DNA of 54,212 nt from Clostridia bacterium (GTDB taxonomy: Bacteria; Bacillota; Clostridia; Oscillospirales; CAG-272). Location: positions 1 to 54,212 of the forward strand of contig JAFVSI010000039.1 in NCBI GenBank assembly GCA_017503865.1, in the 5' to 3' direction. The notes below the pieces were generated by a model, which saw only the letters and a list, made by a program, of their open reading frames with translations, had not been told where the DNA came from and made no database searches. Within the stretch, counting starts at the first letter, position 1; every line of letters starts with the position of its first letter. This document shows, piece after piece, positions 1-54,212 of the stretch. Made by a program: the position numbers and the translations under genes.

Positions 1-242
1 GTAAAAAGCCATCGGTCAAAAGCGGTAGCAAGCAAGTAAAACCGCAAGCAAAAATTACAAACGGTAACAAAGGCTCGAATGTAAGTGCTTCCGACTATAT
101 AAACAAGTTGATATCTTCGGGTGCTAACAAGGACAGGGTAGCTAATGAAATTAGCCTTGCACTTCGAGAAGGGGCAATCACCGAGAAAGAAGCAACACAG
201 CTTCGAAACGAGTTTACGCCAAGAGGAATCCAATGGATTTAA
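1..242 (+). CDS. C-terminal fragment of coiled-coil virion protein (partial copy)
   Basis: The window opens inside this gene; complete codons begin at base 3. It is the last 80 or so residues of the protein encoded whole at 39205-40299, covering the Lys/Ser-rich linker and the C-terminal helical segment that ends GIQWI. The truncation comes from where the sequence was cut, not from a broken gene. See 39205-40299 for the full description. Confidence 0.9.
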   Translation, partial: KKPSVKSGSKQVKPQAKITNGNKGSNVSASDYINKLISSGANKDRVANEISLALREGAITEKEATQLRNEFTPRGIQWI

Positions 243-257
243 AAAGGGGGGATAGCT

Positions 258-3200
258 TTGTCTAATTATTGGAAAAAGAAATTAGAAGAACTAACTGAGG
301 AAGAAAAGAACAAAACCTTAAAAACTTCTCAAGAATCAAGCACCCCCTCTAATTATTGGCAGCAAAAACTTGACGAGCTTGAAGAGTCAGAAAGAAAAAA
401 GAATACCACAACAACGGCAAAGGACGATGACATAGCTCCCGTAACAATTACCGAAGAAGACCGTAATAGGCTTAAATCATTGAAAGGCTTTGACGAAGAA
501 GAAGATGACGAACGCACTTGGTTTCAAAAAGGTGCTTTTGAGGACGGTTATCAGTTTGGAGACGTATTAAGGTCTATCTCTGCTTCTTCGGAAGATTTGG
601 CTAACAACGTTATGGCGGGAATACTCGGTATCGGGGAAAAGGTTGTAGATGCGGGTGCTTATGTTGTCGGTGCTACGGGTAAACTCTTTGGAGCTGATGA
701 ATTTGCCGAGAAAACAAAGGACTTTATAGCAAAGGACTTGTATGACGAAAAAGAGCTTGCCAAAAAGCTCGATTTAGTAGGAAATCCCATTTACGCATTG
801 ACAACGAAAAAGATACTCGGTATAGACGAAGATAAAGACTCGGTTTTTGGTGATAAAACCGACTCGGTAGCACAATCGGGCGGTCAGTTGATAACACAAA
901 TAGGCTTACAAGCCGTTGGTGTTCCTTGGTTTGTTACATCAGGTGTAACGAGTTTCGGTAGCGAGGTTGAGGGTGCTTTCAATGAGGGTGCAACCTACGG
1001 CGAAGCGGGTTTGAGTGGTGCTATAACGGCGGGTGCTGAAATACTGACAGAAAAATTATCAGGCGGTATCAAATTTGGCAATATGGGTACGCTTGACGAT
1101 GGACTCACAAAAGCTCTCGCAAGGGGCATTTCTAACAAATTCGTGCGTTCGGCTGCAAAGCTCGGTATGGACGTTGTGGGCGAGGGTGCTGAGGAATGGC
1201 TTTCTGAGGACATTGGCAGATTTGGTCAATGGCTTACATATCAGGACGATAAGACACTTACTGAAATGCTTTGGTCAGAAGAAGCTATGGAAGCGAAGAT
1301 TGAAGCGTTTATAGGCGGTGGTATGCTTGGTGGCGTTGGTAGTGTTACTCAAGGCATACAAGCCAAAGCAAAGGGCGTAGATGCTACATCAGGCTTAACG
1401 GCAAACGAAGAAGCAGTATTCAAAAAGATATTTGAAGATCGTGTAGCGGAAGCCGAAAAGAACGGCGAAAAGCTGACTCTTGGAGAAAAGACAAAGCTCC
1501 ATAACGAAATCCTTGAGCAGATGGAAAAAGGCTATATCTCTACTGACACCATTGAGGAAGTGCTTGGCGGTGAAACCTATAAAAACTACAAGGACACGGT
1601 AGATAGCGAGGAAGCCATACTCAAGGAATTTGAGGAATTAGGCAATAAGCAAAATCCTACTCTTGCGGAGCAGACGAGATACGTTGAATTAAAGGCGAAG
1701 GTAGAGGAAATCAAGAACAGCACACAGCGTAAGGACCTTAAAACTAAATTGAGCGAGGAAGTTTTCTCTCTCGCTAAAGATAGTAAACTCGCAGAAAGCT
1801 ACTACGAGGGTGCAAGACGAGGACAGGCTTTTGAAGCTGATTTGTCGCAGTACGATGACACACAGAAAGCTACAATACAGAGTGCTATTGATAGCGGAAT
1901 ACTGAATAACTCACGGAAAACACACGAGTTTGTTGATTTTGTAGCCAAAATATCAGCAGACAAGGGTGTTTCTTTTAATTTTGCCGATAATGAGAAAATC
2001 GCAAATACAAGTTTTGCGGTAGAGGGTGCTATCGTCAACGGCTACAAGGTTACAAACGAGGACGGAAGCATAGGTATAACGGTAAATATCGAGTCACCTA
2101 AATATCTTAATTCCGTTGTCGGTCACGAAGTTACGCACGTCCTTGAGGGTACGGAGCTTTACGGAGAATTGCAAAAGACTCTGTTTGAATATGCAAAGTC
2201 CAAAGGCGAGTACGACAGCAGAAGGGCAGCCCTCGGCGAACTGTATGCTGAGAAAGATATTGATACAGAGCTTACGGCAGATTTGGTCGGCGACTACCTC
2301 TTTACCGACAGCGACTTTATCAACAATCTATCCACAAAAAACAGGAACGTATTTCAGAAGATATATGACGAGATCAAGTACCTTTGCAAAGTCGCAACGG
2401 CGGGAAGCAAAGAAGCGAGAGAGCTTGAGAAGGTCAAAAAGGCTTTTGAGAAGGCGTATAAAGAGAGTGGCAAGGCGAGTGCTAAAACAGAGTATTCTCT
2501 TACTCCCGTAGAAGCCGTGCAGCCGAAGTCTAACAAGTGGAACAGAACACTCACAACGGAAGAAGCAAAAGCGAGATTTCCGAAGTTATGGGACGTTACC
2601 GCAGACGAGAGCGAAGCGAGAAACCCGACACAGATTTCAAGTACAGTAAATTCGTACAGGAAAGTCTATAACTTCCTTCAGAACGAGGGATTTGACGGAA
2701 CAATACTTGATGCTTCAAGTGGTCTTGGCTACGGCACAAAGGCGGGAATAGAGGAATACGGCTTTGATGTTGAGGATATAGAGCCTTACCCCGATAAGAG
2801 CTACAATCCGAAATACAAAGATTATTCCGCTTTGGATAAGAAATACGATGTTGTTATCAGTAACGCCGTGCTGAATGTTCTTCCTCAGGACCAGAGAGAT
2901 GCACTTGTAGTGAAAATGGGCGAAATGCTCAACGATGGCGGTAGAATTTTTATCAATGTACGTGGTAAAGATGTAGACACGTTGGCAAGCAATAGCAACA
3001 ATACAAATATCTCTCCTATGGAGTGGTTTGTTGATAGCACAGGAAGTTATCAGAAGGGCTTTACAAAGCCTGAGCTTGTTGCCTATTTGCAAGATGCTCT
3101 TGGAGAGGGCTTTACAGTTAAGCCTACAAATATGTTTGGTGCTGTTTCCGCTATTGTCACGAAAGATAGCGGAGTAAAATATTCTCTTTCCGACAGTAAC

Positions 3201-6200
3201 GGTAAGAAGTTGACGAAAGAGCAAGGAGAGTATTTCAAGGACAGTAAGGTACGTGACGAGAACGGCAATCTCAAGGTTATGTATCACGGCTCACAAGATG
3301 CGGGATTTCATATATTCGACTCTTCTATGTCCGATGACGATACGAGCTTCTTCTTTGTTGACAGAAACGATGTAGCGGCAACGTATAGCGGAACAAGCGA
3401 AACCTACGCCGCACCGACTTTCCACACGGCAGAGGATTTTAACAAATTTTTTGCCGAAAACGGAATGAACGAGTACAGCGTTAAGGAAGAAATGCACGGA
3501 GAGTATAAGTGGTTTGTCCTGTATGAAAACGGTAGCGAGATCGCTTCAAGCGAAACCGCAAAAATGCTCTATGATGAATTTCGTGATTGGACGGGTCTTG
3601 GAGAAGGCGAAGCTAATTACAAGGTGTATCTCAACCTTACAAATCCTCTTGTGGTAGATGCAGAGGGGCGTAATTGGAATAGAATTTCGGGTGAATTTTC
3701 TCAAGAGGTTTACGATAGATACCAAACCTTGACGGCAGAAGAAAAAACAGCATTGACTCAGCTTGCCGCTTGGGAAGATGCAAGTATATTCCGTGATGAA
3801 ATAGAAACGGCAGTAGAAAGCGTAGAGCGAGGGGCAAATTATGTAGATGATTACATAAGAAACCTTGCAAGTGCGGCGAACAAATTAGGCGATGCAGATA
3901 TGTACCGCCTTTTTGATATTGCTACTGATAACTTTTCCGAAGAGTCCTTGCGTGAGAACGCTGTTAAGTATCTCAAGACGAGAGACTTTGCACAGAGGGC
4001 AAAAGAACAGGGCTATGACGGTGTTATATTCAAAAACATCGTTGACAATGGCGGTTTTGCTGACGGAACAGAGGGAGCTTCTACTGTTGCTATTGCCTTT
4101 GAGTCTAATCAGATAAAGTCCGTTGCAAACGAAAAGCCTACGGGTGATGCTGATATACGTTATTCACTCTCCGAGGATAATGACTCTTATTCACGTATTT
4201 ACGATATGCAAGTTGAAGTCAACAATCTCCGAAAATCCATTAGTGAGTTTGAAGCGAGCGATGATTTTAAGTCGCATATGAGCGAATTAAGCGAAGCGAT
4301 AAGCAACAACGATATTGATAATGGAATTAAAGCGTATAAAGAATGGAGAGAGAAATCAGGCTACGATGCACTTATAAACAAAAGAGACTCGTTACAAGCC
4401 GAGCTTGACAAACTCCGAAAAGAATATGACGATAACTTAACCAATCGAGAGCTTGAAAAAGAACAAGCCGCTATTGCTAAATCGGGCTTGAGTGAAGCAG
4501 ATTATTTCCGTAAACAAGCAGTAAAAGAATTTGGCTATACGCCATATTTCTACGATGCGGGATATATTACACCGAACGGAAAAATGCTTAACTTTAGCGG
4601 CGAAAAAGGCTACCATTACGGCGGCAGAGGTCAAGATCATAGAGCTATCGGAGTTATCTACGCTGATACCAACGGAAGCGATGCTCTAAATCGTTTTGTT
4701 AAAGACGGCAATATTCGTATAATGGCAGAGTCGCCCGGCATTGATATATCTTCTGTTGCAGAGCCGACAAAAGAACAGTACGCAACAATAAGAAAATTTA
4801 TCAATGAGTATTCCGATAAAGGATTTTTCAACGTTGACCTTACCGATGAAAACGGAAGAGTAATAGGCACTTTACAATATGAAAATCGCATAAATTCTAC
4901 ACGAATTATTAACGATATAAAGCACTATTACGAAACGGGAGAAATACGGGAACAGTCTAATGTTGATAGATTTCGTTATTCTTTGAGCTTGGATAGCGAG
5001 GGCAGAGAGTTAAGCCAAGCGGTCAAAAATCGCTTTGGCAATTCAAAGGTGGTCGATGAAAACGGGAGCCTTAAAGTCGTTTATCACGGCACGGCAACGG
5101 GAGAGTTTACGGTCTTTGACAAATCAAAAGGTAGTGTAGAGGGTGACTTCGGAAGCGGCTTTTACTTCACCGACAACGAAGCTGATGTGTCCGAGCATTA
5201 CGAGGGCGGCGGTCCCGACTTTGAAAATAAGGTAGCAAGACGAGCTGAACAGATTGAAATGGACGAAGAAATTGACTATGACGAAGCCGAGCAAAGGGCA
5301 AGAGAGGAACTTTACAAGGGCGGTCATAAGTTTGAAGTCTATCTCAATATCGAAAATCCCGCAGTTGTCGGAGAAACAATGCTATTTGATAGTGAGTCCT
5401 ATTATGAGCAATACAACAGAGACGATTATGATAGTGATGAAGACTACGAGGGCGATGTAGAACAGCTCCTTATAGACGATGTTGACAATATCCTTTGGGA
5501 AATAGACAACAAATTAGATGTTTACAGTACAGAGGGTATTGCAAACGTTTTGTACGAAGCCTTTTATAATGGCGGTATTGGCATAGAAGAACTCAAGAAG
5601 CAAATTAACGATCTCTACCTTGAGAATAACAACGGCGAGCTTGTGGGAAACGAGGTCACAAGGCAGATTATTGAGAGCTTAGGCTATGACGGCATTATTG
5701 ACCCTACCGTATCGGGCAAGTGGAATATGGAAATGGAAGAAGGTACGACACATTATATTGTGTTCAAGCCTAATCAGATAAAAGCTGTCACCAATCAAAA
5801 CCCGACAGATAATCCTGACATTAACCTTTCTCTCTCCAAAGATGGCGAAACACCCAAGAGATACGGCAATTATGCAGTATCAGGTAAAGACATAGCTCTT
5901 GAGAAAGCACCCGTGCAAGAGGATATTGCTCCCGTAGAAGAAGTCGCTCCTGTTGGCGAAAATGTTGCTGAAAAGCCACAGCCCAATTTGCCGATAGACT
6001 ATACTGACTATTCTCCCGTAGTGGACGAAAAGGCAGAGCTTGAAGCAGAGATTGAACGTATAGGGGCTGAAATGGAAGCTCTAAAAAACGAATTAGACAA
6101 ATTAGCAGTCCAAGCCAATCAGCAAACTGTCACGTGGGACGAGTTTAATGCCAAAGTTGATGAAATTGGTCCGAGATGGGACGAGCTAAATAAACAGCGT

Positions 6201-9200
6201 GACAGTCTGATAGACGAGGTAATCGAGTTTGAAAAAGCTGAAGCCGCTTTGCAGAGGGAGAGGACAGACAGCCTTACCTATGCAGAAGCACCGCCTGAAA
6301 TGGAAGCTCCGTACTATGCACAGAGGGAAGCTGTTACGCTTGATAACAATGCTTTGACGGAGATAACAAAAGAAGTCGCCGATATTCTCTATCTTGATGC
6401 AGAAGAGAGTCAAGAAATGGCAGAGACTATACAGAGGTTTGCACAAAACGAAAACCTAACTGAAAGCGAACTGTTTGAGGAAATCAAAAATAATTTCCTA
6501 TACCACGAGGAAATAGACAATTCTGACGAAAAAGACTTGTTGTCGAGAGCAAAGAAATTTATGAAAGGAACAAAGCTCTATGTTCCCCCGCATCTAAAAG
6601 GCGACTTTAACGGAAGAAGAAGAGACGGCTATAATGCTTTTCGTCGAGAACATTTTGGGCATTTCCATCTCACGACAAACGAAGCGAGCAACGCTATGGG
6701 AGTTGACCAATTCTACGGTGACCTCAATGAGATGTTCCCTATGTTTTTCCCTGATGATGCTATAAACCCCGCAGACCAATTAAAAATAATGGGCGATGTT
6801 GCGAATATGGTTATAGAGCCTGAATACCGTTCAGGTCCATATAACGATGAAACAATACAAGAGGTTTGCGACACAATCAGCAACGGTTTAGCACGTTATT
6901 CGGAAGGTGAACGACAGAGATATTCCGAAGAAGCGAGAAAGAGCTTCTATGAACAGGCAGACGATTACGCTCCCGTTGCGGAAGATACAGCACCCGTTGT
7001 AGAAAATGTGGCTACTCCTGATGCTGCTCCTGACAAGACATACGAAGCTATCAGACCGAAAAAGAGCAAAGAGCCTAAAATGATAAGAGTCAAACCTGAC
7101 AGCGAAACAAAAGAAAAGCTACAAAGCCTTTACAATAACGGCAAGAACGGCAATAACGGCTCTAAACCCACCGCAGAAAAGGTAGCACAGATTTATGACA
7201 ATGAGCCTGATGCTCCGAAGGAAAAAGGTAGCGGTTGGTCTTGGTTTATGAGAAATTTTGTTGACAAGCATCACATATTTGAAAAGTTGGCTCTCAAGAC
7301 AAAAAATCGTGAGCTTATGGCAAAAGCAGATCAGATGCACAGAGCCGAGTCAAGTGCACAATGGCTGATAGGTCACGGTAAGGGTAAAGTAAAAGCCTTG
7401 AACGATATTCGCAAAGAAGTAGAAAGCTCAGGACTTACAAAGCAATTCTACGAGTATATGTATCACGCTCTCAACGTTGACAGAATGACTTTGGAAGAAC
7501 GCTACGAGGGAGCGAAAAACAAGGCGGTATATGGCGACTCTGTTACGGCAGATATATCAAGAAGAACCGTTGCAAAACTTGAAGCGAAATATCCTCAATT
7601 CAAGAAGTGGGCGAAGAGTGTGTACGACTATAACACACTTCTCCGCAACGAGCTTGTTAAAAACGGCGTTATCTCGCAAGAAACGGCTGACTTGTGGGCT
7701 GAAATGTACCCGCATTATGTTCCTATTCGCAGAGTGGGCGATAGTGGTATCAATATCAACGTTCCGCTTGATACAGGAAGAACGGGCATAAATGCCCCCG
7801 TCAAGAGAGCAACGGGCGGTAATAGTGATATTCTTCCTCTGTTTGACACAATGGCTATGAGGACAGAGCAGACCTTCAAGGCTGTTGCTAAAAATCGTTT
7901 TGGCGTGGAGCTGAAAAACACTCTCGGTACAACAATAGACAAGCAGAGTGCAGACCTTGACGAAGTAATTGAGGGCATAGAAAAGCACGAAGAATTACTC
8001 AAGAAGGGCGAGAACGGTCAAAATCCCACGTTCACAGTATTTGAGAACGGAGAGAAAGTAACCTTTGAGATTTCCGAGGATATGTACGAAGCTCTGAAAC
8101 CCGCTGAGGGAATAGTCACAAAGAACAGCAAGACTCTTAACAAGCTCAATAATTTCCGCAGAGGGCTTATTACAGAGTACAATCCCGTGTTTATGGCGAC
8201 AAATGCCGTGAAAGATGCTCAGGATATTCTTATAAACTCTCAACACGCCGCAAAAACCTATATGTCTATTCCTAAAGCAATTAAGGAATTAGCGACAAAA
8301 GGCAAGTGGTACACCGAATATATGGAAAACGGTGGAGAGCAAAACACTTACTTTGACGGACAGAAAAACACTTTCACAAAAGAAGATACGGGCTTTAAAA
8401 AGCTGATTGGTATGCCTTTGAGAGCTATAAAAGCCGCTAATAACTTTGTTGAACGTGCACCGAGACTCGCTGAATATATAGCAAGCCGTGAGTCAGGGGC
8501 GAGTGTTGATGTCGCTATGCTCGATGCGGCGAGAGTAACAACAAACTTTGCAGCGGGCGGTGATGTTACAAAGTGGGCTAACCGAAACGGAGCAACGTTC
8601 CTGAACGCTTCCGTACAAGGTGCGGCACAGCAAGTACGTAATATCCGTGAAGCAAAGGCAAACGGGCTTAAAGGTTGGGTACAGCTTGCGACAAAGGCGG
8701 CGATTGCGGGAATACCCGCTATGATATTGAACGGACTTCTTTGGGACGATGACGAGGAATACGAAGAACTCTCCGACTATGTAAAGGATAACTATTACAT
8801 TGTCGCAAAGTACGGTGACGGTCAATTTGTAAGAATACCTAAAGGTAGAGCCGTAGCGGTTATTCAAGATGCTTTTGAGCAGATGGGAAATGCTATAACG
8901 GGAAATGACGAGGTTGACCTTGCAAACTTCTGTGAGCTTGTTATTTCAAACCTTGCACCCAACAATCCGTTAGACAACAATATCATTTCTCCGCTAATTC
9001 AAGCAGCGGGTAATAAAACTTGGTACGGCGAGGACCTTGTACCTTCAAGATTACAAGACCTTCCCGCAAGTGAGCAGTTTGACGAGAGTACGGACTCAAT
9101 CAGTAAGTGGCTTGGCGAAACATTTAATATCAGCCCTATCAAGCTGAATTATCTTTTAGATCAATACAGCGGCGGCGTGGGTGATGTATTCTTGCCTATG

Positions 9201-10070
9201 CTGACTCCCGAAGCGGAGAGTGGCGATAATTCGCTTGTTGGAAACCTTGTCGCTCCGTTCAAGGATAAATTCACTACCGACAGCGTAATGAATAATCAGA
9301 ATGTCGCAGACTTCTACGATACAAAGGATAAGCTGACAGTCAATGCAAAGGCAAGCACAGCAACGGACGAAGATGTACTTATGAGTAAGTATATCAATTC
9401 CGTAAGCTCCGAGCTTGGCGAGTTGTACGGCTTGAAGCGAGAGGTACAAAACAGCGACCTTCCCGATGATAGAAAGTACGAGAAGGTACGTGATATTCAG
9501 GACGAAATCAACGCTCTTGCGAGAGAAAGCCTTAGCACCTATGAAAATGTCTATATTGACGGCGACTATGCCGAGATTGGCGACAGACAGTACCGTTTGA
9601 ACGATGAAGGCGAGTGGACGAAAATCAGCGACAAGCAGTACGAAAAACAGGAAGATGTAACAGACGAGCTTGGTATAAGTGCTTCTGACTATTGGAGCAA
9701 CAAGAGCGAGTATGACTTTGCATACCAAAATCCCGAAAAGTATGCTGTTGCAAAGTCCGTTGGCGGTTACGACTTCTATAAATCGTATATGAGCGACTTG
9801 TATGATATTAAAGCAGACAAGGACAAAAGCGGAAAATCTATCAGAGGAAGCCGTAAAGAAAAAGTCGCTGAGTATGTCAATAGCCTTGATATAGACTACG
9901 GTGAGAGATTGATACTCTTCAAGGGCGAATACAAGGCAGACGATACCTACAATATGGAGATTATAGACTATCTGAATAACAGAGAGGATATATCCTATGA
10001 CGAAATGGTATCTATCTTGAAAGAGTTAGGCTTTGAGGTTGACTCTGAGGGTAATATCACTTGGGACTAA
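258..10070 (+). CDS. Giant polyvalent virion protein: zincin, methyltransferase and two ADP-ribosyltransferase-like domains
   Basis: 3270 residues, TTG start 15 bases after the upstream gene, behind an AGGGGGGA ribosome site. Seen in order: two N-terminal SNYWxxKLxEL motifs (residues 2 and 31); Gly/Ala-rich hydrophobic stretches (about 95-360); HEVTH at 623-627 with a downstream Glu (E671) in an ELTAD context, a gluzincin-like peptidase; a SAM-methyltransferase-like domain (about 785-965, motif I around D818, DASSGLGYGT); an ART-like domain (about 995-1300, MYHGS with H1010, GYDGVIF near its end); a coiled coil (about 1315-1405); an unnamed globular domain (1410-1570); a second ART-like domain (about 1580-1860, YHGTATG with H1610, GSGFYFTD); Pro-rich and coiled-coil linkers; and a long helical C-terminal part (about 2325-3000) with NPVFMATNAVKD at 2642, resembling the LPD38 domain of large polyvalent proteins. 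Known for this class: packaged and delivered with the DNA. Inferred here: ejection protein that modifies host targets early. It takes up about a quarter of the genome. Confidence 0.85.
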   Translation: MSNYWKKKLEELTEEEKNKTLKTSQESSTPSNYWQQKLDELEESERKKNTTTTAKDDDIAPVTITEEDRNRLKSLKGFDEEEDDERTWFQKGAFEDGYQFGDVLRSISASSEDLANNVMAGILGIGEKVVDAGAYVVGATGKLFGADEFAEKTKDFIAKDLYDEKELAKKLDLVGNPIYALTTKKILGIDEDKDSVFGDKTDSVAQSGGQLITQIGLQAVGVPWFVTSGVTSFGSEVEGAFNEGATYGEAGLSGAITAGAEILTEKLSGGIKFGNMGTLDDGLTKALARGISNKFVRSAAKLGMDVVGEGAEEWLSEDIGRFGQWLTYQDDKTLTEMLWSEEAMEAKIEAFIGGGMLGGVGSVTQGIQAKAKGVDATSGLTANEEAVFKKIFEDRVAEAEKNGEKLTLGEKTKLHNEILEQMEKGYISTDTIEEVLGGETYKNYKDTVDSEEAILKEFEELGNKQNPTLAEQTRYVELKAKVEEIKNSTQRKDLKTKLSEEVFSLAKDSKLAESYYEGARRGQAFEADLSQYDDTQKATIQSAIDSGILNNSRKTHEFVDFVAKISADKGVSFNFADNEKIANTSFAVEGAIVNGYKVTNEDGSIGITVNIESPKYLNSVVGHEVTHVLEGTELYGELQKTLFEYAKSKGEYDSRRAALGELYAEKDIDTELTADLVGDYLFTDSDFINNLSTKNRNVFQKIYDEIKYLCKVATAGSKEARELEKVKKAFEKAYKESGKASAKTEYSLTPVEAVQPKSNKWNRTLTTEEAKARFPKLWDVTADESEARNPTQISSTVNSYRKVYNFLQNEGFDGTILDASSGLGYGTKAGIEEYGFDVEDIEPYPDKSYNPKYKDYSALDKKYDVVISNAVLNVLPQDQRDALVVKMGEMLNDGGRIFINVRGKDVDTLASNSNNTNISPMEWFVDSTGSYQKGFTKPELVAYLQDALGEGFTVKPTNMFGAVSAIVTKDSGVKYSLSDSNGKKLTKEQGEYFKDSKVRDENGNLKVMYHGSQDAGFHIFDSSMSDDDTSFFFVDRNDVAATYSGTSETYAAPTFHTAEDFNKFFAENGMNEYSVKEEMHGEYKWFVLYENGSEIASSETAKMLYDEFRDWTGLGEGEANYKVYLNLTNPLVVDAEGRNWNRISGEFSQEVYDRYQTLTAEEKTALTQLAAWEDASIFRDEIETAVESVERGANYVDDYIRNLASAANKLGDADMYRLFDIATDNFSEESLRENAVKYLKTRDFAQRAKEQGYDGVIFKNIVDNGGFADGTEGASTVAIAFESNQIKSVANEKPTGDADIRYSLSEDNDSYSRIYDMQVEVNNLRKSISEFEASDDFKSHMSELSEAISNNDIDNGIKAYKEWREKSGYDALINKRDSLQAELDKLRKEYDDNLTNRELEKEQAAIAKSGLSEADYFRKQAVKEFGYTPYFYDAGYITPNGKMLNFSGEKGYHYGGRGQDHRAIGVIYADTNGSDALNRFVKDGNIRIMAESPGIDISSVAEPTKEQYATIRKFINEYSDKGFFNVDLTDENGRVIGTLQYENRINSTRIINDIKHYYETGEIREQSNVDRFRYSLSLDSEGRELSQAVKNRFGNSKVVDENGSLKVVYHGTATGEFTVFDKSKGSVEGDFGSGFYFTDNEADVSEHYEGGGPDFENKVARRAEQIEMDEEIDYDEAEQRAREELYKGGHKFEVYLNIENPAVVGETMLFDSESYYEQYNRDDYDSDEDYEGDVEQLLIDDVDNILWEIDNKLDVYSTEGIANVLYEAFYNGGIGIEELKKQINDLYLENNNGELVGNEVTRQIIESLGYDGIIDPTVSGKWNMEMEEGTTHYIVFKPNQIKAVTNQNPTDNPDINLSLSKDGETPKRYGNYAVSGKDIALEKAPVQEDIAPVEEVAPVGENVAEKPQPNLPIDYTDYSPVVDEKAELEAEIERIGAEMEALKNELDKLAVQANQQTVTWDEFNAKVDEIGPRWDELNKQRDSLIDEVIEFEKAEAALQRERTDSLTYAEAPPEMEAPYYAQREAVTLDNNALTEITKEVADILYLDAEESQEMAETIQRFAQNENLTESELFEEIKNNFLYHEEIDNSDEKDLLSRAKKFMKGTKLYVPPHLKGDFNGRRRDGYNAFRREHFGHFHLTTNEASNAMGVDQFYGDLNEMFPMFFPDDAINPADQLKIMGDVANMVIEPEYRSGPYNDETIQEVCDTISNGLARYSEGERQRYSEEARKSFYEQADDYAPVAEDTAPVVENVATPDAAPDKTYEAIRPKKSKEPKMIRVKPDSETKEKLQSLYNNGKNGNNGSKPTAEKVAQIYDNEPDAPKEKGSGWSWFMRNFVDKHHIFEKLALKTKNRELMAKADQMHRAESSAQWLIGHGKGKVKALNDIRKEVESSGLTKQFYEYMYHALNVDRMTLEERYEGAKNKAVYGDSVTADISRRTVAKLEAKYPQFKKWAKSVYDYNTLLRNELVKNGVISQETADLWAEMYPHYVPIRRVGDSGININVPLDTGRTGINAPVKRATGGNSDILPLFDTMAMRTEQTFKAVAKNRFGVELKNTLGTTIDKQSADLDEVIEGIEKHEELLKKGENGQNPTFTVFENGEKVTFEISEDMYEALKPAEGIVTKNSKTLNKLNNFRRGLITEYNPVFMATNAVKDAQDILINSQHAAKTYMSIPKAIKELATKGKWYTEYMENGGEQNTYFDGQKNTFTKEDTGFKKLIGMPLRAIKAANNFVERAPRLAEYIASRESGASVDVAMLDAARVTTNFAAGGDVTKWANRNGATFLNASVQGAAQQVRNIREAKANGLKGWVQLATKAAIAGIPAMILNGLLWDDDEEYEELSDYVKDNYYIVAKYGDGQFVRIPKGRAVAVIQDAFEQMGNAITGNDEVDLANFCELVISNLAPNNPLDNNIISPLIQAAGNKTWYGEDLVPSRLQDLPASEQFDESTDSISKWLGETFNISPIKLNYLLDQYSGGVGDVFLPMLTPEAESGDNSLVGNLVAPFKDKFTTDSVMNNQNVADFYDTKDKLTVNAKASTATDEDVLMSKYINSVSSELGELYGLKREVQNSDLPDDRKYEKVRDIQDEINALARESLSTYENVYIDGDYAEIGDRQYRLNDEGEWTKISDKQYEKQEDVTDELGISASDYWSNKSEYDFAYQNPEKYAVAKSVGGYDFYKSYMSDLYDIKADKDKSGKSIRGSRKEKVAEYVNSLDIDYGERLILFKGEYKADDTYNMEIIDYLNNREDISYDEMVSILKELGFEVDSEGNITWD

Positions 10071-10080
10071 CGCACAAAAA

Positions 10081-10107
10081 AGGGGGCTATTTTATAGCTC
10101 CCTTTTC
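10081..10107 (+). terminator. Intrinsic terminator after the giant gene
   Basis: Ten-base arms AGGGGGCTAT (10081-10090) and ATAGCTCCCT (10094-10103) pair with one G-U, with a TTT loop and a following T run. It lies 11 bases after the giant gene's stop and before the lysis module, so read-through would set lysis gene levels. Confidence 0.75.
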
Positions 10108-10127
10108 TATTGAGGGAGAGAGCAAAT

Positions 10128-10514
10128 ATGAGTAAGAAACAAGACAGACCGTATGTACGAAAAGCCTCTGAGCTTGAGCAAAAATACAATTTTAGCGGTA
10201 ACTTTGGCGAAATAAAAAAGCTCATAGCAACAGCACAAAGAGCCGCCGCCGATGCTTTATCCGCAGTTGCGGGTGTAGATGCCAAGCTCGAAGAAATATC
10301 AGAATTGGCAAGCAAGCTCAATGTCCTTGAAGCACAGAGTACATATACGGCTATGATGACAGACACACTTTTGAAAGGGCAAGGAATGAAAGAGAAAATA
10401 GCAAGTTGGTACAAAGAGTCGTTGTGGACGGCTGAAATGGTAGATGCAGCGGTAACGAAGGGCATTATTACCGAAGCGGAAGCAACCGAAATAAAAGGAC
10501 AGGCGGTGACGTGA
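10128..10514 (+). CDS. Phage protein with C-terminal XkdX-like motif
   Basis: 128 residues. I choose the ATG at 10128, eight bases after GGGAGAG, over an in-frame TTG at 10110 that lies on the terminator flank. The N-terminal two thirds is helical and Ala-rich (KLIATAQRAAADALSAVAG), probably a coiled coil or oligomerisation segment. The C-terminus reads WYKESLWTAEMVDAAVTKG followed by IITEAEATEI, which resembles the short XkdX family found next to tail and lysis genes in Firmicutes phages. It opens the lysis cassette, one base before the next gene. Role unknown: a small virion or lysis-associated protein is likely. Confidence 0.7.
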   Translation: MSKKQDRPYVRKASELEQKYNFSGNFGEIKKLIATAQRAAADALSAVAGVDAKLEEISELASKLNVLEAQSTYTAMMTDTLLKGQGMKEKIASWYKESLWTAEMVDAAVTKGIITEAEATEIKGQAVT

Positions 10515-10515
10515 T

Positions 10516-10797
10516 ATGAACTTAACCGTTATTTCTACGCTGATTGTTGAAATCGGCGTTCTTTTGGGTGTGATTATTCCCGTTATAGTTTTTATCCTAA
10601 AGCTGATAAACGGTATGAAATGTCAGTTAAGGAGCGAAATGTTGCGGACGTATTATCACAACAAAGAATCAAAGAAAATTCGTCAGTATGAGTATGAGAA
10701 TTTTATATATCTCTACGAGTCATACAAGGCGTTAAAAGGCAATTCCTTCATAGACAAAATCTATAAGGAAGTGCAAACGTGGGAAATACTCACTTGA
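10516..10797 (+). CDS. Small membrane protein, holin-like
   Basis: 93 residues. One strongly hydrophobic N-terminal segment (residues about 7-30, with GVLLGVIIPVIVFILKL) is followed by a basic, Tyr-rich cytoplasmic tail containing LRTYYHNKESKKIRQYEYEN and GNSFIDKIYKEVQTWEI. This one-helix-plus-tail layout, and a GNSFI..I..E..W-like C-terminal signature, recur in Firmicutes phage proteins annotated as holin-like. It starts one base after the preceding stop, within the lysis module, and a separate clear holin follows at 11629. It may be a second holin or an antiholin; the exact role is inference. Confidence 0.65.
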   Translation: MNLTVISTLIVEIGVLLGVIIPVIVFILKLINGMKCQLRSEMLRTYYHNKESKKIRQYEYENFIYLYESYKALKGNSFIDKIYKEVQTWEILT

Positions 10798-10812
10798 GAG
10801 GGGGGAGATCAG

Positions 10813-11616
10813 ATGCTTAACAATGATGTCGTAAAATCTCAATATGACGTGAGAGATTACAGTATATCCGCAGAGTCGGACTTTCCCGAAGCCTTTTGTG
10901 TAGATGTCAAAGTACCCGTAAAAAATCAAGGCTATCAAGGTACTTGTGTAGCTCACGCTCTTTCTTCCGTGATTGAGTATCACTATAAGAGACAGCACAA
11001 CACCTACGAGAAATTCAGTACAGAGTTTATATACGGCTATCGCCCCGAAGGTTATTACGTGGGAAGCGGTATGCGTATTCGTGATGCTCTAAAGACTATT
11101 CAGCAGTACGGAGATGTCTTTGTTAGCGATTGTCACGGCAACAATGACTGTGAAAAGGCTATGCAAAATGTATCTGCAAACCTTGATACTTTGAAAGAGC
11201 TTGCCTATCCGCATAGGATAAGTGCATATTTCAAAATCAATAGTGCAGACGAGCTTAAAACCGCCCTGATGAAGCACGGCGTAGTCGTTGTCTCTATGAA
11301 TACCTATAAGGGCAGTAAGTTAGTTGATGATGTCTATACTTACGACTCTACCGCAGAACACGGAAGACATTGTGTATTCATATACGGGTGGAATGAGAAA
11401 GGTTGGCTCGTTCAAAACTCTTGGGGCATACTCTACGGCGGTGACGGTAGATTTATAATTCCCTTTGATTACAAATTCAATGAGATGTGGGGAATTGTAG
11501 ATAACATTACCGAAGGAGAGCTTAACAAGCCCAAGAGAAATAGCTTCTTGGATATTATCTATTCCGTTTGGAATATGATTGTCAATCTATATTACTATTT
11601 CACTAACAAATCATAA
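10813..11616 (+). CDS. Papain-like (C1A) cysteine protease in the lysis module
   Basis: 267 residues, ATG behind AGGGGGGAGA. The papain-fold signature is complete: VPVKNQGYQGTCVAHALSS has the oxyanion Gln and nucleophile C45 in a GTCVAHA context; GRHCVFIYGW supplies the catalytic H186; WLVQNSWG supplies N202. There is no signal peptide or pro-region, so the protein begins directly with the mature domain. The C-terminus (about 240-260, LDIIYSVWNMIVNLYYYF) is hydrophobic and aromatic and could bind the membrane. It sits between a small membrane protein and the holin. Possible roles are virion protein processing, cutting a host cell-wall protein at lysis, or cutting a host cytoplasmic target; the sequence does not decide between them. 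Confidence 0.85.
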   Translation: MLNNDVVKSQYDVRDYSISAESDFPEAFCVDVKVPVKNQGYQGTCVAHALSSVIEYHYKRQHNTYEKFSTEFIYGYRPEGYYVGSGMRIRDALKTIQQYGDVFVSDCHGNNDCEKAMQNVSANLDTLKELAYPHRISAYFKINSADELKTALMKHGVVVVSMNTYKGSKLVDDVYTYDSTAEHGRHCVFIYGWNEKGWLVQNSWGILYGGDGRFIIPFDYKFNEMWGIVDNITEGELNKPKRNSFLDIIYSVWNMIVNLYYYFTNKS

Positions 11617-11628
11617 GGGGGAAACATT

Positions 11629-11886
11629 ATGAAAATCAATTGGCTCGTAAGAATTAAAAACAAAAACTTTTGGCTTGCTATCATTCCCGCTTTGCTTCTG
11701 CTTATTCAGGTAGTGGCGGCGGTGTTTGGTATTCAGCTTGACCTCGGTGACATCGGAAACAAATTGCTTGCCGTTGTCAATGCGGTGTTTGGTGTGCTTG
11801 CCATTATCGGCGTAGTAAACGACCCGACCACGAAAGGAATTGCGGACAGCGACCAAGCTATGACCTATGACAAACCGAAAGAATAA
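11629..11886 (+). CDS. Holin, phi-LC3 family
   Basis: 85 residues, ATG behind AAGGGGGAAA. It begins MKINWLVRIKNKNFW and has two transmembrane segments (about 15-32, WLAIIPALLLLIQVVAAV, and about 45-63, LLAVVNAVFGVLAIIGVV), then NDPTTKGIADSDQAMTYDKP, the characteristic tail of phi-LC3 type holins. The length is normal for the family. It makes the inner-membrane holes that let the M15 endolysin encoded next reach the wall. A strong terminator follows at once. Confidence 0.93.
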   Translation: MKINWLVRIKNKNFWLAIIPALLLLIQVVAAVFGIQLDLGDIGNKLLAVVNAVFGVLAIIGVVNDPTTKGIADSDQAMTYDKPKE

Positions 11887-11894
11887 AACAACAT

Positions 11895-11927
11895 AAAGGG
11901 AGTGATTTTTGTCACTCCCTTTTTTCT
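11895..11927 (+). terminator. Strong intrinsic terminator after the holin
   Basis: Eleven-base perfect arms AAAGGGAGTGA (11895-11905) and TCACTCCCTTT (11912-11922) around a six-base loop, merging into a T run. It separates the holin from the endolysin, so endolysin expression must depend on read-through or a separate promoter. Confidence 0.85.
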
Positions 11928-11959
11928 TTTTCTAAAATTACATCTTGGGGGAATGACCT

Positions 11960-12352
11960 ATGACAATTAAAGCGTATTCTAAAAAGAAAGACGGAAATAA
12001 AAAACTATCTACCAATTTTAGAGTAAAAGAGTTTGCTTGCACAGACGGAAGCGACCCTATTTTCATTGACTCTGATTTAGTAAATGTTTTGCAGAAGATT
12101 AGATCGCATTTCGGAAAGTCCGTGACTATCACTTCCGCATATAGAACGCCAAGCAAAAATAAAGCTGTCGGCGGTCAAACGTATTCGCAACATCTTTACG
12201 GCAGAGCAGCAGATATTAAGGTAAAGGGAGTAACGCCGAAAAAGGTAGCGGCTTATGCGGAAACTTTACTCAAGAATAAGGGCGGTATCGGAACGTATAA
12301 TACCTTCACTCATATTGATATTCGCACTACAAAATCTCGGTGGAAGGGCTAA
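11960..12352 (+). CDS. Endolysin, peptidase M15 family (peptidoglycan L,D- or D,D-peptidase)
   Basis: 130 residues, ATG behind GGGGGAATGACC. The zinc site of the M15 family is present: SQHLYGRAADI gives the first His and the Asp, and FTHIDIR gives the second His; SAYRTPSKNKAVGG is the usual preceding strand and loop. It is a single compact catalytic domain with no cell-wall-binding module and no signal peptide, so it relies on the holin at 11629. It probably cuts the peptide stems of peptidoglycan at lysis. It is the last rightward gene before the leftward integration module. Confidence 0.9.
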   Translation: MTIKAYSKKKDGNKKLSTNFRVKEFACTDGSDPIFIDSDLVNVLQKIRSHFGKSVTITSAYRTPSKNKAVGGQTYSQHLYGRAADIKVKGVTPKKVAAYAETLLKNKGGIGTYNTFTHIDIRTTKSRWKG

Positions 12353-12453
12353 CGCAAGCGGAGAGTGGGAATTTCTTTTGCGTGTGCCTTTTTCTTTGTT
12401 GGGTAGAGTATTTGGGCGTTAAAAAAAGAAAGTGGCTTGTAGGCAAAATTTAA

Positions 12454-12487
12454 GGGTATGAAGCTAATGCTCCATACCCCATTTTTT
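12454..12487 (+). terminator. Terminator between endolysin and integration module
   Basis: GGGTATG (12454-12460) pairs with CATACCC (12473-12479), extended by AGC/GCT inside, and is followed by a T-rich run. It overlaps the stop of the convergent small gene and probably ends the late rightward transcript. A weaker hairpin (ACGCAA/TTGCGT, 12352-12383) precedes it. Confidence 0.7.
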
Positions 12488-12650
12488 ATTGCTCTTTGAT
12501 TTCGTCAAGAAGCTCGCTGATAGTATACGCCTTTAACAGTGTAGCGTGGGCTTGTGCCATATCCTTTTTATCCTTTGCGGCATCGTGAAGCTCAATGGCT
12601 TCGTTCAGCTCTGCTTCAAGATAGGCTATGATTTGCTCGGCTGTTTTCAT
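12486..12650 (-). CDS. 54-residue acidic helical protein beside attP
   Basis: Leftward ORF starting MKTAEQIIAYLEAELNEA and ending ISELLDEIKEQ, with a good ribosome site (GGGTGAG, about six bases before the ATG). It looks wholly alpha-helical and acidic, with no Cys and no membrane segment. It lies downstream of the integrase on the same strand, across the proposed attP, so in a prophage it would sit at the opposite end from the integrase. Small genes next to serine integrases can encode recombination directionality factors, but nothing in this sequence proves that here. It could also be an unrelated moron gene. Confidence 0.7.
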   Translation of the reverse strand: MKTAEQIIAYLEAELNEAIELHDAAKDKKDMAQAHATLLKAYTISELLDEIKEQ

Positions 12651-12671
12651 AGTTTCTCACCCTTTCAAATT

Positions 12672-12719
12672 ATTGTACTTTTATCACTTCACCGAACGGA
12701 GCATATACAAAAGTACAAT
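12672..12719. other. attP: Probable attP for the serine integrase
   Basis: A 48-base imperfect inverted repeat. The outer arms ATTGTACTTTT and AAAAGTACAAT match perfectly over 11 bases, and the centre is CCG-AA-CGG with the non-palindromic dinucleotide AA at 12695-12696. Length, imperfect symmetry, central dinucleotide and position (eight bases beyond the integrase stop) all fit a large-serine-integrase phage attachment site. An operator for the neighbouring small gene is the alternative. The site is intact, as expected for a non-integrated molecule. Confidence 0.65.
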
Positions 12720-12726
12720 GTTTTAG

Positions 12727-14148
12727 TTAAAAAAATATAATGCTCTCGGGCACAATCTTTTTGTTTTCGTCAATAACAAATTCCTTAATAAACGATCTCC
12801 AAAACGCCTTTTTGTTTTCCTTTGTGAGCTTTGCGTAAATACCTCTATAATCTGTTTCCAACACACCCTTTAGAGCATCAATGTTACGTTTGGGCGGTGG
12901 CTCGGTTGTGTCAAGCTTTTTCAGCTTTTTCTCAAGTTTGAAGTATTCAGTATCGTATTCTTCCTCTTCAATACGCCCCTTTCTAAACATCATATTAAGT
13001 CGCTCAATTTCAATCTTTATTTGCTCTGCCTTAATAGCGTTATTGTTTTTAGGTTGGATTTCTTCTATTGTTTCGACTCTTATCACTTCATTTGTGATGA
13101 ACTGCTCTAAATTGTCGAGTAGTTGCTTTTCAATCTTACGCTCACTTATAGACTTGTTGAACGGGCATATCTTCCGTATACGGCTGGCGTTGCAACGATA
13201 TGAAAGCACTTCGTACTTCCCGCCTGACTTCGAAAAATTTCCTGTTAGATTGTTACCGCAACAAGGACACTTTATCAATCCACTAAACAAGAACACTCTA
13301 TTTGGGGCGGAGTATGCTCTTGCATTTCGCTTCATAATGTCTTGGATTCGGTCAAATCTCTCTTTAGTGATAAACGGCTCTACATAATTTGCAACACCTT
13401 TGTATTCGCCGTATAACAATGTATCGGTCAAAAATCGGTCAAGCGTAGCCATCGTCATTCTCTTGCCGTACTTGATATTGATATAGCCGAGAGTTGCCGC
13501 TTTGCTTTGATGTGTTTCATAGAAATCGAGTATATCAAGTGTCATTTCCTCGTTTTTCTTATCCTTGATTAAATATCGGTTTTTCTTTTCGCCTGTGACA
13601 GTCCACGGAAATAGAAAACTGTTTGCTCCTGTAACCACTTGCTTGTTTTTGATACGCATTTTATTGTTGAATTTAATACGTTTGCTTGTCTTTTTCGCTT
13701 CGTACTCTGCCATTGTGAGATAGATATTGATTTTAAAAGCAGCATCGGGGTCTTCGGGATCAAGGTCAGGCTCTTCAATAGAAAGCCACGTTACTCCCGC
13801 TGCACGTAGTTGCTTTTGAGCAGCATAATATTCTTCCACGCTCCTAAAAAATCGGTCAATGCACTTTATGACAATTACATCTATCTTCCCTGCCTTTGCA
13901 TCTTCAATCATCTGTGCAAGGGCTTTTCTTTTGCTTATTTCGAGGGTGGCACTCACCCCTTCGTCTACATATTCACCGACAGACACAAGCTCGTTTTCGG
14001 TAGCAAACTCGTCAATCAAATCAAGTTGGTCGCCAATGGTATACCCGTTCTTTTTCTGCTCGTCACTTGAACACCTCACATATTTGGCTATTCTTATTAC
14101 CCTGTTTCTCTCCTGATACCTCAATAACTGTTTGTAACTACCGTACAT
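12727..14148 (-). CDS. int: Large serine recombinase (phage integrase)
   Basis: 473 residues, ATG behind AAGGAGTGATG. The N-terminal resolvase domain starts near residue 17; YVRCSSDEQ contains the catalytic Ser (S27) and the Arg/Gln pattern of the family, and DVIVIKCIDRFFRS is the conserved R-containing helix. A recombinase domain follows, then a zinc ribbon (CPCCGNN near residue 295, with later Cys in YRCNASRIRKICPF), then a coiled coil (about 370-420), the standard order of large serine integrases. It catalyses attP x attB integration and, with a directionality factor, excision. It is transcribed leftward, opposite to the late genes, with a candidate attP right after its stop. Confidence 0.96.
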   Translation of the reverse strand: MYGSYKQLLRYQERNRVIRIAKYVRCSSDEQKKNGYTIGDQLDLIDEFATENELVSVGEYVDEGVSATLEISKRKALAQMIEDAKAGKIDVIVIKCIDRFFRSVEEYYAAQKQLRAAGVTWLSIEEPDLDPEDPDAAFKINIYLTMAEYEAKKTSKRIKFNNKMRIKNKQVVTGANSFLFPWTVTGEKKNRYLIKDKKNEEMTLDILDFYETHQSKAATLGYINIKYGKRMTMATLDRFLTDTLLYGEYKGVANYVEPFITKERFDRIQDIMKRNARAYSAPNRVFLFSGLIKCPCCGNNLTGNFSKSGGKYEVLSYRCNASRIRKICPFNKSISERKIEKQLLDNLEQFITNEVIRVETIEEIQPKNNNAIKAEQIKIEIERLNMMFRKGRIEEEEYDTEYFKLEKKLKKLDTTEPPPKRNIDALKGVLETDYRGIYAKLTKENKKAFWRSFIKEFVIDENKKIVPESIIFF

Positions 14149-14211
14149 TTACATCACTCCTTTTTGTATATTCTTTGGTGCGGTGAATTGTTTTCAGCAT
14201 CACCCCCTTAA

Positions 14212-14245
14212 TGTGACATATTTCACAGAATTATCTTGATATAAT
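14212..14245 (+). promoter_or_regulatory. CRP/FNR-type palindrome and extended -10 promoter
   Basis: TGTGA-N6-TCACA is perfect at 14212-14227. Twelve bases on is TGATATAAT (14237-14245), an extended -10 element, with no good -35. Transcription would start near 14252 and run rightward into the small ORF at 14319 and the antisense strand of the repressor gene. The palindrome would be centred near -32, overlapping where polymerase binds. Confidence 0.45.
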
Positions 14246-14318
14246 AACAGTGGGATAGTAAAATAAATTCAGAACATTTGTTCCTGCCCCGGATTTAACG
14301 AAAGGACGGTACGCCGCT

Positions 14319-14474
14319 ATGAAAGAAAATCAACTTCTCTCTTACATCCCCACTCTTACACCCGAACAGATTGAAAAACTCGTCAATCATCTTCCACGAT
14401 TGTACGCATCAATTTCAAAACAAGCTCCGCCTTGTCATCAGGGACAGTCTTCACAAAATCAACAAGTTTCTTAA
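14319..14474 (+). CDS. 51-residue ORF overlapping the repressor antisense
   Basis: It begins MKENQLLSYIPTLTPEQIEKL and has a possible ribosome site (AAAGGACGG, about nine bases before the ATG) and an upstream extended -10 promoter. The last 92 bases lie antisense to the 3' end of the repressor gene; the Gln/Ser-rich tail (HQGQSSQNQQVS) falls in that overlap and looks low in information, while the first 30 residues look like a designed helical protein. It may be a short real protein whose gene has run into the repressor. No function is recognisable. Confidence 0.5.
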   Translation: MKENQLLSYIPTLTPEQIEKLVNHLPRLYASISKQAPPCHQGQSSQNQQVS

Positions 14475-14718
14475 TATTCTCGGAAAGCTCGTCCTCTTGG
14501 GCGGGTTTTTCTTTTTGATCTTCGTTCCAATCCATAAGATAAGCTATGTCTGTGTGAAGCACATCAGCGAATTGCATTATCCTTGATTGCGGAATATCAA
14601 TCTTTCCTGTTTCTATCCTTGTAATAGTGGAATGATTATATCCCATTTTCTCCGCAAGGTCTCTTTGCGACCACTTCAATTCTTTTCTGCGGAGCTTAAT
14701 TTTTTCTCCTATTTTCAT
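14383..14718 (-). CDS. CI-like lysogeny repressor, HTH_3 family
   Basis: 111 residues from the ATG at 14718, which has AGGTGG eight bases upstream; the in-frame GTG at 14730 lies inside that ribosome site and is rejected. The N-terminal 65 residues are a lambda-repressor-like HTH (IKLRRKELKWSQRDLAEKMG, then HSTITRIETGKIDIP). The C-terminal part (about 66-111) is a short charged helical tail with no peptidase (S24) domain, so induction would not use RecA-stimulated self-cleavage. It faces the Cro-like gene across a divergent promoter region and probably binds the GGTGCRT sites there. Confidence 0.9.
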   Translation of the reverse strand: MKIGEKIKLRRKELKWSQRDLAEKMGYNHSTITRIETGKIDIPQSRIMQFADVLHTDIAYLMDWNEDQKEKPAQEDELSENIKKLVDFVKTVPDDKAELVLKLMRTIVEDD

Positions 14719-14741
14719 ATTATGCACCACCTTTTTTTAAC

Positions 14742-14770
14742 ATTTTATCATATCGGTGCATAAAAATCAA
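14742..14770 (-). promoter_or_regulatory. Repressor promoter (leftward)
   Basis: On the minus strand, TTGATT (14765-14770) and TAAAAT (14742-14747) are separated by exactly 17 bases, with TGA before the -10 making it extended. A GGTGCAT operator half-site (14755-14761) lies in the spacer, and its mirror (TATGCACC, 14721-14728) overlaps the repressor ribosome site, so autoregulation is likely. Confidence 0.7.
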
Positions 14771-14800
14771 TAATTTCTTTGATTTTTTTCTAAAAAGGCA

Positions 14801-14828
14801 TTGACAAAACGCAAAACGTGAGTATAAT
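14801..14828 (+). promoter_or_regulatory. Early lytic promoter (PR-like)
   Basis: TTGACA (14801-14806), 16-base spacer, TATAAT (14823-14828): both hexamers are perfect consensus. It drives the Cro-like gene and the early operon to the terminator near 23471. The operator palindrome at 14839-14855 sits over the start of transcription. Confidence 0.88.
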
Positions 14829-14838
14829 GGAGACAGAT

Positions 14839-14855
14839 GGTGCGTGATACGCACC
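14839..14855. promoter_or_regulatory. Operator palindrome GGTGCGT-GAT-ACGCACC
   Basis: Perfect seven-base arms around a three-base centre, ten bases after the PR -10, hence just downstream of +1. Related half-sites GGTGCAT (14755-14761) and ATGCACC (14722-14728) flank the repressor promoter. This is the expected target of the repressor and/or the Cro-like protein. Confidence 0.7.
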
Positions 14856-14883
14856 GAATGTAGCAGAAAGGAAAGGTAAAAAA

Positions 14884-15099
14884 ATGACTAACACGGAATT
14901 GCTTGAAAACAAAATCAAGGAAAGTGGCAAGAAAATATCATATCTTGCCGAGAAATGCGGTCTTTCGTATGCGGGATTTCGTAATTGTGTAACAAACAAA
15001 GCGGAATTTAAGGCGACTCACATTGATGTGCTTTGCAAAGAGTTGTCTATCGACCTTAAAGAAATGAAGACTATTTTTTTTGCAAGTCGTGGTGCGTAA
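14884..15099 (+). CDS. Cro-like HTH regulator
   Basis: 71 residues, ATG behind GAAAGGAAAGG. One small helix-turn-helix: ISYLAEKCGLSYAGFRNCVT is the recognition region, followed by KATHIDVLCKELSID and a short tail. Size, position (first gene of the rightward early operon, divergent from the repressor) and fold fit a Cro or antirepressor-type regulator that competes for the GGTGCRT operators. A further GGTGC...GCACC inverted repeat overlaps its stop codon. Confidence 0.85.
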   Translation: MTNTELLENKIKESGKKISYLAEKCGLSYAGFRNCVTNKAEFKATHIDVLCKELSIDLKEMKTIFFASRGA

Positions 15100-15107
15100 A
15101 AAGCACC
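15091..15107. promoter_or_regulatory. Inverted repeat GGTGC-N7-GCACC at end of Cro-like gene
   Basis: Shares the GGTGCGT half-site of the main operator, overlaps the Cro-like stop codon and ends just before the AGGAG ribosome site of the HNH gene. It could be another operator or an mRNA hairpin that limits translation of the endonuclease. Confidence 0.4.
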
Positions 15108-15120
15108 AAAAGGAGACGGA

Positions 15121-15663
15121 ATGAGAAAGAAAATTGAGATGATTGGTAAGAGGTTTGGACGGTTAACGGTTATTGAAGAGAGTCCATTGAGAAAACATCA
15201 TTCTATTTTATGGATTTGCAAATGTGATTGTGGGAACATCACGAAACCAATCTATGGTGACTTGCTGAGAAACGGAGAAACAGCTTCTTGTGGCTGTTTG
15301 CGAAAGGGCAACCAAAACAGAGCAACACACAACAAGCGGAAAAGCAGACAGTATACCATATGGCATAGTATGAAACAAAGATGTTATAACCGCAACGTTC
15401 CACAATACAAGTACTACGGCGGCAGAGGAATAACAATCTGTGACGAATGGCGAAACGATTTTCAAGCCTTTTACGATTGGGCTATGTCTCACGGATATTC
15501 TGATGATTTGTCGATTGATCGCATTGACGTAAACGGCAATTATGAGCCTTCAAACTGTCGATGGGCTACGATGAAAGAACAGGCTAACAACCGAAGGGAC
15601 AACAAAAAAAGGAGTGACTATGAAAGAGCCGAACGGAAAAGACCTTCTCGCTACGCTGATTAA
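15121..15663 (+). CDS. HNH homing-type endonuclease
   Basis: 180 residues, ATG behind AAGGAGACGG. The N-terminal part has CKCDCGN and SCGCLRKGN, a Cys cluster typical of phage HNH/AP2-type proteins; the middle has [13 protein letters not shown]; the C-terminal nuclease region is [20 protein letters not shown] followed by EQANNRR. This arrangement is the common Firmicutes phage HNH endonuclease, normally a free-standing homing enzyme. It sits between the Cro-like gene and the early operon, and its last 44 bases overlap the next gene, as if it had inserted there. A degenerate relative's C-terminus lies at 21528-21599. Confidence 0.85.
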
Positions 15664-15727
15664 ACTATATGCCGAGCAAGAGGGCGTAAAAATTAACTAC
15701 ATAATTGAAAAAGGAGAAAGAAAATGA
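15620..15727 (+). CDS. 35-residue early protein
   Basis: [20 protein letters not shown], then [15 protein letters not shown]. The ATG at 15620 has AAAAGGAG upstream, inside the end of the HNH gene; the stop overlaps the next start (ATGA). Very short proteins of this [17 protein letters not shown] type recur in early operons of Clostridia phages; no function is known to me. Confidence 0.7.
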
Positions 15728-15849
15728 AAGATGTTATCTTAATCGTTTTAGCGGGGCTTATCGCATTAGGCATTTTAGCTCCGTTTGTTGAAGCGTACAG
15801 CAGATGGAAGAAAGAAATGGAGAGTGATGACGATGTTCATAACGGGTGA
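15724..15849 (+). CDS. 41-residue single-pass membrane protein
   Basis: Starts [20 protein letters not shown], one transmembrane helix (about 4-22), then a charged cytoplasmic tail (SRWKKEMESDDD). Translationally coupled to the gene before (ATGA overlap), with AAGGAG in that gene's end as ribosome site, and overlaps the start of the next. Role unknown. Confidence 0.7.
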   Translation: MKDVILIVLAGLIALGILAPFVEAYSRWKKEMESDDDVHNG

Positions 15850-16045
15850 TCCATTAGCTGATTTTGACCGTTACGATGCCGAACAGCAAGAAAAGTTAGA
15901 ACAGCTTCCTAAATGCTGTTGCTGCCGAGAACGCATACAGGACGAGGATTTATACGACTTTGACGGCGACCTTGTTTGTGACGAGTGTCTTCACGATTAC
16001 GTCAGAGAAAAATTCAAGAAACCAACGGAAAATTATATCCGTTAA
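15833..16045 (+). CDS. Small Cys-rich protein, putative zinc-binding
   Basis: 70 residues from the ATG at 15833, eight bases after GGAGAG; ATG 15827 is too close and the TTG at 15785 lacks a ribosome site. The core LPKCCCCRERIQDEDLYDFD followed by GDLVCDECLHDY has two Cys pairs spaced as in a single zinc ribbon or knuckle. Overlaps the membrane miniprotein by 17 bases. Function unknown; such proteins often occur before the Gp157 gene in Firmicutes phages. Confidence 0.75.
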   Translation: MFITGDPLADFDRYDAEQQEKLEQLPKCCCCRERIQDEDLYDFDGDLVCDECLHDYVREKFKKPTENYIR

Positions 16046-16078
16046 ATTTTTAATATTCAGAAAAAGGAGTAAAAAACA

Positions 16079-16249
16079 ATGGAAGAAAGAACAATCACTA
16101 TTTCCCTTGACGAGTACAAGGAGCTTGTCGAAAAAGCGGAAAGAATTGCCGCAGTTGAGAGATTTTTAGAGAGTGCGAGCTATCCGTCTCTCTCTGATGT
16201 CGAGCCTATTCTTGGAATAGCAAAGGAGAGCGAAAATGAAGCTGTATGA
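16079..16249 (+). CDS. 56-residue early protein
   Basis: MEERTITISLDEYKELVEKA opens a short strand-helix protein; ITISLDEYKELVEKAERI is a form seen in many small phage proteins that precede recombination genes. AAAAAGGAG precedes the ATG. The stop overlaps the Gp157-like gene by 14 bases, so the two are probably translated together. No function is known. Confidence 0.75.
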   Translation: MEERTITISLDEYKELVEKAERIAAVERFLESASYPSLSDVEPILGIAKESENEAV

Positions 16250-16736
16250 AGTTGCTAACGATTACCTTGCTCTTATGCAAGCAATAGACAATGACGAGCT
16301 TCCCGAAGAAGCAATAGCAGATACGCTTGAAGCTATCAAGGGAGAAATAGAGGTAAAGGCTGACAATATCGCTTGTCTCTTGAAGAATATTGAAGCCGAT
16401 ATAACAGCATTTAAGGCTGAGGAAAGCAGACTCGCAGAACGCCGCAAGGTCAAAGAGAAGGCACACGAAAGACTCAAGCAGTATCTTTCTAATGAGTTGC
16501 AGAGACTTAACATTGATAAAGTCGAGACAGCGAGAAACAATATCAGCTTCCGCAAGAGTGAGTCCGTTGAGCTTGACGAGGAAACATTCATAGCTTGGGC
16601 TTCAGAATACAGAGACGATTTGCTGACATATTCTAACCCCAAAGCCAACAAGACCGAGATCAAGAAGGCGTTAAAGGACGGTGCAGAGATAGTCGGTGCT
16701 TCGCTTATCAGTAAAAACAATATTCAAATTAAATAA
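16236..16736 (+). CDS. Siphovirus Gp157-like protein
   Basis: 166 residues, matching the Sipho_Gp157 family in length and pattern: MKLYEVANDYLALM at the start, a long central coiled coil (about 30-95, with KADNIACLLKNIEADITAFK), then NISFRKSESVELDEETFI and the C-terminal KANKTEIKKALKDGAEIVGA. The family lies next to single-strand annealing genes and is thought to act in phage recombination or resistance, though its mechanism is not settled. It is 12 bases upstream of the Rad52-type gene. Confidence 0.9.
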   Translation: MKLYEVANDYLALMQAIDNDELPEEAIADTLEAIKGEIEVKADNIACLLKNIEADITAFKAEESRLAERRKVKEKAHERLKQYLSNELQRLNIDKVETARNNISFRKSESVELDEETFIAWASEYRDDLLTYSNPKANKTEIKKALKDGAEIVGASLISKNNIQIK

Positions 16737-16748
16737 GGAGTAAAAACA

Positions 16749-17537
16749 ATGTGTAAGTTTAGAGATTTACGAGCAGACGAAATAGAGTGCCGTGTGCAGA
16801 GTGCAAAAGAAAACGGTCTTGTGCTTCTGCTTTATAAAGATGCGAGAGTAGATATGAATATTCTCGATGAAACAGTAGGCTCGGCAAATTGGCAGAGAGA
16901 ACATTACGAGTGTAAAGGTAATTTGTTCTGCCGAGTCGGTATCAATGTCAATGCGATACTCAATAGCGAGTGGGAAGAGCCGAGGTGGGTATTCAAGTCA
17001 GATTGCGGCACGGAGAGCAATACCGAAGCACAGAAGGGCGAAGCATCTGACAGCTTTAAGAGAGCTTGCTTTAATTGGGGTATAGGCAGAGAGCTATATA
17101 CCGCTCCGTTCACTTGGATTGATAGTAGAGACTGTAATATCAAGGAACGGAAGGACAGGAACGGTAATATTTCATACTCTTGTTATGACAAATTCATAGT
17201 ACAGAGTATCACGATTGAAAACAAGCAGATAACAGCTCTTGAAATATACAACACTACAAAAAAGTGTATGGCGTTCACTTTCGGCAATAAGAAAAACGGA
17301 CAGAAGGACAAGCCTAAAGAGAAAGACAAGCCTAAAGAAGCGGAGTCGCTAACCTATGAGAACGCATTAGAGCTTGCACTTGATTTTGGCGATTATAAGG
17401 GAAAAACTCTTAAAGAGATATGGAAAACTGATGTAGGATATATCAATTATCTTCTCAAAGCTGATGATGTAGAACAGCGTATAAAAGAAGCAATATCCAT
17501 TATCCACGCCGAGATAAAGAGAGCGAATGCAAAATGA
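16749..17537 (+). CDS. Rad52-type single-strand annealing protein
   Basis: 262 residues, ATG behind AAGGAG. The first 170 residues show the Rad52/Rad22 (Sak-like) core: VLLLYKDARVDMNILDETVG, WQREHYECKGNLFCRVGI, then CGTESNTEAQKGEASDSFKR and FNWGIGRELYTAPF. A charged linker (KDKPKEKDKPKEAES, about residue 190) leads to a C-terminal helical module (ALDFGDYKGKTLKEI..DVGYINYLLK) common in phage annealing proteins. It anneals complementary single strands in phage recombination and works with the SSB at 19154. The stop overlaps the next start (ATGA). Confidence 0.92.
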   Translation: MCKFRDLRADEIECRVQSAKENGLVLLLYKDARVDMNILDETVGSANWQREHYECKGNLFCRVGINVNAILNSEWEEPRWVFKSDCGTESNTEAQKGEASDSFKRACFNWGIGRELYTAPFTWIDSRDCNIKERKDRNGNISYSCYDKFIVQSITIENKQITALEIYNTTKKCMAFTFGNKKNGQKDKPKEKDKPKEAESLTYENALELALDFGDYKGKTLKEIWKTDVGYINYLLKADDVEQRIKEAISIIHAEIKRANAK

Positions 17538-18193
17538 GAGTACAAGGTAAAATCCTCTCCGCAGTAAACGATGTCATTACAATTCAGGTTTGTGCCGATG
17601 CTCAAGGATATTGTCTCGACCATAACTCAAAAACAGTCGAGGTACGTATTGATGACGGGCGAAGCATAACAAACGATCAGAGACGGAAAATCTACGCCAC
17701 AATGCGAGATATAGCAGAGTGGAGTGGCGATATGCCTGACTCCGTAAAAGCCTTTTTTAAGTGGTCTTTTTGCGGTGACAACGAACACGAAGATTTTTCG
17801 CTCTCTGACGTTGATAGAGAGACAGCGAGTGAATTTCTCACGTATCTTATCGACTTTTGCATACAGAACGGCGTACCGTGTTCGGACCCGTTATGGGATA
17901 GATGCGAGGACATTGAGCGTTATATGTACGCTTGCGTTATGACAAGGACTTGCTGTATCACGGGCAAGAAAAACGCACAGATACATCACGTTGACCGCAT
18001 AGGAATAGGACGTAACCGAAACGAGATATGTCAGGTCGGTATGCGAGTCGTGCCGTTGGCGGCAGATTTGCACACGATGATACATTACACGGGCAAAGAG
18101 AAAGAATTTTACGAACAACATCATATAGTGCCGATTGCACTTACCGAAAAGATGTGCAATCACTTAAAACTTGGAAATATTCAAATTACATAA
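17534..18193 (+). CDS. Putative HNHc nuclease, recombination-associated
   Basis: 219 residues, coupled to the annealing protein gene by an ATGA overlap. The N-terminal half (VQGKILSAVNDVITIQVC, RSITNDQRRKIYATMRDIAE) is the RusA/Erf-neighbour domain typical of phage HNHc_6 proteins. The C-terminal half is an HNH fold: CCITGKKNAQIHHVDRIG, ADLHTMIHYTGKEKEF and EQHHIVPIAL, with the IHHVD and HHIV His and CxxxGK metal or structural positions. It is usually found beside Rad52 or Erf proteins, where it may resolve recombination intermediates. Confidence 0.85.
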   Translation: MRVQGKILSAVNDVITIQVCADAQGYCLDHNSKTVEVRIDDGRSITNDQRRKIYATMRDIAEWSGDMPDSVKAFFKWSFCGDNEHEDFSLSDVDRETASEFLTYLIDFCIQNGVPCSDPLWDRCEDIERYMYACVMTRTCCITGKKNAQIHHVDRIGIGRNRNEICQVGMRVVPLAADLHTMIHYTGKEKEFYEQHHIVPIALTEKMCNHLKLGNIQIT

Positions 18194-18205
18194 GGAGAAA
18201 GAAAA

Positions 18206-19135
18206 ATGAAGGGGTATAAAGGATTTGAAAAGGGGCTGATATGCCGAGGAAAACAGTACGCAGAAAACACGGTATTCGAGGAAGAAAAAGCCGTTATTTG
18301 TAATAGCGGTATGCACTTTTGCGAAAATCCGTTTGACGTTTTAGATTATTACGGTTTGGTATGTGATGACGGGTCTTTCAATGACTTTGCCGAGGTTGAA
18401 GCGTTGGCAGAAGCAAAGACAGACGATAACAAGAAATTCTGCACTACCAAATTGAAGGTGGGAGCAAAGCTCACGTTTGCGGGATTTATAAAAGCCTGTA
18501 TTGATTTTGTTCTTGAGAAAACAACGGTAGATATTCCTGATAGCAAAGTCAATGACAAGGACGAGTCGGTAATATCGTCAAAGCCAAGAAAAGCACAGAT
18601 AGGCTCAAGCGGTGACTACGCAAAGATAGGCTCAAGCGGTGACTCCGCACAGATAGGCTCAAGCGGTGACTACGCACAGATAGGCTCAAGCGGTGACTAC
18701 GCAAAGATAGGCTCAAGCGGTGACTACGCACAGATAGGCTCAAGCGGTGACTACGCAAAGATAGGCTCAAGCGGTTACTACGCAAAGATAGGCTCAAGCG
18801 GTTACTCCGCACAGATAGGCTCAAGCGGTGACTACGCACAGATAGGCTCAAGCGGTTACTACGCACAGATAGGCTCAAGCGGTTACTACGCAAAGATAGG
18901 CTCAAGCGGTGACTCCGCAAAGATAGATAGCACAGGCAAAAATGCCGTTGTTATGTGTGCGGGAAATAACAGCATAGCAAAGGCGAAAATTGGCTCTTGG
19001 ATAACTCTCTCAGAGTGGAAAAGCATAGACGGTGTATATACTCCCGTTTGCGTAAAGACAGAGAAAGTTGACGGCGAGAGAATAAAAGAAGATACATTTT
19101 ACAAGCTGATTAACGGCGAATTTTTAGAGATATGA
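18206..19135 (+). CDS. Repeat protein with N-terminal DUF7666-like domain
   Basis: 309 residues, ATG behind AAGGAGAAAG. The N-terminus (YKGFEKGLICRGKQYAENTV, SGMHFCENPFDVLDYYGL) is the widespread phage/bacterial domain sometimes called DUF7666. Residues 130-237 are twelve perfect nonapeptides A[Q/K]IGSSG[D/Y][Y/S] followed by one degenerate copy (AKIDSTGKN), which probably form a beta-solenoid. The C-terminal 60 residues (WITLSEWKSIDGVYTPVCVK) form a cap. It lies between the nuclease and SSB genes. Function is unknown; a DNA-mimic or surface-like solenoid cannot be told from sequence. Confidence 0.8.
   Translation: MKGYKGFEKGLICRGKQYAENTVFEEEKAVICNSGMHFCENPFDVLDYYGLVCDDGSFNDFAEVEALAEAKTDDNKKFCTTKLKVGAKLTFAGFIKACIDFVLEKTTVDIPDSKVNDKDESVISSKPRKAQIGSSGDYAKIGSSGDSAQIGSSGDYAQIGSSGDYAKIGSSGDYAQIGSSGDYAKIGSSGYYAKIGSSGYSAQIGSSGDYAQIGSSGYYAQIGSSGYYAKIGSSGDSAKIDSTGKNAVVMCAGNNSIAKAKIGSWITLSEWKSIDGVYTPVCVKTEKVDGERIKEDTFYKLINGEFLEI
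18593..18916 (+). repeat. Twelve 27-base in-frame tandem repeats
   Basis: Each unit encodes A[Q/K]IGSSG[D/Y][Y/S]. The bases are identical between units except at the codons for the three variable residues, so the array is recent or kept homogeneous, and is prone to copy-number change. A thirteenth, degenerate unit follows at 18917-18943. Confidence 0.97.
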
Positions 19136-19153
19136 AAGGACGATAAATAATTT

Positions 19154-19597
19154 ATGGCAAACTTCAATTTTAACAAAATAATTCTTGGCGGTAGATTGAC
19201 CGCAGACGTTGAGCTTAAACAGACTCCCTCAGGAGTATCAGTAGCTCAGTTTTCCGTAGCGGTAAACCGCAAATATTCAAAAGACAGCGAACAGCAGCAG
19301 ACGGATTTCTTCAACGTGACTGCTTGGAGAAGTACGGCTGAATTTGTTGCAAAATACTTCAAAAAAGGCTCGTCAATCTGTGTTGTTGGATCGCTTCAAA
19401 ATAGAACGTGGGAAGACAACAACGGGCAGAAGCGTTATGCAACGGATATTATTGCTGACGAGGTTTCGTTTGTGGATAGCAAGAACGACTCACAAGGCAC
19501 GGAAACGGTAAACACGGGAGCTTATATGCCCGAAGCATATACAACGTCTCAGGGCAATTTTGAGGGCGTGGAAGACGATGCTGACCTTCCTTTCTAA
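19154..19597 (+). CDS. ssb: Single-stranded DNA-binding protein
   Basis: 147 residues. The OB fold is complete: FNKIILGGRLTADVELKQTP, VAQFSVAVNRKYS, TDFFNVTAWRSTAEFVAKYF, SICVVGSLQNRTWED and YATDIIADEVSFVDS. A flexible linker (about 110-138) ends in the acidic tip DDADLPF, which in SSBs recruits partner proteins. It protects single strands during phage replication and recombination, probably with the Rad52-type protein upstream. Confidence 0.96.
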   Translation: MANFNFNKIILGGRLTADVELKQTPSGVSVAQFSVAVNRKYSKDSEQQQTDFFNVTAWRSTAEFVAKYFKKGSSICVVGSLQNRTWEDNNGQKRYATDIIADEVSFVDSKNDSQGTETVNTGAYMPEAYTTSQGNFEGVEDDADLPF

Positions 19598-19609
19598 CGA
19601 GGTGCAGAT

Positions 19610-20119
19610 ATGAAAGCAGTATTGATAAGCATACAGCCTAAGTGGTGTGAGTTAATCGCATCGGGCAAAAAGACGATTGAAGTGAGAAAGACCAAGCCGA
19701 AGTTGGAAACACCTTTTAAGTGCTACATTTACTGTTCAGAAAAGGATTATGACAAGATATTTTGCATAGATAAGTTTATGCATAAGGTTTTTCTTGACGG
19801 TAACGGAAAACAGAAAGTCATAGGCGAGTTTGTATGCGATAGGATACAAGAAATTACCTATACCCAAATATACAATTTTGGCAGATACAGAGATGTATGC
19901 GAAGCTGAAACAAGGCTTGATTTTTATGCACTTGATGATTACTTAAAACAAAAAAACGGCTACGGTTGGCACATATCCGACCTTGTAATCTATGACGAGC
20001 CGAAGGAGTTGAGTGAGTTTACAGGCTTACGAAAAACAAAGTTTGGTTATGGTCCTTTTAAAATAACAAGACCACCGCAGAGTTGGTGCTATGTGGAGGA
20101 AAGGAAGGAGCAAGAATGA
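19610..20119 (+). CDS. ASCH-domain protein
   Basis: 169 residues, ATG behind GAGGTGCAG. It opens MKAVLISIQPKWCELIASGK and KTIEVRKTKP, the ASCH signature (PKW..LI.SGKKTIE.R), then CYIYCSEKD and VIGEFVCDRI. ASCH domains form a PUA-like fold that binds RNA or modified nucleotides, and some are nucleases or amidohydrolases. Phage copies of this size are common in Firmicutes early regions. The stop overlaps the next start. The exact substrate is unknown. Confidence 0.85.
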   Translation: MKAVLISIQPKWCELIASGKKTIEVRKTKPKLETPFKCYIYCSEKDYDKIFCIDKFMHKVFLDGNGKQKVIGEFVCDRIQEITYTQIYNFGRYRDVCEAETRLDFYALDDYLKQKNGYGWHISDLVIYDEPKELSEFTGLRKTKFGYGPFKITRPPQSWCYVEERKEQE

Positions 20120-20328
20120 AAGTATCACAGTTAATACACGCTATGGACAAGGACGATGAGATTGTCGTTGACGATTTCGACAGCCGCATTGAAAATCAAA
20201 CGGTTTATAGCGGAGCGGTGAGAGGGATTAAAAGGGATGACCCTATTAACAAAATGCACATCATAGCTCTCTCCGCTCTGGACGATGTAATTTATGTATG
20301 TGCAAGAAAGCCGAGGGAGAAGAAATGA
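20116..20328 (+). CDS. 70-residue early protein
   Basis: Begins MKVSQLIHAMDKDDEIVVDD. The ATG at 20116 overlaps the ASCH stop and is preceded by AAGGAGCAAG; the longer in-frame reading from 20083 is inside the ASCH gene. A beta-rich small protein (VVDDFDSRIENQTVYSGAVR) without known motifs. The stop overlaps the next ATG. Confidence 0.75.
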   Translation: MKVSQLIHAMDKDDEIVVDDFDSRIENQTVYSGAVRGIKRDDPINKMHIIALSALDDVIYVCARKPREKK

Positions 20329-20504
20329 GCAAGAAAAAGCGTAAGCCAATGACGAGCGAAAGGAACTGTTTTAACTGCACCAAGTGCGTTTATTTAAGCG
20401 AGGGCGGTTATATGTGCGAGTGCAACAACGAGGTCGTTATAGAAGATTTTGAACCGACAGAAGATTTCTATTCGTGCAACGGAAAGGAGTTTGAGCAGAT
20501 ATGA
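20325..20504 (+). CDS. Small Cys-rich putative zinc protein
   Basis: 59 residues: a basic start (MSKKKRKPM), then CFNCTKCVYL, YMCECNNEVV and FYSCNGKEFEQI. Six Cys suggest a single zinc-binding knuckle. ATGA-coupled at both ends. This family of short proteins with a CxxC..C pattern is frequent in Clostridia phages; function unknown. Confidence 0.75.
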   Translation: MSKKKRKPMTSERNCFNCTKCVYLSEGGYMCECNNEVVIEDFEPTEDFYSCNGKEFEQI

Positions 20505-20566
20505 AACCGATATATGAGCCGAAAGGCAAAGCAAAGGAATACGGCGATTACGCCATAAACATTTAG
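20501..20566 (+). pseudogene. N-terminal remnant of a radical-SAM (spore photolyase-like) gene
   Basis: From the ATG at 20501, coupled to the gene before, the reading is M-KPIYEPKGKAKEYGDYAINI then TAG. Phage radical-SAM proteins of this family open with IYEPKGKAxEY..xAxNI followed directly by YTGCxHGCxYCY; here the sequence stops exactly before the cluster-binding Cys motif. Bases 20567-20639 hold no continuation that I can read. The remnant lacks the catalytic site, so it is a fossil left by deletion, or at most a leader peptide. Confidence 0.6.
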
Positions 20567-20641
20567 TCGCAAGGTATATACAGATGAAAAAGGACTTAGA
20601 TAATATTTTTCAGCAGAATATAGCATTGAAAGGAAAATGAT

Positions 20642-20989
20642 ATGGCACGATATATTGATGCGGATATAGCAATCTACGAGATAGATAAACTACAAGGTAG
20701 TTTGATGAGTAGTAACGATGCTCTTTGGAAGAAAAACAAGATGATATACAAAGGACTTTGTAATGCACGAGGAATTATTGACGACATACCCACTGCCGAT
20801 GCTGTACCAAAGAGCGAGGTTATAAGGTGTAAAGATTGTATAAACTGCGACCATTGTTATCCTGCGAAAGAGAAAGGTAAAGAAGCGGTAGAAGGGTGGT
20901 ATTGTATATCCCACAAACGATATGTAAAACCTGAAGACTTTTGTAGTTTTGCCAAACTCAAAAAGAAATACACGGAGAGCTTAAAATGA
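20642..20989 (+). CDS. Conserved phage zinc-binding protein
   Basis: 115 residues. It opens MARYIDADIAIYEIDKL and has DDIPTADAVPKSEVIRCKDC, NCDHCYPAKEK and GWYCISHKRYV: the well-known Firmicutes phage protein with YIDAD / IPTADAV / CKDC blocks and a C-terminal zinc-ribbon-like region. ATG behind GAAAGGAAAATG. The stop overlaps the next gene. Function unknown; found widely among early-operon genes. Confidence 0.8.
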   Translation: MARYIDADIAIYEIDKLQGSLMSSNDALWKKNKMIYKGLCNARGIIDDIPTADAVPKSEVIRCKDCINCDHCYPAKEKGKEAVEGWYCISHKRYVKPEDFCSFAKLKKKYTESLK

Positions 20990-21171
20990 CCGAAGAAACA
21001 GTAAAAATAACAGAAAATTCGCTCAATGAGCTTATAGCAAAGGCTGTTGAAGGCGGCGGTTTTGTCTATCTGATGGACGAAAACAAAACAAACGATTTTT
21101 GTATACGGTTGACAAGACCTATTAAAATTCGCTTCTACGGCGGTCATAAGGGGGAGTCCAATGCGGAATAA
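20986..21171 (+). CDS. 61-residue early protein
   Basis: MTEETVKITENSLNELIAKA, then a short beta region (GGGFVYLMDENKTNDF, IRLTRPIKIRFY). ATGA-coupled to the previous gene; its last 11 bases overlap the DUF1064 gene. Nothing recognisable in the sequence. Confidence 0.7.
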   Translation: MTEETVKITENSLNELIAKAVEGGGFVYLMDENKTNDFCIRLTRPIKIRFYGGHKGESNAE

Positions 21172-21529
21172 ATACCATAGTCGAAAGATAACAAGAGACG
21201 GTATGACGTTCGACTCCGTGAAGGAATACAAAAGGTATAACGAGTTGCTTCTGCTCGCAAGGGCGGGAGCAATTCAAGACCTGAAAAGGCAAGTGGAGTT
21301 TGTCTTGATACCCGCCCAACGTGAGCCTGATACAAAGGGTGTGCGGGGTGGCATTATCAAAGGCAAGACAATTGAGCATAAATGCAGCTACGTTGCTGAT
21401 TTTGTCTATACCGAGAACGGCAAGACAGTAGTGGAAGATACAAAATCCCCCGCAACAAAAACAAAAGATTATATCATTAAACGCAAGCTAATGCTATACA
21501 TTCACGGAATACGAATTGTAGAGGTATAA
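21161..21529 (+). CDS. DUF1064 family, putative nuclease
   Basis: 122 residues, ATG behind AAGGGGGAG. The family signature is complete: KYHSRKITRDGMTFDSVKEY at the start, LLLARAGAIQDLKRQVEFVL, then YVADFVYTENGKTVVEDTKS and TKDYIIKRKLMLYIHGIRIV. Glu in the FDS.KE segment, Asp in VADF, and E-D-x-K form the PD-(D/E)xK-like active-site pattern, so a Holliday-junction or restriction-type nuclease fold is likely. It is followed by the remnant of an HNH gene. Confidence 0.88.
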   Translation: MRNKYHSRKITRDGMTFDSVKEYKRYNELLLLARAGAIQDLKRQVEFVLIPAQREPDTKGVRGGIIKGKTIEHKCSYVADFVYTENGKTVVEDTKSPATKTKDYIIKRKLMLYIHGIRIVEV

Positions 21530-21599
21530 CAATGTTCGTTGGGCTTCTGATGAAGAACAAGCAAACAACAGAAGAAAAAGAAAGATAAGAGAGGTTTAG
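21528..21599 (+). pseudogene. C-terminal remnant of an HNH endonuclease gene
   Basis: Reading the frame from 21528 gives NNVRWASDEEQANNRRKRKI, then REV and a stop at 21597. This is the diagnostic end of phage HNH proteins (compare [15 protein letters not shown] near the end of the intact gene at 15121). The catalytic parts and start codon are missing, and the fragment abuts the DUF1064 stop. It differs from the intact gene at many bases, so it derives from another family member. An 18-residue ORF in another frame (21532) is not credible. Confidence 0.65.
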
Positions 21600-21610
21600 G
21601 AGATAACTCT

Positions 21611-21934
21611 ATGAAGTGGAGAAAGCTAAAGAATACAAAGGACCTCGTTCAGACTATCCTTGAGAAGGATAAACAAGCGAGGAATGATGATAATTATTTA
21701 TATTTGCGAGTGCTTCAGACCGTAGCGAGAGAGGAATATCAACCGCACCCGCACGAAATAACAGTAGAGCTATTCTTGTTGAATATGTCCGCTTTTCAGT
21801 TCCCGCCTTTTGAGAGTGTGCGTAGATCAAGACAAAAGATACAGGCAGAGTGTCCTTGGCTTGCATCTTGTGAAAAGGTGAGCGAGCTTCGGGCAGAAAA
21901 TGAAGAAGTATATCGTGAGTTTGCAAGGAGCTAA
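21611..21934 (+). CDS. Conserved phage early protein
   Basis: 107 residues from the ATG at 21611, which follows the HNH remnant; AGGAGATAAC precedes the start. Features: KNTKDLVQTILEKDKQARND, LYLRVLQTVAREEY, FPPFESVRRSRQKIQAECPW and the end VSELRAENEEVYREFARS. This FPPFESVRRSRQKIQ..CPWL pattern is a common unnamed family next to replication genes in Firmicutes phages. It looks helical and may bind DNA or the replisome, but no domain function is established. Confidence 0.78.
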   Translation: MKWRKLKNTKDLVQTILEKDKQARNDDNYLYLRVLQTVAREEYQPHPHEITVELFLLNMSAFQFPPFESVRRSRQKIQAECPWLASCEKVSELRAENEEVYREFARS

Positions 21935-21938
21935 AACG

Positions 21939-22136
21939 ATGTCAGCTCCGTGTAAAGATTGTGAGCGTAGGTATCTCGGCTGTCACTCTGAATGTGCCGA
22001 TTACATAAAGTACAGCCGAGAACGTAACGAAATGCTCGATAAAAAGCATCAGGAATATAGCATACTACACGATAACGAGATTGTCCGCAATAGAGCCAAA
22101 GGTTGGCTACGGAATTTGAAAAAAGATAAAAGATAA
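21939..22136 (+). CDS. Small Cys-rich protein
   Basis: 65 residues from the ATG at 21939, nine bases after AAGGAG; the longer reading from 21900 lies in the gene before. MSAPCKDCERRYLGCHSECA gives four Cys in a zinc-knuckle-like cluster, followed by a charged helix (YIKYSRERNEMLDKKHQEYS). This CxxC..RxxGCHxxC type is a familiar small phage family; function unknown. Confidence 0.78.
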   Translation: MSAPCKDCERRYLGCHSECADYIKYSRERNEMLDKKHQEYSILHDNEIVRNRAKGWLRNLKKDKR

Positions 22137-22149
22137 TAGGAGTTTTATA

Positions 22150-23064
22150 ATGGCAGATATTAAATGGATAAAGCTGACTACTGATATGTTTGATAACCGA
22201 AAAATCAAGCATCTTCGTAGGTTGCCCGAGGGCAATAACATAGTTTTAATTTGGGTTATGCTCTTGACTATGGCGGGGCGGTGTAACTCTAACGGCTTAA
22301 TATTCCTAACGGAGAATATCCCATACACGCCTAAAATGCTTGCTGACGAGCTTGATTTTGAAGAGAATACAGTTCAGCTTGCTTTGAGGGCTTTAGAGCA
22401 GTTGAATATGATAGTCACAAATAATGGCTTTTTCTCAATAGCGGGGTGGGAAGAATACCAAAACATTGAGGGTATGGATAAAATCAGGGAGCAAAACCGA
22501 TTGAGGAAGCAAAGACAACGTGAAAAACAGATGCTTCTTGAAGATAAGTCACGTGACAGTCACGTGACAGTCACGGGAAGTCACGCAACAGATATAGAAG
22601 AAGATATAGAAAAAGAAAAAGAAAAGAGAAGAATAGATTATTTACATATCAAAGATATGTATAACGATATTTGCATATCGTTTCCCCGCCTGACCGTCCT
22701 CTCTGATAAAAGAAAACAGGCTATAAAAGCTCGTTTGAATACATATACAGTTGAGCAATTCAAGGAAATGTTTGAAAAGGCAGAAGCAAGCTCCTTCCTG
22801 AAAGGCTCAAATAATAGGAATTGGCAAGCTAATTTTGATTGGCTCATAAAGGACAGTAATTTTGCAAAGGTCCTTGACGGGAATTTTGATGATAAAGCAA
22901 AAGAAAGCATATTATCAGGTACAAAGTCTTATGATACTAAATCCTTCTTTGAAGCGGCTGTTGCAAGGGCTTGGGAAGAAAAAGAAGAGCCGAAAACAGC
23001 GGGAGAAGATCCTTTGGTTAGGGAGCGTATGGAAGCATTGAAAGCACAAATACAAGGAGAGTGA
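22150..23064 (+). CDS. Replisome organizer / replication initiator
   Basis: 304 residues, ATG behind AATAGGAG. The N-terminus (IKWIKLTTDMFDNRKIKHLR, NNIVLIWVMLLTMAGRCNSN, MLADELDFEENTVQLALRAL) is the phage replisome-organizer domain with a winged HTH. A charged central linker (about 115-165) is encoded by the iteron-like repeats at 22548-22590. The C-terminal part (about 165-300) has the SFLKGSNNRNWQANFDWLIK motif of helicase-loader-like proteins (about 217-236). It binds the origin, probably within its own gene, and recruits host helicase. Confidence 0.88.
   Translation: MADIKWIKLTTDMFDNRKIKHLRRLPEGNNIVLIWVMLLTMAGRCNSNGLIFLTENIPYTPKMLADELDFEENTVQLALRALEQLNMIVTNNGFFSIAGWEEYQNIEGMDKIREQNRLRKQRQREKQMLLEDKSRDSHVTVTGSHATDIEEDIEKEKEKRRIDYLHIKDMYNDICISFPRLTVLSDKRKQAIKARLNTYTVEQFKEMFEKAEASSFLKGSNNRNWQANFDWLIKDSNFAKVLDGNFDDKAKESILSGTKSYDTKSFFEAAVARAWEEKEEPKTAGEDPLVRERMEALKAQIQGE
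22548..22590. repeat. Iteron-like repeats, candidate replication origin
   Basis: Four directly repeated units: GTCACGTGACA twice (22548-22558, 22559-22569), GTCACGGGAA and GTCACGCAACA. They lie in the linker-coding part of the replisome organizer gene, as in several Firmicutes phages where the initiator binds inside its own gene. The CACGTG core is itself palindromic. Confidence 0.55.
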
Positions 23065-23069
23065 GAGAG

Positions 23070-23477
23070 TTGACAGCGGAAAAGTATTTAGAGCAAGTAA
23101 AAAAGATAGATGCTATTATCTTGAATAAACTCAAAGAGTATAAACGTTGGGTAGATGCTGCCGAAGGTATGGGGGGCTTTTCCGTTTCTGATAGGGTACA
23201 GACAACGAGAAACCTTCACAGAGGGGCAGATGCGATAGCGGAGTACATTGACCTTGAAAGAGAGATAAAAGAGCTTAAAAGGCAGAAAAACGAGGTCATA
23301 GGCACACTTCAGCAATTACCTTGTGACGAGTACAAGGTATTATACAAGATATTCATAGAGGGCTGTATGCTCAAGGAGCTACCGAGTCAGCTTGACAAGT
23401 CTTATGATTGGGTGAAGAAAAAGAAGCGGGTAGGGCTGAAGCTACTGCAAGATATTTTAGACGAAAAAAAGGGCTGA
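23070..23477 (+). CDS. DUF1492/ArpU-type late transcription regulator
   Basis: 135 residues from the TTG at 23070 (MTAEKYLEQVKKIDAI is the usual start of this family); the GTG at 23061 overlaps the previous stop but is too near the ribosome site. A central coiled coil (IDLEREIKELKRQKNEVI) leads to a sigma-70-region-4-like HTH (EYKVLYKIFIEGCMLKELPS then DKSYDWVKKKKRVGL). Members of this group (ArpU/RinA-like) turn on the late operon. It is the last early gene and its stop lies inside the terminator stem. Probable target: the repeats upstream of 25105. Confidence 0.82.
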   Translation: MTAEKYLEQVKKIDAIILNKLKEYKRWVDAAEGMGGFSVSDRVQTTRNLHRGADAIAEYIDLEREIKELKRQKNEVIGTLQQLPCDEYKVLYKIFIEGCMLKELPSQLDKSYDWVKKKKRVGLKLLQDILDEKKG

Positions 23478-23502
23478 CCTATTCGGTCAGTCCTCTTTTT
23501 TG
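23471..23502 (+). terminator. Early operon terminator
   Basis: GGGCTGACC (23471-23479) pairs with GGTCAGTCC (23485-23493) with one G-U, five-base loop, then TCTTTTTTG. The regulator's stop codon lies in the stem. It also faces the end of the convergent leftward operon (stop at 23506). Confidence 0.82.
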
Positions 23503-23505
23503 TTT

Positions 23506-23727
23506 TTATTTCCGTTTGAAAAATAGGAATATCAGCAGCATAACAAATATACCGATTACAATGCAGTACAGGAATACAAGGTTAAACGTCATAGCGAGTG
23601 CTACTGTTATAAAGACTACTATTCCTGATGTGAGCCACTTCCAAAAAGAGTTGAAAATGTTGCTTGCGAGTATAAAGGCTATAAATGCACTGATAAAACT
23701 TGAAAAAAGTATTGTTTCAATTGGCAT
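23506..23727 (-). CDS. Two-helix membrane protein, leftward block
   Basis: 73 residues from the ATG at 23727 (AAAGGAG upstream); a longer reading lies in the preceding gene. Two hydrophobic helices (about 4-22, IETILFSSFISAFIAFILA, and about 27-70, GIVVFITVALAMTFNLVFLY to VMLLIFLFF) and a basic end (KRK). It ends the leftward operon that begins with the J-domain gene and starts just after the RHH stop. It may be a superinfection-exclusion or moron membrane protein; this is a guess. Confidence 0.68.
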   Translation of the reverse strand: MPIETILFSSFISAFIAFILASNIFNSFWKWLTSGIVVFITVALAMTFNLVFLYCIVIGIFVMLLIFLFFKRK

Positions 23728-23731
23728 TGTG

Positions 23732-23917
23732 TTAATCTCCTTTTTCTTTCTTGATGTCCTCACGGATCAATCGCTTGATGTAGGTTGTCTTCGGCTCTTG
23801 TATCTCTTCAAGACGTTGCTTGATGTCCTTGTCGGTAGGGTAAAGCTCTATCTGAAACCTCTCTACCTTTTTGCGATAGTTCGCTCTTGCCTTGCGGTCT
23901 GTCGGTTTAATGCTCAT
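23732..23917 (-). CDS. Small ribbon-helix-helix-like protein
   Basis: 61 residues, ATG behind AAAAAGGAG. KKVERFQIELYPTDKDIKQR looks like the strand and first helix of a ribbon-helix-helix DNA-binding protein, followed by PKTTYIKRLIREDIKK. It is a familiar short family in Clostridia. It could regulate its own leftward operon, for instance through the palindrome at 24951. Confidence 0.72.
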   Translation of the reverse strand: MSIKPTDRKARANYRKKVERFQIELYPTDKDIKQRLEEIQEPKTTYIKRLIREDIKKEKGD

Positions 23918-23987
23918 TGGTATAACTCCTTTTTGCGATTATAATACTACTTATTACTGGGTACTTGGTGAACGTTCTGTAAACTTT

Positions 23988-24071
23988 TCATTTTAGTAAC
24001 GTTATAATAAGACTCACGATGGCTATACCTATCGGAATAATCCATAGCCAAGTAGGATAACCGTTTTTCAT
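23988..24071 (-). CDS. 27-residue membrane miniprotein
   Basis: MKNGYPTWLWIIPIGIAIVS, then LIITLLK and TGA. One transmembrane helix, with a strong ribosome site (AAAGGAGAAAAC) placed well before the ATG. Too short for usual gene callers, but the ribosome site and clean membrane segment support it. No function can be assigned. Confidence 0.6.
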   Translation of the reverse strand: MKNGYPTWLWIIPIGIAIVSLIITLLK

Positions 24072-24089
24072 TTTGTTTTCTCCTTTCTG

Positions 24090-24332
24090 TTATGAATTTA
24101 CATATTGCCAAAACTCGTTAAAAGCTTCGTCTGCTTCGCAAGGTTGATTTTTCATCGCTTCCATTTCCTCTTCTGTGTATTCTTTTCTTGCCAAGCTTTG
24201 TTTGGTGATTTTGAAGCAAGTGCTCATATTTATTCGTGCGGTACATTCGCAACCGCAACCGCCGCACCAAGTACAGCCGTCCATTTTCAAAGCTTCAAAA
24301 ACCTCTCTTTTTGTTGGCTCTATAATTTTCAT
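24090..24332 (-). CDS. Cys-rich protein, leftward block
   Basis: 80 residues, ATG behind AAAAGGAGATAG. MKIIEPTKREVFEALKMDG is followed by CTWCGGCGCECTARI, a dense cluster of five Cys in ten residues, then NMSTCFKITKQSLARKEYTE and a final Cys near PCEADEAFNEF. This could hold a metal cluster or zinc. A GC-rich hairpin lies between it and the J-domain gene. Function unknown. Confidence 0.72.
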   Translation of the reverse strand: MKIIEPTKREVFEALKMDGCTWCGGCGCECTARINMSTCFKITKQSLARKEYTEEEMEAMKNQPCEADEAFNEFWQYVNS

Positions 24333-24351
24333 TTTTTCTATCTCCTTTTCT

Positions 24352-24373
24352 GCGGGGGATTGACCGCCCCCGC
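24352..24373 (-). promoter_or_regulatory. GC-rich mRNA hairpin upstream of the Cys-rich gene
   Basis: GCGGGGG (24352-24358) and CCCCCGC (24367-24373) form a perfect seven-base stem. On the leftward transcript it ends a few bases before the AAAGGAG ribosome site of the Cys-rich gene. No T run follows, so it is not a standard terminator; it may affect RNA stability or translation. Confidence 0.5.
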
Positions 24374-24390
24374 TCGGTATATTGATTTGT

Positions 24391-24888
24391 TTATGCGTTT
24401 GCGGTTGCGAGCTTGTCTTGAGGTGTGGTATCTACTCTCTCACTGCCCCAAAGGTCACGTATCTGCTCAAGGGTGAAGGTCTTGCGGGAGTGCTTGACAT
24501 ATCCTTCTTGATGATAGTACCAAGCGTTTTTGTTGCGGGAATACTTGAAGTGAAGTTCTTTGAGGGTGTCACGGTTTACGAAGGTGTTACCTGTTACCCA
24601 TACCCACGAGCCGCATATCTCAATATCAATGCCGTCAAGGTGTATGAGCTTTTCAAGGATTTCACGGAATTGCTCAGGGGTCTCGGTGTTATCTTCTTTA
24701 GCGGTGTACGTCTCGCCTGATGCACTCTTATGTACGTTCTTGAGCTTTGCGAAGAGTCTGTCATACTCTGCGTTAATCTCTTGCATATCTTCTGTACGTC
24801 CGCCTCTGTCGGGGTGATGTTTGAAGACGAGCTTCTTGTACTCTTTCTTGAGGTCTTCAAGGGTTTGGGGATTGTTAAACCATTTCAT
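24391..24888 (-). CDS. J-domain (DnaJ-like) protein
   Basis: 165 residues from the ATG at 24888 (AAAAAAGGAG upstream), not the earlier in-frame ATG. Residues 1-50 are a J domain: TLEDLKKEYKKLVFKHHPDR GG contains the HPD motif that stimulates DnaK ATPase, then EINAEYDRLFAKLKNV. A second domain (about 75-140) reads LIHLDGIDIEICGSWVWVTG and YHQEGYVKHSRKTFTLEQIR. It should redirect host DnaK to phage replication or assembly, or to a specific client; which is not visible. First gene of the leftward block. Confidence 0.85.
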   Translation of the reverse strand: MKWFNNPQTLEDLKKEYKKLVFKHHPDRGGRTEDMQEINAEYDRLFAKLKNVHKSASGETYTAKEDNTETPEQFREILEKLIHLDGIDIEICGSWVWVTGNTFVNRDTLKELHFKYSRNKNAWYYHQEGYVKHSRKTFTLEQIRDLWGSERVDTTPQDKLATANA

Positions 24889-24943
24889 TTTTTGTTCTCC
24901 TTTTTTCGTGTTATTTCGGGGTGTTGTCCTCTGTTGTGACCTC

Positions 24944-24968
24944 ATTATAGCATACCCACAGGGGTATG
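24944..24968 (-). promoter_or_regulatory. Leftward promoter with flanking palindrome
   Basis: On the minus strand a TATAAT -10 (24944-24949) precedes the J-domain gene by about 55 bases. Immediately upstream is CATACCC-ACAG-GGGTATG (24951-24968), a perfect seven-base inverted repeat that would lie in the spacer, so a repressor there would block the promoter. No clear -35 is visible, and TGTAAACT occurs twice 22 bases apart (24981, 25003). Confidence 0.5.
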
Positions 24969-25045
24969 TGTTGAAGAAACTGTAAACTATTTATGAACGA
25001 ATTGTAAACTCGAAAAAATGTCAAGAGAATTTTGAGAAAATACCT

Positions 25046-25110
25046 CTTTTTATCCCTTTTTATCCCTGAATACACCGCACAAACGCAAAAAAATATGATA
25101 TAAATATAAT
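25046..25110 (+). promoter_or_regulatory. Candidate late promoter with tandem activator repeats
   Basis: CTTTTTATCC occurs twice in direct tandem (25046-25055, 25056-25065), exactly one helical turn apart, about 40-60 bases upstream of a TATAAT (25105-25110) that has no good -35. This is what an activator-dependent promoter, served by the DUF1492/ArpU protein, should look like. The whole 24889-25287 stretch is otherwise non-coding. Confidence 0.42.
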
Positions 25111-25125
25111 AACTAAATATATAAG

Positions 25126-25160
25126 AACGCATCTGCATATCGTGTAGGTGCGTTTTTTAT
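25126..25160 (+). terminator. Terminator-like hairpin in the late leader
   Basis: AACGCATCT (25126-25134) pairs with AGGTGCGTT (25146-25154), eight of nine positions plus one G-U, then a T run. It begins only about ten bases after the predicted start of the late transcript, so it would act as an attenuator or belong to a short RNA. Confidence 0.6.
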
Positions 25161-25170
25161 TGGAAGCGAA

Positions 25171-25262
25171 GCACCAGCGAGCTTATCATTTTCGGCATTA
25201 GGTGATAACTCGTAAAATACGGCACTCCTCTCGGGCGGGTACTCGGTACTCGCCTATGGTGC
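25171..25262 (+). ncRNA. Candidate structured RNA, three-way junction
   Basis: Three nested or adjacent stems: P1 GCACCA/TGGTGC (25171-25176 with 25257-25262); P2 CGAG-bulged C-TTATCA with TGATAACTCG (25078 to 25088 region is not involved; positions 25178-25188 with 25203-25212), ten pairs and one bulge; P3 GGCGGGTA/TACTCGCC (25234-25241 with 25247-25254), eight pairs with one G-U and a CTCGG loop. No ORF covers it, and a terminator-like hairpin lies just upstream. It precedes the methyltransferase and terminase genes. It could be a phage leader RNA, a packaging-site RNA or a small RNA. Prediction by eye; no covariation was available. Confidence 0.5.
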
Positions 25263-25287
25263 AAGCGAATAAAAAAGGGGCGAGATT

Positions 25288-26077
25288 ATGAACATAATTA
25301 AAGGTGATTGCTTGGAAGTTATGAGGGATTTACCCATACGAAAGCATTGATTTAACAGTTACAAGTCCACCATACGATAATTTAAGAGAATACAACGGGA
25401 ATATTGATCAATGGAATTTTGAGAAATTTCAGAGCATAGCAAAAGAATTATACCGAGTTACTAAAGACGGCGGCGTTATTGTTTGGATCGTAGCTGACGA
25501 GACGAAGAAAGGAAGCGAAAGCGGAACATCGTTCAGGCAAGCTCTTTTTTTCAAAGAGTGCGGTTTTAAGCTGTACGATACAATGATTTGGTATAAGCAA
25601 TTAAGCGGGGCCATTGGCTCTATGAAACGTTACGAGAATACTTTTGAATATATGTTTGTGTTCTCTAAAGGAATGCCAAAGACAACGAATATAATTAAAG
25701 ACAAGCCCAATAAGACGAGTGGCACAATATTACACGGCACAGTACGGCAAAGAGACGGCTGTCTGAAGCCAAGAGGAAACGGCAACGGAAGAAAAAAGAC
25801 AGCCGAGTTTGGAAGACGGCATAACGTTTGGAGTATATACCCCGAGAGAAACAATAAAACTATTCACCCTGCCGTATTTCCCGAGCAATTAGCGAAAGAC
25901 CATATCCTTTCTTGGAGCAACGAGGGAGATACAGTCCTTGATTGCTTTATGGGTAGCGGGACAACGGGTGTAGCGTGTGTAAATACTAATAGACAGTTCA
26001 TCGGCATAGAGCTTGATGATACATATTACGAGATAGCAAGACAGCGTATAAATAACGCTGTTTTTTCTTTGCATTAA
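25288..26077 (+). pseudogene. DNA methyltransferase, beta type, broken by a one-base frameshift
   Basis: The ATG at 25288 (AGGGGCGAG upstream) starts MNIIKGDCLEVMRDLP, then the frame hits a stop at 25348. Dropping one base near 25336 restores one frame to 26077: ESIDLTVTSPPYDNLREY, later DTVLDCFMGSGTTGVACVN and FIGIELDDTYYEIA. SPPY (25364-25375) before FMGSGT is the beta-class order for N6-adenine or N4-cytosine methylation. Intact it would be about 262 residues. As read it is not made in full; a sequencing error, a real null mutation or an internal start cannot be told apart. It would protect the DNA against restriction. Confidence 0.85.
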
Positions 26078-26097
26078 AGCGGAAAGGGGGTGCAATA

Positions 26098-26448
26098 ATG
26101 GAAAAAAACAAGGTAGGAAGACCGTCTGTAATGACAGAAGCGATGATAAGTAAATTAGAATTACTATTCTCGCAAGGACTATCAGACCGTGAAGCCTGTC
26201 TTATTGCGGATATAAGCACTACTGCTCTTTATGATTATTGCACCGCAAACCCTGATTTTGCGGAGCGAAAAGAGCTATTGAAAGATAACCCGAAGATAAA
26301 AGCAAAGCTCAATATAGCAGAAGCAATAGAAGCAAAAGACGTAGATATGTCAAAGTGGTATCTTGAACGCAAAGCAAAAGACGAGTTTTCGACAAAGCAA
26401 GAGATAAGCGGAGATATAACAGTTAAAAAACTTGAGGACTTACTATGA
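26098..26448 (+). CDS. terS: Terminase small subunit
   Basis: 116 residues, ATG behind AAAGGGGGTGC. KVGRPSVMTEAMISKLELLF begins the HTH region; LSDREACLIADISTTALYDY is the recognition part; ERKELLKDNPKIKAKLNIAE and DVDMSKWYLERKAKDEFSTK are the oligomerisation core typical of Firmicutes TerS. It recognises the packaging site and loads the large subunit, whose ATG overlaps its stop. Confidence 0.93.
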   Translation: MEKNKVGRPSVMTEAMISKLELLFSQGLSDREACLIADISTTALYDYCTANPDFAERKELLKDNPKIKAKLNIAEAIEAKDVDMSKWYLERKAKDEFSTKQEISGDITVKKLEDLL

Positions 26449-28232
26449 GCTATACAGCCGACTTTCTTATAGCTAAACGCAAAGAGAAGTGGAGCGAGCT
26501 TAATAGCATTGACTACGACAAGCAATTCAGAAGTGCGGTAGCAGAAGAAATGCTCACGGATAGTAATTTGCTTGGAGAGATCAAGAGAAATCCCGAAAAG
26601 CTGATAGAGCTTGTTTTTATCGTAGTTGACAAAAATCAGAAGACGATGCCGTTCTTCCTGAATGACGTGCAGCACGAGTTTATGAATACGTTAAATAAAG
26701 CCATAGAGGACTTTAACAACGGAGATATAACAGATATATCCCTATTAGTCTTAAAGGGCAGACAGCAAGGATTTACAACGCTTGTAACGGCGTATCAGCT
26801 TGCTTGCAGTATTCTCAACAAAAACTTTCAAGGCTATACTCTCGCAGACAAAAGCGATAACTCTGAAGCTATATTTCAGAATAAAGCTAAATTCCCTTAT
26901 AGTCAGCTTCCCGAAGCTCTAAAGCCAACGGAGAAGTACAATAACCGCAAACAGCTATTATTCGAGAAGATAAATAGCTCTTGGGCGGTAGATACAGCGA
27001 CAAAAGACGTAGGTCGTTCTCGTACAGTAAACTTCTTTCACGGCTCAGAGTGTGCCTTTTGGAAAGACGGCATATCACCTATACAGGGAGCTTTGGGAGA
27101 AGCATTTACAAAGAACTGCATCAAGATATACGAGAGTACAGCAAACGGCTATAACGACTATCAGAAGATGTGGAATAGCGGCGTACATATAAACTGCTTC
27201 TATGAGTGGTGGAAGACGAAAGAGTATAATATATCCTTCAAGAACGAGGATATAAAACAGTCTTTCCTTCACGACATAGACTCTAAGAAAGATTGGATAT
27301 ATGAACGCTTACGTTGGCTAAGAGACGAGAAAAACCTTTCTCCCGAACAGCTCTATTGGTATTGGAATAAGTACGACAAATACCTTGATAAAGACCTGAT
27401 AAAGCAAGAGTATCCTTGCACAGCTCACGAAGCTTTCTTGCTGTCAGGTAAGAACGTATTTGATACAGCTATTATTCTTGATAGGCTCGATAGACTCAAA
27501 AAGCCTATAAAGACGGGATATTTCACCTATAACTATGACGGACTCCGTATAAGCAATATACAATGGGTAAATGACAAGGACGGCTATATAAGGCTCTATC
27601 AGATGCCAAACACACCTGAATTTACTGAGTATTGCATAGGCGGTGATACAGCGGGAGAGGGCAGCGACTTCTTCACGGGACACGTTCTCGATGCCAAGAC
27701 GGGCGTACAAGTCGCAACGTTAAAACATCAATTCGATGCAGACCAATATACAAGGCAAATGTATTGTCTCGGTAAGTTCTATAAAGATGCTCTCATAGGC
27801 ATAGAAGCAAACTTCGACAGCTATCCTATTATGGAGCTACAAAGGCTCGGCTACATCAAGCAATACACGAGAGAAGCACAAGACACATATACGGGTAAGA
27901 CTGAGAAGCGTTTTGGCTTCAAGACTACGAGCTTGACAAGACCGACAATTATCTCAAGGCTCATAGAGATAGTACGAGAGCATTGTGACACTATCAATGA
28001 CAGAGATACATTAGAGGAATTGCTGACGATCATACGCAACGAGAAGGGGCGTATAGAAGCTCCCGAAGGCGGTCACGATGACCAAATGATGGGACTTGCG
28101 ATAGCTCACCATATCAGAGAGCAAGTCGTATTCCCGCAAGAGGTTGTAACAGTCAATCCGCAGTATAGGTTTAGCATTGAGAAACACCTTGACATACAGT
28201 ATGACTACGGCGAAGAAATGACGATAGTATAA
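26445..28232 (+). CDS. terL: Terminase large subunit
   Basis: 595 residues, coupled to TerS by ATGA. The ATPase has a Walker A-like LKGRQQGFTT (about 103-112) and a following beta strand with FFHGSECAFWKDG as the Walker B/acidic region. The nuclease domain has GGDTAGEGSDFF (D401), LIGIEANFDSYPIM (E454) and GGHDDQMMGLA (D545), the three acidic positions of the RNase-H-like fold. It cuts concatemeric DNA and drives it into the procapsid through the portal. Full length for the family. Confidence 0.95.
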   Translation: MSYTADFLIAKRKEKWSELNSIDYDKQFRSAVAEEMLTDSNLLGEIKRNPEKLIELVFIVVDKNQKTMPFFLNDVQHEFMNTLNKAIEDFNNGDITDISLLVLKGRQQGFTTLVTAYQLACSILNKNFQGYTLADKSDNSEAIFQNKAKFPYSQLPEALKPTEKYNNRKQLLFEKINSSWAVDTATKDVGRSRTVNFFHGSECAFWKDGISPIQGALGEAFTKNCIKIYESTANGYNDYQKMWNSGVHINCFYEWWKTKEYNISFKNEDIKQSFLHDIDSKKDWIYERLRWLRDEKNLSPEQLYWYWNKYDKYLDKDLIKQEYPCTAHEAFLLSGKNVFDTAIILDRLDRLKKPIKTGYFTYNYDGLRISNIQWVNDKDGYIRLYQMPNTPEFTEYCIGGDTAGEGSDFFTGHVLDAKTGVQVATLKHQFDADQYTRQMYCLGKFYKDALIGIEANFDSYPIMELQRLGYIKQYTREAQDTYTGKTEKRFGFKTTSLTRPTIISRLIEIVREHCDTINDRDTLEELLTIIRNEKGRIEAPEGGHDDQMMGLAIAHHIREQVVFPQEVVTVNPQYRFSIEKHLDIQYDYGEEMTIV

Positions 28233-28241
28233 GGGGGATAT

Positions 28242-28493
28242 ATGGAAATACTTATAATACTGACAGTCGGCACGCTTAACATAGCGTGCTTTTTTATTGG
28301 TGCTAAGGTCGGGCAGACAGTAGCAAAGGGAGAGAAGATAGAAGCTCCCTCTCTCAATCCTATGAAGGCGGTAAAAGAGCATCAGGCAAAGAAGCAAGCC
28401 GAAGCAGAACAAGAACGCATAGATACCATTATGCGAAACATAGAGAGCTATGACGGCACGAGCCGAGGACAGGAAGACGTGCCGAGGGGGTGA
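28242..28493 (+). CDS. Small membrane-anchored protein between terminase and portal
   Basis: 83 residues, ATG behind AAGGGGGATAT. One N-terminal hydrophobic helix (about 2-24, ILIILTVGTLNIACFFIGAK) followed by a charged helix (HQAKKQAEAEQERIDTIMRN). Similar single-helix proteins sit between terminase and portal in other short-tailed Firmicutes phages. Its coding sequence contains a perfect terminator-like hairpin (28270-28295). Function unknown. Confidence 0.75.
   Translation: MEILIILTVGTLNIACFFIGAKVGQTVAKGEKIEAPSLNPMKAVKEHQAKKQAEAEQERIDTIMRNIESYDGTSRGQEDVPRG
28270..28295 (+). terminator. Intragenic terminator-like hairpin
   Basis: GCACGCT (28270-28276), six-base loop, AGCGTGC (28283-28289), then six T. 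Perfect and GC-rich, but inside the coding sequence of the small membrane protein (codons 10-18). It would reduce transcription from terminase into portal unless translation or an antiterminator prevents it. Confidence 0.6.
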
Positions 28494-28497
28494 ATGA

Positions 28498-30282
28498 ATG
28501 GATATAAGAGAAATACAAGAGACTCCTATATGGACTCTATACGAGAAGGGGCGTAACTACCATAGAAGGACGGGCATATATACCGATACAGATAGAAACT
28601 ATCGTATGTATAACGGCAATCAATGGGAAGGTGCAAAGCTCGGTGATGTAGAGCCCGTGCAGAAGAATTTTATCAAGCCCATTGTAAAGTACAAGGTATC
28701 AGTAATACACGATAACCTATACGGCATTGTTTACTCTTCGCAGAATTATGAAAATCAGGCGTTCCGCAAAGCTGCCGAAAGATATTGCGAAATGCTCAAC
28801 GGCTATGCTGCAAGAGTGTGGGAACGTGACAAGATGGATTTCAAGGGCAGACGAGTAACAAAGGACTCCGCTATCAATGACGAGGGCATTATATACGTCA
28901 ATTTTGATAGAGAGAATATGTACCCTATCAATGAGATCATCAAGAAGAACGACATCTACTACGGCAACGAGAACGATGACGATATACAGAGTCAGCCGTA
29001 TATTCTGATACGAAAGAGAATGCCCGTAGTCAATGCGATAGAGCTTGCCTTGAATGAGGGTATGAGCAAAGAGAAGACGGCATTTATTATCGGTGACACA
29101 GATACCTTTGAGGAAAGCGGAGAAGCGGCAAAGATAGAGCTTGATAATATGGTGACTGTCATATATAAGCTCTACAAGCTGAACGGCACAGTACACTTCT
29201 CAATCGCTACAAGGTGGGTAGAGATAAGCGAAGATATAGACCTCGGCATAAAGCTCTATCCCATAGCTCACTTCAATTGGGAAGAGAAAGAAGGCTCGGC
29301 TCGTGGAGAGGGCGAGGTAAGATGCCTCACACCCAATCAGATAGAGGTCAACCGCACAGAGGCAAGACGAGTCCTGACAGTCAAGTACCAAGCATACCCG
29401 CAGAAGGTAGTTGACGTTAGCAAGATAGCCAATCCTCAAGCACTTAAAACAGTCGGCGGTACAATCCGTACGAACGGACAGCCCGTAGAGGATATTCACA
29501 AGATAGTCGGCACTTTGCCCCCCGCACAGATGTCTCCCGATGTTGTAAAGCTCCAAGAGGACTTGATACAGGTCACAAGAGACTTGGCGGGTGCGGGAGA
29601 TACAGCGACAGGACAAGTTGACCCCGAAAGTGCATCAGGTAGAGCTATTCTTGCGGTACAACAGGCTTCTCAGGCTCCTATGACAGAGCAGAAGGAAAGC
29701 TACAAGAATTTCATAGAGGACTTGGCGAGAATATGGCTTGAATATCTTATAGTCTATTCTGAGAACGGCGTAGATATGGAAGAGAAGGTCACAGACCCAA
29801 GAACAGGGGAAGAGACAATACAGCTTGTCAAAGTTCCGCAGAGTGCCCTTGAACAGCTCCAAGCGACTGTAAAGATAGATATAACTCCCAAGAGCGTATA
29901 TGATCGCTTTGCTCAAGAGCAGACGATAGAAAACCTCTTGACGAATGGACTATTCAACGTTGAGAGAGTGAGCGAGTTGTCCGTCTATGCTGAGATACTT
30001 GACGATGACTCCGTAGCTCCCAAAGTGAAGATACAGGAAGCAGTAGAGCGTATCAAGGAAGAACAACGCAAGATAGCTATGATAGAAGCAGAAGCACAGA
30101 TGATGCAGCAGAGGGCACAGCAATTCCTTATGGAAGATGCTGACGGACAGGCACAGCAGATAGCCGATGCACAGTCACAGCTTGAAGCTCAGTTAATGGC
30201 AGAGGAAGCGGAATACGCTGACGATGAAGCAGAGCTTGACGAAGAAACCGCAGAAGCGGAAGAAGAAACAGACGAGGAATAA
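28498..30282 (+). CDS. Portal protein
   Basis: 594 residues, ATG behind GAGGGGGTG. RNYRMYNGNQWEGAKLGDVE, KNFIKPIVKYKVSVIHDNLY and the later VRCLTPNQIEVNRTEARRVL, then DLAGAGDTATGQVDPESASG and RAILAVQQASQAPMTEQKES are the conserved blocks of P22-like portals. The Gln/Glu-rich C-terminus (about 530-594) is helical and very acidic, like the barrel or crown end. The dodecamer is the DNA gate and binds the gp4-like adaptor. Confidence 0.9.
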   Translation: MDIREIQETPIWTLYEKGRNYHRRTGIYTDTDRNYRMYNGNQWEGAKLGDVEPVQKNFIKPIVKYKVSVIHDNLYGIVYSSQNYENQAFRKAAERYCEMLNGYAARVWERDKMDFKGRRVTKDSAINDEGIIYVNFDRENMYPINEIIKKNDIYYGNENDDDIQSQPYILIRKRMPVVNAIELALNEGMSKEKTAFIIGDTDTFEESGEAAKIELDNMVTVIYKLYKLNGTVHFSIATRWVEISEDIDLGIKLYPIAHFNWEEKEGSARGEGEVRCLTPNQIEVNRTEARRVLTVKYQAYPQKVVDVSKIANPQALKTVGGTIRTNGQPVEDIHKIVGTLPPAQMSPDVVKLQEDLIQVTRDLAGAGDTATGQVDPESASGRAILAVQQASQAPMTEQKESYKNFIEDLARIWLEYLIVYSENGVDMEEKVTDPRTGEETIQLVKVPQSALEQLQATVKIDITPKSVYDRFAQEQTIENLLTNGLFNVERVSELSVYAEILDDDSVAPKVKIQEAVERIKEEQRKIAMIEAEAQMMQQRAQQFLMEDADGQAQQIADAQSQLEAQLMAEEAEYADDEAELDEETAEAEEETDEE

Positions 30283-30284
30283 TT

Positions 30285-30686
30285 ATGACAGAACACGATT
30301 GTAAGAAATGCGTTCACGCTCATAAGATATGTGAGGGTGAATGGGAATGCGATGCAGAAAACTATGACATTAAAGATTTCGGTTGCTATATTCCCAAAAT
30401 GACCTTTGGTGAAGCTGTTGAAGCACTTAAAAAAGGTGCAAAAATAGCCCGTAGAGGTTGGAACGGCAAAGGTATGTACCTTTGGCTCTTGCCTGAATGC
30501 AAGGTAAAAAAGGAATGGTGCAGAGACGAAAGGCTTATTGAGTGTATGGGCGAAGATGACGAAATATTGTGTCTTGGCTCTATTCGTATGTTCACTCACG
30601 ACAGCACAGGCAGACAGGCGGTGCTTACAGGTTGGCTTGCAAGTCAGAGCGATATTCTGTCTGAAGATTGGTATATCGTTGATTAA
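30285..30686 (+). CDS. DUF2829 protein, Tad2-like (candidate anti-Thoeris)
   Basis: 133 residues. Residues 1-37 contain CKKCVHAHKICEGEWEC and a later Cys, a small putative zinc-binding extension. Residues 38-133 match DUF2829 throughout: MTFGEAVEALKKGAKIARRG, WNGKGMYLWLLPECKV, GSIRMFTHDSTGRQAVLTGW, LASQSDILSEDWYIVD. Known: Tad2 of this family sequesters the cyclic ADP-ribose signal of Thoeris defence. Inferred: this protein does the same. It lies between portal and scaffold and has its own terminator, so it looks like an inserted accessory gene. The added Cys-rich part is not part of the family core. Confidence 0.82.
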   Translation: MTEHDCKKCVHAHKICEGEWECDAENYDIKDFGCYIPKMTFGEAVEALKKGAKIARRGWNGKGMYLWLLPECKVKKEWCRDERLIECMGEDDEILCLGSIRMFTHDSTGRQAVLTGWLASQSDILSEDWYIVD

Positions 30687-30710
30687 GCACTCATATCGGG
30701 TGCTTTTTCT
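30685..30710 (+). terminator. Terminator after the DUF2829 gene
   Basis: AAGCAC (30685-30690) and GTGCTT (30700-30705) around a nine-base loop, then a T-rich run. It overlaps the stop codon. The 115-base gap that follows contains no other ORF. Confidence 0.65.
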
Positions 30711-30801
30711 TATATATGCTCCAAGCATTTAAGAGCCTAAACTGTATGGAATATTCGGTGAAGCAAAACACCTAAACAAAAAATGGGAAGGAAAAATCGT
30801 T

Positions 30802-31572
30802 ATGGAAATGAACGAAAACCTTGTGACCGAAGAGGTTGCTGAAAACACGGAGCAGACCGTAGAAGAAACACCAAAGACCTACACGGAAGCGGAGTTCAAC
30901 GCAAAGCTTGACGAGGTTATTGGTAAGAAGCTCGCTCGCAAAGAAGCAAAGATACGCAAGGAGTACGAGAGAAAGTACGGCGACCTTGAGGAAGTGCTGA
31001 AAGCGGGAACGGGCAAAGATAGCGTAGAAGAGATGACGGACACGTTTACGAAGTTCTATGAGAGCAAAGGCATCAAGATAAACAAGAAGCCTGAATACTC
31101 CGCAAAGGATATTGAGGTACTTGCAAGAGCCGAAGCTGAGGATATTATCCGTATGGGCTATGAAGATGTGGTCGAGGAAGTTGACCGCCTTACAGAGCTT
31201 GGAGCTGCAAAGATGACCGCAAAGGAAAAAGCGGTATTTAAGGTCCTTGCAGAGCATAGACAGAACGCCGAGAGAAGCAACGAGCTTGCGAAGATTGGCG
31301 TAACTGAGAATATATACAACAGCAAGGAGTTCAGGGACTTTCAGAGCAAGTTCAATCCTAATACGCCTATTGCAGATGTTTACGACATCTACACCAAAAC
31401 ACAACCTAAAAAGAACATCAAAACAATGGGAAGTATGAAGAACAGCACGAGCGATGACGGCACAGTAAAGGACTTCTATACAAGAGACGAAGCCCTTCAG
31501 TTCACTAAGAAGGACTTTGACAACAATCCCGCACTATTTAAAGCAGTCGAAGCATCTATGCTGAAATGGTAA
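30802..31572 (+). CDS. Capsid scaffolding protein
   Basis: 256 residues, ATG behind GGAAGGAAAAATC. A very acidic N-terminus (about 1-25) is followed by a long charged coiled coil (about 30-150, AEFNAKLDEVIGKKLARKEA, RKEYERKYGDLEEVLKAGTG), and a C-terminal segment (FYTRDEALQFTKKDFDNNPA) ending in a Trp. The position just before the coat gene and the all-helical charged composition fit a scaffold that directs coat assembly and then leaves the shell. Confidence 0.85.
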   Translation: MEMNENLVTEEVAENTEQTVEETPKTYTEAEFNAKLDEVIGKKLARKEAKIRKEYERKYGDLEEVLKAGTGKDSVEEMTDTFTKFYESKGIKINKKPEYSAKDIEVLARAEAEDIIRMGYEDVVEEVDRLTELGAAKMTAKEKAVFKVLAEHRQNAERSNELAKIGVTENIYNSKEFRDFQSKFNPNTPIADVYDIYTKTQPKKNIKTMGSMKNSTSDDGTVKDFYTRDEALQFTKKDFDNNPALFKAVEASMLKW

Positions 31573-31605
31573 TACTTCCTCGCCTATGAAAGGAAGGAAA
31601 AAACT

Positions 31606-32415
31606 ATGGCAGTAACTAACTTTATTCAGACAATATGGTCTAAGAAAATTCAGGACGACCTTGAGCTTAAGTGTAAGCTCGTTGATAACTGTCTCCGTGA
31701 CTACGAGGGAGACTGTAAGCACGCACAGAGCGTTAAAATTCTCGGTGTTGGTGAGCCTACTATCGGTGCTTATGACGGCACTCAGGACATCACCATTGAG
31801 GAAATGAGCGACAAGGGACAGATGCTCACAATAGATCAGGCTAACTACTTTGCTTTCTACGTTGATGACGTAAATCAGGCACAGTCCGTTCCCGGTCTTA
31901 AGGAGAAGTATCAGGAGAAGGCTGTTCACGGTCTCGCTGTTGCTCGTGACACCTACGTTGCAAACCTTATCAAGGGAGCAGCAAACGCAACAACCGCTAC
32001 TGCTCTTGAGAGAGAAGCAGTAAAGGAAGCTATTGATGCAGCTATCGTAGCTCTCCGTGAGCGTAACTTTGACGAAGAGGGCGTAATTGAGATTACTCCC
32101 GCAGTTTACAACGTATTCAAGAACGAGCTTATTACTCTTTCTACCAACAACCCCGAGTACATCAAGAAGGGTATTGTTGGCGTTTACGATGACTTCAACG
32201 TAATTATGTCAAACAATATGGCGAAGGACTCTACTCACGCATACTGCTGTGTACGTGGTAAGAAGGCTATCGCCTTTGCGGGACAGATTAACGAGGTTGA
32301 AGCTCTTCGTGCTGAGAAGAGATTTAAGGACATCATTCGTGGTCTTGACACATTCGGTGCTAAGGTCATTGATGAAGCTCGTATTCAGGTTATCAAAGTA
32401 CCCGTTGGTGCTTGA
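31606..32415 (+). CDS. Major capsid protein
   Basis: 269 residues, ATG behind AAAGGAAGG. TNFIQTIWSKKIQDDLELKC starts the N-arm; GDCKHAQSVKILGVGEPTIG, FYVDDVNQAQSVPGLKEKYQ, GLAVARDTYVANLIKGAANA and YNVFKNELITLSTNNPEYIK are conserved in small HK97-fold coat proteins of Firmicutes podoviruses. Codon use is more biased towards strongly expressed forms than its neighbours, and a very strong terminator follows, as expected for the most abundant virion protein. Confidence 0.9.
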   Translation: MAVTNFIQTIWSKKIQDDLELKCKLVDNCLRDYEGDCKHAQSVKILGVGEPTIGAYDGTQDITIEEMSDKGQMLTIDQANYFAFYVDDVNQAQSVPGLKEKYQEKAVHGLAVARDTYVANLIKGAANATTATALEREAVKEAIDAAIVALRERNFDEEGVIEITPAVYNVFKNELITLSTNNPEYIKKGIVGVYDDFNVIMSNNMAKDSTHAYCCVRGKKAIAFAGQINEVEALRAEKRFKDIIRGLDTFGAKVIDEARIQVIKVPVGA

Positions 32416-32474
32416 TAAAGGCGTATGAATAGCCCTATATAAAGGGAACGCACTACGCATAGTATAAACGCCGA

Positions 32475-32509
32475 GGGGGGAGTAGCAATAATCGTTACTC
32501 CCCCCTTTT
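32475..32509 (+). terminator. Strong terminator after the capsid gene
   Basis: A perfect ten-base stem, GGGGGGAGTA (32475-32484) with TACTCCCCCC (32496-32505), followed by TTTTC. It separates the coat gene from the tail genes and would keep coat mRNA high relative to downstream genes. Confidence 0.88.
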
Positions 32510-32560
32510 CGTGAATATAGAACGATTTTCTGTATTGACGAAAAGAAAGGAGAGGGATAT

Positions 32561-32866
32561 ATGCAAGTATTTATCAGAAAGCCAAGCATTGACCTTTTTG
32601 CGGGCATCAGAGTCAGCAAAGATACGGTGCTTGAATATGAAAACGAGAACGTTAAGCAGAGCTTAAAAGATTTGGTATTTCACTCTGTTACAAGAGTAAA
32701 GGGTGAGAGCTTTGAGAGCGTATATGACACAACTATTCAGCTCAAGGAAGGTGACGTACTTGTCTTTGAGGAAGAGGGCAGAGGTTATATAAAGCCCGTA
32801 GAGGAATTTGTAACGATAGCGGAAGCCATTGACGATCTAACAAACGCAAAGGGGGTTGGTGAGTAA
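32561..32866 (+). CDS. Small structural-region protein
   Basis: 101 residues, ATG behind AAAGGAGAGGG. MQVFIRKPSIDLFAGIRVSK, then a beta-rich body (FHSVTRVKGESFESVYDTTI, LKEGDVLVFEEEGRGYIKPV). It looks like a small beta protein that could decorate the head or bind the tail fibre. The stop overlaps the next ATG (TAATG), so it is translated with the fibre gene. No family is recognised. Confidence 0.7.
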   Translation: MQVFIRKPSIDLFAGIRVSKDTVLEYENENVKQSLKDLVFHSVTRVKGESFESVYDTTIQLKEGDVLVFEEEGRGYIKPVEEFVTIAEAIDDLTNAKGVGE

Positions 32867-34896
32867 TGTTTAAGGTAAATGACGATTTATCTATCTATGT
32901 GACAAGGGGAGATATGGTCTTCCTCAAGGTAACGGCAGAGAACAACGGAGAAGCCTATACTTTTGATGCGGGAGAGGTCTTGAGAATAAAGGTCTATCGC
33001 AAGAAGGACTGTAAGGAAGTCGTATTGCAGAAGGATTTTCCCGTAACAACGGCAACACAAGAGGTAGAGCTTATCCTTGAGGAAGCTGATACCAAGATAG
33101 GCGAGGTAATAAGCAAGCCTGTTGACTATTGGTACGAGGTAGAGCTTAATCCCTTTGACAATCCTCAGACTATCATCGGCTATGATGATGACGGCACAAA
33201 GGTATTCAAGCTCTTTCCCGAAGGAGACGATATAGAGGACTATGAGCCTATCACTCCCGAAGATATACCGATAGTAGATACCGAGCTTGATATGACATCT
33301 AACAGACCCGTAGAAAATCAGGTAATAGCTCGTGCCTTTGCACAGCTTCAAGAAGGCTATCAGGCAACGCACGAAGCAGTAGCAAAGCTGCACGTTACGC
33401 CTGAAATGTTCGGAGCTGTCGGTGACGGAGAGGCTGACGATACAAAAGCACTTGAAAAAGCAGTAGCGACATTAAGAGACAACAGCACATTATTCTTGAG
33501 GGGTAGCTATGTTGTAACAAAAATGCACGTCAACAACGTAAGGGGCCTTACGGTTACGGGTGGTGGTAGCATTATAGCGAACAACTCTTGTGACTTTAAT
33601 TTTGTTAAATTCAACTCGTGTGACAACCTAACCGTTCATAACATCAAGATTGACGGAAAGAATAAGCCTTGTCGAGCTTTTAATATTTGCGATACAAGAA
33701 CATTCTACTTGACGATGCTTACTGTTGAAAACGTTGGAAACGATACAGCAGACGCTTCTCTTTACGGCATATTCTGTCGCAATTCGCATAACGGGGTAAT
33801 AAACAATAGCTTCGTTAAGTATGTTCACGCAAAGAGCGTAGCAACGGGTATAGCTTTAGACGGTGAGACGGACGAAGAAGTTCCAAAAAACATTGTAATA
33901 GATCGTGTTCGTATAGAAGATATATCACCTATTGACGATGCAGACGGCTTGAAAATTTTAGGAGCAGAGACACCCGTAAATTTGACAGTCAGCAATTCGG
34001 TATTTGTTGATTGTGCAAAGCGAGCTATGAAGTTCCAAGCAAAGGGGTGTTATTCACATAACAACGTAATTCACGTAAATAAATGTAATTACGCTTCTAT
34101 CGACTTTCAGCAAGGATACGGAAAATCTATTGATGACACTATACACTATAACGTCACGGAAATAGGAATAGACGGAAACGGATATATCGGCGTTGCGGTA
34201 ACATCTCAAGTGGAAGTCAGGGGGTTATGTGTAACGGTTGCTAATAATGATGCAAGTCTGTATTCGGGTGCAACATCATCTTGTATGTTTCTCGTTCAAA
34301 ACTTGCAGGGGGAAGCAGAAATAGCAGACGTGACAATAAAAGATTGCAATATTGACGGTTGCTCAATGCTTGTAAGAAATACGCTTTCTATTCCTGTTAA
34401 GCGTATAACGGTTGACAACGTGACGATAGGAAAACTTTATCAACACGCAATATTTACGGGGGGCGAGTATTCTCATATTTGCCTAAAAAACTGTTCGCTC
34501 TTAAATCGTCCTTTGGGTTGGAACGGCATACTCAACGGCGTAAGTTATGACACTTGCGATATTGATATTACAAATATTGCCGCCGCAGATACAAACGCAA
34601 TTGGAAGACCTACAAACTCAAACTCTCGCATTGTTGCAAGAGGGGCTACGTCTGATTTTGTTTCAGGCTCCTTCGTTTTTGAAAACGGCAAGATGATATT
34701 TATAACTCCTACTAACGTAAATCCGCAAGGTAGTATTTATTCATCGGGAAAAAATTTTGCTATGGCAAAATGCGGAGATATTTGCTATATGCAAACGCCT
34801 GAAACTGATACCAACGGCTTTTGTGTAGGTTACATTTGCACGAACGCCCCCGATAGCACAAATACAAGAGGCGAATGGAAAAAAATTTATATGTAA
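32866..34896 (+). CDS. Tail fibre / receptor-binding protein with pectin-lyase fold
   Basis: 676 residues. The first 130 (LSIYVTRGDMVFLKVTAENN, YTFDAGEVLRIKVYRKKDCK) form a beta-sandwich attachment domain like the BppU N-terminus of baseplate proteins. Residues about 165-180 are the helical neck. From about 180, TPEMFGAVGDGEADDTKALE introduces a right-handed beta helix of the Pectate_lyase_3 type with repeated NN.. and C-rich coils. The C-terminus (about 560-676) is a separate receptor-binding or trimerisation domain. It probably binds or trims host surface glycans; no lyase active site can be asserted. Confidence 0.85.
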   Translation: MFKVNDDLSIYVTRGDMVFLKVTAENNGEAYTFDAGEVLRIKVYRKKDCKEVVLQKDFPVTTATQEVELILEEADTKIGEVISKPVDYWYEVELNPFDNPQTIIGYDDDGTKVFKLFPEGDDIEDYEPITPEDIPIVDTELDMTSNRPVENQVIARAFAQLQEGYQATHEAVAKLHVTPEMFGAVGDGEADDTKALEKAVATLRDNSTLFLRGSYVVTKMHVNNVRGLTVTGGGSIIANNSCDFNFVKFNSCDNLTVHNIKIDGKNKPCRAFNICDTRTFYLTMLTVENVGNDTADASLYGIFCRNSHNGVINNSFVKYVHAKSVATGIALDGETDEEVPKNIVIDRVRIEDISPIDDADGLKILGAETPVNLTVSNSVFVDCAKRAMKFQAKGCYSHNNVIHVNKCNYASIDFQQGYGKSIDDTIHYNVTEIGIDGNGYIGVAVTSQVEVRGLCVTVANNDASLYSGATSSCMFLVQNLQGEAEIADVTIKDCNIDGCSMLVRNTLSIPVKRITVDNVTIGKLYQHAIFTGGEYSHICLKNCSLLNRPLGWNGILNGVSYDTCDIDITNIAAADTNAIGRPTNSNSRIVARGATSDFVSGSFVFENGKMIFITPTNVNPQGSIYSSGKNFAMAKCGDICYMQTPETDTNGFCVGYICTNAPDSTNTRGEWKKIYM

Positions 34897-34910
34897 AGAG
34901 AGGGTAGAAT

Positions 34911-35939
34911 ATGAGCGTAAAAGGAAACGCAAAGAGCTATGTAGAGCTTCGTGGCTCTCTTTCGCTCCCTGAAGCGATACACGGCAAGTCAGCTTATGAG
35001 CTTGCCGTAATGCACGGCTTTGAGGGAACAGAAGCGGAGTGGGTACGTTATCTCCGCTACGCCAAAGACGGCTTAACTCCCTATATAGGCGTAAACGGTC
35101 ATTGGTGGATAGGAACACAGGACACAGGCGTACACGCAGAAGGCAAGGACGGAGTAAACGGCTTGACACCATATATCGGAGAGAATGGCGATTGGTGGAT
35201 AGGAGAAGCCGACACAGGCGTTATAGCGGGAACACCTAAATATATGTGCGGAACGGGATTGATGTACGAGGTCGAGACTTCCCTTGCTCCTAACAAGGTC
35301 TATTTCTTGTTAGAGGGTGACGATGACATACCTCTCACATATCTTTCTGCCGTTGCTTCGGGAACGGAAGATATAGAGATAGGCGGTACTGCTCTTGAGG
35401 TGGGTACGGTCTATTTCAAGTATGAGGAAGCAAACGACGAGCCTACAACAGTAACATTCACAATTGATAACTCACCTTGCACCGTACCAAACGGCACAAC
35501 TTGGCAAGACCTTTATGACGAGTATAGCAATTTAAGCGGAGATGACAATAACAATCCGTTTTTTAGCGATTGGTATGTGGTAGTCAATTATGTTTGCTCA
35601 CAAATGGACGATGGAATACTTGTCAAAGATGGAATATATATAACTCTCGATATGGTGATAGAGGCAGGCAACTATGTTAATAGCGGAGTTATGCCAAGTG
35701 ATTTAGAAACACCAGGCACGATAGAATTCACCATTGACAATACAAGTTACACAGTCGCAGAGGGCACTACTTGGGGCGAATGGGTCGACACAACGAACGG
35801 TAATTATGAAGTAGAAGGTTCACTTGTAATGAATATGCACACAGAATGTTATGTTTCTTTTACTTATGAAGATGGTTCGCCAAGCGAATATGTAAGTGCT
35901 AATGAAGTAATAACATCTGGCACATATACGCACGCATAA
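34911..35939 (+). CDS. Tail protein with WIG repeats and IDN-GTTW modules
   Basis: 342 residues. Two 20-residue repeats, LTPYIGVNGHWWIGTQDTGV (35073-35132) and LTPYIGENGDWWIGEADTGV (35163-35222), lie 90 bases apart. Two further modules of the type IDNxxxTVxxGTTW occur (about residues 182-200 and 273-292) and a third sits in the next gene. These look like small surface domains added one after another. The N-terminal 60 residues (SYVELRGSLSLPEAIHGKSA) resemble a collagen- or fibre-like attachment domain. The likely role is receptor contact at the virion surface. Confidence 0.72.
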   Translation: MSVKGNAKSYVELRGSLSLPEAIHGKSAYELAVMHGFEGTEAEWVRYLRYAKDGLTPYIGVNGHWWIGTQDTGVHAEGKDGVNGLTPYIGENGDWWIGEADTGVIAGTPKYMCGTGLMYEVETSLAPNKVYFLLEGDDDIPLTYLSAVASGTEDIEIGGTALEVGTVYFKYEEANDEPTTVTFTIDNSPCTVPNGTTWQDLYDEYSNLSGDDNNNPFFSDWYVVVNYVCSQMDDGILVKDGIYITLDMVIEAGNYVNSGVMPSDLETPGTIEFTIDNTSYTVAEGTTWGEWVDTTNGNYEVEGSLVMNMHTECYVSFTYEDGSPSEYVSANEVITSGTYTHA

Positions 35940-35951
35940 GGCGGTGAGAAT

Positions 35952-36917
35952 ATGGAAAAAGGAATTTTATTTGGCGATAAAAAAGGTATCACCCGCTATG
36001 CAACCGCTGCATACGCAAACCCTTTAGGATTTGACCGTAAAATCAGGACGGCTTTTGTTGGTGACAAGAACGGCAAAGCTAAAATATGCTTCGGTGTTCA
36101 GCCGATAGTGGTCTATATAGACAATGCTCGTTATATAGTCGATAAGGGCACAACGTGGGGAGAGTGGGCGAATAATAACTCTCCTTTTGCGGTAGTAGCC
36201 GAACAGATAAGCAAAGACGGCGGCACTACCTTTATATGCAATAGTGATGACACAAGAGTTTACGCTACTGATGAAATGTTGCGAGACGGAATATACGCAA
36301 GCAGTTGTGAACATAGTGCTTGGGGCGAGTGGGTAATAACAAAAGAGCCGACTTGCATTGAGGACGGTTTAAAAGAGCGTACTTGCTCAAGCTGTGGCGA
36401 GGTACAGACTCAAGTCGTTCCCGCTTCGGAAGAATATCACAATTACGAGTATTACGGAAGTCAATCAGCAACGTGTACGGCAGACGGATATACTAAGTAT
36501 AAATGCTCTCATTGTGGAGATATTAAGACAACTTGGTATGATGCTTTGGGGCATAACTACGACAGCAACGGCGTATGTACTGAGTGTAACCATTGTAAGC
36601 ATATTTCAACAAATTGTAGAAAGATAGACTCGGAAACACACGAAGAATATTGTACGCAGTGCGGAGAAGTGCTATCTACGTCTGCTCACTCTTTCGACTC
36701 TTACGGAGATTGTGAACATTGTGGGTATAGCGTGCCTACGGGTGGCGGTGGAAGTAATACTGTAATTTGTCCTATTTGCGGTGGAAGTTACAACTATGCT
36801 GACTATACAATCTGTCCGCACTGTGGCGGCGTTGAGCCAGACAAGGTTACTTGCTCTAATTGTGGTGGTACGTACTATAAAAACGAATATTCAAGCTGTC
36901 CGCATTGTGGCGAGTAA
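35952..36917 (+). CDS. Virion-region protein with many zinc-ribbon-like Cys motifs
   Basis: 321 residues, ATG behind AAGGCGGTGAG. The N-terminal part (about 1-120) contains the same IDN..GTTWGEW module as the upstream tail protein. From about 130 come repeats like SAWGEWVITKEPTCIEDGLK / ERTCSSCGEVQTQVVPA, then YKCSHCGDIKTTWYDALGHN, CTECNHCK, YCTQCGEV, CEHCGYSV, a Gly linker, and three short CxxC ribbons (CPICGGSY, CPHCGGVE, CPHCGE). Such W.EW...PTC..DG repeats are typical of secreted surface proteins of Clostridia, here in a phage structural operon. Adhesin or receptor binding is likely; function unproven. Confidence 0.72.
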   Translation: MEKGILFGDKKGITRYATAAYANPLGFDRKIRTAFVGDKNGKAKICFGVQPIVVYIDNARYIVDKGTTWGEWANNNSPFAVVAEQISKDGGTTFICNSDDTRVYATDEMLRDGIYASSCEHSAWGEWVITKEPTCIEDGLKERTCSSCGEVQTQVVPASEEYHNYEYYGSQSATCTADGYTKYKCSHCGDIKTTWYDALGHNYDSNGVCTECNHCKHISTNCRKIDSETHEEYCTQCGEVLSTSAHSFDSYGDCEHCGYSVPTGGGGSNTVICPICGGSYNYADYTICPHCGGVEPDKVTCSNCGGTYYKNEYSSCPHCGE

Positions 36918-36953
36918 CAGTAAATAGTAAGACAAGAAAGAAGGTGCAAAACT

Positions 36954-37517
36954 ATGACCTTACTTGAATTTAAAAAGACAGTATTAGGGCTTATAGAGGA
37001 ATTAAACCCTAACAGCGAGCTTTTGACAGACGATCCCGACATAGCAGCGAAGATAAATTCCGTCATCAATCTTGTAATGTTTGAGATGGCGAGAATGAAG
37101 AAGATACCTAAGTATGTTGAGCTTGAGGTAACGAAGGGCGACTTGATTACATTTGAAGCCATTGAAAAGGAATGTGGCTACGAGGTATATCAGGTCGGCA
37201 CGATAGGGGGAGTGGCATACTCCCCCAAAGCTGACGGAACAGTATTCAAGGTTTTGGAGAGTGGTACGGCAGAGATAAACTGCTACGTATTCCCCGAACA
37301 AATAACGGAAAAGACCAAAGACAAAGCCTACGAGTTTGAATTGACTCCCGATGTGCTTGGGGTAATGGTATATGGTGTTGCGGGAGATTTGCTCAAGAGT
37401 GATGTTTCCGCAGAATACGGGCGAGTATATTCAGAGAGATACGAGTCAAAGAAGCAGATGCTTGACCCCCGCTATCAGATGACTACGGTCTATATTGAAG
37501 GGGGCATTGATATATGA
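36954..37517 (+). CDS. Head-tail adaptor, P22 gp4-like
   Basis: 187 residues, ATG behind GAAAGAAGGTGC. MTLLEFKKTVLGLIEELNPN, DIAAKINSVINLVMFEMARM and a C-terminal helical part (VAGDLLKSDVSAEYGRVYSE, RYESKKQMLDPR) match the gp4/gp6-type adaptors that ring the portal. A GGGGGAGT/ACTCCCCC hairpin lies in its coding sequence (37206-37226). The stop overlaps the gp10-like gene (ATGA). Confidence 0.8.
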   Translation: MTLLEFKKTVLGLIEELNPNSELLTDDPDIAAKINSVINLVMFEMARMKKIPKYVELEVTKGDLITFEAIEKECGYEVYQVGTIGGVAYSPKADGTVFKVLESGTAEINCYVFPEQITEKTKDKAYEFELTPDVLGVMVYGVAGDLLKSDVSAEYGRVYSERYESKKQMLDPRYQMTTVYIEGGIDI

Positions 37518-39193
37518 GTGCAACAACGGGAAGCCTTGTATCAAGAATGTACGGTGCTTTTCGTGGCGTTGACTTTCGGGGCGAAGAGATAAACCTATCA
37601 AGAAGCCCCGACAGTAAAAACGTTTGGAAAGACTACAAAGAGACAGACAGCATAAGGACAAGACCTGACCTTGAATTGAAGACTACCTTTAACACACCTG
37701 TATATGGTGTGTTTTTTTATAAGGATTTTCAGCTTGTGCATAGCGGAACGAAGCTCTACAAGGTAGTAAACGGAGCTAAAACAGAGCTTTATTCAGGCTT
37801 AAAGGCAGCACTCAGCGACAGCTTTATCTATGAGAATGTATGGTACTTCAAAGACGGACAGCATTATTTGCAGTATGACGGCACAACGATAAAAGAGGTA
37901 GAGGGCTATGTTCCCACTACCACAATTGCGAGAAAGCCAAGCGGTGGCGGTACTGTCTACGAAGATGTCAATATGCTCACGGGAAGAAGAAAAAACGCCT
38001 TTCTTGCTGACGGAGAGAGTAAGGTATTTGTCCTTGATGCTATGGAAATTGATAGCGACTACAAGCCTATTGTAAAGGTCAACGATGCCGTTGTAACAAA
38101 CTACACCGTTGACTATAAGGCGGGAAAAATAACATTTACAACGGCTCCTACCGTTCCCAAGACGGACGGACAGGATAACGTAACGGTAGAGTTTAGGAAG
38201 ACAAACGAGAAGCAGCGTAACAGCATTTTAAATTGTACTCTGCTTCAGGTGTTCGATAACAGAGTATTCGTAAGCGGAAATGATGAACAGCCTAATGTCG
38301 TATGGCATTGTAGCTTGAATGACCCTACCTATTTCAGCGATTTAGACTACTACCAAGAGGGACTTGACTCTGCAAAGGTAAAAGGTCTTGTAGCGGGAAA
38401 TAACGTGCTGTGGGTGTTCCGTGAGCCGTCTCAGGCTAATACAACGGTGTTCTATCATACACCTACTGTTGATAGTGAATACGGCAAAATCTATCCTTCT
38501 CAGCACTCAAGTATAACTACGGGCTGTGTCGCTAAAGCAATAAACTTTAACGATGACATTATCTTCTTTAGTGAGCGAGGAATGGAAGGTATAAGCGGTG
38601 ACGTAACTACCGAACAGGCTATTGCTCATAGAAGCTCTCTTGTGGACCGAAAAATGATAGCCGAGAAAGATTACAAGAATATGATCCTTGAAGAGTGGGA
38701 AGGTTATCTTCTCGTCTTTATTGGAAACAAGGTATATCTTGCTGACTCAAGAACGGCTTTCACGAACGAAAATCACATAGAGTACGAGTGGTTTTATTGG
38801 GAGCTTGACAAGAGGGTAACGTGTGCGAGAGTGTACGGCGGTGTGCTTTATATAGGCACAGAGGACGGCATATACACACTTACAAACAACACAAGCAACG
38901 TAGAGAGCTATTGGGTAACACCAAAGGATAAATTTAACGCTCCGCAGAAGCAGAAAACTACCAATAAACGAGGTTGTGTAGTAGAAGCAACGGGCGATAT
39001 TTCCGTATATGCAAAAATCGAGGACACAGATTTTGAGCTTATAGGAACATATGAAAAAGTCACGGACTATTTTGCTTGCAGAATAAAGCGTAAGAAGTGG
39101 AAAGATATACAACTTAAATTCCACTCAAAGACGAGATTTAGCCTTGAGACAGCTACGTTAGAGTGCTTTATCGGTGGATATATCAAGAGATAG
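37514..39193 (+). CDS. Head closure / DNA stabilisation protein, P22 gp10-like
   Basis: 559 residues. A beta-propeller-like protein: GVDFRGEEINLSRSPDSKNV starts the core, then repeated YxxGTKLYKV, KDGQHYLQYDGTTIKEVEGY, DNRVFVSGNDEQPNVVWHCS and FFSERGMEGISGDVTTEQAI blades. P22 gp10 and relatives close the portal channel after packaging and hold the needle or tail. A perfect terminator-like hairpin is embedded at 37691-37718. Length is normal. Confidence 0.8.
   Translation: MSATTGSLVSRMYGAFRGVDFRGEEINLSRSPDSKNVWKDYKETDSIRTRPDLELKTTFNTPVYGVFFYKDFQLVHSGTKLYKVVNGAKTELYSGLKAALSDSFIYENVWYFKDGQHYLQYDGTTIKEVEGYVPTTTIARKPSGGGTVYEDVNMLTGRRKNAFLADGESKVFVLDAMEIDSDYKPIVKVNDAVVTNYTVDYKAGKITFTTAPTVPKTDGQDNVTVEFRKTNEKQRNSILNCTLLQVFDNRVFVSGNDEQPNVVWHCSLNDPTYFSDLDYYQEGLDSAKVKGLVAGNNVLWVFREPSQANTTVFYHTPTVDSEYGKIYPSQHSSITTGCVAKAINFNDDIIFFSERGMEGISGDVTTEQAIAHRSSLVDRKMIAEKDYKNMILEEWEGYLLVFIGNKVYLADSRTAFTNENHIEYEWFYWELDKRVTCARVYGGVLYIGTEDGIYTLTNNTSNVESYWVTPKDKFNAPQKQKTTNKRGCVVEATGDISVYAKIEDTDFELIGTYEKVTDYFACRIKRKKWKDIQLKFHSKTRFSLETATLECFIGGYIKR
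37691..37718 (+). terminator. Intragenic terminator-like hairpin in the gp10-like gene
   Basis: AACACACC (37691-37698), seven-base loop, GGTGTGTT (37706-37713), then five more T. A perfect eight-base stem and T run inside codons for NTPVYGVFF near residue 60. Confidence 0.58.
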
Positions 39194-39204
39194 GGGGGAT
39201 ATAG

Positions 39205-40299
39205 ATGGGTACAACACCTAATTACGATGTCAATTACGATGACAAACGCTTCACTCAGGTAAATACAGAGAAAGAAGCGGCATTGACAGATGTAGAAAAA
39301 ACATACGGCGGTATGATAGACAAATCCGATGATTTTTATGACAAGCAGATACAAGCCGCAAAGGACTACGAGAAAAGACAGACCGAGATACAAAATCAGC
39401 AGACCGATTTTGCAATTCAGAAGATAGAACAGCAGAAAGACCAAGCCAAGAAGGACTACACCAAAGAGCAGTCAGGAGCTTATGTAGATTGGCAGAAGCA
39501 GAGCAATCAGTACGGAGCAAACGCCGAGCAGATAGCGGCTCAAGGAATGACTCATACGGGATATAGCGAAAGCTCCCAAGTTAGTATGTATAACACATAC
39601 CAAAACCGCATAACAACGGCGAGAGAGTCTTTTAACCTTGCAATCTTGAATTACAACAATGCTATTAAAGATGCTCGTCTTCAAAATAGTGCGGCTCTTG
39701 CGGAGATAGCGTATCAGTCATTACAGAAACAGCTTGAATTGTCTTTGGCGGGCTTTCAGTATAAAAATTCGCTTGTCACAGAATTGGCGAAAACGAAGCG
39801 AGAAATTGACAACGAGTACAATGACCGTTATCAAGATGTTCTCAAGCAGATCAATACAGAAAATGCACTTGCCGAGGAAGTTAGACAGTATAACGCTACT
39901 CTTGCGGAAAATCAGAGACAGTTTAATGCAAACAAAGCTTTGCAACAGGCTCAGCTCGATTTGCAAAAGGAACAATTTGCTTGGCAGAAAGCTCAAGCGG
40001 CAAATAGTGCAAAGGTATCAAGCGGCAAATCCTCTTCGGGTGGCTCGTCAGGTGGCAGTAAAAAGCCATCGGTCAAAAGCGGTAGCAAGCAAGTAAAACC
40101 GCAAGCAAAAATTACAAACGGTAACAAAGGCTCGAATGTAAGTGCTTCCGACTATATAAACAAGTTGATATCTTCGGGTGCTAACAAGGACAGGGTAGCT
40201 AATGAAATTAGCCTTGCACTTCGAGAAGGGGCAATCACCGAGAAAGAAGCAACACAGCTTCGAAACGAGTTTACGCCAAGAGGAATCCAATGGATTTAA
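39205..40299 (+). CDS. Coiled-coil internal virion / ejection protein
   Basis: 364 residues, ATG behind AGGGGGGATATAG. Residues about 15-270 are an unbroken charged helix/coiled coil (KEAALTDVEKTYGGMIDKSD, QQTDFAIQKIEQQKDQAKKD, EIDNEYNDRYQDVLKQINTE); a Gly/Ser/Lys linker (about 275-300) leads to a small C-terminal helix pair (DYINKLISSGANKDRVANEI). It directly precedes the giant gene, 15 bases away. Together they look like the ejection proteins that P22-like phages send into the host with the DNA. Its 3' end is where the duplicated segment begins. Confidence 0.78.
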   Translation: MGTTPNYDVNYDDKRFTQVNTEKEAALTDVEKTYGGMIDKSDDFYDKQIQAAKDYEKRQTEIQNQQTDFAIQKIEQQKDQAKKDYTKEQSGAYVDWQKQSNQYGANAEQIAAQGMTHTGYSESSQVSMYNTYQNRITTARESFNLAILNYNNAIKDARLQNSAALAEIAYQSLQKQLELSLAGFQYKNSLVTELAKTKREIDNEYNDRYQDVLKQINTENALAEEVRQYNATLAENQRQFNANKALQQAQLDLQKEQFAWQKAQAANSAKVSSGKSSSGGSSGGSKKPSVKSGSKQVKPQAKITNGNKGSNVSASDYINKLISSGANKDRVANEISLALREGAITEKEATQLRNEFTPRGIQWI

Positions 40300-40314
40300 A
40301 AAGGGGGGATAGCT

Positions 40315-43300
40315 TTGTCTAATTATTGGAAAAAGAAATTAGAAGAACTAACTGAGGAAGAAAAGAACAAAACCTTAAAAACTTCTCAAGAATCAAGCAC
40401 CCCCTCTAATTATTGGCAGCAAAAACTTGACGAGCTTGAAGAGTCAGAAAGAAAAAAGAATACCACAACAACGGCAAAGGACGATGACATAGCTCCCGTA
40501 ACAATTACCGAAGAAGACCGTAATAGGCTTAAATCATTGAAAGGCTTTGACGAAGAAGAAGATGACGAACGCACTTGGTTTCAAAAAGGTGCTTTTGAGG
40601 ACGGTTATCAGTTTGGAGACGTATTAAGGTCTATCTCTGCTTCTTCGGAAGATTTGGCTAACAACGTTATGGCGGGAATACTCGGTATCGGGGAAAAGGT
40701 TGTAGATGCGGGTGCTTATGTTGTCGGTGCTACGGGTAAACTCTTTGGAGCTGATGAATTTGCCGAGAAAACAAAGGACTTTATAGCAAAGGACTTGTAT
40801 GACGAAAAAGAGCTTGCCAAAAAGCTCGATTTAGTAGGAAATCCCATTTACGCATTGACAACGAAAAAGATACTCGGTATAGACGAAGATAAAGACTCGG
40901 TTTTTGGTGATAAAACCGACTCGGTAGCACAATCGGGCGGTCAGTTGATAACACAAATAGGCTTACAAGCCGTTGGTGTTCCTTGGTTTGTTACATCAGG
41001 TGTAACGAGTTTCGGTAGCGAGGTTGAGGGTGCTTTCAATGAGGGTGCAACCTACGGCGAAGCGGGTTTGAGTGGTGCTATAACGGCGGGTGCTGAAATA
41101 CTGACAGAAAAATTATCAGGCGGTATCAAATTTGGCAATATGGGTACGCTTGACGATGGACTCACAAAAGCTCTCGCAAGGGGCATTTCTAACAAATTCG
41201 TGCGTTCGGCTGCAAAGCTCGGTATGGACGTTGTGGGCGAGGGTGCTGAGGAATGGCTTTCTGAGGACATTGGCAGATTTGGTCAATGGCTTACATATCA
41301 GGACGATAAGACACTTACTGAAATGCTTTGGTCAGAAGAAGCTATGGAAGCGAAGATTGAAGCGTTTATAGGCGGTGGTATGCTTGGTGGCGTTGGTAGT
41401 GTTACTCAAGGCATACAAGCCAAAGCAAAGGGCGTAGATGCTACATCAGGCTTAACGGCAAACGAAGAAGCAGTATTCAAAAAGATATTTGAAGATCGTG
41501 TAGCGGAAGCCGAAAAGAACGGCGAAAAGCTGACTCTTGGAGAAAAGACAAAGCTCCATAACGAAATCCTTGAGCAGATGGAAAAAGGCTATATCTCTAC
41601 TGACACCATTGAGGAAGTGCTTGGCGGTGAAACCTATAAAAACTACAAGGACACGGTAGATAGCGAGGAAGCCATACTCAAGGAATTTGAGGAATTAGGC
41701 AATAAGCAAAATCCTACTCTTGCGGAGCAGACGAGATACGTTGAATTAAAGGCGAAGGTAGAGGAAATCAAGAACAGCACACAGCGTAAGGACCTTAAAA
41801 CTAAATTGAGCGAGGAAGTTTTCTCTCTCGCTAAAGATAGTAAACTCGCAGAAAGCTACTACGAGGGTGCAAGACGAGGACAGGCTTTTGAAGCTGATTT
41901 GTCGCAGTACGATGACACACAGAAAGCTACAATACAGAGTGCTATTGATAGCGGAATACTGAATAACTCACGGAAAACACACGAGTTTGTTGATTTTGTA
42001 GCCAAAATATCAGCAGACAAGGGTGTTTCTTTTAATTTTGCCGATAATGAGAAAATCGCAAATACAAGTTTTGCGGTAGAGGGTGCTATCGTCAACGGCT
42101 ACAAGGTTACAAACGAGGACGGAAGCATAGGTATAACGGTAAATATCGAGTCACCTAAATATCTTAATTCCGTTGTCGGTCACGAAGTTACGCACGTCCT
42201 TGAGGGTACGGAGCTTTACGGAGAATTGCAAAAGACTCTGTTTGAATATGCAAAGTCCAAAGGCGAGTACGACAGCAGAAGGGCAGCCCTCGGCGAACTG
42301 TATGCTGAGAAAGATATTGATACAGAGCTTACGGCAGATTTGGTCGGCGACTACCTCTTTACCGACAGCGACTTTATCAACAATCTATCCACAAAAAACA
42401 GGAACGTATTTCAGAAGATATATGACGAGATCAAGTACCTTTGCAAAGTCGCAACGGCGGGAAGCAAAGAAGCGAGAGAGCTTGAGAAGGTCAAAAAGGC
42501 TTTTGAGAAGGCGTATAAAGAGAGTGGCAAGGCGAGTGCTAAAACAGAGTATTCTCTTACTCCCGTAGAAGCCGTGCAGCCGAAGTCTAACAAGTGGAAC
42601 AGAACACTCACAACGGAAGAAGCAAAAGCGAGATTTCCGAAGTTATGGGACGTTACCGCAGACGAGAGCGAAGCGAGAAACCCGACACAGATTTCAAGTA
42701 CAGTAAATTCGTACAGGAAAGTCTATAACTTCCTTCAGAACGAGGGATTTGACGGAACAATACTTGATGCTTCAAGTGGTCTTGGCTACGGCACAAAGGC
42801 GGGAATAGAGGAATACGGCTTTGATGTTGAGGATATAGAGCCTTACCCCGATAAGAGCTACAATCCGAAATACAAAGATTATTCCGCTTTGGATAAGAAA
42901 TACGATGTTGTTATCAGTAACGCCGTGCTGAATGTTCTTCCTCAGGACCAGAGAGATGCACTTGTAGTGAAAATGGGCGAAATGCTCAACGATGGCGGTA
43001 GAATTTTTATCAATGTACGTGGTAAAGATGTAGACACGTTGGCAAGCAATAGCAACAATACAAATATCTCTCCTATGGAGTGGTTTGTTGATAGCACAGG
43101 AAGTTATCAGAAGGGCTTTACAAAGCCTGAGCTTGTTGCCTATTTGCAAGATGCTCTTGGAGAGGGCTTTACAGTTAAGCCTACAAATATGTTTGGTGCT
43201 GTTTCCGCTATTGTCACGAAAGATAGCGGAGTAAAATATTCTCTTTCCGACAGTAACGGTAAGAAGTTGACGAAAGAGCAAGGAGAGTATTTCAAGGACA

Positions 43301-46300
43301 GTAAGGTACGTGACGAGAACGGCAATCTCAAGGTTATGTATCACGGCTCACAAGATGCGGGATTTCATATATTCGACTCTTCTATGTCCGATGACGATAC
43401 GAGCTTCTTCTTTGTTGACAGAAACGATGTAGCGGCAACGTATAGCGGAACAAGCGAAACCTACGCCGCACCGACTTTCCACACGGCAGAGGATTTTAAC
43501 AAATTTTTTGCCGAAAACGGAATGAACGAGTACAGCGTTAAGGAAGAAATGCACGGAGAGTATAAGTGGTTTGTCCTGTATGAAAACGGTAGCGAGATCG
43601 CTTCAAGCGAAACCGCAAAAATGCTCTATGATGAATTTCGTGATTGGACGGGTCTTGGAGAAGGCGAAGCTAATTACAAGGTGTATCTCAACCTTACAAA
43701 TCCTCTTGTGGTAGATGCAGAGGGGCGTAATTGGAATAGAATTTCGGGTGAATTTTCTCAAGAGGTTTACGATAGATACCAAACCTTGACGGCAGAAGAA
43801 AAAACAGCATTGACTCAGCTTGCCGCTTGGGAAGATGCAAGTATATTCCGTGATGAAATAGAAACGGCAGTAGAAAGCGTAGAGCGAGGGGCAAATTATG
43901 TAGATGATTACATAAGAAACCTTGCAAGTGCGGCGAACAAATTAGGCGATGCAGATATGTACCGCCTTTTTGATATTGCTACTGATAACTTTTCCGAAGA
44001 GTCCTTGCGTGAGAACGCTGTTAAGTATCTCAAGACGAGAGACTTTGCACAGAGGGCAAAAGAACAGGGCTATGACGGTGTTATATTCAAAAACATCGTT
44101 GACAATGGCGGTTTTGCTGACGGAACAGAGGGAGCTTCTACTGTTGCTATTGCCTTTGAGTCTAATCAGATAAAGTCCGTTGCAAACGAAAAGCCTACGG
44201 GTGATGCTGATATACGTTATTCACTCTCCGAGGATAATGACTCTTATTCACGTATTTACGATATGCAAGTTGAAGTCAACAATCTCCGAAAATCCATTAG
44301 TGAGTTTGAAGCGAGCGATGATTTTAAGTCGCATATGAGCGAATTAAGCGAAGCGATAAGCAACAACGATATTGATAATGGAATTAAAGCGTATAAAGAA
44401 TGGAGAGAGAAATCAGGCTACGATGCACTTATAAACAAAAGAGACTCGTTACAAGCCGAGCTTGACAAACTCCGAAAAGAATATGACGATAACTTAACCA
44501 ATCGAGAGCTTGAAAAAGAACAAGCCGCTATTGCTAAATCGGGCTTGAGTGAAGCAGATTATTTCCGTAAACAAGCAGTAAAAGAATTTGGCTATACGCC
44601 ATATTTCTACGATGCGGGATATATTACACCGAACGGAAAAATGCTTAACTTTAGCGGCGAAAAAGGCTACCATTACGGCGGCAGAGGTCAAGATCATAGA
44701 GCTATCGGAGTTATCTACGCTGATACCAACGGAAGCGATGCTCTAAATCGTTTTGTTAAAGACGGCAATATTCGTATAATGGCAGAGTCGCCCGGCATTG
44801 ATATATCTTCTGTTGCAGAGCCGACAAAAGAACAGTACGCAACAATAAGAAAATTTATCAATGAGTATTCCGATAAAGGATTTTTCAACGTTGACCTTAC
44901 CGATGAAAACGGAAGAGTAATAGGCACTTTACAATATGAAAATCGCATAAATTCTACACGAATTATTAACGATATAAAGCACTATTACGAAACGGGAGAA
45001 ATACGGGAACAGTCTAATGTTGATAGATTTCGTTATTCTTTGAGCTTGGATAGCGAGGGCAGAGAGTTAAGCCAAGCGGTCAAAAATCGCTTTGGCAATT
45101 CAAAGGTGGTCGATGAAAACGGGAGCCTTAAAGTCGTTTATCACGGCACGGCAACGGGAGAGTTTACGGTCTTTGACAAATCAAAAGGTAGTGTAGAGGG
45201 TGACTTCGGAAGCGGCTTTTACTTCACCGACAACGAAGCTGATGTGTCCGAGCATTACGAGGGCGGCGGTCCCGACTTTGAAAATAAGGTAGCAAGACGA
45301 GCTGAACAGATTGAAATGGACGAAGAAATTGACTATGACGAAGCCGAGCAAAGGGCAAGAGAGGAACTTTACAAGGGCGGTCATAAGTTTGAAGTCTATC
45401 TCAATATCGAAAATCCCGCAGTTGTCGGAGAAACAATGCTATTTGATAGTGAGTCCTATTATGAGCAATACAACAGAGACGATTATGATAGTGATGAAGA
45501 CTACGAGGGCGATGTAGAACAGCTCCTTATAGACGATGTTGACAATATCCTTTGGGAAATAGACAACAAATTAGATGTTTACAGTACAGAGGGTATTGCA
45601 AACGTTTTGTACGAAGCCTTTTATAATGGCGGTATTGGCATAGAAGAACTCAAGAAGCAAATTAACGATCTCTACCTTGAGAATAACAACGGCGAGCTTG
45701 TGGGAAACGAGGTCACAAGGCAGATTATTGAGAGCTTAGGCTATGACGGCATTATTGACCCTACCGTATCGGGCAAGTGGAATATGGAAATGGAAGAAGG
45801 TACGACACATTATATTGTGTTCAAGCCTAATCAGATAAAAGCTGTCACCAATCAAAACCCGACAGATAATCCTGACATTAACCTTTCTCTCTCCAAAGAT
45901 GGCGAAACACCCAAGAGATACGGCAATTATGCAGTATCAGGTAAAGACATAGCTCTTGAGAAAGCACCCGTGCAAGAGGATATTGCTCCCGTAGAAGAAG
46001 TCGCTCCTGTTGGCGAAAATGTTGCTGAAAAGCCACAGCCCAATTTGCCGATAGACTATACTGACTATTCTCCCGTAGTGGACGAAAAGGCAGAGCTTGA
46101 AGCAGAGATTGAACGTATAGGGGCTGAAATGGAAGCTCTAAAAAACGAATTAGACAAATTAGCAGTCCAAGCCAATCAGCAAACTGTCACGTGGGACGAG
46201 TTTAATGCCAAAGTTGATGAAATTGGTCCGAGATGGGACGAGCTAAATAAACAGCGTGACAGTCTGATAGACGAGGTAATCGAGTTTGAAAAAGCTGAAG

Positions 46301-49300
46301 CCGCTTTGCAGAGGGAGAGGACAGACAGCCTTACCTATGCAGAAGCACCGCCTGAAATGGAAGCTCCGTACTATGCACAGAGGGAAGCTGTTACGCTTGA
46401 TAACAATGCTTTGACGGAGATAACAAAAGAAGTCGCCGATATTCTCTATCTTGATGCAGAAGAGAGTCAAGAAATGGCAGAGACTATACAGAGGTTTGCA
46501 CAAAACGAAAACCTAACTGAAAGCGAACTGTTTGAGGAAATCAAAAATAATTTCCTATACCACGAGGAAATAGACAATTCTGACGAAAAAGACTTGTTGT
46601 CGAGAGCAAAGAAATTTATGAAAGGAACAAAGCTCTATGTTCCCCCGCATCTAAAAGGCGACTTTAACGGAAGAAGAAGAGACGGCTATAATGCTTTTCG
46701 TCGAGAACATTTTGGGCATTTCCATCTCACGACAAACGAAGCGAGCAACGCTATGGGAGTTGACCAATTCTACGGTGACCTCAATGAGATGTTCCCTATG
46801 TTTTTCCCTGATGATGCTATAAACCCCGCAGACCAATTAAAAATAATGGGCGATGTTGCGAATATGGTTATAGAGCCTGAATACCGTTCAGGTCCATATA
46901 ACGATGAAACAATACAAGAGGTTTGCGACACAATCAGCAACGGTTTAGCACGTTATTCGGAAGGTGAACGACAGAGATATTCCGAAGAAGCGAGAAAGAG
47001 CTTCTATGAACAGGCAGACGATTACGCTCCCGTTGCGGAAGATACAGCACCCGTTGTAGAAAATGTGGCTACTCCTGATGCTGCTCCTGACAAGACATAC
47101 GAAGCTATCAGACCGAAAAAGAGCAAAGAGCCTAAAATGATAAGAGTCAAACCTGACAGCGAAACAAAAGAAAAGCTACAAAGCCTTTACAATAACGGCA
47201 AGAACGGCAATAACGGCTCTAAACCCACCGCAGAAAAGGTAGCACAGATTTATGACAATGAGCCTGATGCTCCGAAGGAAAAAGGTAGCGGTTGGTCTTG
47301 GTTTATGAGAAATTTTGTTGACAAGCATCACATATTTGAAAAGTTGGCTCTCAAGACAAAAAATCGTGAGCTTATGGCAAAAGCAGATCAGATGCACAGA
47401 GCCGAGTCAAGTGCACAATGGCTGATAGGTCACGGTAAGGGTAAAGTAAAAGCCTTGAACGATATTCGCAAAGAAGTAGAAAGCTCAGGACTTACAAAGC
47501 AATTCTACGAGTATATGTATCACGCTCTCAACGTTGACAGAATGACTTTGGAAGAACGCTACGAGGGAGCGAAAAACAAGGCGGTATATGGCGACTCTGT
47601 TACGGCAGATATATCAAGAAGAACCGTTGCAAAACTTGAAGCGAAATATCCTCAATTCAAGAAGTGGGCGAAGAGTGTGTACGACTATAACACACTTCTC
47701 CGCAACGAGCTTGTTAAAAACGGCGTTATCTCGCAAGAAACGGCTGACTTGTGGGCTGAAATGTACCCGCATTATGTTCCTATTCGCAGAGTGGGCGATA
47801 GTGGTATCAATATCAACGTTCCGCTTGATACAGGAAGAACGGGCATAAATGCCCCCGTCAAGAGAGCAACGGGCGGTAATAGTGATATTCTTCCTCTGTT
47901 TGACACAATGGCTATGAGGACAGAGCAGACCTTCAAGGCTGTTGCTAAAAATCGTTTTGGCGTGGAGCTGAAAAACACTCTCGGTACAACAATAGACAAG
48001 CAGAGTGCAGACCTTGACGAAGTAATTGAGGGCATAGAAAAGCACGAAGAATTACTCAAGAAGGGCGAGAACGGTCAAAATCCCACGTTCACAGTATTTG
48101 AGAACGGAGAGAAAGTAACCTTTGAGATTTCCGAGGATATGTACGAAGCTCTGAAACCCGCTGAGGGAATAGTCACAAAGAACAGCAAGACTCTTAACAA
48201 GCTCAATAATTTCCGCAGAGGGCTTATTACAGAGTACAATCCCGTGTTTATGGCGACAAATGCCGTGAAAGATGCTCAGGATATTCTTATAAACTCTCAA
48301 CACGCCGCAAAAACCTATATGTCTATTCCTAAAGCAATTAAGGAATTAGCGACAAAAGGCAAGTGGTACACCGAATATATGGAAAACGGTGGAGAGCAAA
48401 ACACTTACTTTGACGGACAGAAAAACACTTTCACAAAAGAAGATACGGGCTTTAAAAAGCTGATTGGTATGCCTTTGAGAGCTATAAAAGCCGCTAATAA
48501 CTTTGTTGAACGTGCACCGAGACTCGCTGAATATATAGCAAGCCGTGAGTCAGGGGCGAGTGTTGATGTCGCTATGCTCGATGCGGCGAGAGTAACAACA
48601 AACTTTGCAGCGGGCGGTGATGTTACAAAGTGGGCTAACCGAAACGGAGCAACGTTCCTGAACGCTTCCGTACAAGGTGCGGCACAGCAAGTACGTAATA
48701 TCCGTGAAGCAAAGGCAAACGGGCTTAAAGGTTGGGTACAGCTTGCGACAAAGGCGGCGATTGCGGGAATACCCGCTATGATATTGAACGGACTTCTTTG
48801 GGACGATGACGAGGAATACGAAGAACTCTCCGACTATGTAAAGGATAACTATTACATTGTCGCAAAGTACGGTGACGGTCAATTTGTAAGAATACCTAAA
48901 GGTAGAGCCGTAGCGGTTATTCAAGATGCTTTTGAGCAGATGGGAAATGCTATAACGGGAAATGACGAGGTTGACCTTGCAAACTTCTGTGAGCTTGTTA
49001 TTTCAAACCTTGCACCCAACAATCCGTTAGACAACAATATCATTTCTCCGCTAATTCAAGCAGCGGGTAATAAAACTTGGTACGGCGAGGACCTTGTACC
49101 TTCAAGATTACAAGACCTTCCCGCAAGTGAGCAGTTTGACGAGAGTACGGACTCAATCAGTAAGTGGCTTGGCGAAACATTTAATATCAGCCCTATCAAG
49201 CTGAATTATCTTTTAGATCAATACAGCGGCGGCGTGGGTGATGTATTCTTGCCTATGCTGACTCCCGAAGCGGAGAGTGGCGATAATTCGCTTGTTGGAA

Positions 49301-50127
49301 ACCTTGTCGCTCCGTTCAAGGATAAATTCACTACCGACAGCGTAATGAATAATCAGAATGTCGCAGACTTCTACGATACAAAGGATAAGCTGACAGTCAA
49401 TGCAAAGGCAAGCACAGCAACGGACGAAGATGTACTTATGAGTAAGTATATCAATTCCGTAAGCTCCGAGCTTGGCGAGTTGTACGGCTTGAAGCGAGAG
49501 GTACAAAACAGCGACCTTCCCGATGATAGAAAGTACGAGAAGGTACGTGATATTCAGGACGAAATCAACGCTCTTGCGAGAGAAAGCCTTAGCACCTATG
49601 AAAATGTCTATATTGACGGCGACTATGCCGAGATTGGCGACAGACAGTACCGTTTGAACGATGAAGGCGAGTGGACGAAAATCAGCGACAAGCAGTACGA
49701 AAAACAGGAAGATGTAACAGACGAGCTTGGTATAAGTGCTTCTGACTATTGGAGCAACAAGAGCGAGTATGACTTTGCATACCAAAATCCCGAAAAGTAT
49801 GCTGTTGCAAAGTCCGTTGGCGGTTACGACTTCTATAAATCGTATATGAGCGACTTGTATGATATTAAAGCAGACAAGGACAAAAGCGGAAAATCTATCA
49901 GAGGAAGCCGTAAAGAAAAAGTCGCTGAGTATGTCAATAGCCTTGATATAGACTACGGTGAGAGATTGATACTCTTCAAGGGCGAATACAAGGCAGACGA
50001 TACCTACAATATGGAGATTATAGACTATCTGAATAACAGAGAGGATATATCCTATGACGAAATGGTATCTATCTTGAAAGAGTTAGGCTTTGAGGTTGAC
50101 TCTGAGGGTAATATCACTTGGGACTAA
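40315..50127 (+). CDS. Giant polyvalent virion protein (second reading of 258-10070)
   Basis: Same 3270-residue protein as at 258-10070, TTG start, preceded by the intact coiled-coil gene. HEVTH is encoded near 42181, the methyltransferase motif I near 42766, the two ART-like YHG motifs near 43339 and 45139, and NPVFMATN near 48238. Treat it as one gene in the 40,057-bp genome unless the duplication is proved real. Confidence 0.85.
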   Translation: MSNYWKKKLEELTEEEKNKTLKTSQESSTPSNYWQQKLDELEESERKKNTTTTAKDDDIAPVTITEEDRNRLKSLKGFDEEEDDERTWFQKGAFEDGYQFGDVLRSISASSEDLANNVMAGILGIGEKVVDAGAYVVGATGKLFGADEFAEKTKDFIAKDLYDEKELAKKLDLVGNPIYALTTKKILGIDEDKDSVFGDKTDSVAQSGGQLITQIGLQAVGVPWFVTSGVTSFGSEVEGAFNEGATYGEAGLSGAITAGAEILTEKLSGGIKFGNMGTLDDGLTKALARGISNKFVRSAAKLGMDVVGEGAEEWLSEDIGRFGQWLTYQDDKTLTEMLWSEEAMEAKIEAFIGGGMLGGVGSVTQGIQAKAKGVDATSGLTANEEAVFKKIFEDRVAEAEKNGEKLTLGEKTKLHNEILEQMEKGYISTDTIEEVLGGETYKNYKDTVDSEEAILKEFEELGNKQNPTLAEQTRYVELKAKVEEIKNSTQRKDLKTKLSEEVFSLAKDSKLAESYYEGARRGQAFEADLSQYDDTQKATIQSAIDSGILNNSRKTHEFVDFVAKISADKGVSFNFADNEKIANTSFAVEGAIVNGYKVTNEDGSIGITVNIESPKYLNSVVGHEVTHVLEGTELYGELQKTLFEYAKSKGEYDSRRAALGELYAEKDIDTELTADLVGDYLFTDSDFINNLSTKNRNVFQKIYDEIKYLCKVATAGSKEARELEKVKKAFEKAYKESGKASAKTEYSLTPVEAVQPKSNKWNRTLTTEEAKARFPKLWDVTADESEARNPTQISSTVNSYRKVYNFLQNEGFDGTILDASSGLGYGTKAGIEEYGFDVEDIEPYPDKSYNPKYKDYSALDKKYDVVISNAVLNVLPQDQRDALVVKMGEMLNDGGRIFINVRGKDVDTLASNSNNTNISPMEWFVDSTGSYQKGFTKPELVAYLQDALGEGFTVKPTNMFGAVSAIVTKDSGVKYSLSDSNGKKLTKEQGEYFKDSKVRDENGNLKVMYHGSQDAGFHIFDSSMSDDDTSFFFVDRNDVAATYSGTSETYAAPTFHTAEDFNKFFAENGMNEYSVKEEMHGEYKWFVLYENGSEIASSETAKMLYDEFRDWTGLGEGEANYKVYLNLTNPLVVDAEGRNWNRISGEFSQEVYDRYQTLTAEEKTALTQLAAWEDASIFRDEIETAVESVERGANYVDDYIRNLASAANKLGDADMYRLFDIATDNFSEESLRENAVKYLKTRDFAQRAKEQGYDGVIFKNIVDNGGFADGTEGASTVAIAFESNQIKSVANEKPTGDADIRYSLSEDNDSYSRIYDMQVEVNNLRKSISEFEASDDFKSHMSELSEAISNNDIDNGIKAYKEWREKSGYDALINKRDSLQAELDKLRKEYDDNLTNRELEKEQAAIAKSGLSEADYFRKQAVKEFGYTPYFYDAGYITPNGKMLNFSGEKGYHYGGRGQDHRAIGVIYADTNGSDALNRFVKDGNIRIMAESPGIDISSVAEPTKEQYATIRKFINEYSDKGFFNVDLTDENGRVIGTLQYENRINSTRIINDIKHYYETGEIREQSNVDRFRYSLSLDSEGRELSQAVKNRFGNSKVVDENGSLKVVYHGTATGEFTVFDKSKGSVEGDFGSGFYFTDNEADVSEHYEGGGPDFENKVARRAEQIEMDEEIDYDEAEQRAREELYKGGHKFEVYLNIENPAVVGETMLFDSESYYEQYNRDDYDSDEDYEGDVEQLLIDDVDNILWEIDNKLDVYSTEGIANVLYEAFYNGGIGIEELKKQINDLYLENNNGELVGNEVTRQIIESLGYDGIIDPTVSGKWNMEMEEGTTHYIVFKPNQIKAVTNQNPTDNPDINLSLSKDGETPKRYGNYAVSGKDIALEKAPVQEDIAPVEEVAPVGENVAEKPQPNLPIDYTDYSPVVDEKAELEAEIERIGAEMEALKNELDKLAVQANQQTVTWDEFNAKVDEIGPRWDELNKQRDSLIDEVIEFEKAEAALQRERTDSLTYAEAPPEMEAPYYAQREAVTLDNNALTEITKEVADILYLDAEESQEMAETIQRFAQNENLTESELFEEIKNNFLYHEEIDNSDEKDLLSRAKKFMKGTKLYVPPHLKGDFNGRRRDGYNAFRREHFGHFHLTTNEASNAMGVDQFYGDLNEMFPMFFPDDAINPADQLKIMGDVANMVIEPEYRSGPYNDETIQEVCDTISNGLARYSEGERQRYSEEARKSFYEQADDYAPVAEDTAPVVENVATPDAAPDKTYEAIRPKKSKEPKMIRVKPDSETKEKLQSLYNNGKNGNNGSKPTAEKVAQIYDNEPDAPKEKGSGWSWFMRNFVDKHHIFEKLALKTKNRELMAKADQMHRAESSAQWLIGHGKGKVKALNDIRKEVESSGLTKQFYEYMYHALNVDRMTLEERYEGAKNKAVYGDSVTADISRRTVAKLEAKYPQFKKWAKSVYDYNTLLRNELVKNGVISQETADLWAEMYPHYVPIRRVGDSGININVPLDTGRTGINAPVKRATGGNSDILPLFDTMAMRTEQTFKAVAKNRFGVELKNTLGTTIDKQSADLDEVIEGIEKHEELLKKGENGQNPTFTVFENGEKVTFEISEDMYEALKPAEGIVTKNSKTLNKLNNFRRGLITEYNPVFMATNAVKDAQDILINSQHAAKTYMSIPKAIKELATKGKWYTEYMENGGEQNTYFDGQKNTFTKEDTGFKKLIGMPLRAIKAANNFVERAPRLAEYIASRESGASVDVAMLDAARVTTNFAAGGDVTKWANRNGATFLNASVQGAAQQVRNIREAKANGLKGWVQLATKAAIAGIPAMILNGLLWDDDEEYEELSDYVKDNYYIVAKYGDGQFVRIPKGRAVAVIQDAFEQMGNAITGNDEVDLANFCELVISNLAPNNPLDNNIISPLIQAAGNKTWYGEDLVPSRLQDLPASEQFDESTDSISKWLGETFNISPIKLNYLLDQYSGGVGDVFLPMLTPEAESGDNSLVGNLVAPFKDKFTTDSVMNNQNVADFYDTKDKLTVNAKASTATDEDVLMSKYINSVSSELGELYGLKREVQNSDLPDDRKYEKVRDIQDEINALARESLSTYENVYIDGDYAEIGDRQYRLNDEGEWTKISDKQYEKQEDVTDELGISASDYWSNKSEYDFAYQNPEKYAVAKSVGGYDFYKSYMSDLYDIKADKDKSGKSIRGSRKEKVAEYVNSLDIDYGERLILFKGEYKADDTYNMEIIDYLNNREDISYDEMVSILKELGFEVDSEGNITWD

Positions 50128-50137
50128 CGCACAAAAA

Positions 50138-50164
50138 AGGGGGCTATTTTATAGCTCCCTTTTC
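50138..50164 (+). terminator. Terminator after the giant gene (second reading)
   Basis: Same ten-base stem with TTT loop and T run as at 10081-10107. Confidence 0.75.
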
Positions 50165-50184
50165 TATTGAGGGAGAGAGCAAAT

Positions 50185-50571
50185 ATGAGTAAGAAACAAG
50201 ACAGACCGTATGTACGAAAAGCCTCTGAGCTTGAGCAAAAATACAATTTTAGCGGTAACTTTGGCGAAATAAAAAAGCTCATAGCAACAGCACAAAGAGC
50301 CGCCGCCGATGCTTTATCCGCAGTTGCGGGTGTAGATGCCAAGCTCGAAGAAATATCAGAATTGGCAAGCAAGCTCAATGTCCTTGAAGCACAGAGTACA
50401 TATACGGCTATGATGACAGACACACTTTTGAAAGGGCAAGGAATGAAAGAGAAAATAGCAAGTTGGTACAAAGAGTCGTTGTGGACGGCTGAAATGGTAG
50501 ATGCAGCGGTAACGAAGGGCATTATTACCGAAGCGGAAGCAACCGAAATAAAAGGACAGGCGGTGACGTGA
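50185..50571 (+). CDS. XkdX-like motif protein (second reading)
   Basis: Same 128-residue protein as 10128-10514, with the same ATG chosen after GGGAGAG. Confidence 0.7.
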   Translation: MSKKQDRPYVRKASELEQKYNFSGNFGEIKKLIATAQRAAADALSAVAGVDAKLEEISELASKLNVLEAQSTYTAMMTDTLLKGQGMKEKIASWYKESLWTAEMVDAAVTKGIITEAEATEIKGQAVT

Positions 50572-50572
50572 T

Positions 50573-50854
50573 ATGAACTTAACCGTTATTTCTACGCTGA
50601 TTGTTGAAATCGGCGTTCTTTTGGGTGTGATTATTCCCGTTATAGTTTTTATCCTAAAGCTGATAAACGGTATGAAATGTCAGTTAAGGAGCGAAATGTT
50701 GCGGACGTATTATCACAACAAAGAATCAAAGAAAATTCGTCAGTATGAGTATGAGAATTTTATATATCTCTACGAGTCATACAAGGCGTTAAAAGGCAAT
50801 TCCTTCATAGACAAAATCTATAAGGAAGTGCAAACGTGGGAAATACTCACTTGA
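50573..50854 (+). CDS. Holin-like small membrane protein (second reading)
   Basis: Same 93-residue one-helix protein as 10516-10797. Confidence 0.65.
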   Translation: MNLTVISTLIVEIGVLLGVIIPVIVFILKLINGMKCQLRSEMLRTYYHNKESKKIRQYEYENFIYLYESYKALKGNSFIDKIYKEVQTWEILT

Positions 50855-50869
50855 GAGGGGGGAGATCAG

Positions 50870-51673
50870 ATGCTTAACAATGATGTCGTAAAATCTCAAT
50901 ATGACGTGAGAGATTACAGTATATCCGCAGAGTCGGACTTTCCCGAAGCCTTTTGTGTAGATGTCAAAGTACCCGTAAAAAATCAAGGCTATCAAGGTAC
51001 TTGTGTAGCTCACGCTCTTTCTTCCGTGATTGAGTATCACTATAAGAGACAGCACAACACCTACGAGAAATTCAGTACAGAGTTTATATACGGCTATCGC
51101 CCCGAAGGTTATTACGTGGGAAGCGGTATGCGTATTCGTGATGCTCTAAAGACTATTCAGCAGTACGGAGATGTCTTTGTTAGCGATTGTCACGGCAACA
51201 ATGACTGTGAAAAGGCTATGCAAAATGTATCTGCAAACCTTGATACTTTGAAAGAGCTTGCCTATCCGCATAGGATAAGTGCATATTTCAAAATCAATAG
51301 TGCAGACGAGCTTAAAACCGCCCTGATGAAGCACGGCGTAGTCGTTGTCTCTATGAATACCTATAAGGGCAGTAAGTTAGTTGATGATGTCTATACTTAC
51401 GACTCTACCGCAGAACACGGAAGACATTGTGTATTCATATACGGGTGGAATGAGAAAGGTTGGCTCGTTCAAAACTCTTGGGGCATACTCTACGGCGGTG
51501 ACGGTAGATTTATAATTCCCTTTGATTACAAATTCAATGAGATGTGGGGAATTGTAGATAACATTACCGAAGGAGAGCTTAACAAGCCCAAGAGAAATAG
51601 CTTCTTGGATATTATCTATTCCGTTTGGAATATGATTGTCAATCTATATTACTATTTCACTAACAAATCATAA
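50870..51673 (+). CDS. Papain-like cysteine protease (second reading)
   Basis: Same 267-residue protein as 10813-11616, with C45, H186 and N202 intact. Confidence 0.85.
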   Translation: MLNNDVVKSQYDVRDYSISAESDFPEAFCVDVKVPVKNQGYQGTCVAHALSSVIEYHYKRQHNTYEKFSTEFIYGYRPEGYYVGSGMRIRDALKTIQQYGDVFVSDCHGNNDCEKAMQNVSANLDTLKELAYPHRISAYFKINSADELKTALMKHGVVVVSMNTYKGSKLVDDVYTYDSTAEHGRHCVFIYGWNEKGWLVQNSWGILYGGDGRFIIPFDYKFNEMWGIVDNITEGELNKPKRNSFLDIIYSVWNMIVNLYYYFTNKS

Positions 51674-51685
51674 GGGGGAAACATT

Positions 51686-51943
51686 ATGAAAATCAATTGG
51701 CTCGTAAGAATTAAAAACAAAAACTTTTGGCTTGCTATCATTCCCGCTTTGCTTCTGCTTATTCAGGTAGTGGCGGCGGTGTTTGGTATTCAGCTTGACC
51801 TCGGTGACATCGGAAACAAATTGCTTGCCGTTGTCAATGCGGTGTTTGGTGTGCTTGCCATTATCGGCGTAGTAAACGACCCGACCACGAAAGGAATTGC
51901 GGACAGCGACCAAGCTATGACCTATGACAAACCGAAAGAATAA
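51686..51943 (+). CDS. phi-LC3 family holin (second reading)
   Basis: Same 85-residue protein as 11629-11886. Confidence 0.93.
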   Translation: MKINWLVRIKNKNFWLAIIPALLLLIQVVAAVFGIQLDLGDIGNKLLAVVNAVFGVLAIIGVVNDPTTKGIADSDQAMTYDKPKE

Positions 51944-51951
51944 AACAACAT

Positions 51952-51984
51952 AAAGGGAGTGATTTTTGTCACTCCCTTTTTTCT
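51952..51984 (+). terminator. Terminator after the holin (second reading)
   Basis: Same 11-base stem as 11895-11927. Confidence 0.85.
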
Positions 51985-52016
51985 TTTTCTAAAATTACAT
52001 CTTGGGGGAATGACCT

Positions 52017-52409
52017 ATGACAATTAAAGCGTATTCTAAAAAGAAAGACGGAAATAAAAAACTATCTACCAATTTTAGAGTAAAAGAGTTTGCTTGCACA
52101 GACGGAAGCGACCCTATTTTCATTGACTCTGATTTAGTAAATGTTTTGCAGAAGATTAGATCGCATTTCGGAAAGTCCGTGACTATCACTTCCGCATATA
52201 GAACGCCAAGCAAAAATAAAGCTGTCGGCGGTCAAACGTATTCGCAACATCTTTACGGCAGAGCAGCAGATATTAAGGTAAAGGGAGTAACGCCGAAAAA
52301 GGTAGCGGCTTATGCGGAAACTTTACTCAAGAATAAGGGCGGTATCGGAACGTATAATACCTTCACTCATATTGATATTCGCACTACAAAATCTCGGTGG
52401 AAGGGCTAA
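52017..52409 (+). CDS. M15 endolysin (second reading)
   Basis: Same 130-residue protein as 11960-12352. Confidence 0.9.
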   Translation: MTIKAYSKKKDGNKKLSTNFRVKEFACTDGSDPIFIDSDLVNVLQKIRSHFGKSVTITSAYRTPSKNKAVGGQTYSQHLYGRAADIKVKGVTPKKVAAYAETLLKNKGGIGTYNTFTHIDIRTTKSRWKG

Positions 52410-52510
52410 CGCAAGCGGAGAGTGGGAATTTCTTTTGCGTGTGCCTTTTTCTTTGTTGGGTAGAGTATTTGGGCGTTAAAAAAAGAAAGTGGCTTGTAGG
52501 CAAAATTTAA

Positions 52511-52544
52511 GGGTATGAAGCTAATGCTCCATACCCCATTTTTT
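52511..52544 (+). terminator. Terminator after the endolysin (second reading)
   Basis: Same GGGTATG/CATACCC hairpin as 12454-12487. Confidence 0.7.
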
Positions 52545-52707
52545 ATTGCTCTTTGATTTCGTCAAGAAGCTCGCTGATAGTATACGCCTTTAACAGTGTA
52601 GCGTGGGCTTGTGCCATATCCTTTTTATCCTTTGCGGCATCGTGAAGCTCAATGGCTTCGTTCAGCTCTGCTTCAAGATAGGCTATGATTTGCTCGGCTG
52701 TTTTCAT
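52543..52707 (-). CDS. 54-residue helical protein beside attP (second reading)
   Basis: Same leftward small gene as 12486-12650. Confidence 0.7.
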   Translation of the reverse strand: MKTAEQIIAYLEAELNEAIELHDAAKDKKDMAQAHATLLKAYTISELLDEIKEQ

Positions 52708-52728
52708 AGTTTCTCACCCTTTCAAATT

Positions 52729-52776
52729 ATTGTACTTTTATCACTTCACCGAACGGAGCATATACAAAAGTACAAT
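52729..52776. other. attP: Probable attP (second reading)
   Basis: Same 48-base inverted repeat with central AA as 12672-12719. Confidence 0.65.
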
Positions 52777-52783
52777 GTTTTAG

Positions 52784-54205
52784 TTAAAAAAATATAATGC
52801 TCTCGGGCACAATCTTTTTGTTTTCGTCAATAACAAATTCCTTAATAAACGATCTCCAAAACGCCTTTTTGTTTTCCTTTGTGAGCTTTGCGTAAATACC
52901 TCTATAATCTGTTTCCAACACACCCTTTAGAGCATCAATGTTACGTTTGGGCGGTGGCTCGGTTGTGTCAAGCTTTTTCAGCTTTTTCTCAAGTTTGAAG
53001 TATTCAGTATCGTATTCTTCCTCTTCAATACGCCCCTTTCTAAACATCATATTAAGTCGCTCAATTTCAATCTTTATTTGCTCTGCCTTAATAGCGTTAT
53101 TGTTTTTAGGTTGGATTTCTTCTATTGTTTCGACTCTTATCACTTCATTTGTGATGAACTGCTCTAAATTGTCGAGTAGTTGCTTTTCAATCTTACGCTC
53201 ACTTATAGACTTGTTGAACGGGCATATCTTCCGTATACGGCTGGCGTTGCAACGATATGAAAGCACTTCGTACTTCCCGCCTGACTTCGAAAAATTTCCT
53301 GTTAGATTGTTACCGCAACAAGGACACTTTATCAATCCACTAAACAAGAACACTCTATTTGGGGCGGAGTATGCTCTTGCATTTCGCTTCATAATGTCTT
53401 GGATTCGGTCAAATCTCTCTTTAGTGATAAACGGCTCTACATAATTTGCAACACCTTTGTATTCGCCGTATAACAATGTATCGGTCAAAAATCGGTCAAG
53501 CGTAGCCATCGTCATTCTCTTGCCGTACTTGATATTGATATAGCCGAGAGTTGCCGCTTTGCTTTGATGTGTTTCATAGAAATCGAGTATATCAAGTGTC
53601 ATTTCCTCGTTTTTCTTATCCTTGATTAAATATCGGTTTTTCTTTTCGCCTGTGACAGTCCACGGAAATAGAAAACTGTTTGCTCCTGTAACCACTTGCT
53701 TGTTTTTGATACGCATTTTATTGTTGAATTTAATACGTTTGCTTGTCTTTTTCGCTTCGTACTCTGCCATTGTGAGATAGATATTGATTTTAAAAGCAGC
53801 ATCGGGGTCTTCGGGATCAAGGTCAGGCTCTTCAATAGAAAGCCACGTTACTCCCGCTGCACGTAGTTGCTTTTGAGCAGCATAATATTCTTCCACGCTC
53901 CTAAAAAATCGGTCAATGCACTTTATGACAATTACATCTATCTTCCCTGCCTTTGCATCTTCAATCATCTGTGCAAGGGCTTTTCTTTTGCTTATTTCGA
54001 GGGTGGCACTCACCCCTTCGTCTACATATTCACCGACAGACACAAGCTCGTTTTCGGTAGCAAACTCGTCAATCAAATCAAGTTGGTCGCCAATGGTATA
54101 CCCGTTCTTTTTCTGCTCGTCACTTGAACACCTCACATATTTGGCTATTCTTATTACCCTGTTTCTCTCCTGATACCTCAATAACTGTTTGTAACTACCG
54201 TACAT
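52784..54205 (-). CDS. int: Large serine integrase (second reading)
   Basis: Same 473-residue protein as 12727-14148, complete; the window ends seven bases beyond its start codon, so its ribosome site is missing from this copy. Confidence 0.95.
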   Translation of the reverse strand: MYGSYKQLLRYQERNRVIRIAKYVRCSSDEQKKNGYTIGDQLDLIDEFATENELVSVGEYVDEGVSATLEISKRKALAQMIEDAKAGKIDVIVIKCIDRFFRSVEEYYAAQKQLRAAGVTWLSIEEPDLDPEDPDAAFKINIYLTMAEYEAKKTSKRIKFNNKMRIKNKQVVTGANSFLFPWTVTGEKKNRYLIKDKKNEEMTLDILDFYETHQSKAATLGYINIKYGKRMTMATLDRFLTDTLLYGEYKGVANYVEPFITKERFDRIQDIMKRNARAYSAPNRVFLFSGLIKCPCCGNNLTGNFSKSGGKYEVLSYRCNASRIRKICPFNKSISERKIEKQLLDNLEQFITNEVIRVETIEEIQPKNNNAIKAEQIKIEIERLNMMFRKGRIEEEEYDTEYFKLEKKLKKLDTTEPPPKRNIDALKGVLETDYRGIYAKLTKENKKAFWRSFIKEFVIDENKKIVPESIIFF

Positions 54206-54212
54206 TTACATC

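What the first reader, a model, noticed from the sequence alone, without database searches (positions are those of the whole stretch)
40315..50127. 3270-residue polyvalent protein combining a zincin, a methyltransferase-like and two ADP-ribosyltransferase-like domains
One gene, a quarter of the genome, sits right after a coiled-coil virion protein and carries HEVTH plus a downstream Glu, a SAM-methyltransferase-like fold, two YHG[ST]-type ART-like domains, coiled-coil spacers and an LPD38-like C-terminal part. Known for polyvalent proteins: several effectors are fused so that they are packaged and delivered together. Inferred here: this is the ejection protein of a podovirus and a multi-target early takeover weapon. 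The exact domain set and order, including the unnamed module at residues 1410-1570, seem worth describing.
Basis: partly seen in the sequence, partly recalled or inferred. Interest (0 to 1): 0.88.

Follow-up and report, generated by a model that had tools for sequence, protein, structure and literature searches.

The report
Self-cutting phage effector polyprotein (proposed)
A gut-type bacterial phage spends a quarter of its genome on one giant protein that probably enters the host with the phage DNA and carries several exchangeable enzymes, and a short repeated sequence at the seams between them may be where the protein cuts itself apart.

Summary
The 3270-aa ORF is real: a polyvalent protein of the kind described by Iyer et al. 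2017, in a circular 40,057-bp temperate phage genome. Two ART-PolyVal domains (H-Y-D residues kept), an HExxH...E zincin motif, a divergent SAM-methyltransferase-like family, an unnamed module shared with other large phage proteins, and LPD38 are present. Folds were not predicted (tool off). The more interesting result is the family's anatomy. Relatives share an N-terminal part ending in the zincin and a C-terminal tail; the middle is an exchangeable cassette. A short island, typically [VT][KQR][YFH]S[LI][STN], follows the zincin ([YFH]S[LIVF] in 32 of 40 anchored relatives, aromatic-x-aliphatic in 39 of 40; shuffles average 1.2 of 40 for the former) and precedes 24 BLAST-unrelated kinds of module. 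It recurs at other seams with varying codons. Iyer et al. predicted zincin processing; the passages I read name no site. I propose this island as the site. Cleavage is not shown. Against it: motif-bearing proteins without a recognised zincin exist, three HExxH-bearing proteins of other phages lack the motif, and outside this family ART tails often keep only its first half.

The parts
40315..50127 (+). polyvalent protein gene, 3270 aa (the same DNA is also at 258-10070 because the circular genome is wrapped)
40315..40485 (+). N-terminal charged tail with a duplicated short SNYW..KL motif (residues 1-57)
   Evidence: sequence; similar repeats in several relatives (by eye)
40486..40500 (+). first DIAPV motif (residues 58-62)
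40567..41574 (+). Gly/Ala-rich (24%) N-terminal chassis domain (residues 85-420)
41947..42549 (+). zincin-like domain (residues 545-745); HEVTH 623-627, Glu671
   Evidence: no relevant Pfam, NCBIfam or PDB sequence hit
42547..42561 (+). junction motif 1, EYSLT (residues 745-749), behind the zincin
42589..43236 (+). SAM-methyltransferase-like module (residues 759-974)
43234..43248 (+). junction motif 2, KYSLS (residues 974-978)
43246..44214 (+). ART-PolyVal domain 1 (residues 978-1300), H1010, Y1043, D1254
44215..44229 (+). junction motif 3, RYSLS (residues 1301-1305)
44500..45033 (+). unnamed module (residues 1396-1573), also in other large phage proteins
45031..45045 (+). junction motif 4, RYSLS (residues 1573-1577)
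45046..45900 (+). ART-PolyVal domain 2 (residues 1578-1862), H1610, Y1648, D1811
45880..45894 (+). junction motif 5, variant NLSLS (residues 1856-1860)
45979..46011 (+). DIAPV/EVAPV cluster (residues 1889-1899)
46072..47004 (+). helical, coil-like region (residues 1920-2230)
   Evidence: weak coil-type Pfam hits
47020..47055 (+). DYAPV/DTAPV cluster before the C-terminal chassis (residues 2236-2247)
47275..49704 (+). C-terminal chassis (residues 2321-3130), LPD38 at 2832-2986 (48808-49272)
49705..50124 (+). conserved C-terminal tail (residues 3131-3270), in 29 of 31 full-length relatives
39205..40299 (+). 364-aa coil-like neighbour, homologue in 61 of 76 relative loci
37514..39193 (+). 559-aa conserved virion-module neighbour, homologue in 63 of 76 relative loci

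Best explanation
It is an ejection-type virion protein turned into an effector carrier. The core (C-terminal chassis plus conserved tail, and a Gly/Ala-rich N-terminal part) enters the host with the phage DNA. Between the chassis halves lies an exchangeable cassette, here methyltransferase-like, ART, an unnamed module and a second ART. The zincin that closes the N-terminal chassis cuts the chain at a repeated junction site, [VT][KQR][YFH]-S-[LI]-[STN], in the linkers behind itself and between modules, and frees the effectors; the ARTs then ADP-ribosylate host targets. Step by step: polyvalent protein of a phage late module, shown; cassette exchange around a fixed chassis, shown by sequence; junction motif kept at the protein level, shown; packaged and ejected, about 0.8, inferred from relatives; cut at the motif by this zincin, about 0.4, inferred; effector activities, inferred from conserved residues.
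For: Fixed chassis and variable middle. Modules and chassis diverge discordantly: MT 80% vs chassis 51% with L060, ART2 76% vs 48% with L026, ART2 71% vs 51% with L017. [YFH]S[LIVF] within 30 aa of the zincin tail in 32 of 40 anchored non-redundant sequences (window included), shuffles mean 1.2, max 7 of 40; 6.3% of random windows in the same proteins; 24 single-linkage BLAST clusters downstream, 20 with the motif in a member. Aromatic-x-aliphatic in 39 of 40, spacer 10-22 aa. 124 instances of a wider pattern join 38 upstream to 37 downstream clusters. Codons vary: 48 [YF]SLS instances, 42 different 12-nt words. In 13 large proteins outside the family the core [RKQT][YF]S[LIVMF] lies 80-300 aa after HE[LIVMAF]xH in 8 of 14 cases (random mean 1.64, 0 of 5000 as high; wider pattern 8 of 14, mean 2.44, 0.0006). 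Zincin ligands conserved. Iyer et al. 2017 predicted release of domains by such zincins (PMC5512222, passages). An LPD38 polyvalent protein is in JC1 virions.
Against: No cleavage data, no fold. Six large proteins without a zincin by my pattern have a similar motif density (13 in 15,050 residues, shuffles 4.0; L092 7, L125 4; L092 is a fragment and has HExxH words my pattern excludes) to 47 with one (101 in 127,780, shuffles 33.8). BA3, Vibrio 1.205 and MetMV proteins have HExxH and no core motif; counting them, the 8 of 14 becomes 8 of 17. Outside the family 10 of 14 ART tails end in D[ILV][RN][YFH]S but only 4 of 14 have [YFH]S[LIVMF]. L004 lacks the motif after its zincin; 6 of 31 full-length relatives have no [YF]SL[STAKNG] at all. 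The zincin has no relevant Pfam, NCBIfam or PDB match. Per Iyer et al., N4 virion RNA polymerase is packaged unprocessed and ArdC and TraC1 are transferred full-length despite a zincin, so processing, if any, may come after delivery or not at all. Tyr codons at the motif are biased (TAT 27 of 31).
Confidence: 0.5

Rival explanations
1. The junction motif is an uncut linker or docking element, for example a short strand that binds a chaperone, the portal or the ejection channel so that the long chain can be threaded; the chain stays whole.
For: Motif in proteins without a recognised zincin (L125, L122); a second motif, DIAP, is also strongly repeated (100 core matches vs 8.0 in shuffles) with no known role; other zincin-bearing proteins are delivered uncut according to Iyer et al..
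Against: It stands directly behind the zincin in 39 of 40 anchored sequences as an isolated island of about six residues in otherwise unconserved sequence.
Confidence: 0.3
2. The motif is the edge of the neighbouring folded domains (a closing strand of the zincin, an opening strand of ART), so it marks domains, not junctions.
For: Very regular after ARTs in the family (8 of 9 tails), and Pfam's PBECR5 match begins within two residues of the motif in L020 and L121.
Against: Spacer before it varies from 10 to 22 aa; it joins 38 upstream to 37 downstream clusters.
Confidence: 0.12
3. The motif is a DNA-level recombination site that lets modules be swapped.
For: Cassettes are exchanged; Tyr codon bias (entropy lower than all but 0.1% of simulations).
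Against: 42 different 12-nt words in 48 instances; codon entropy at the Ser and Leu positions not significantly below background (7%, 28% and 6.7% of simulations as low).
Confidence: 0.04
4. The protein is processed by another protease of host or phage, for example the papain-like peptidase encoded in the lysis region, not by its own zincin.
For: PF00112 peptidase at 50870-51673 (scanned on the identical copy at 10813-11616); motif-bearing proteins without a recognised zincin exist.
Against: No tblastn homologue of the papain-like gene in any of 76 relative loci, many cut short. HExxH is in all 31 full-length relatives, partly because HE[IV]TH was a search pattern.
Confidence: 0.14

Closest known systems
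Polyvalent proteins (Iyer et al. 2017, PMC5512222; abstract, sections 9 and 29, and passages read)
   Same: Large phage late-module protein with unrelated domains (ART, zincin-type peptidase, methyltransferase, LPD38); predicted packaging, injection and release of domains by the zincin
   Different: No cleavage site or shared linker named in what I read (in the main text 'linker' and 'ysl' 0 hits, 'cleavage site' only in a reference title); their methylases are mostly NPP(Y/F) adenine methylases, this one is not
LPD38 polyvalent protein gp69 of Burkholderia phage JC1 (PMC9144972; passages and tables read)
   Same: LPD38 near the C terminus, 22.1% of the genome, end of the virion module, virion-associated by mass spectrometry
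   Different: Carries a lytic-transglycosylase-like domain, helicase-like and LPD3 regions; no ART listed in the table passage seen
Bacillus phage Palmer gp20 (AJK28087.1, Pagevirus)
   Same: Homologous C-terminal chassis, same place before antiholin/holin
   Different: 1678 aa, no HExxH, no core junction motif, no YHG (two wider-pattern matches inside it): reads as an ejection-type core without cargo
Phage N4 virion RNA polymerase (PMC12633501, two passages read; PMC5512222, passages)
   Same: Giant ejected protein with an HExxH domain and a large helical C-terminal part
   Different: Polymerase cargo; said to be packaged unprocessed

Membership tests
Polyvalent proteins | two or more domains of unrelated activity in one polypeptide | tested here: met
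   ART-PolyVal and LPD38 over Pfam cut-offs; MT-like and zincin by motif
Polyvalent proteins | encoded among phage late/virion genes | tested here: met
   terminase, portal and capsid genes upstream, lysis genes downstream
Polyvalent proteins | packaged in the virion and injected | not testable with these tools
   only inferred from JC1 gp69
ART-PolyVal / Tox-ART-HYD2 | Pfam PF18760 over its curated cut-off | tested here: met
   74.0 and 75.4 bits vs 31.2
ART-PolyVal / Tox-ART-HYD2 | active-site H, Y, D | tested here: met
   columns conserved in at least 14 of 15 ARTs, present in both window ARTs; assignment to strands 1, 2 and 5 is by motif, definition from PMC5512222 section 9
Zincin metallopeptidase | HExxH plus downstream Glu | tested here: met
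   H623, E624, H627, E671
Zincin metallopeptidase | match to a known family model or solved structure by sequence | tested here: not met
   no relevant Pfam hit at E up to 1, no NCBIfam hit at E up to 0.1, no PDB hit at E up to 1
Zincin metallopeptidase | zincin fold and peptidase activity | not testable with these tools
   structure prediction off
Class I SAM methyltransferase | SAM-binding motif I in a Rossmann-like domain | tested here: inconclusive
   motif-I-like block shared by the 4 aligned homologues; Pfam hits below cut-off
EcoKI/TaqI-like adenine methylase | NPP(Y/F) motif | tested here: not met
   absent from residues 759-974; definition
LPD38 | Pfam PF18857 over its cut-off | tested here: met
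   108.9 bits vs 27
Short-tailed phage (podovirus) | no tail tube or tape measure, short tail | tested here: inconclusive
   29 window proteins scanned against PHROGs; none has a tape-measure or tail-tube family as best hit, but weak tape-measure (E 0.0013, to the Gam-like ORF) and tail-sheath (E 4e-4, to 34911-35939) hits exist; morphology not observed
Self-processing viral polyprotein | embedded protease cuts defined sites between products | not testable with these tools
   candidate protease and candidate site found, cleavage not assayed

The most novel reading that the evidence does not exclude
Polyvalent proteins of this phage lineage in gut Clostridia are true self-processing polyproteins: [VT]-[KQR]-[YF]-S-[LI]-[STN] is the recognition site of the embedded zincin, shared by dozens of unrelated cargo modules like a standard connector, so that a module flanked by it can be carried and released. 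The DIAP[VI] repeats would be a second connector that sets the cassette off from the ejection core.
Probability: 0.35. Interest if true: 0.82.

Novelty: new variant of a known kind. Interest (0 to 1): 0.6.

Why it matters
Since 2017 polyvalent proteins have been thought to be cut apart by built-in zincins, but my searches found no paper that names where. A specific short candidate site makes that directly testable with peptides and proteomics, and would help to find module borders and new effector domains in otherwise opaque giant phage proteins.

Tried and rejected
Structure prediction for residues 545-1370 and 1290-1950 was prepared (alignments A6 and A4) but the tool was off, so no fold search was made. 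Alignments A2, A3 and A5 misplaced fragments; A6 misplaced its one MT homologue; none was used for a conclusion. The DNA-recombination reading of the motif was tested by codons and mostly rejected. The papain-like peptidase as processing enzyme: no homologue in any of 76 loci, many cut short. Sequence matches to solved structures were uninformative for MT, N chassis, module and ART2. The MT module alone found no relative in viral contigs, and in 295 genomes the window's own contig plus two marginal matches. The N chassis had no match in 50,697 phage records at E up to 0.01. Promoter-like sites in 36900-50700: 21 against 23.4 in shuffles; terminator-like 20 against 11.4. No Rfam family at gathering thresholds, no tRNA.

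Rows dropped: 71 ORFs with the N chassis became 55 after removing those sharing more than 80% of 8-mers with a kept one; with the window 56; 40 of these could be anchored at the zincin tail with at least 60 aa beyond, 16 could not. Pfam was run on 17 of the 31 full-length relatives. In the outside set of 25 ORFs, L102 (part of the protein in L112) and L126 (a chassis relative) were left out of the zincin test; 13 of the remaining 23 have an HE[LIVMAF]xH, 14 in all. The three phage proteins BA3, Vibrio 1.205 and MetMV were fetched later and are not in that 14. The statement that no cleavage site is in print rests on full-text searches in open-licence PubMed Central papers (none used the motif letters) and on passages, not the whole text, of Iyer et al.. 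Papers seen as passages only: PMC9144972, PMC11318856, PMC12633501, PMC9503650; others as listings.

Full report
What is there. The window is contig C89 of a 2.14-Mb, 90-contig genome whose name is not given. Its first 14,155 bases repeat the last 14,155 exactly, so it is a circular 40,057-bp phage genome read past its end. An integrase of the DNA-invertase type, Gam-like, Erf-like, SSB and DnaD-like genes lead to terminase, portal, capsid and tail-spike genes, then a 364-aa coil-like protein, the 3270-aa ORF at 40315-50127 and a lysis region. Of 29 window proteins scanned none has a tape measure or tail tube as its best PHROG, with weak secondary tape-measure and sheath hits; this fits a short-tailed phage but does not prove it.

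Domains. Pfam finds ART-PolyVal and LPD38 far above cut-offs. Both ARTs keep H, Y and D as expected from Iyer et al. 2017 (for the definition, for the residues). The zincin is seen by motif and conservation only: H623, E624, H627, Glu671, without Pfam, NCBIfam or PDB support. The methyltransferase-like module belongs to a phage family that also occurs as a separate gene (Microcystis phage MJing1) and inside another large protein (Rhodobacteraceae phage LS06); it lacks NPP(Y/F), the mark of the adenine methylases usual in polyvalent proteins. The module at 1396-1573 occurs in four viral contigs and in L125, in each case inside an ORF of more than 3100 residues.

Family anatomy. Searches with the N-terminal chassis gave relatives in viral contigs and in 15 MAG contigs, most of them Clostridia of herbivore guts and one named Bacilli: 71 ORFs, 55 non-redundant, 31 full-length over 1900 aa. 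The N-terminal chassis is shared by definition of the search; the last 140 residues are found in 29 of 31, the LPD38-bearing stretch in 12 of 31, and the middle differs. Modules travel apart from the chassis: identity to the window is 80% for MT but 51% for the chassis in L060, 76% against 48% for ART2 in L026. Pfam sees ART-PolyVal in 9, LPD38 in 9 and PBECR5 in 6 of the 17 full-length relatives scanned. So this is a carrier with interchangeable cargo.

The junction motif. A count of four-letter words in 31 relatives plus the window, which also picks up words conserved by plain homology, ranks DIAP first (66 distinct contexts, 0.7 expected, 26 of 32 proteins) and YSLS eighth (25, 1.3 expected, 17 of 32). 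Anchored at the last helix of the zincin, 32 of 40 sequences have [YFH]S[LIVF] within 30 residues (shuffles mean 1.2, maximum 7) and 39 of 40 have aromatic-x-aliphatic; only L004 has neither. The spacer before it is 10 to 22 residues. The preferred form is [VT][KQR]YS[LI][STN]; the aromatic, Ser and aliphatic positions were used to find the site, so their information content is inflated, but positions -2 and +3 were not used and still stand out (1.86 and 1.35 bits). What follows falls in 24 BLAST clusters. Across 124 instances of a wider pattern the zincin-tail cluster joins 17 downstream clusters and the ART-start cluster follows 17 upstream clusters; some of these wider matches lie inside domains and are chance, and single linkage can merge unrelated pieces. 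The unnamed module ends at the same motif or a variant in other phages (RFRYSY, HSRFSA, HASFSL, HSKYAI). Codons vary, 42 words in 48 instances, apart from a Tyr bias, so selection is mainly on the protein.

Outside the family. In 13 large proteins with other chassis the core motif follows HExxH within 80-300 residues in 8 of 14 cases (random mean 1.64); with three later-fetched phage proteins that have HExxH and no core motif (BA3, Vibrio 1.205, MetMV) it is 8 of 17. ART tails there end in D[ILV][RN][YFH]S in 10 of 14 but have the following aliphatic residue in only 4 of 14. Large proteins without a zincin by my pattern have as many motifs per residue as those with one (13 in 15,050 against 101 in 127,780), though 11 of the 13 come from L092, a fragment with HExxH words that the pattern excludes, and L125. 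The pairing of motif and zincin is therefore firm in this lineage and not universal.

Mechanism. Iyer et al. predicted that zincins release the domains of polyvalent proteins, citing the processing of P1 DdrB, but also note that N4 virion RNA polymerase is packaged unprocessed and that ArdC and TraC1 are transferred full-length (passages); processing might come after delivery. A conserved zincin, a conserved substrate-like island just behind it, and the same island between exchangeable enzymes are what such processing would need. Packaging and ejection are supported by JC1 gp69 in virions (PMC9144972, passages and tables) and by Palmer gp20, which has the C-terminal core without HExxH, YHG or core motif. 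DIAP-type repeats (100 core matches against 8.0 in shuffles) mark the N-terminal tail and the border between cassette and C-terminal core in many members; their role is unknown.

Novelty. The protein is a new member of the polyvalent class; the fixed chassis with an exchangeable cassette and a shared junction site is a new variant in my reading. That no cleavage site is in print rests on eight full-text searches of open-licence papers, none with the motif letters, and on passages of Iyer et al.; its supplements were not read.

Noticed in passing
1-14155 and 40058-54212: Identical stretches: the contig is a circular 40,057-bp genome wrapped past its end.
   Followed up: yes
40486-40500, 45979-46011, 47020-47055: DIAP[VI]-type repeats, strongly over-represented in this protein family; [DE]IAP is in no other open frame of at least 80 codons of this phage; role unknown.
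   Followed up: partly
50870-51673 (also 10813-11616): Papain-like cysteine peptidase gene (PF00112, E 2.9e-11) in the lysis region, upstream of an M15 endolysin; no homologue in any of 76 relative loci, many cut short.
   Followed up: partly
40315-40485: Short duplicated N-terminal motif (SNYW..KL here, SF..Y/F/W in several relatives) followed by DIAPV; possibly a docking signal.
   Followed up: no
49705-50124: C-terminal tail with a GSRKEKV..YVNSLD block, the most widely shared part of the C-terminal half (29 of 31 full-length relatives); candidate virion-docking signal.
   Followed up: partly
L121 residue about 1340, L020 residue about 1296: Pfam's PBECR5 match starts within two residues of the junction motif, so the curated model may include a shared linker.
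   Followed up: no
L091 4197-4736: A second, diverged copy of the unnamed module in the same large ORF; L092 has one too.
   Followed up: no
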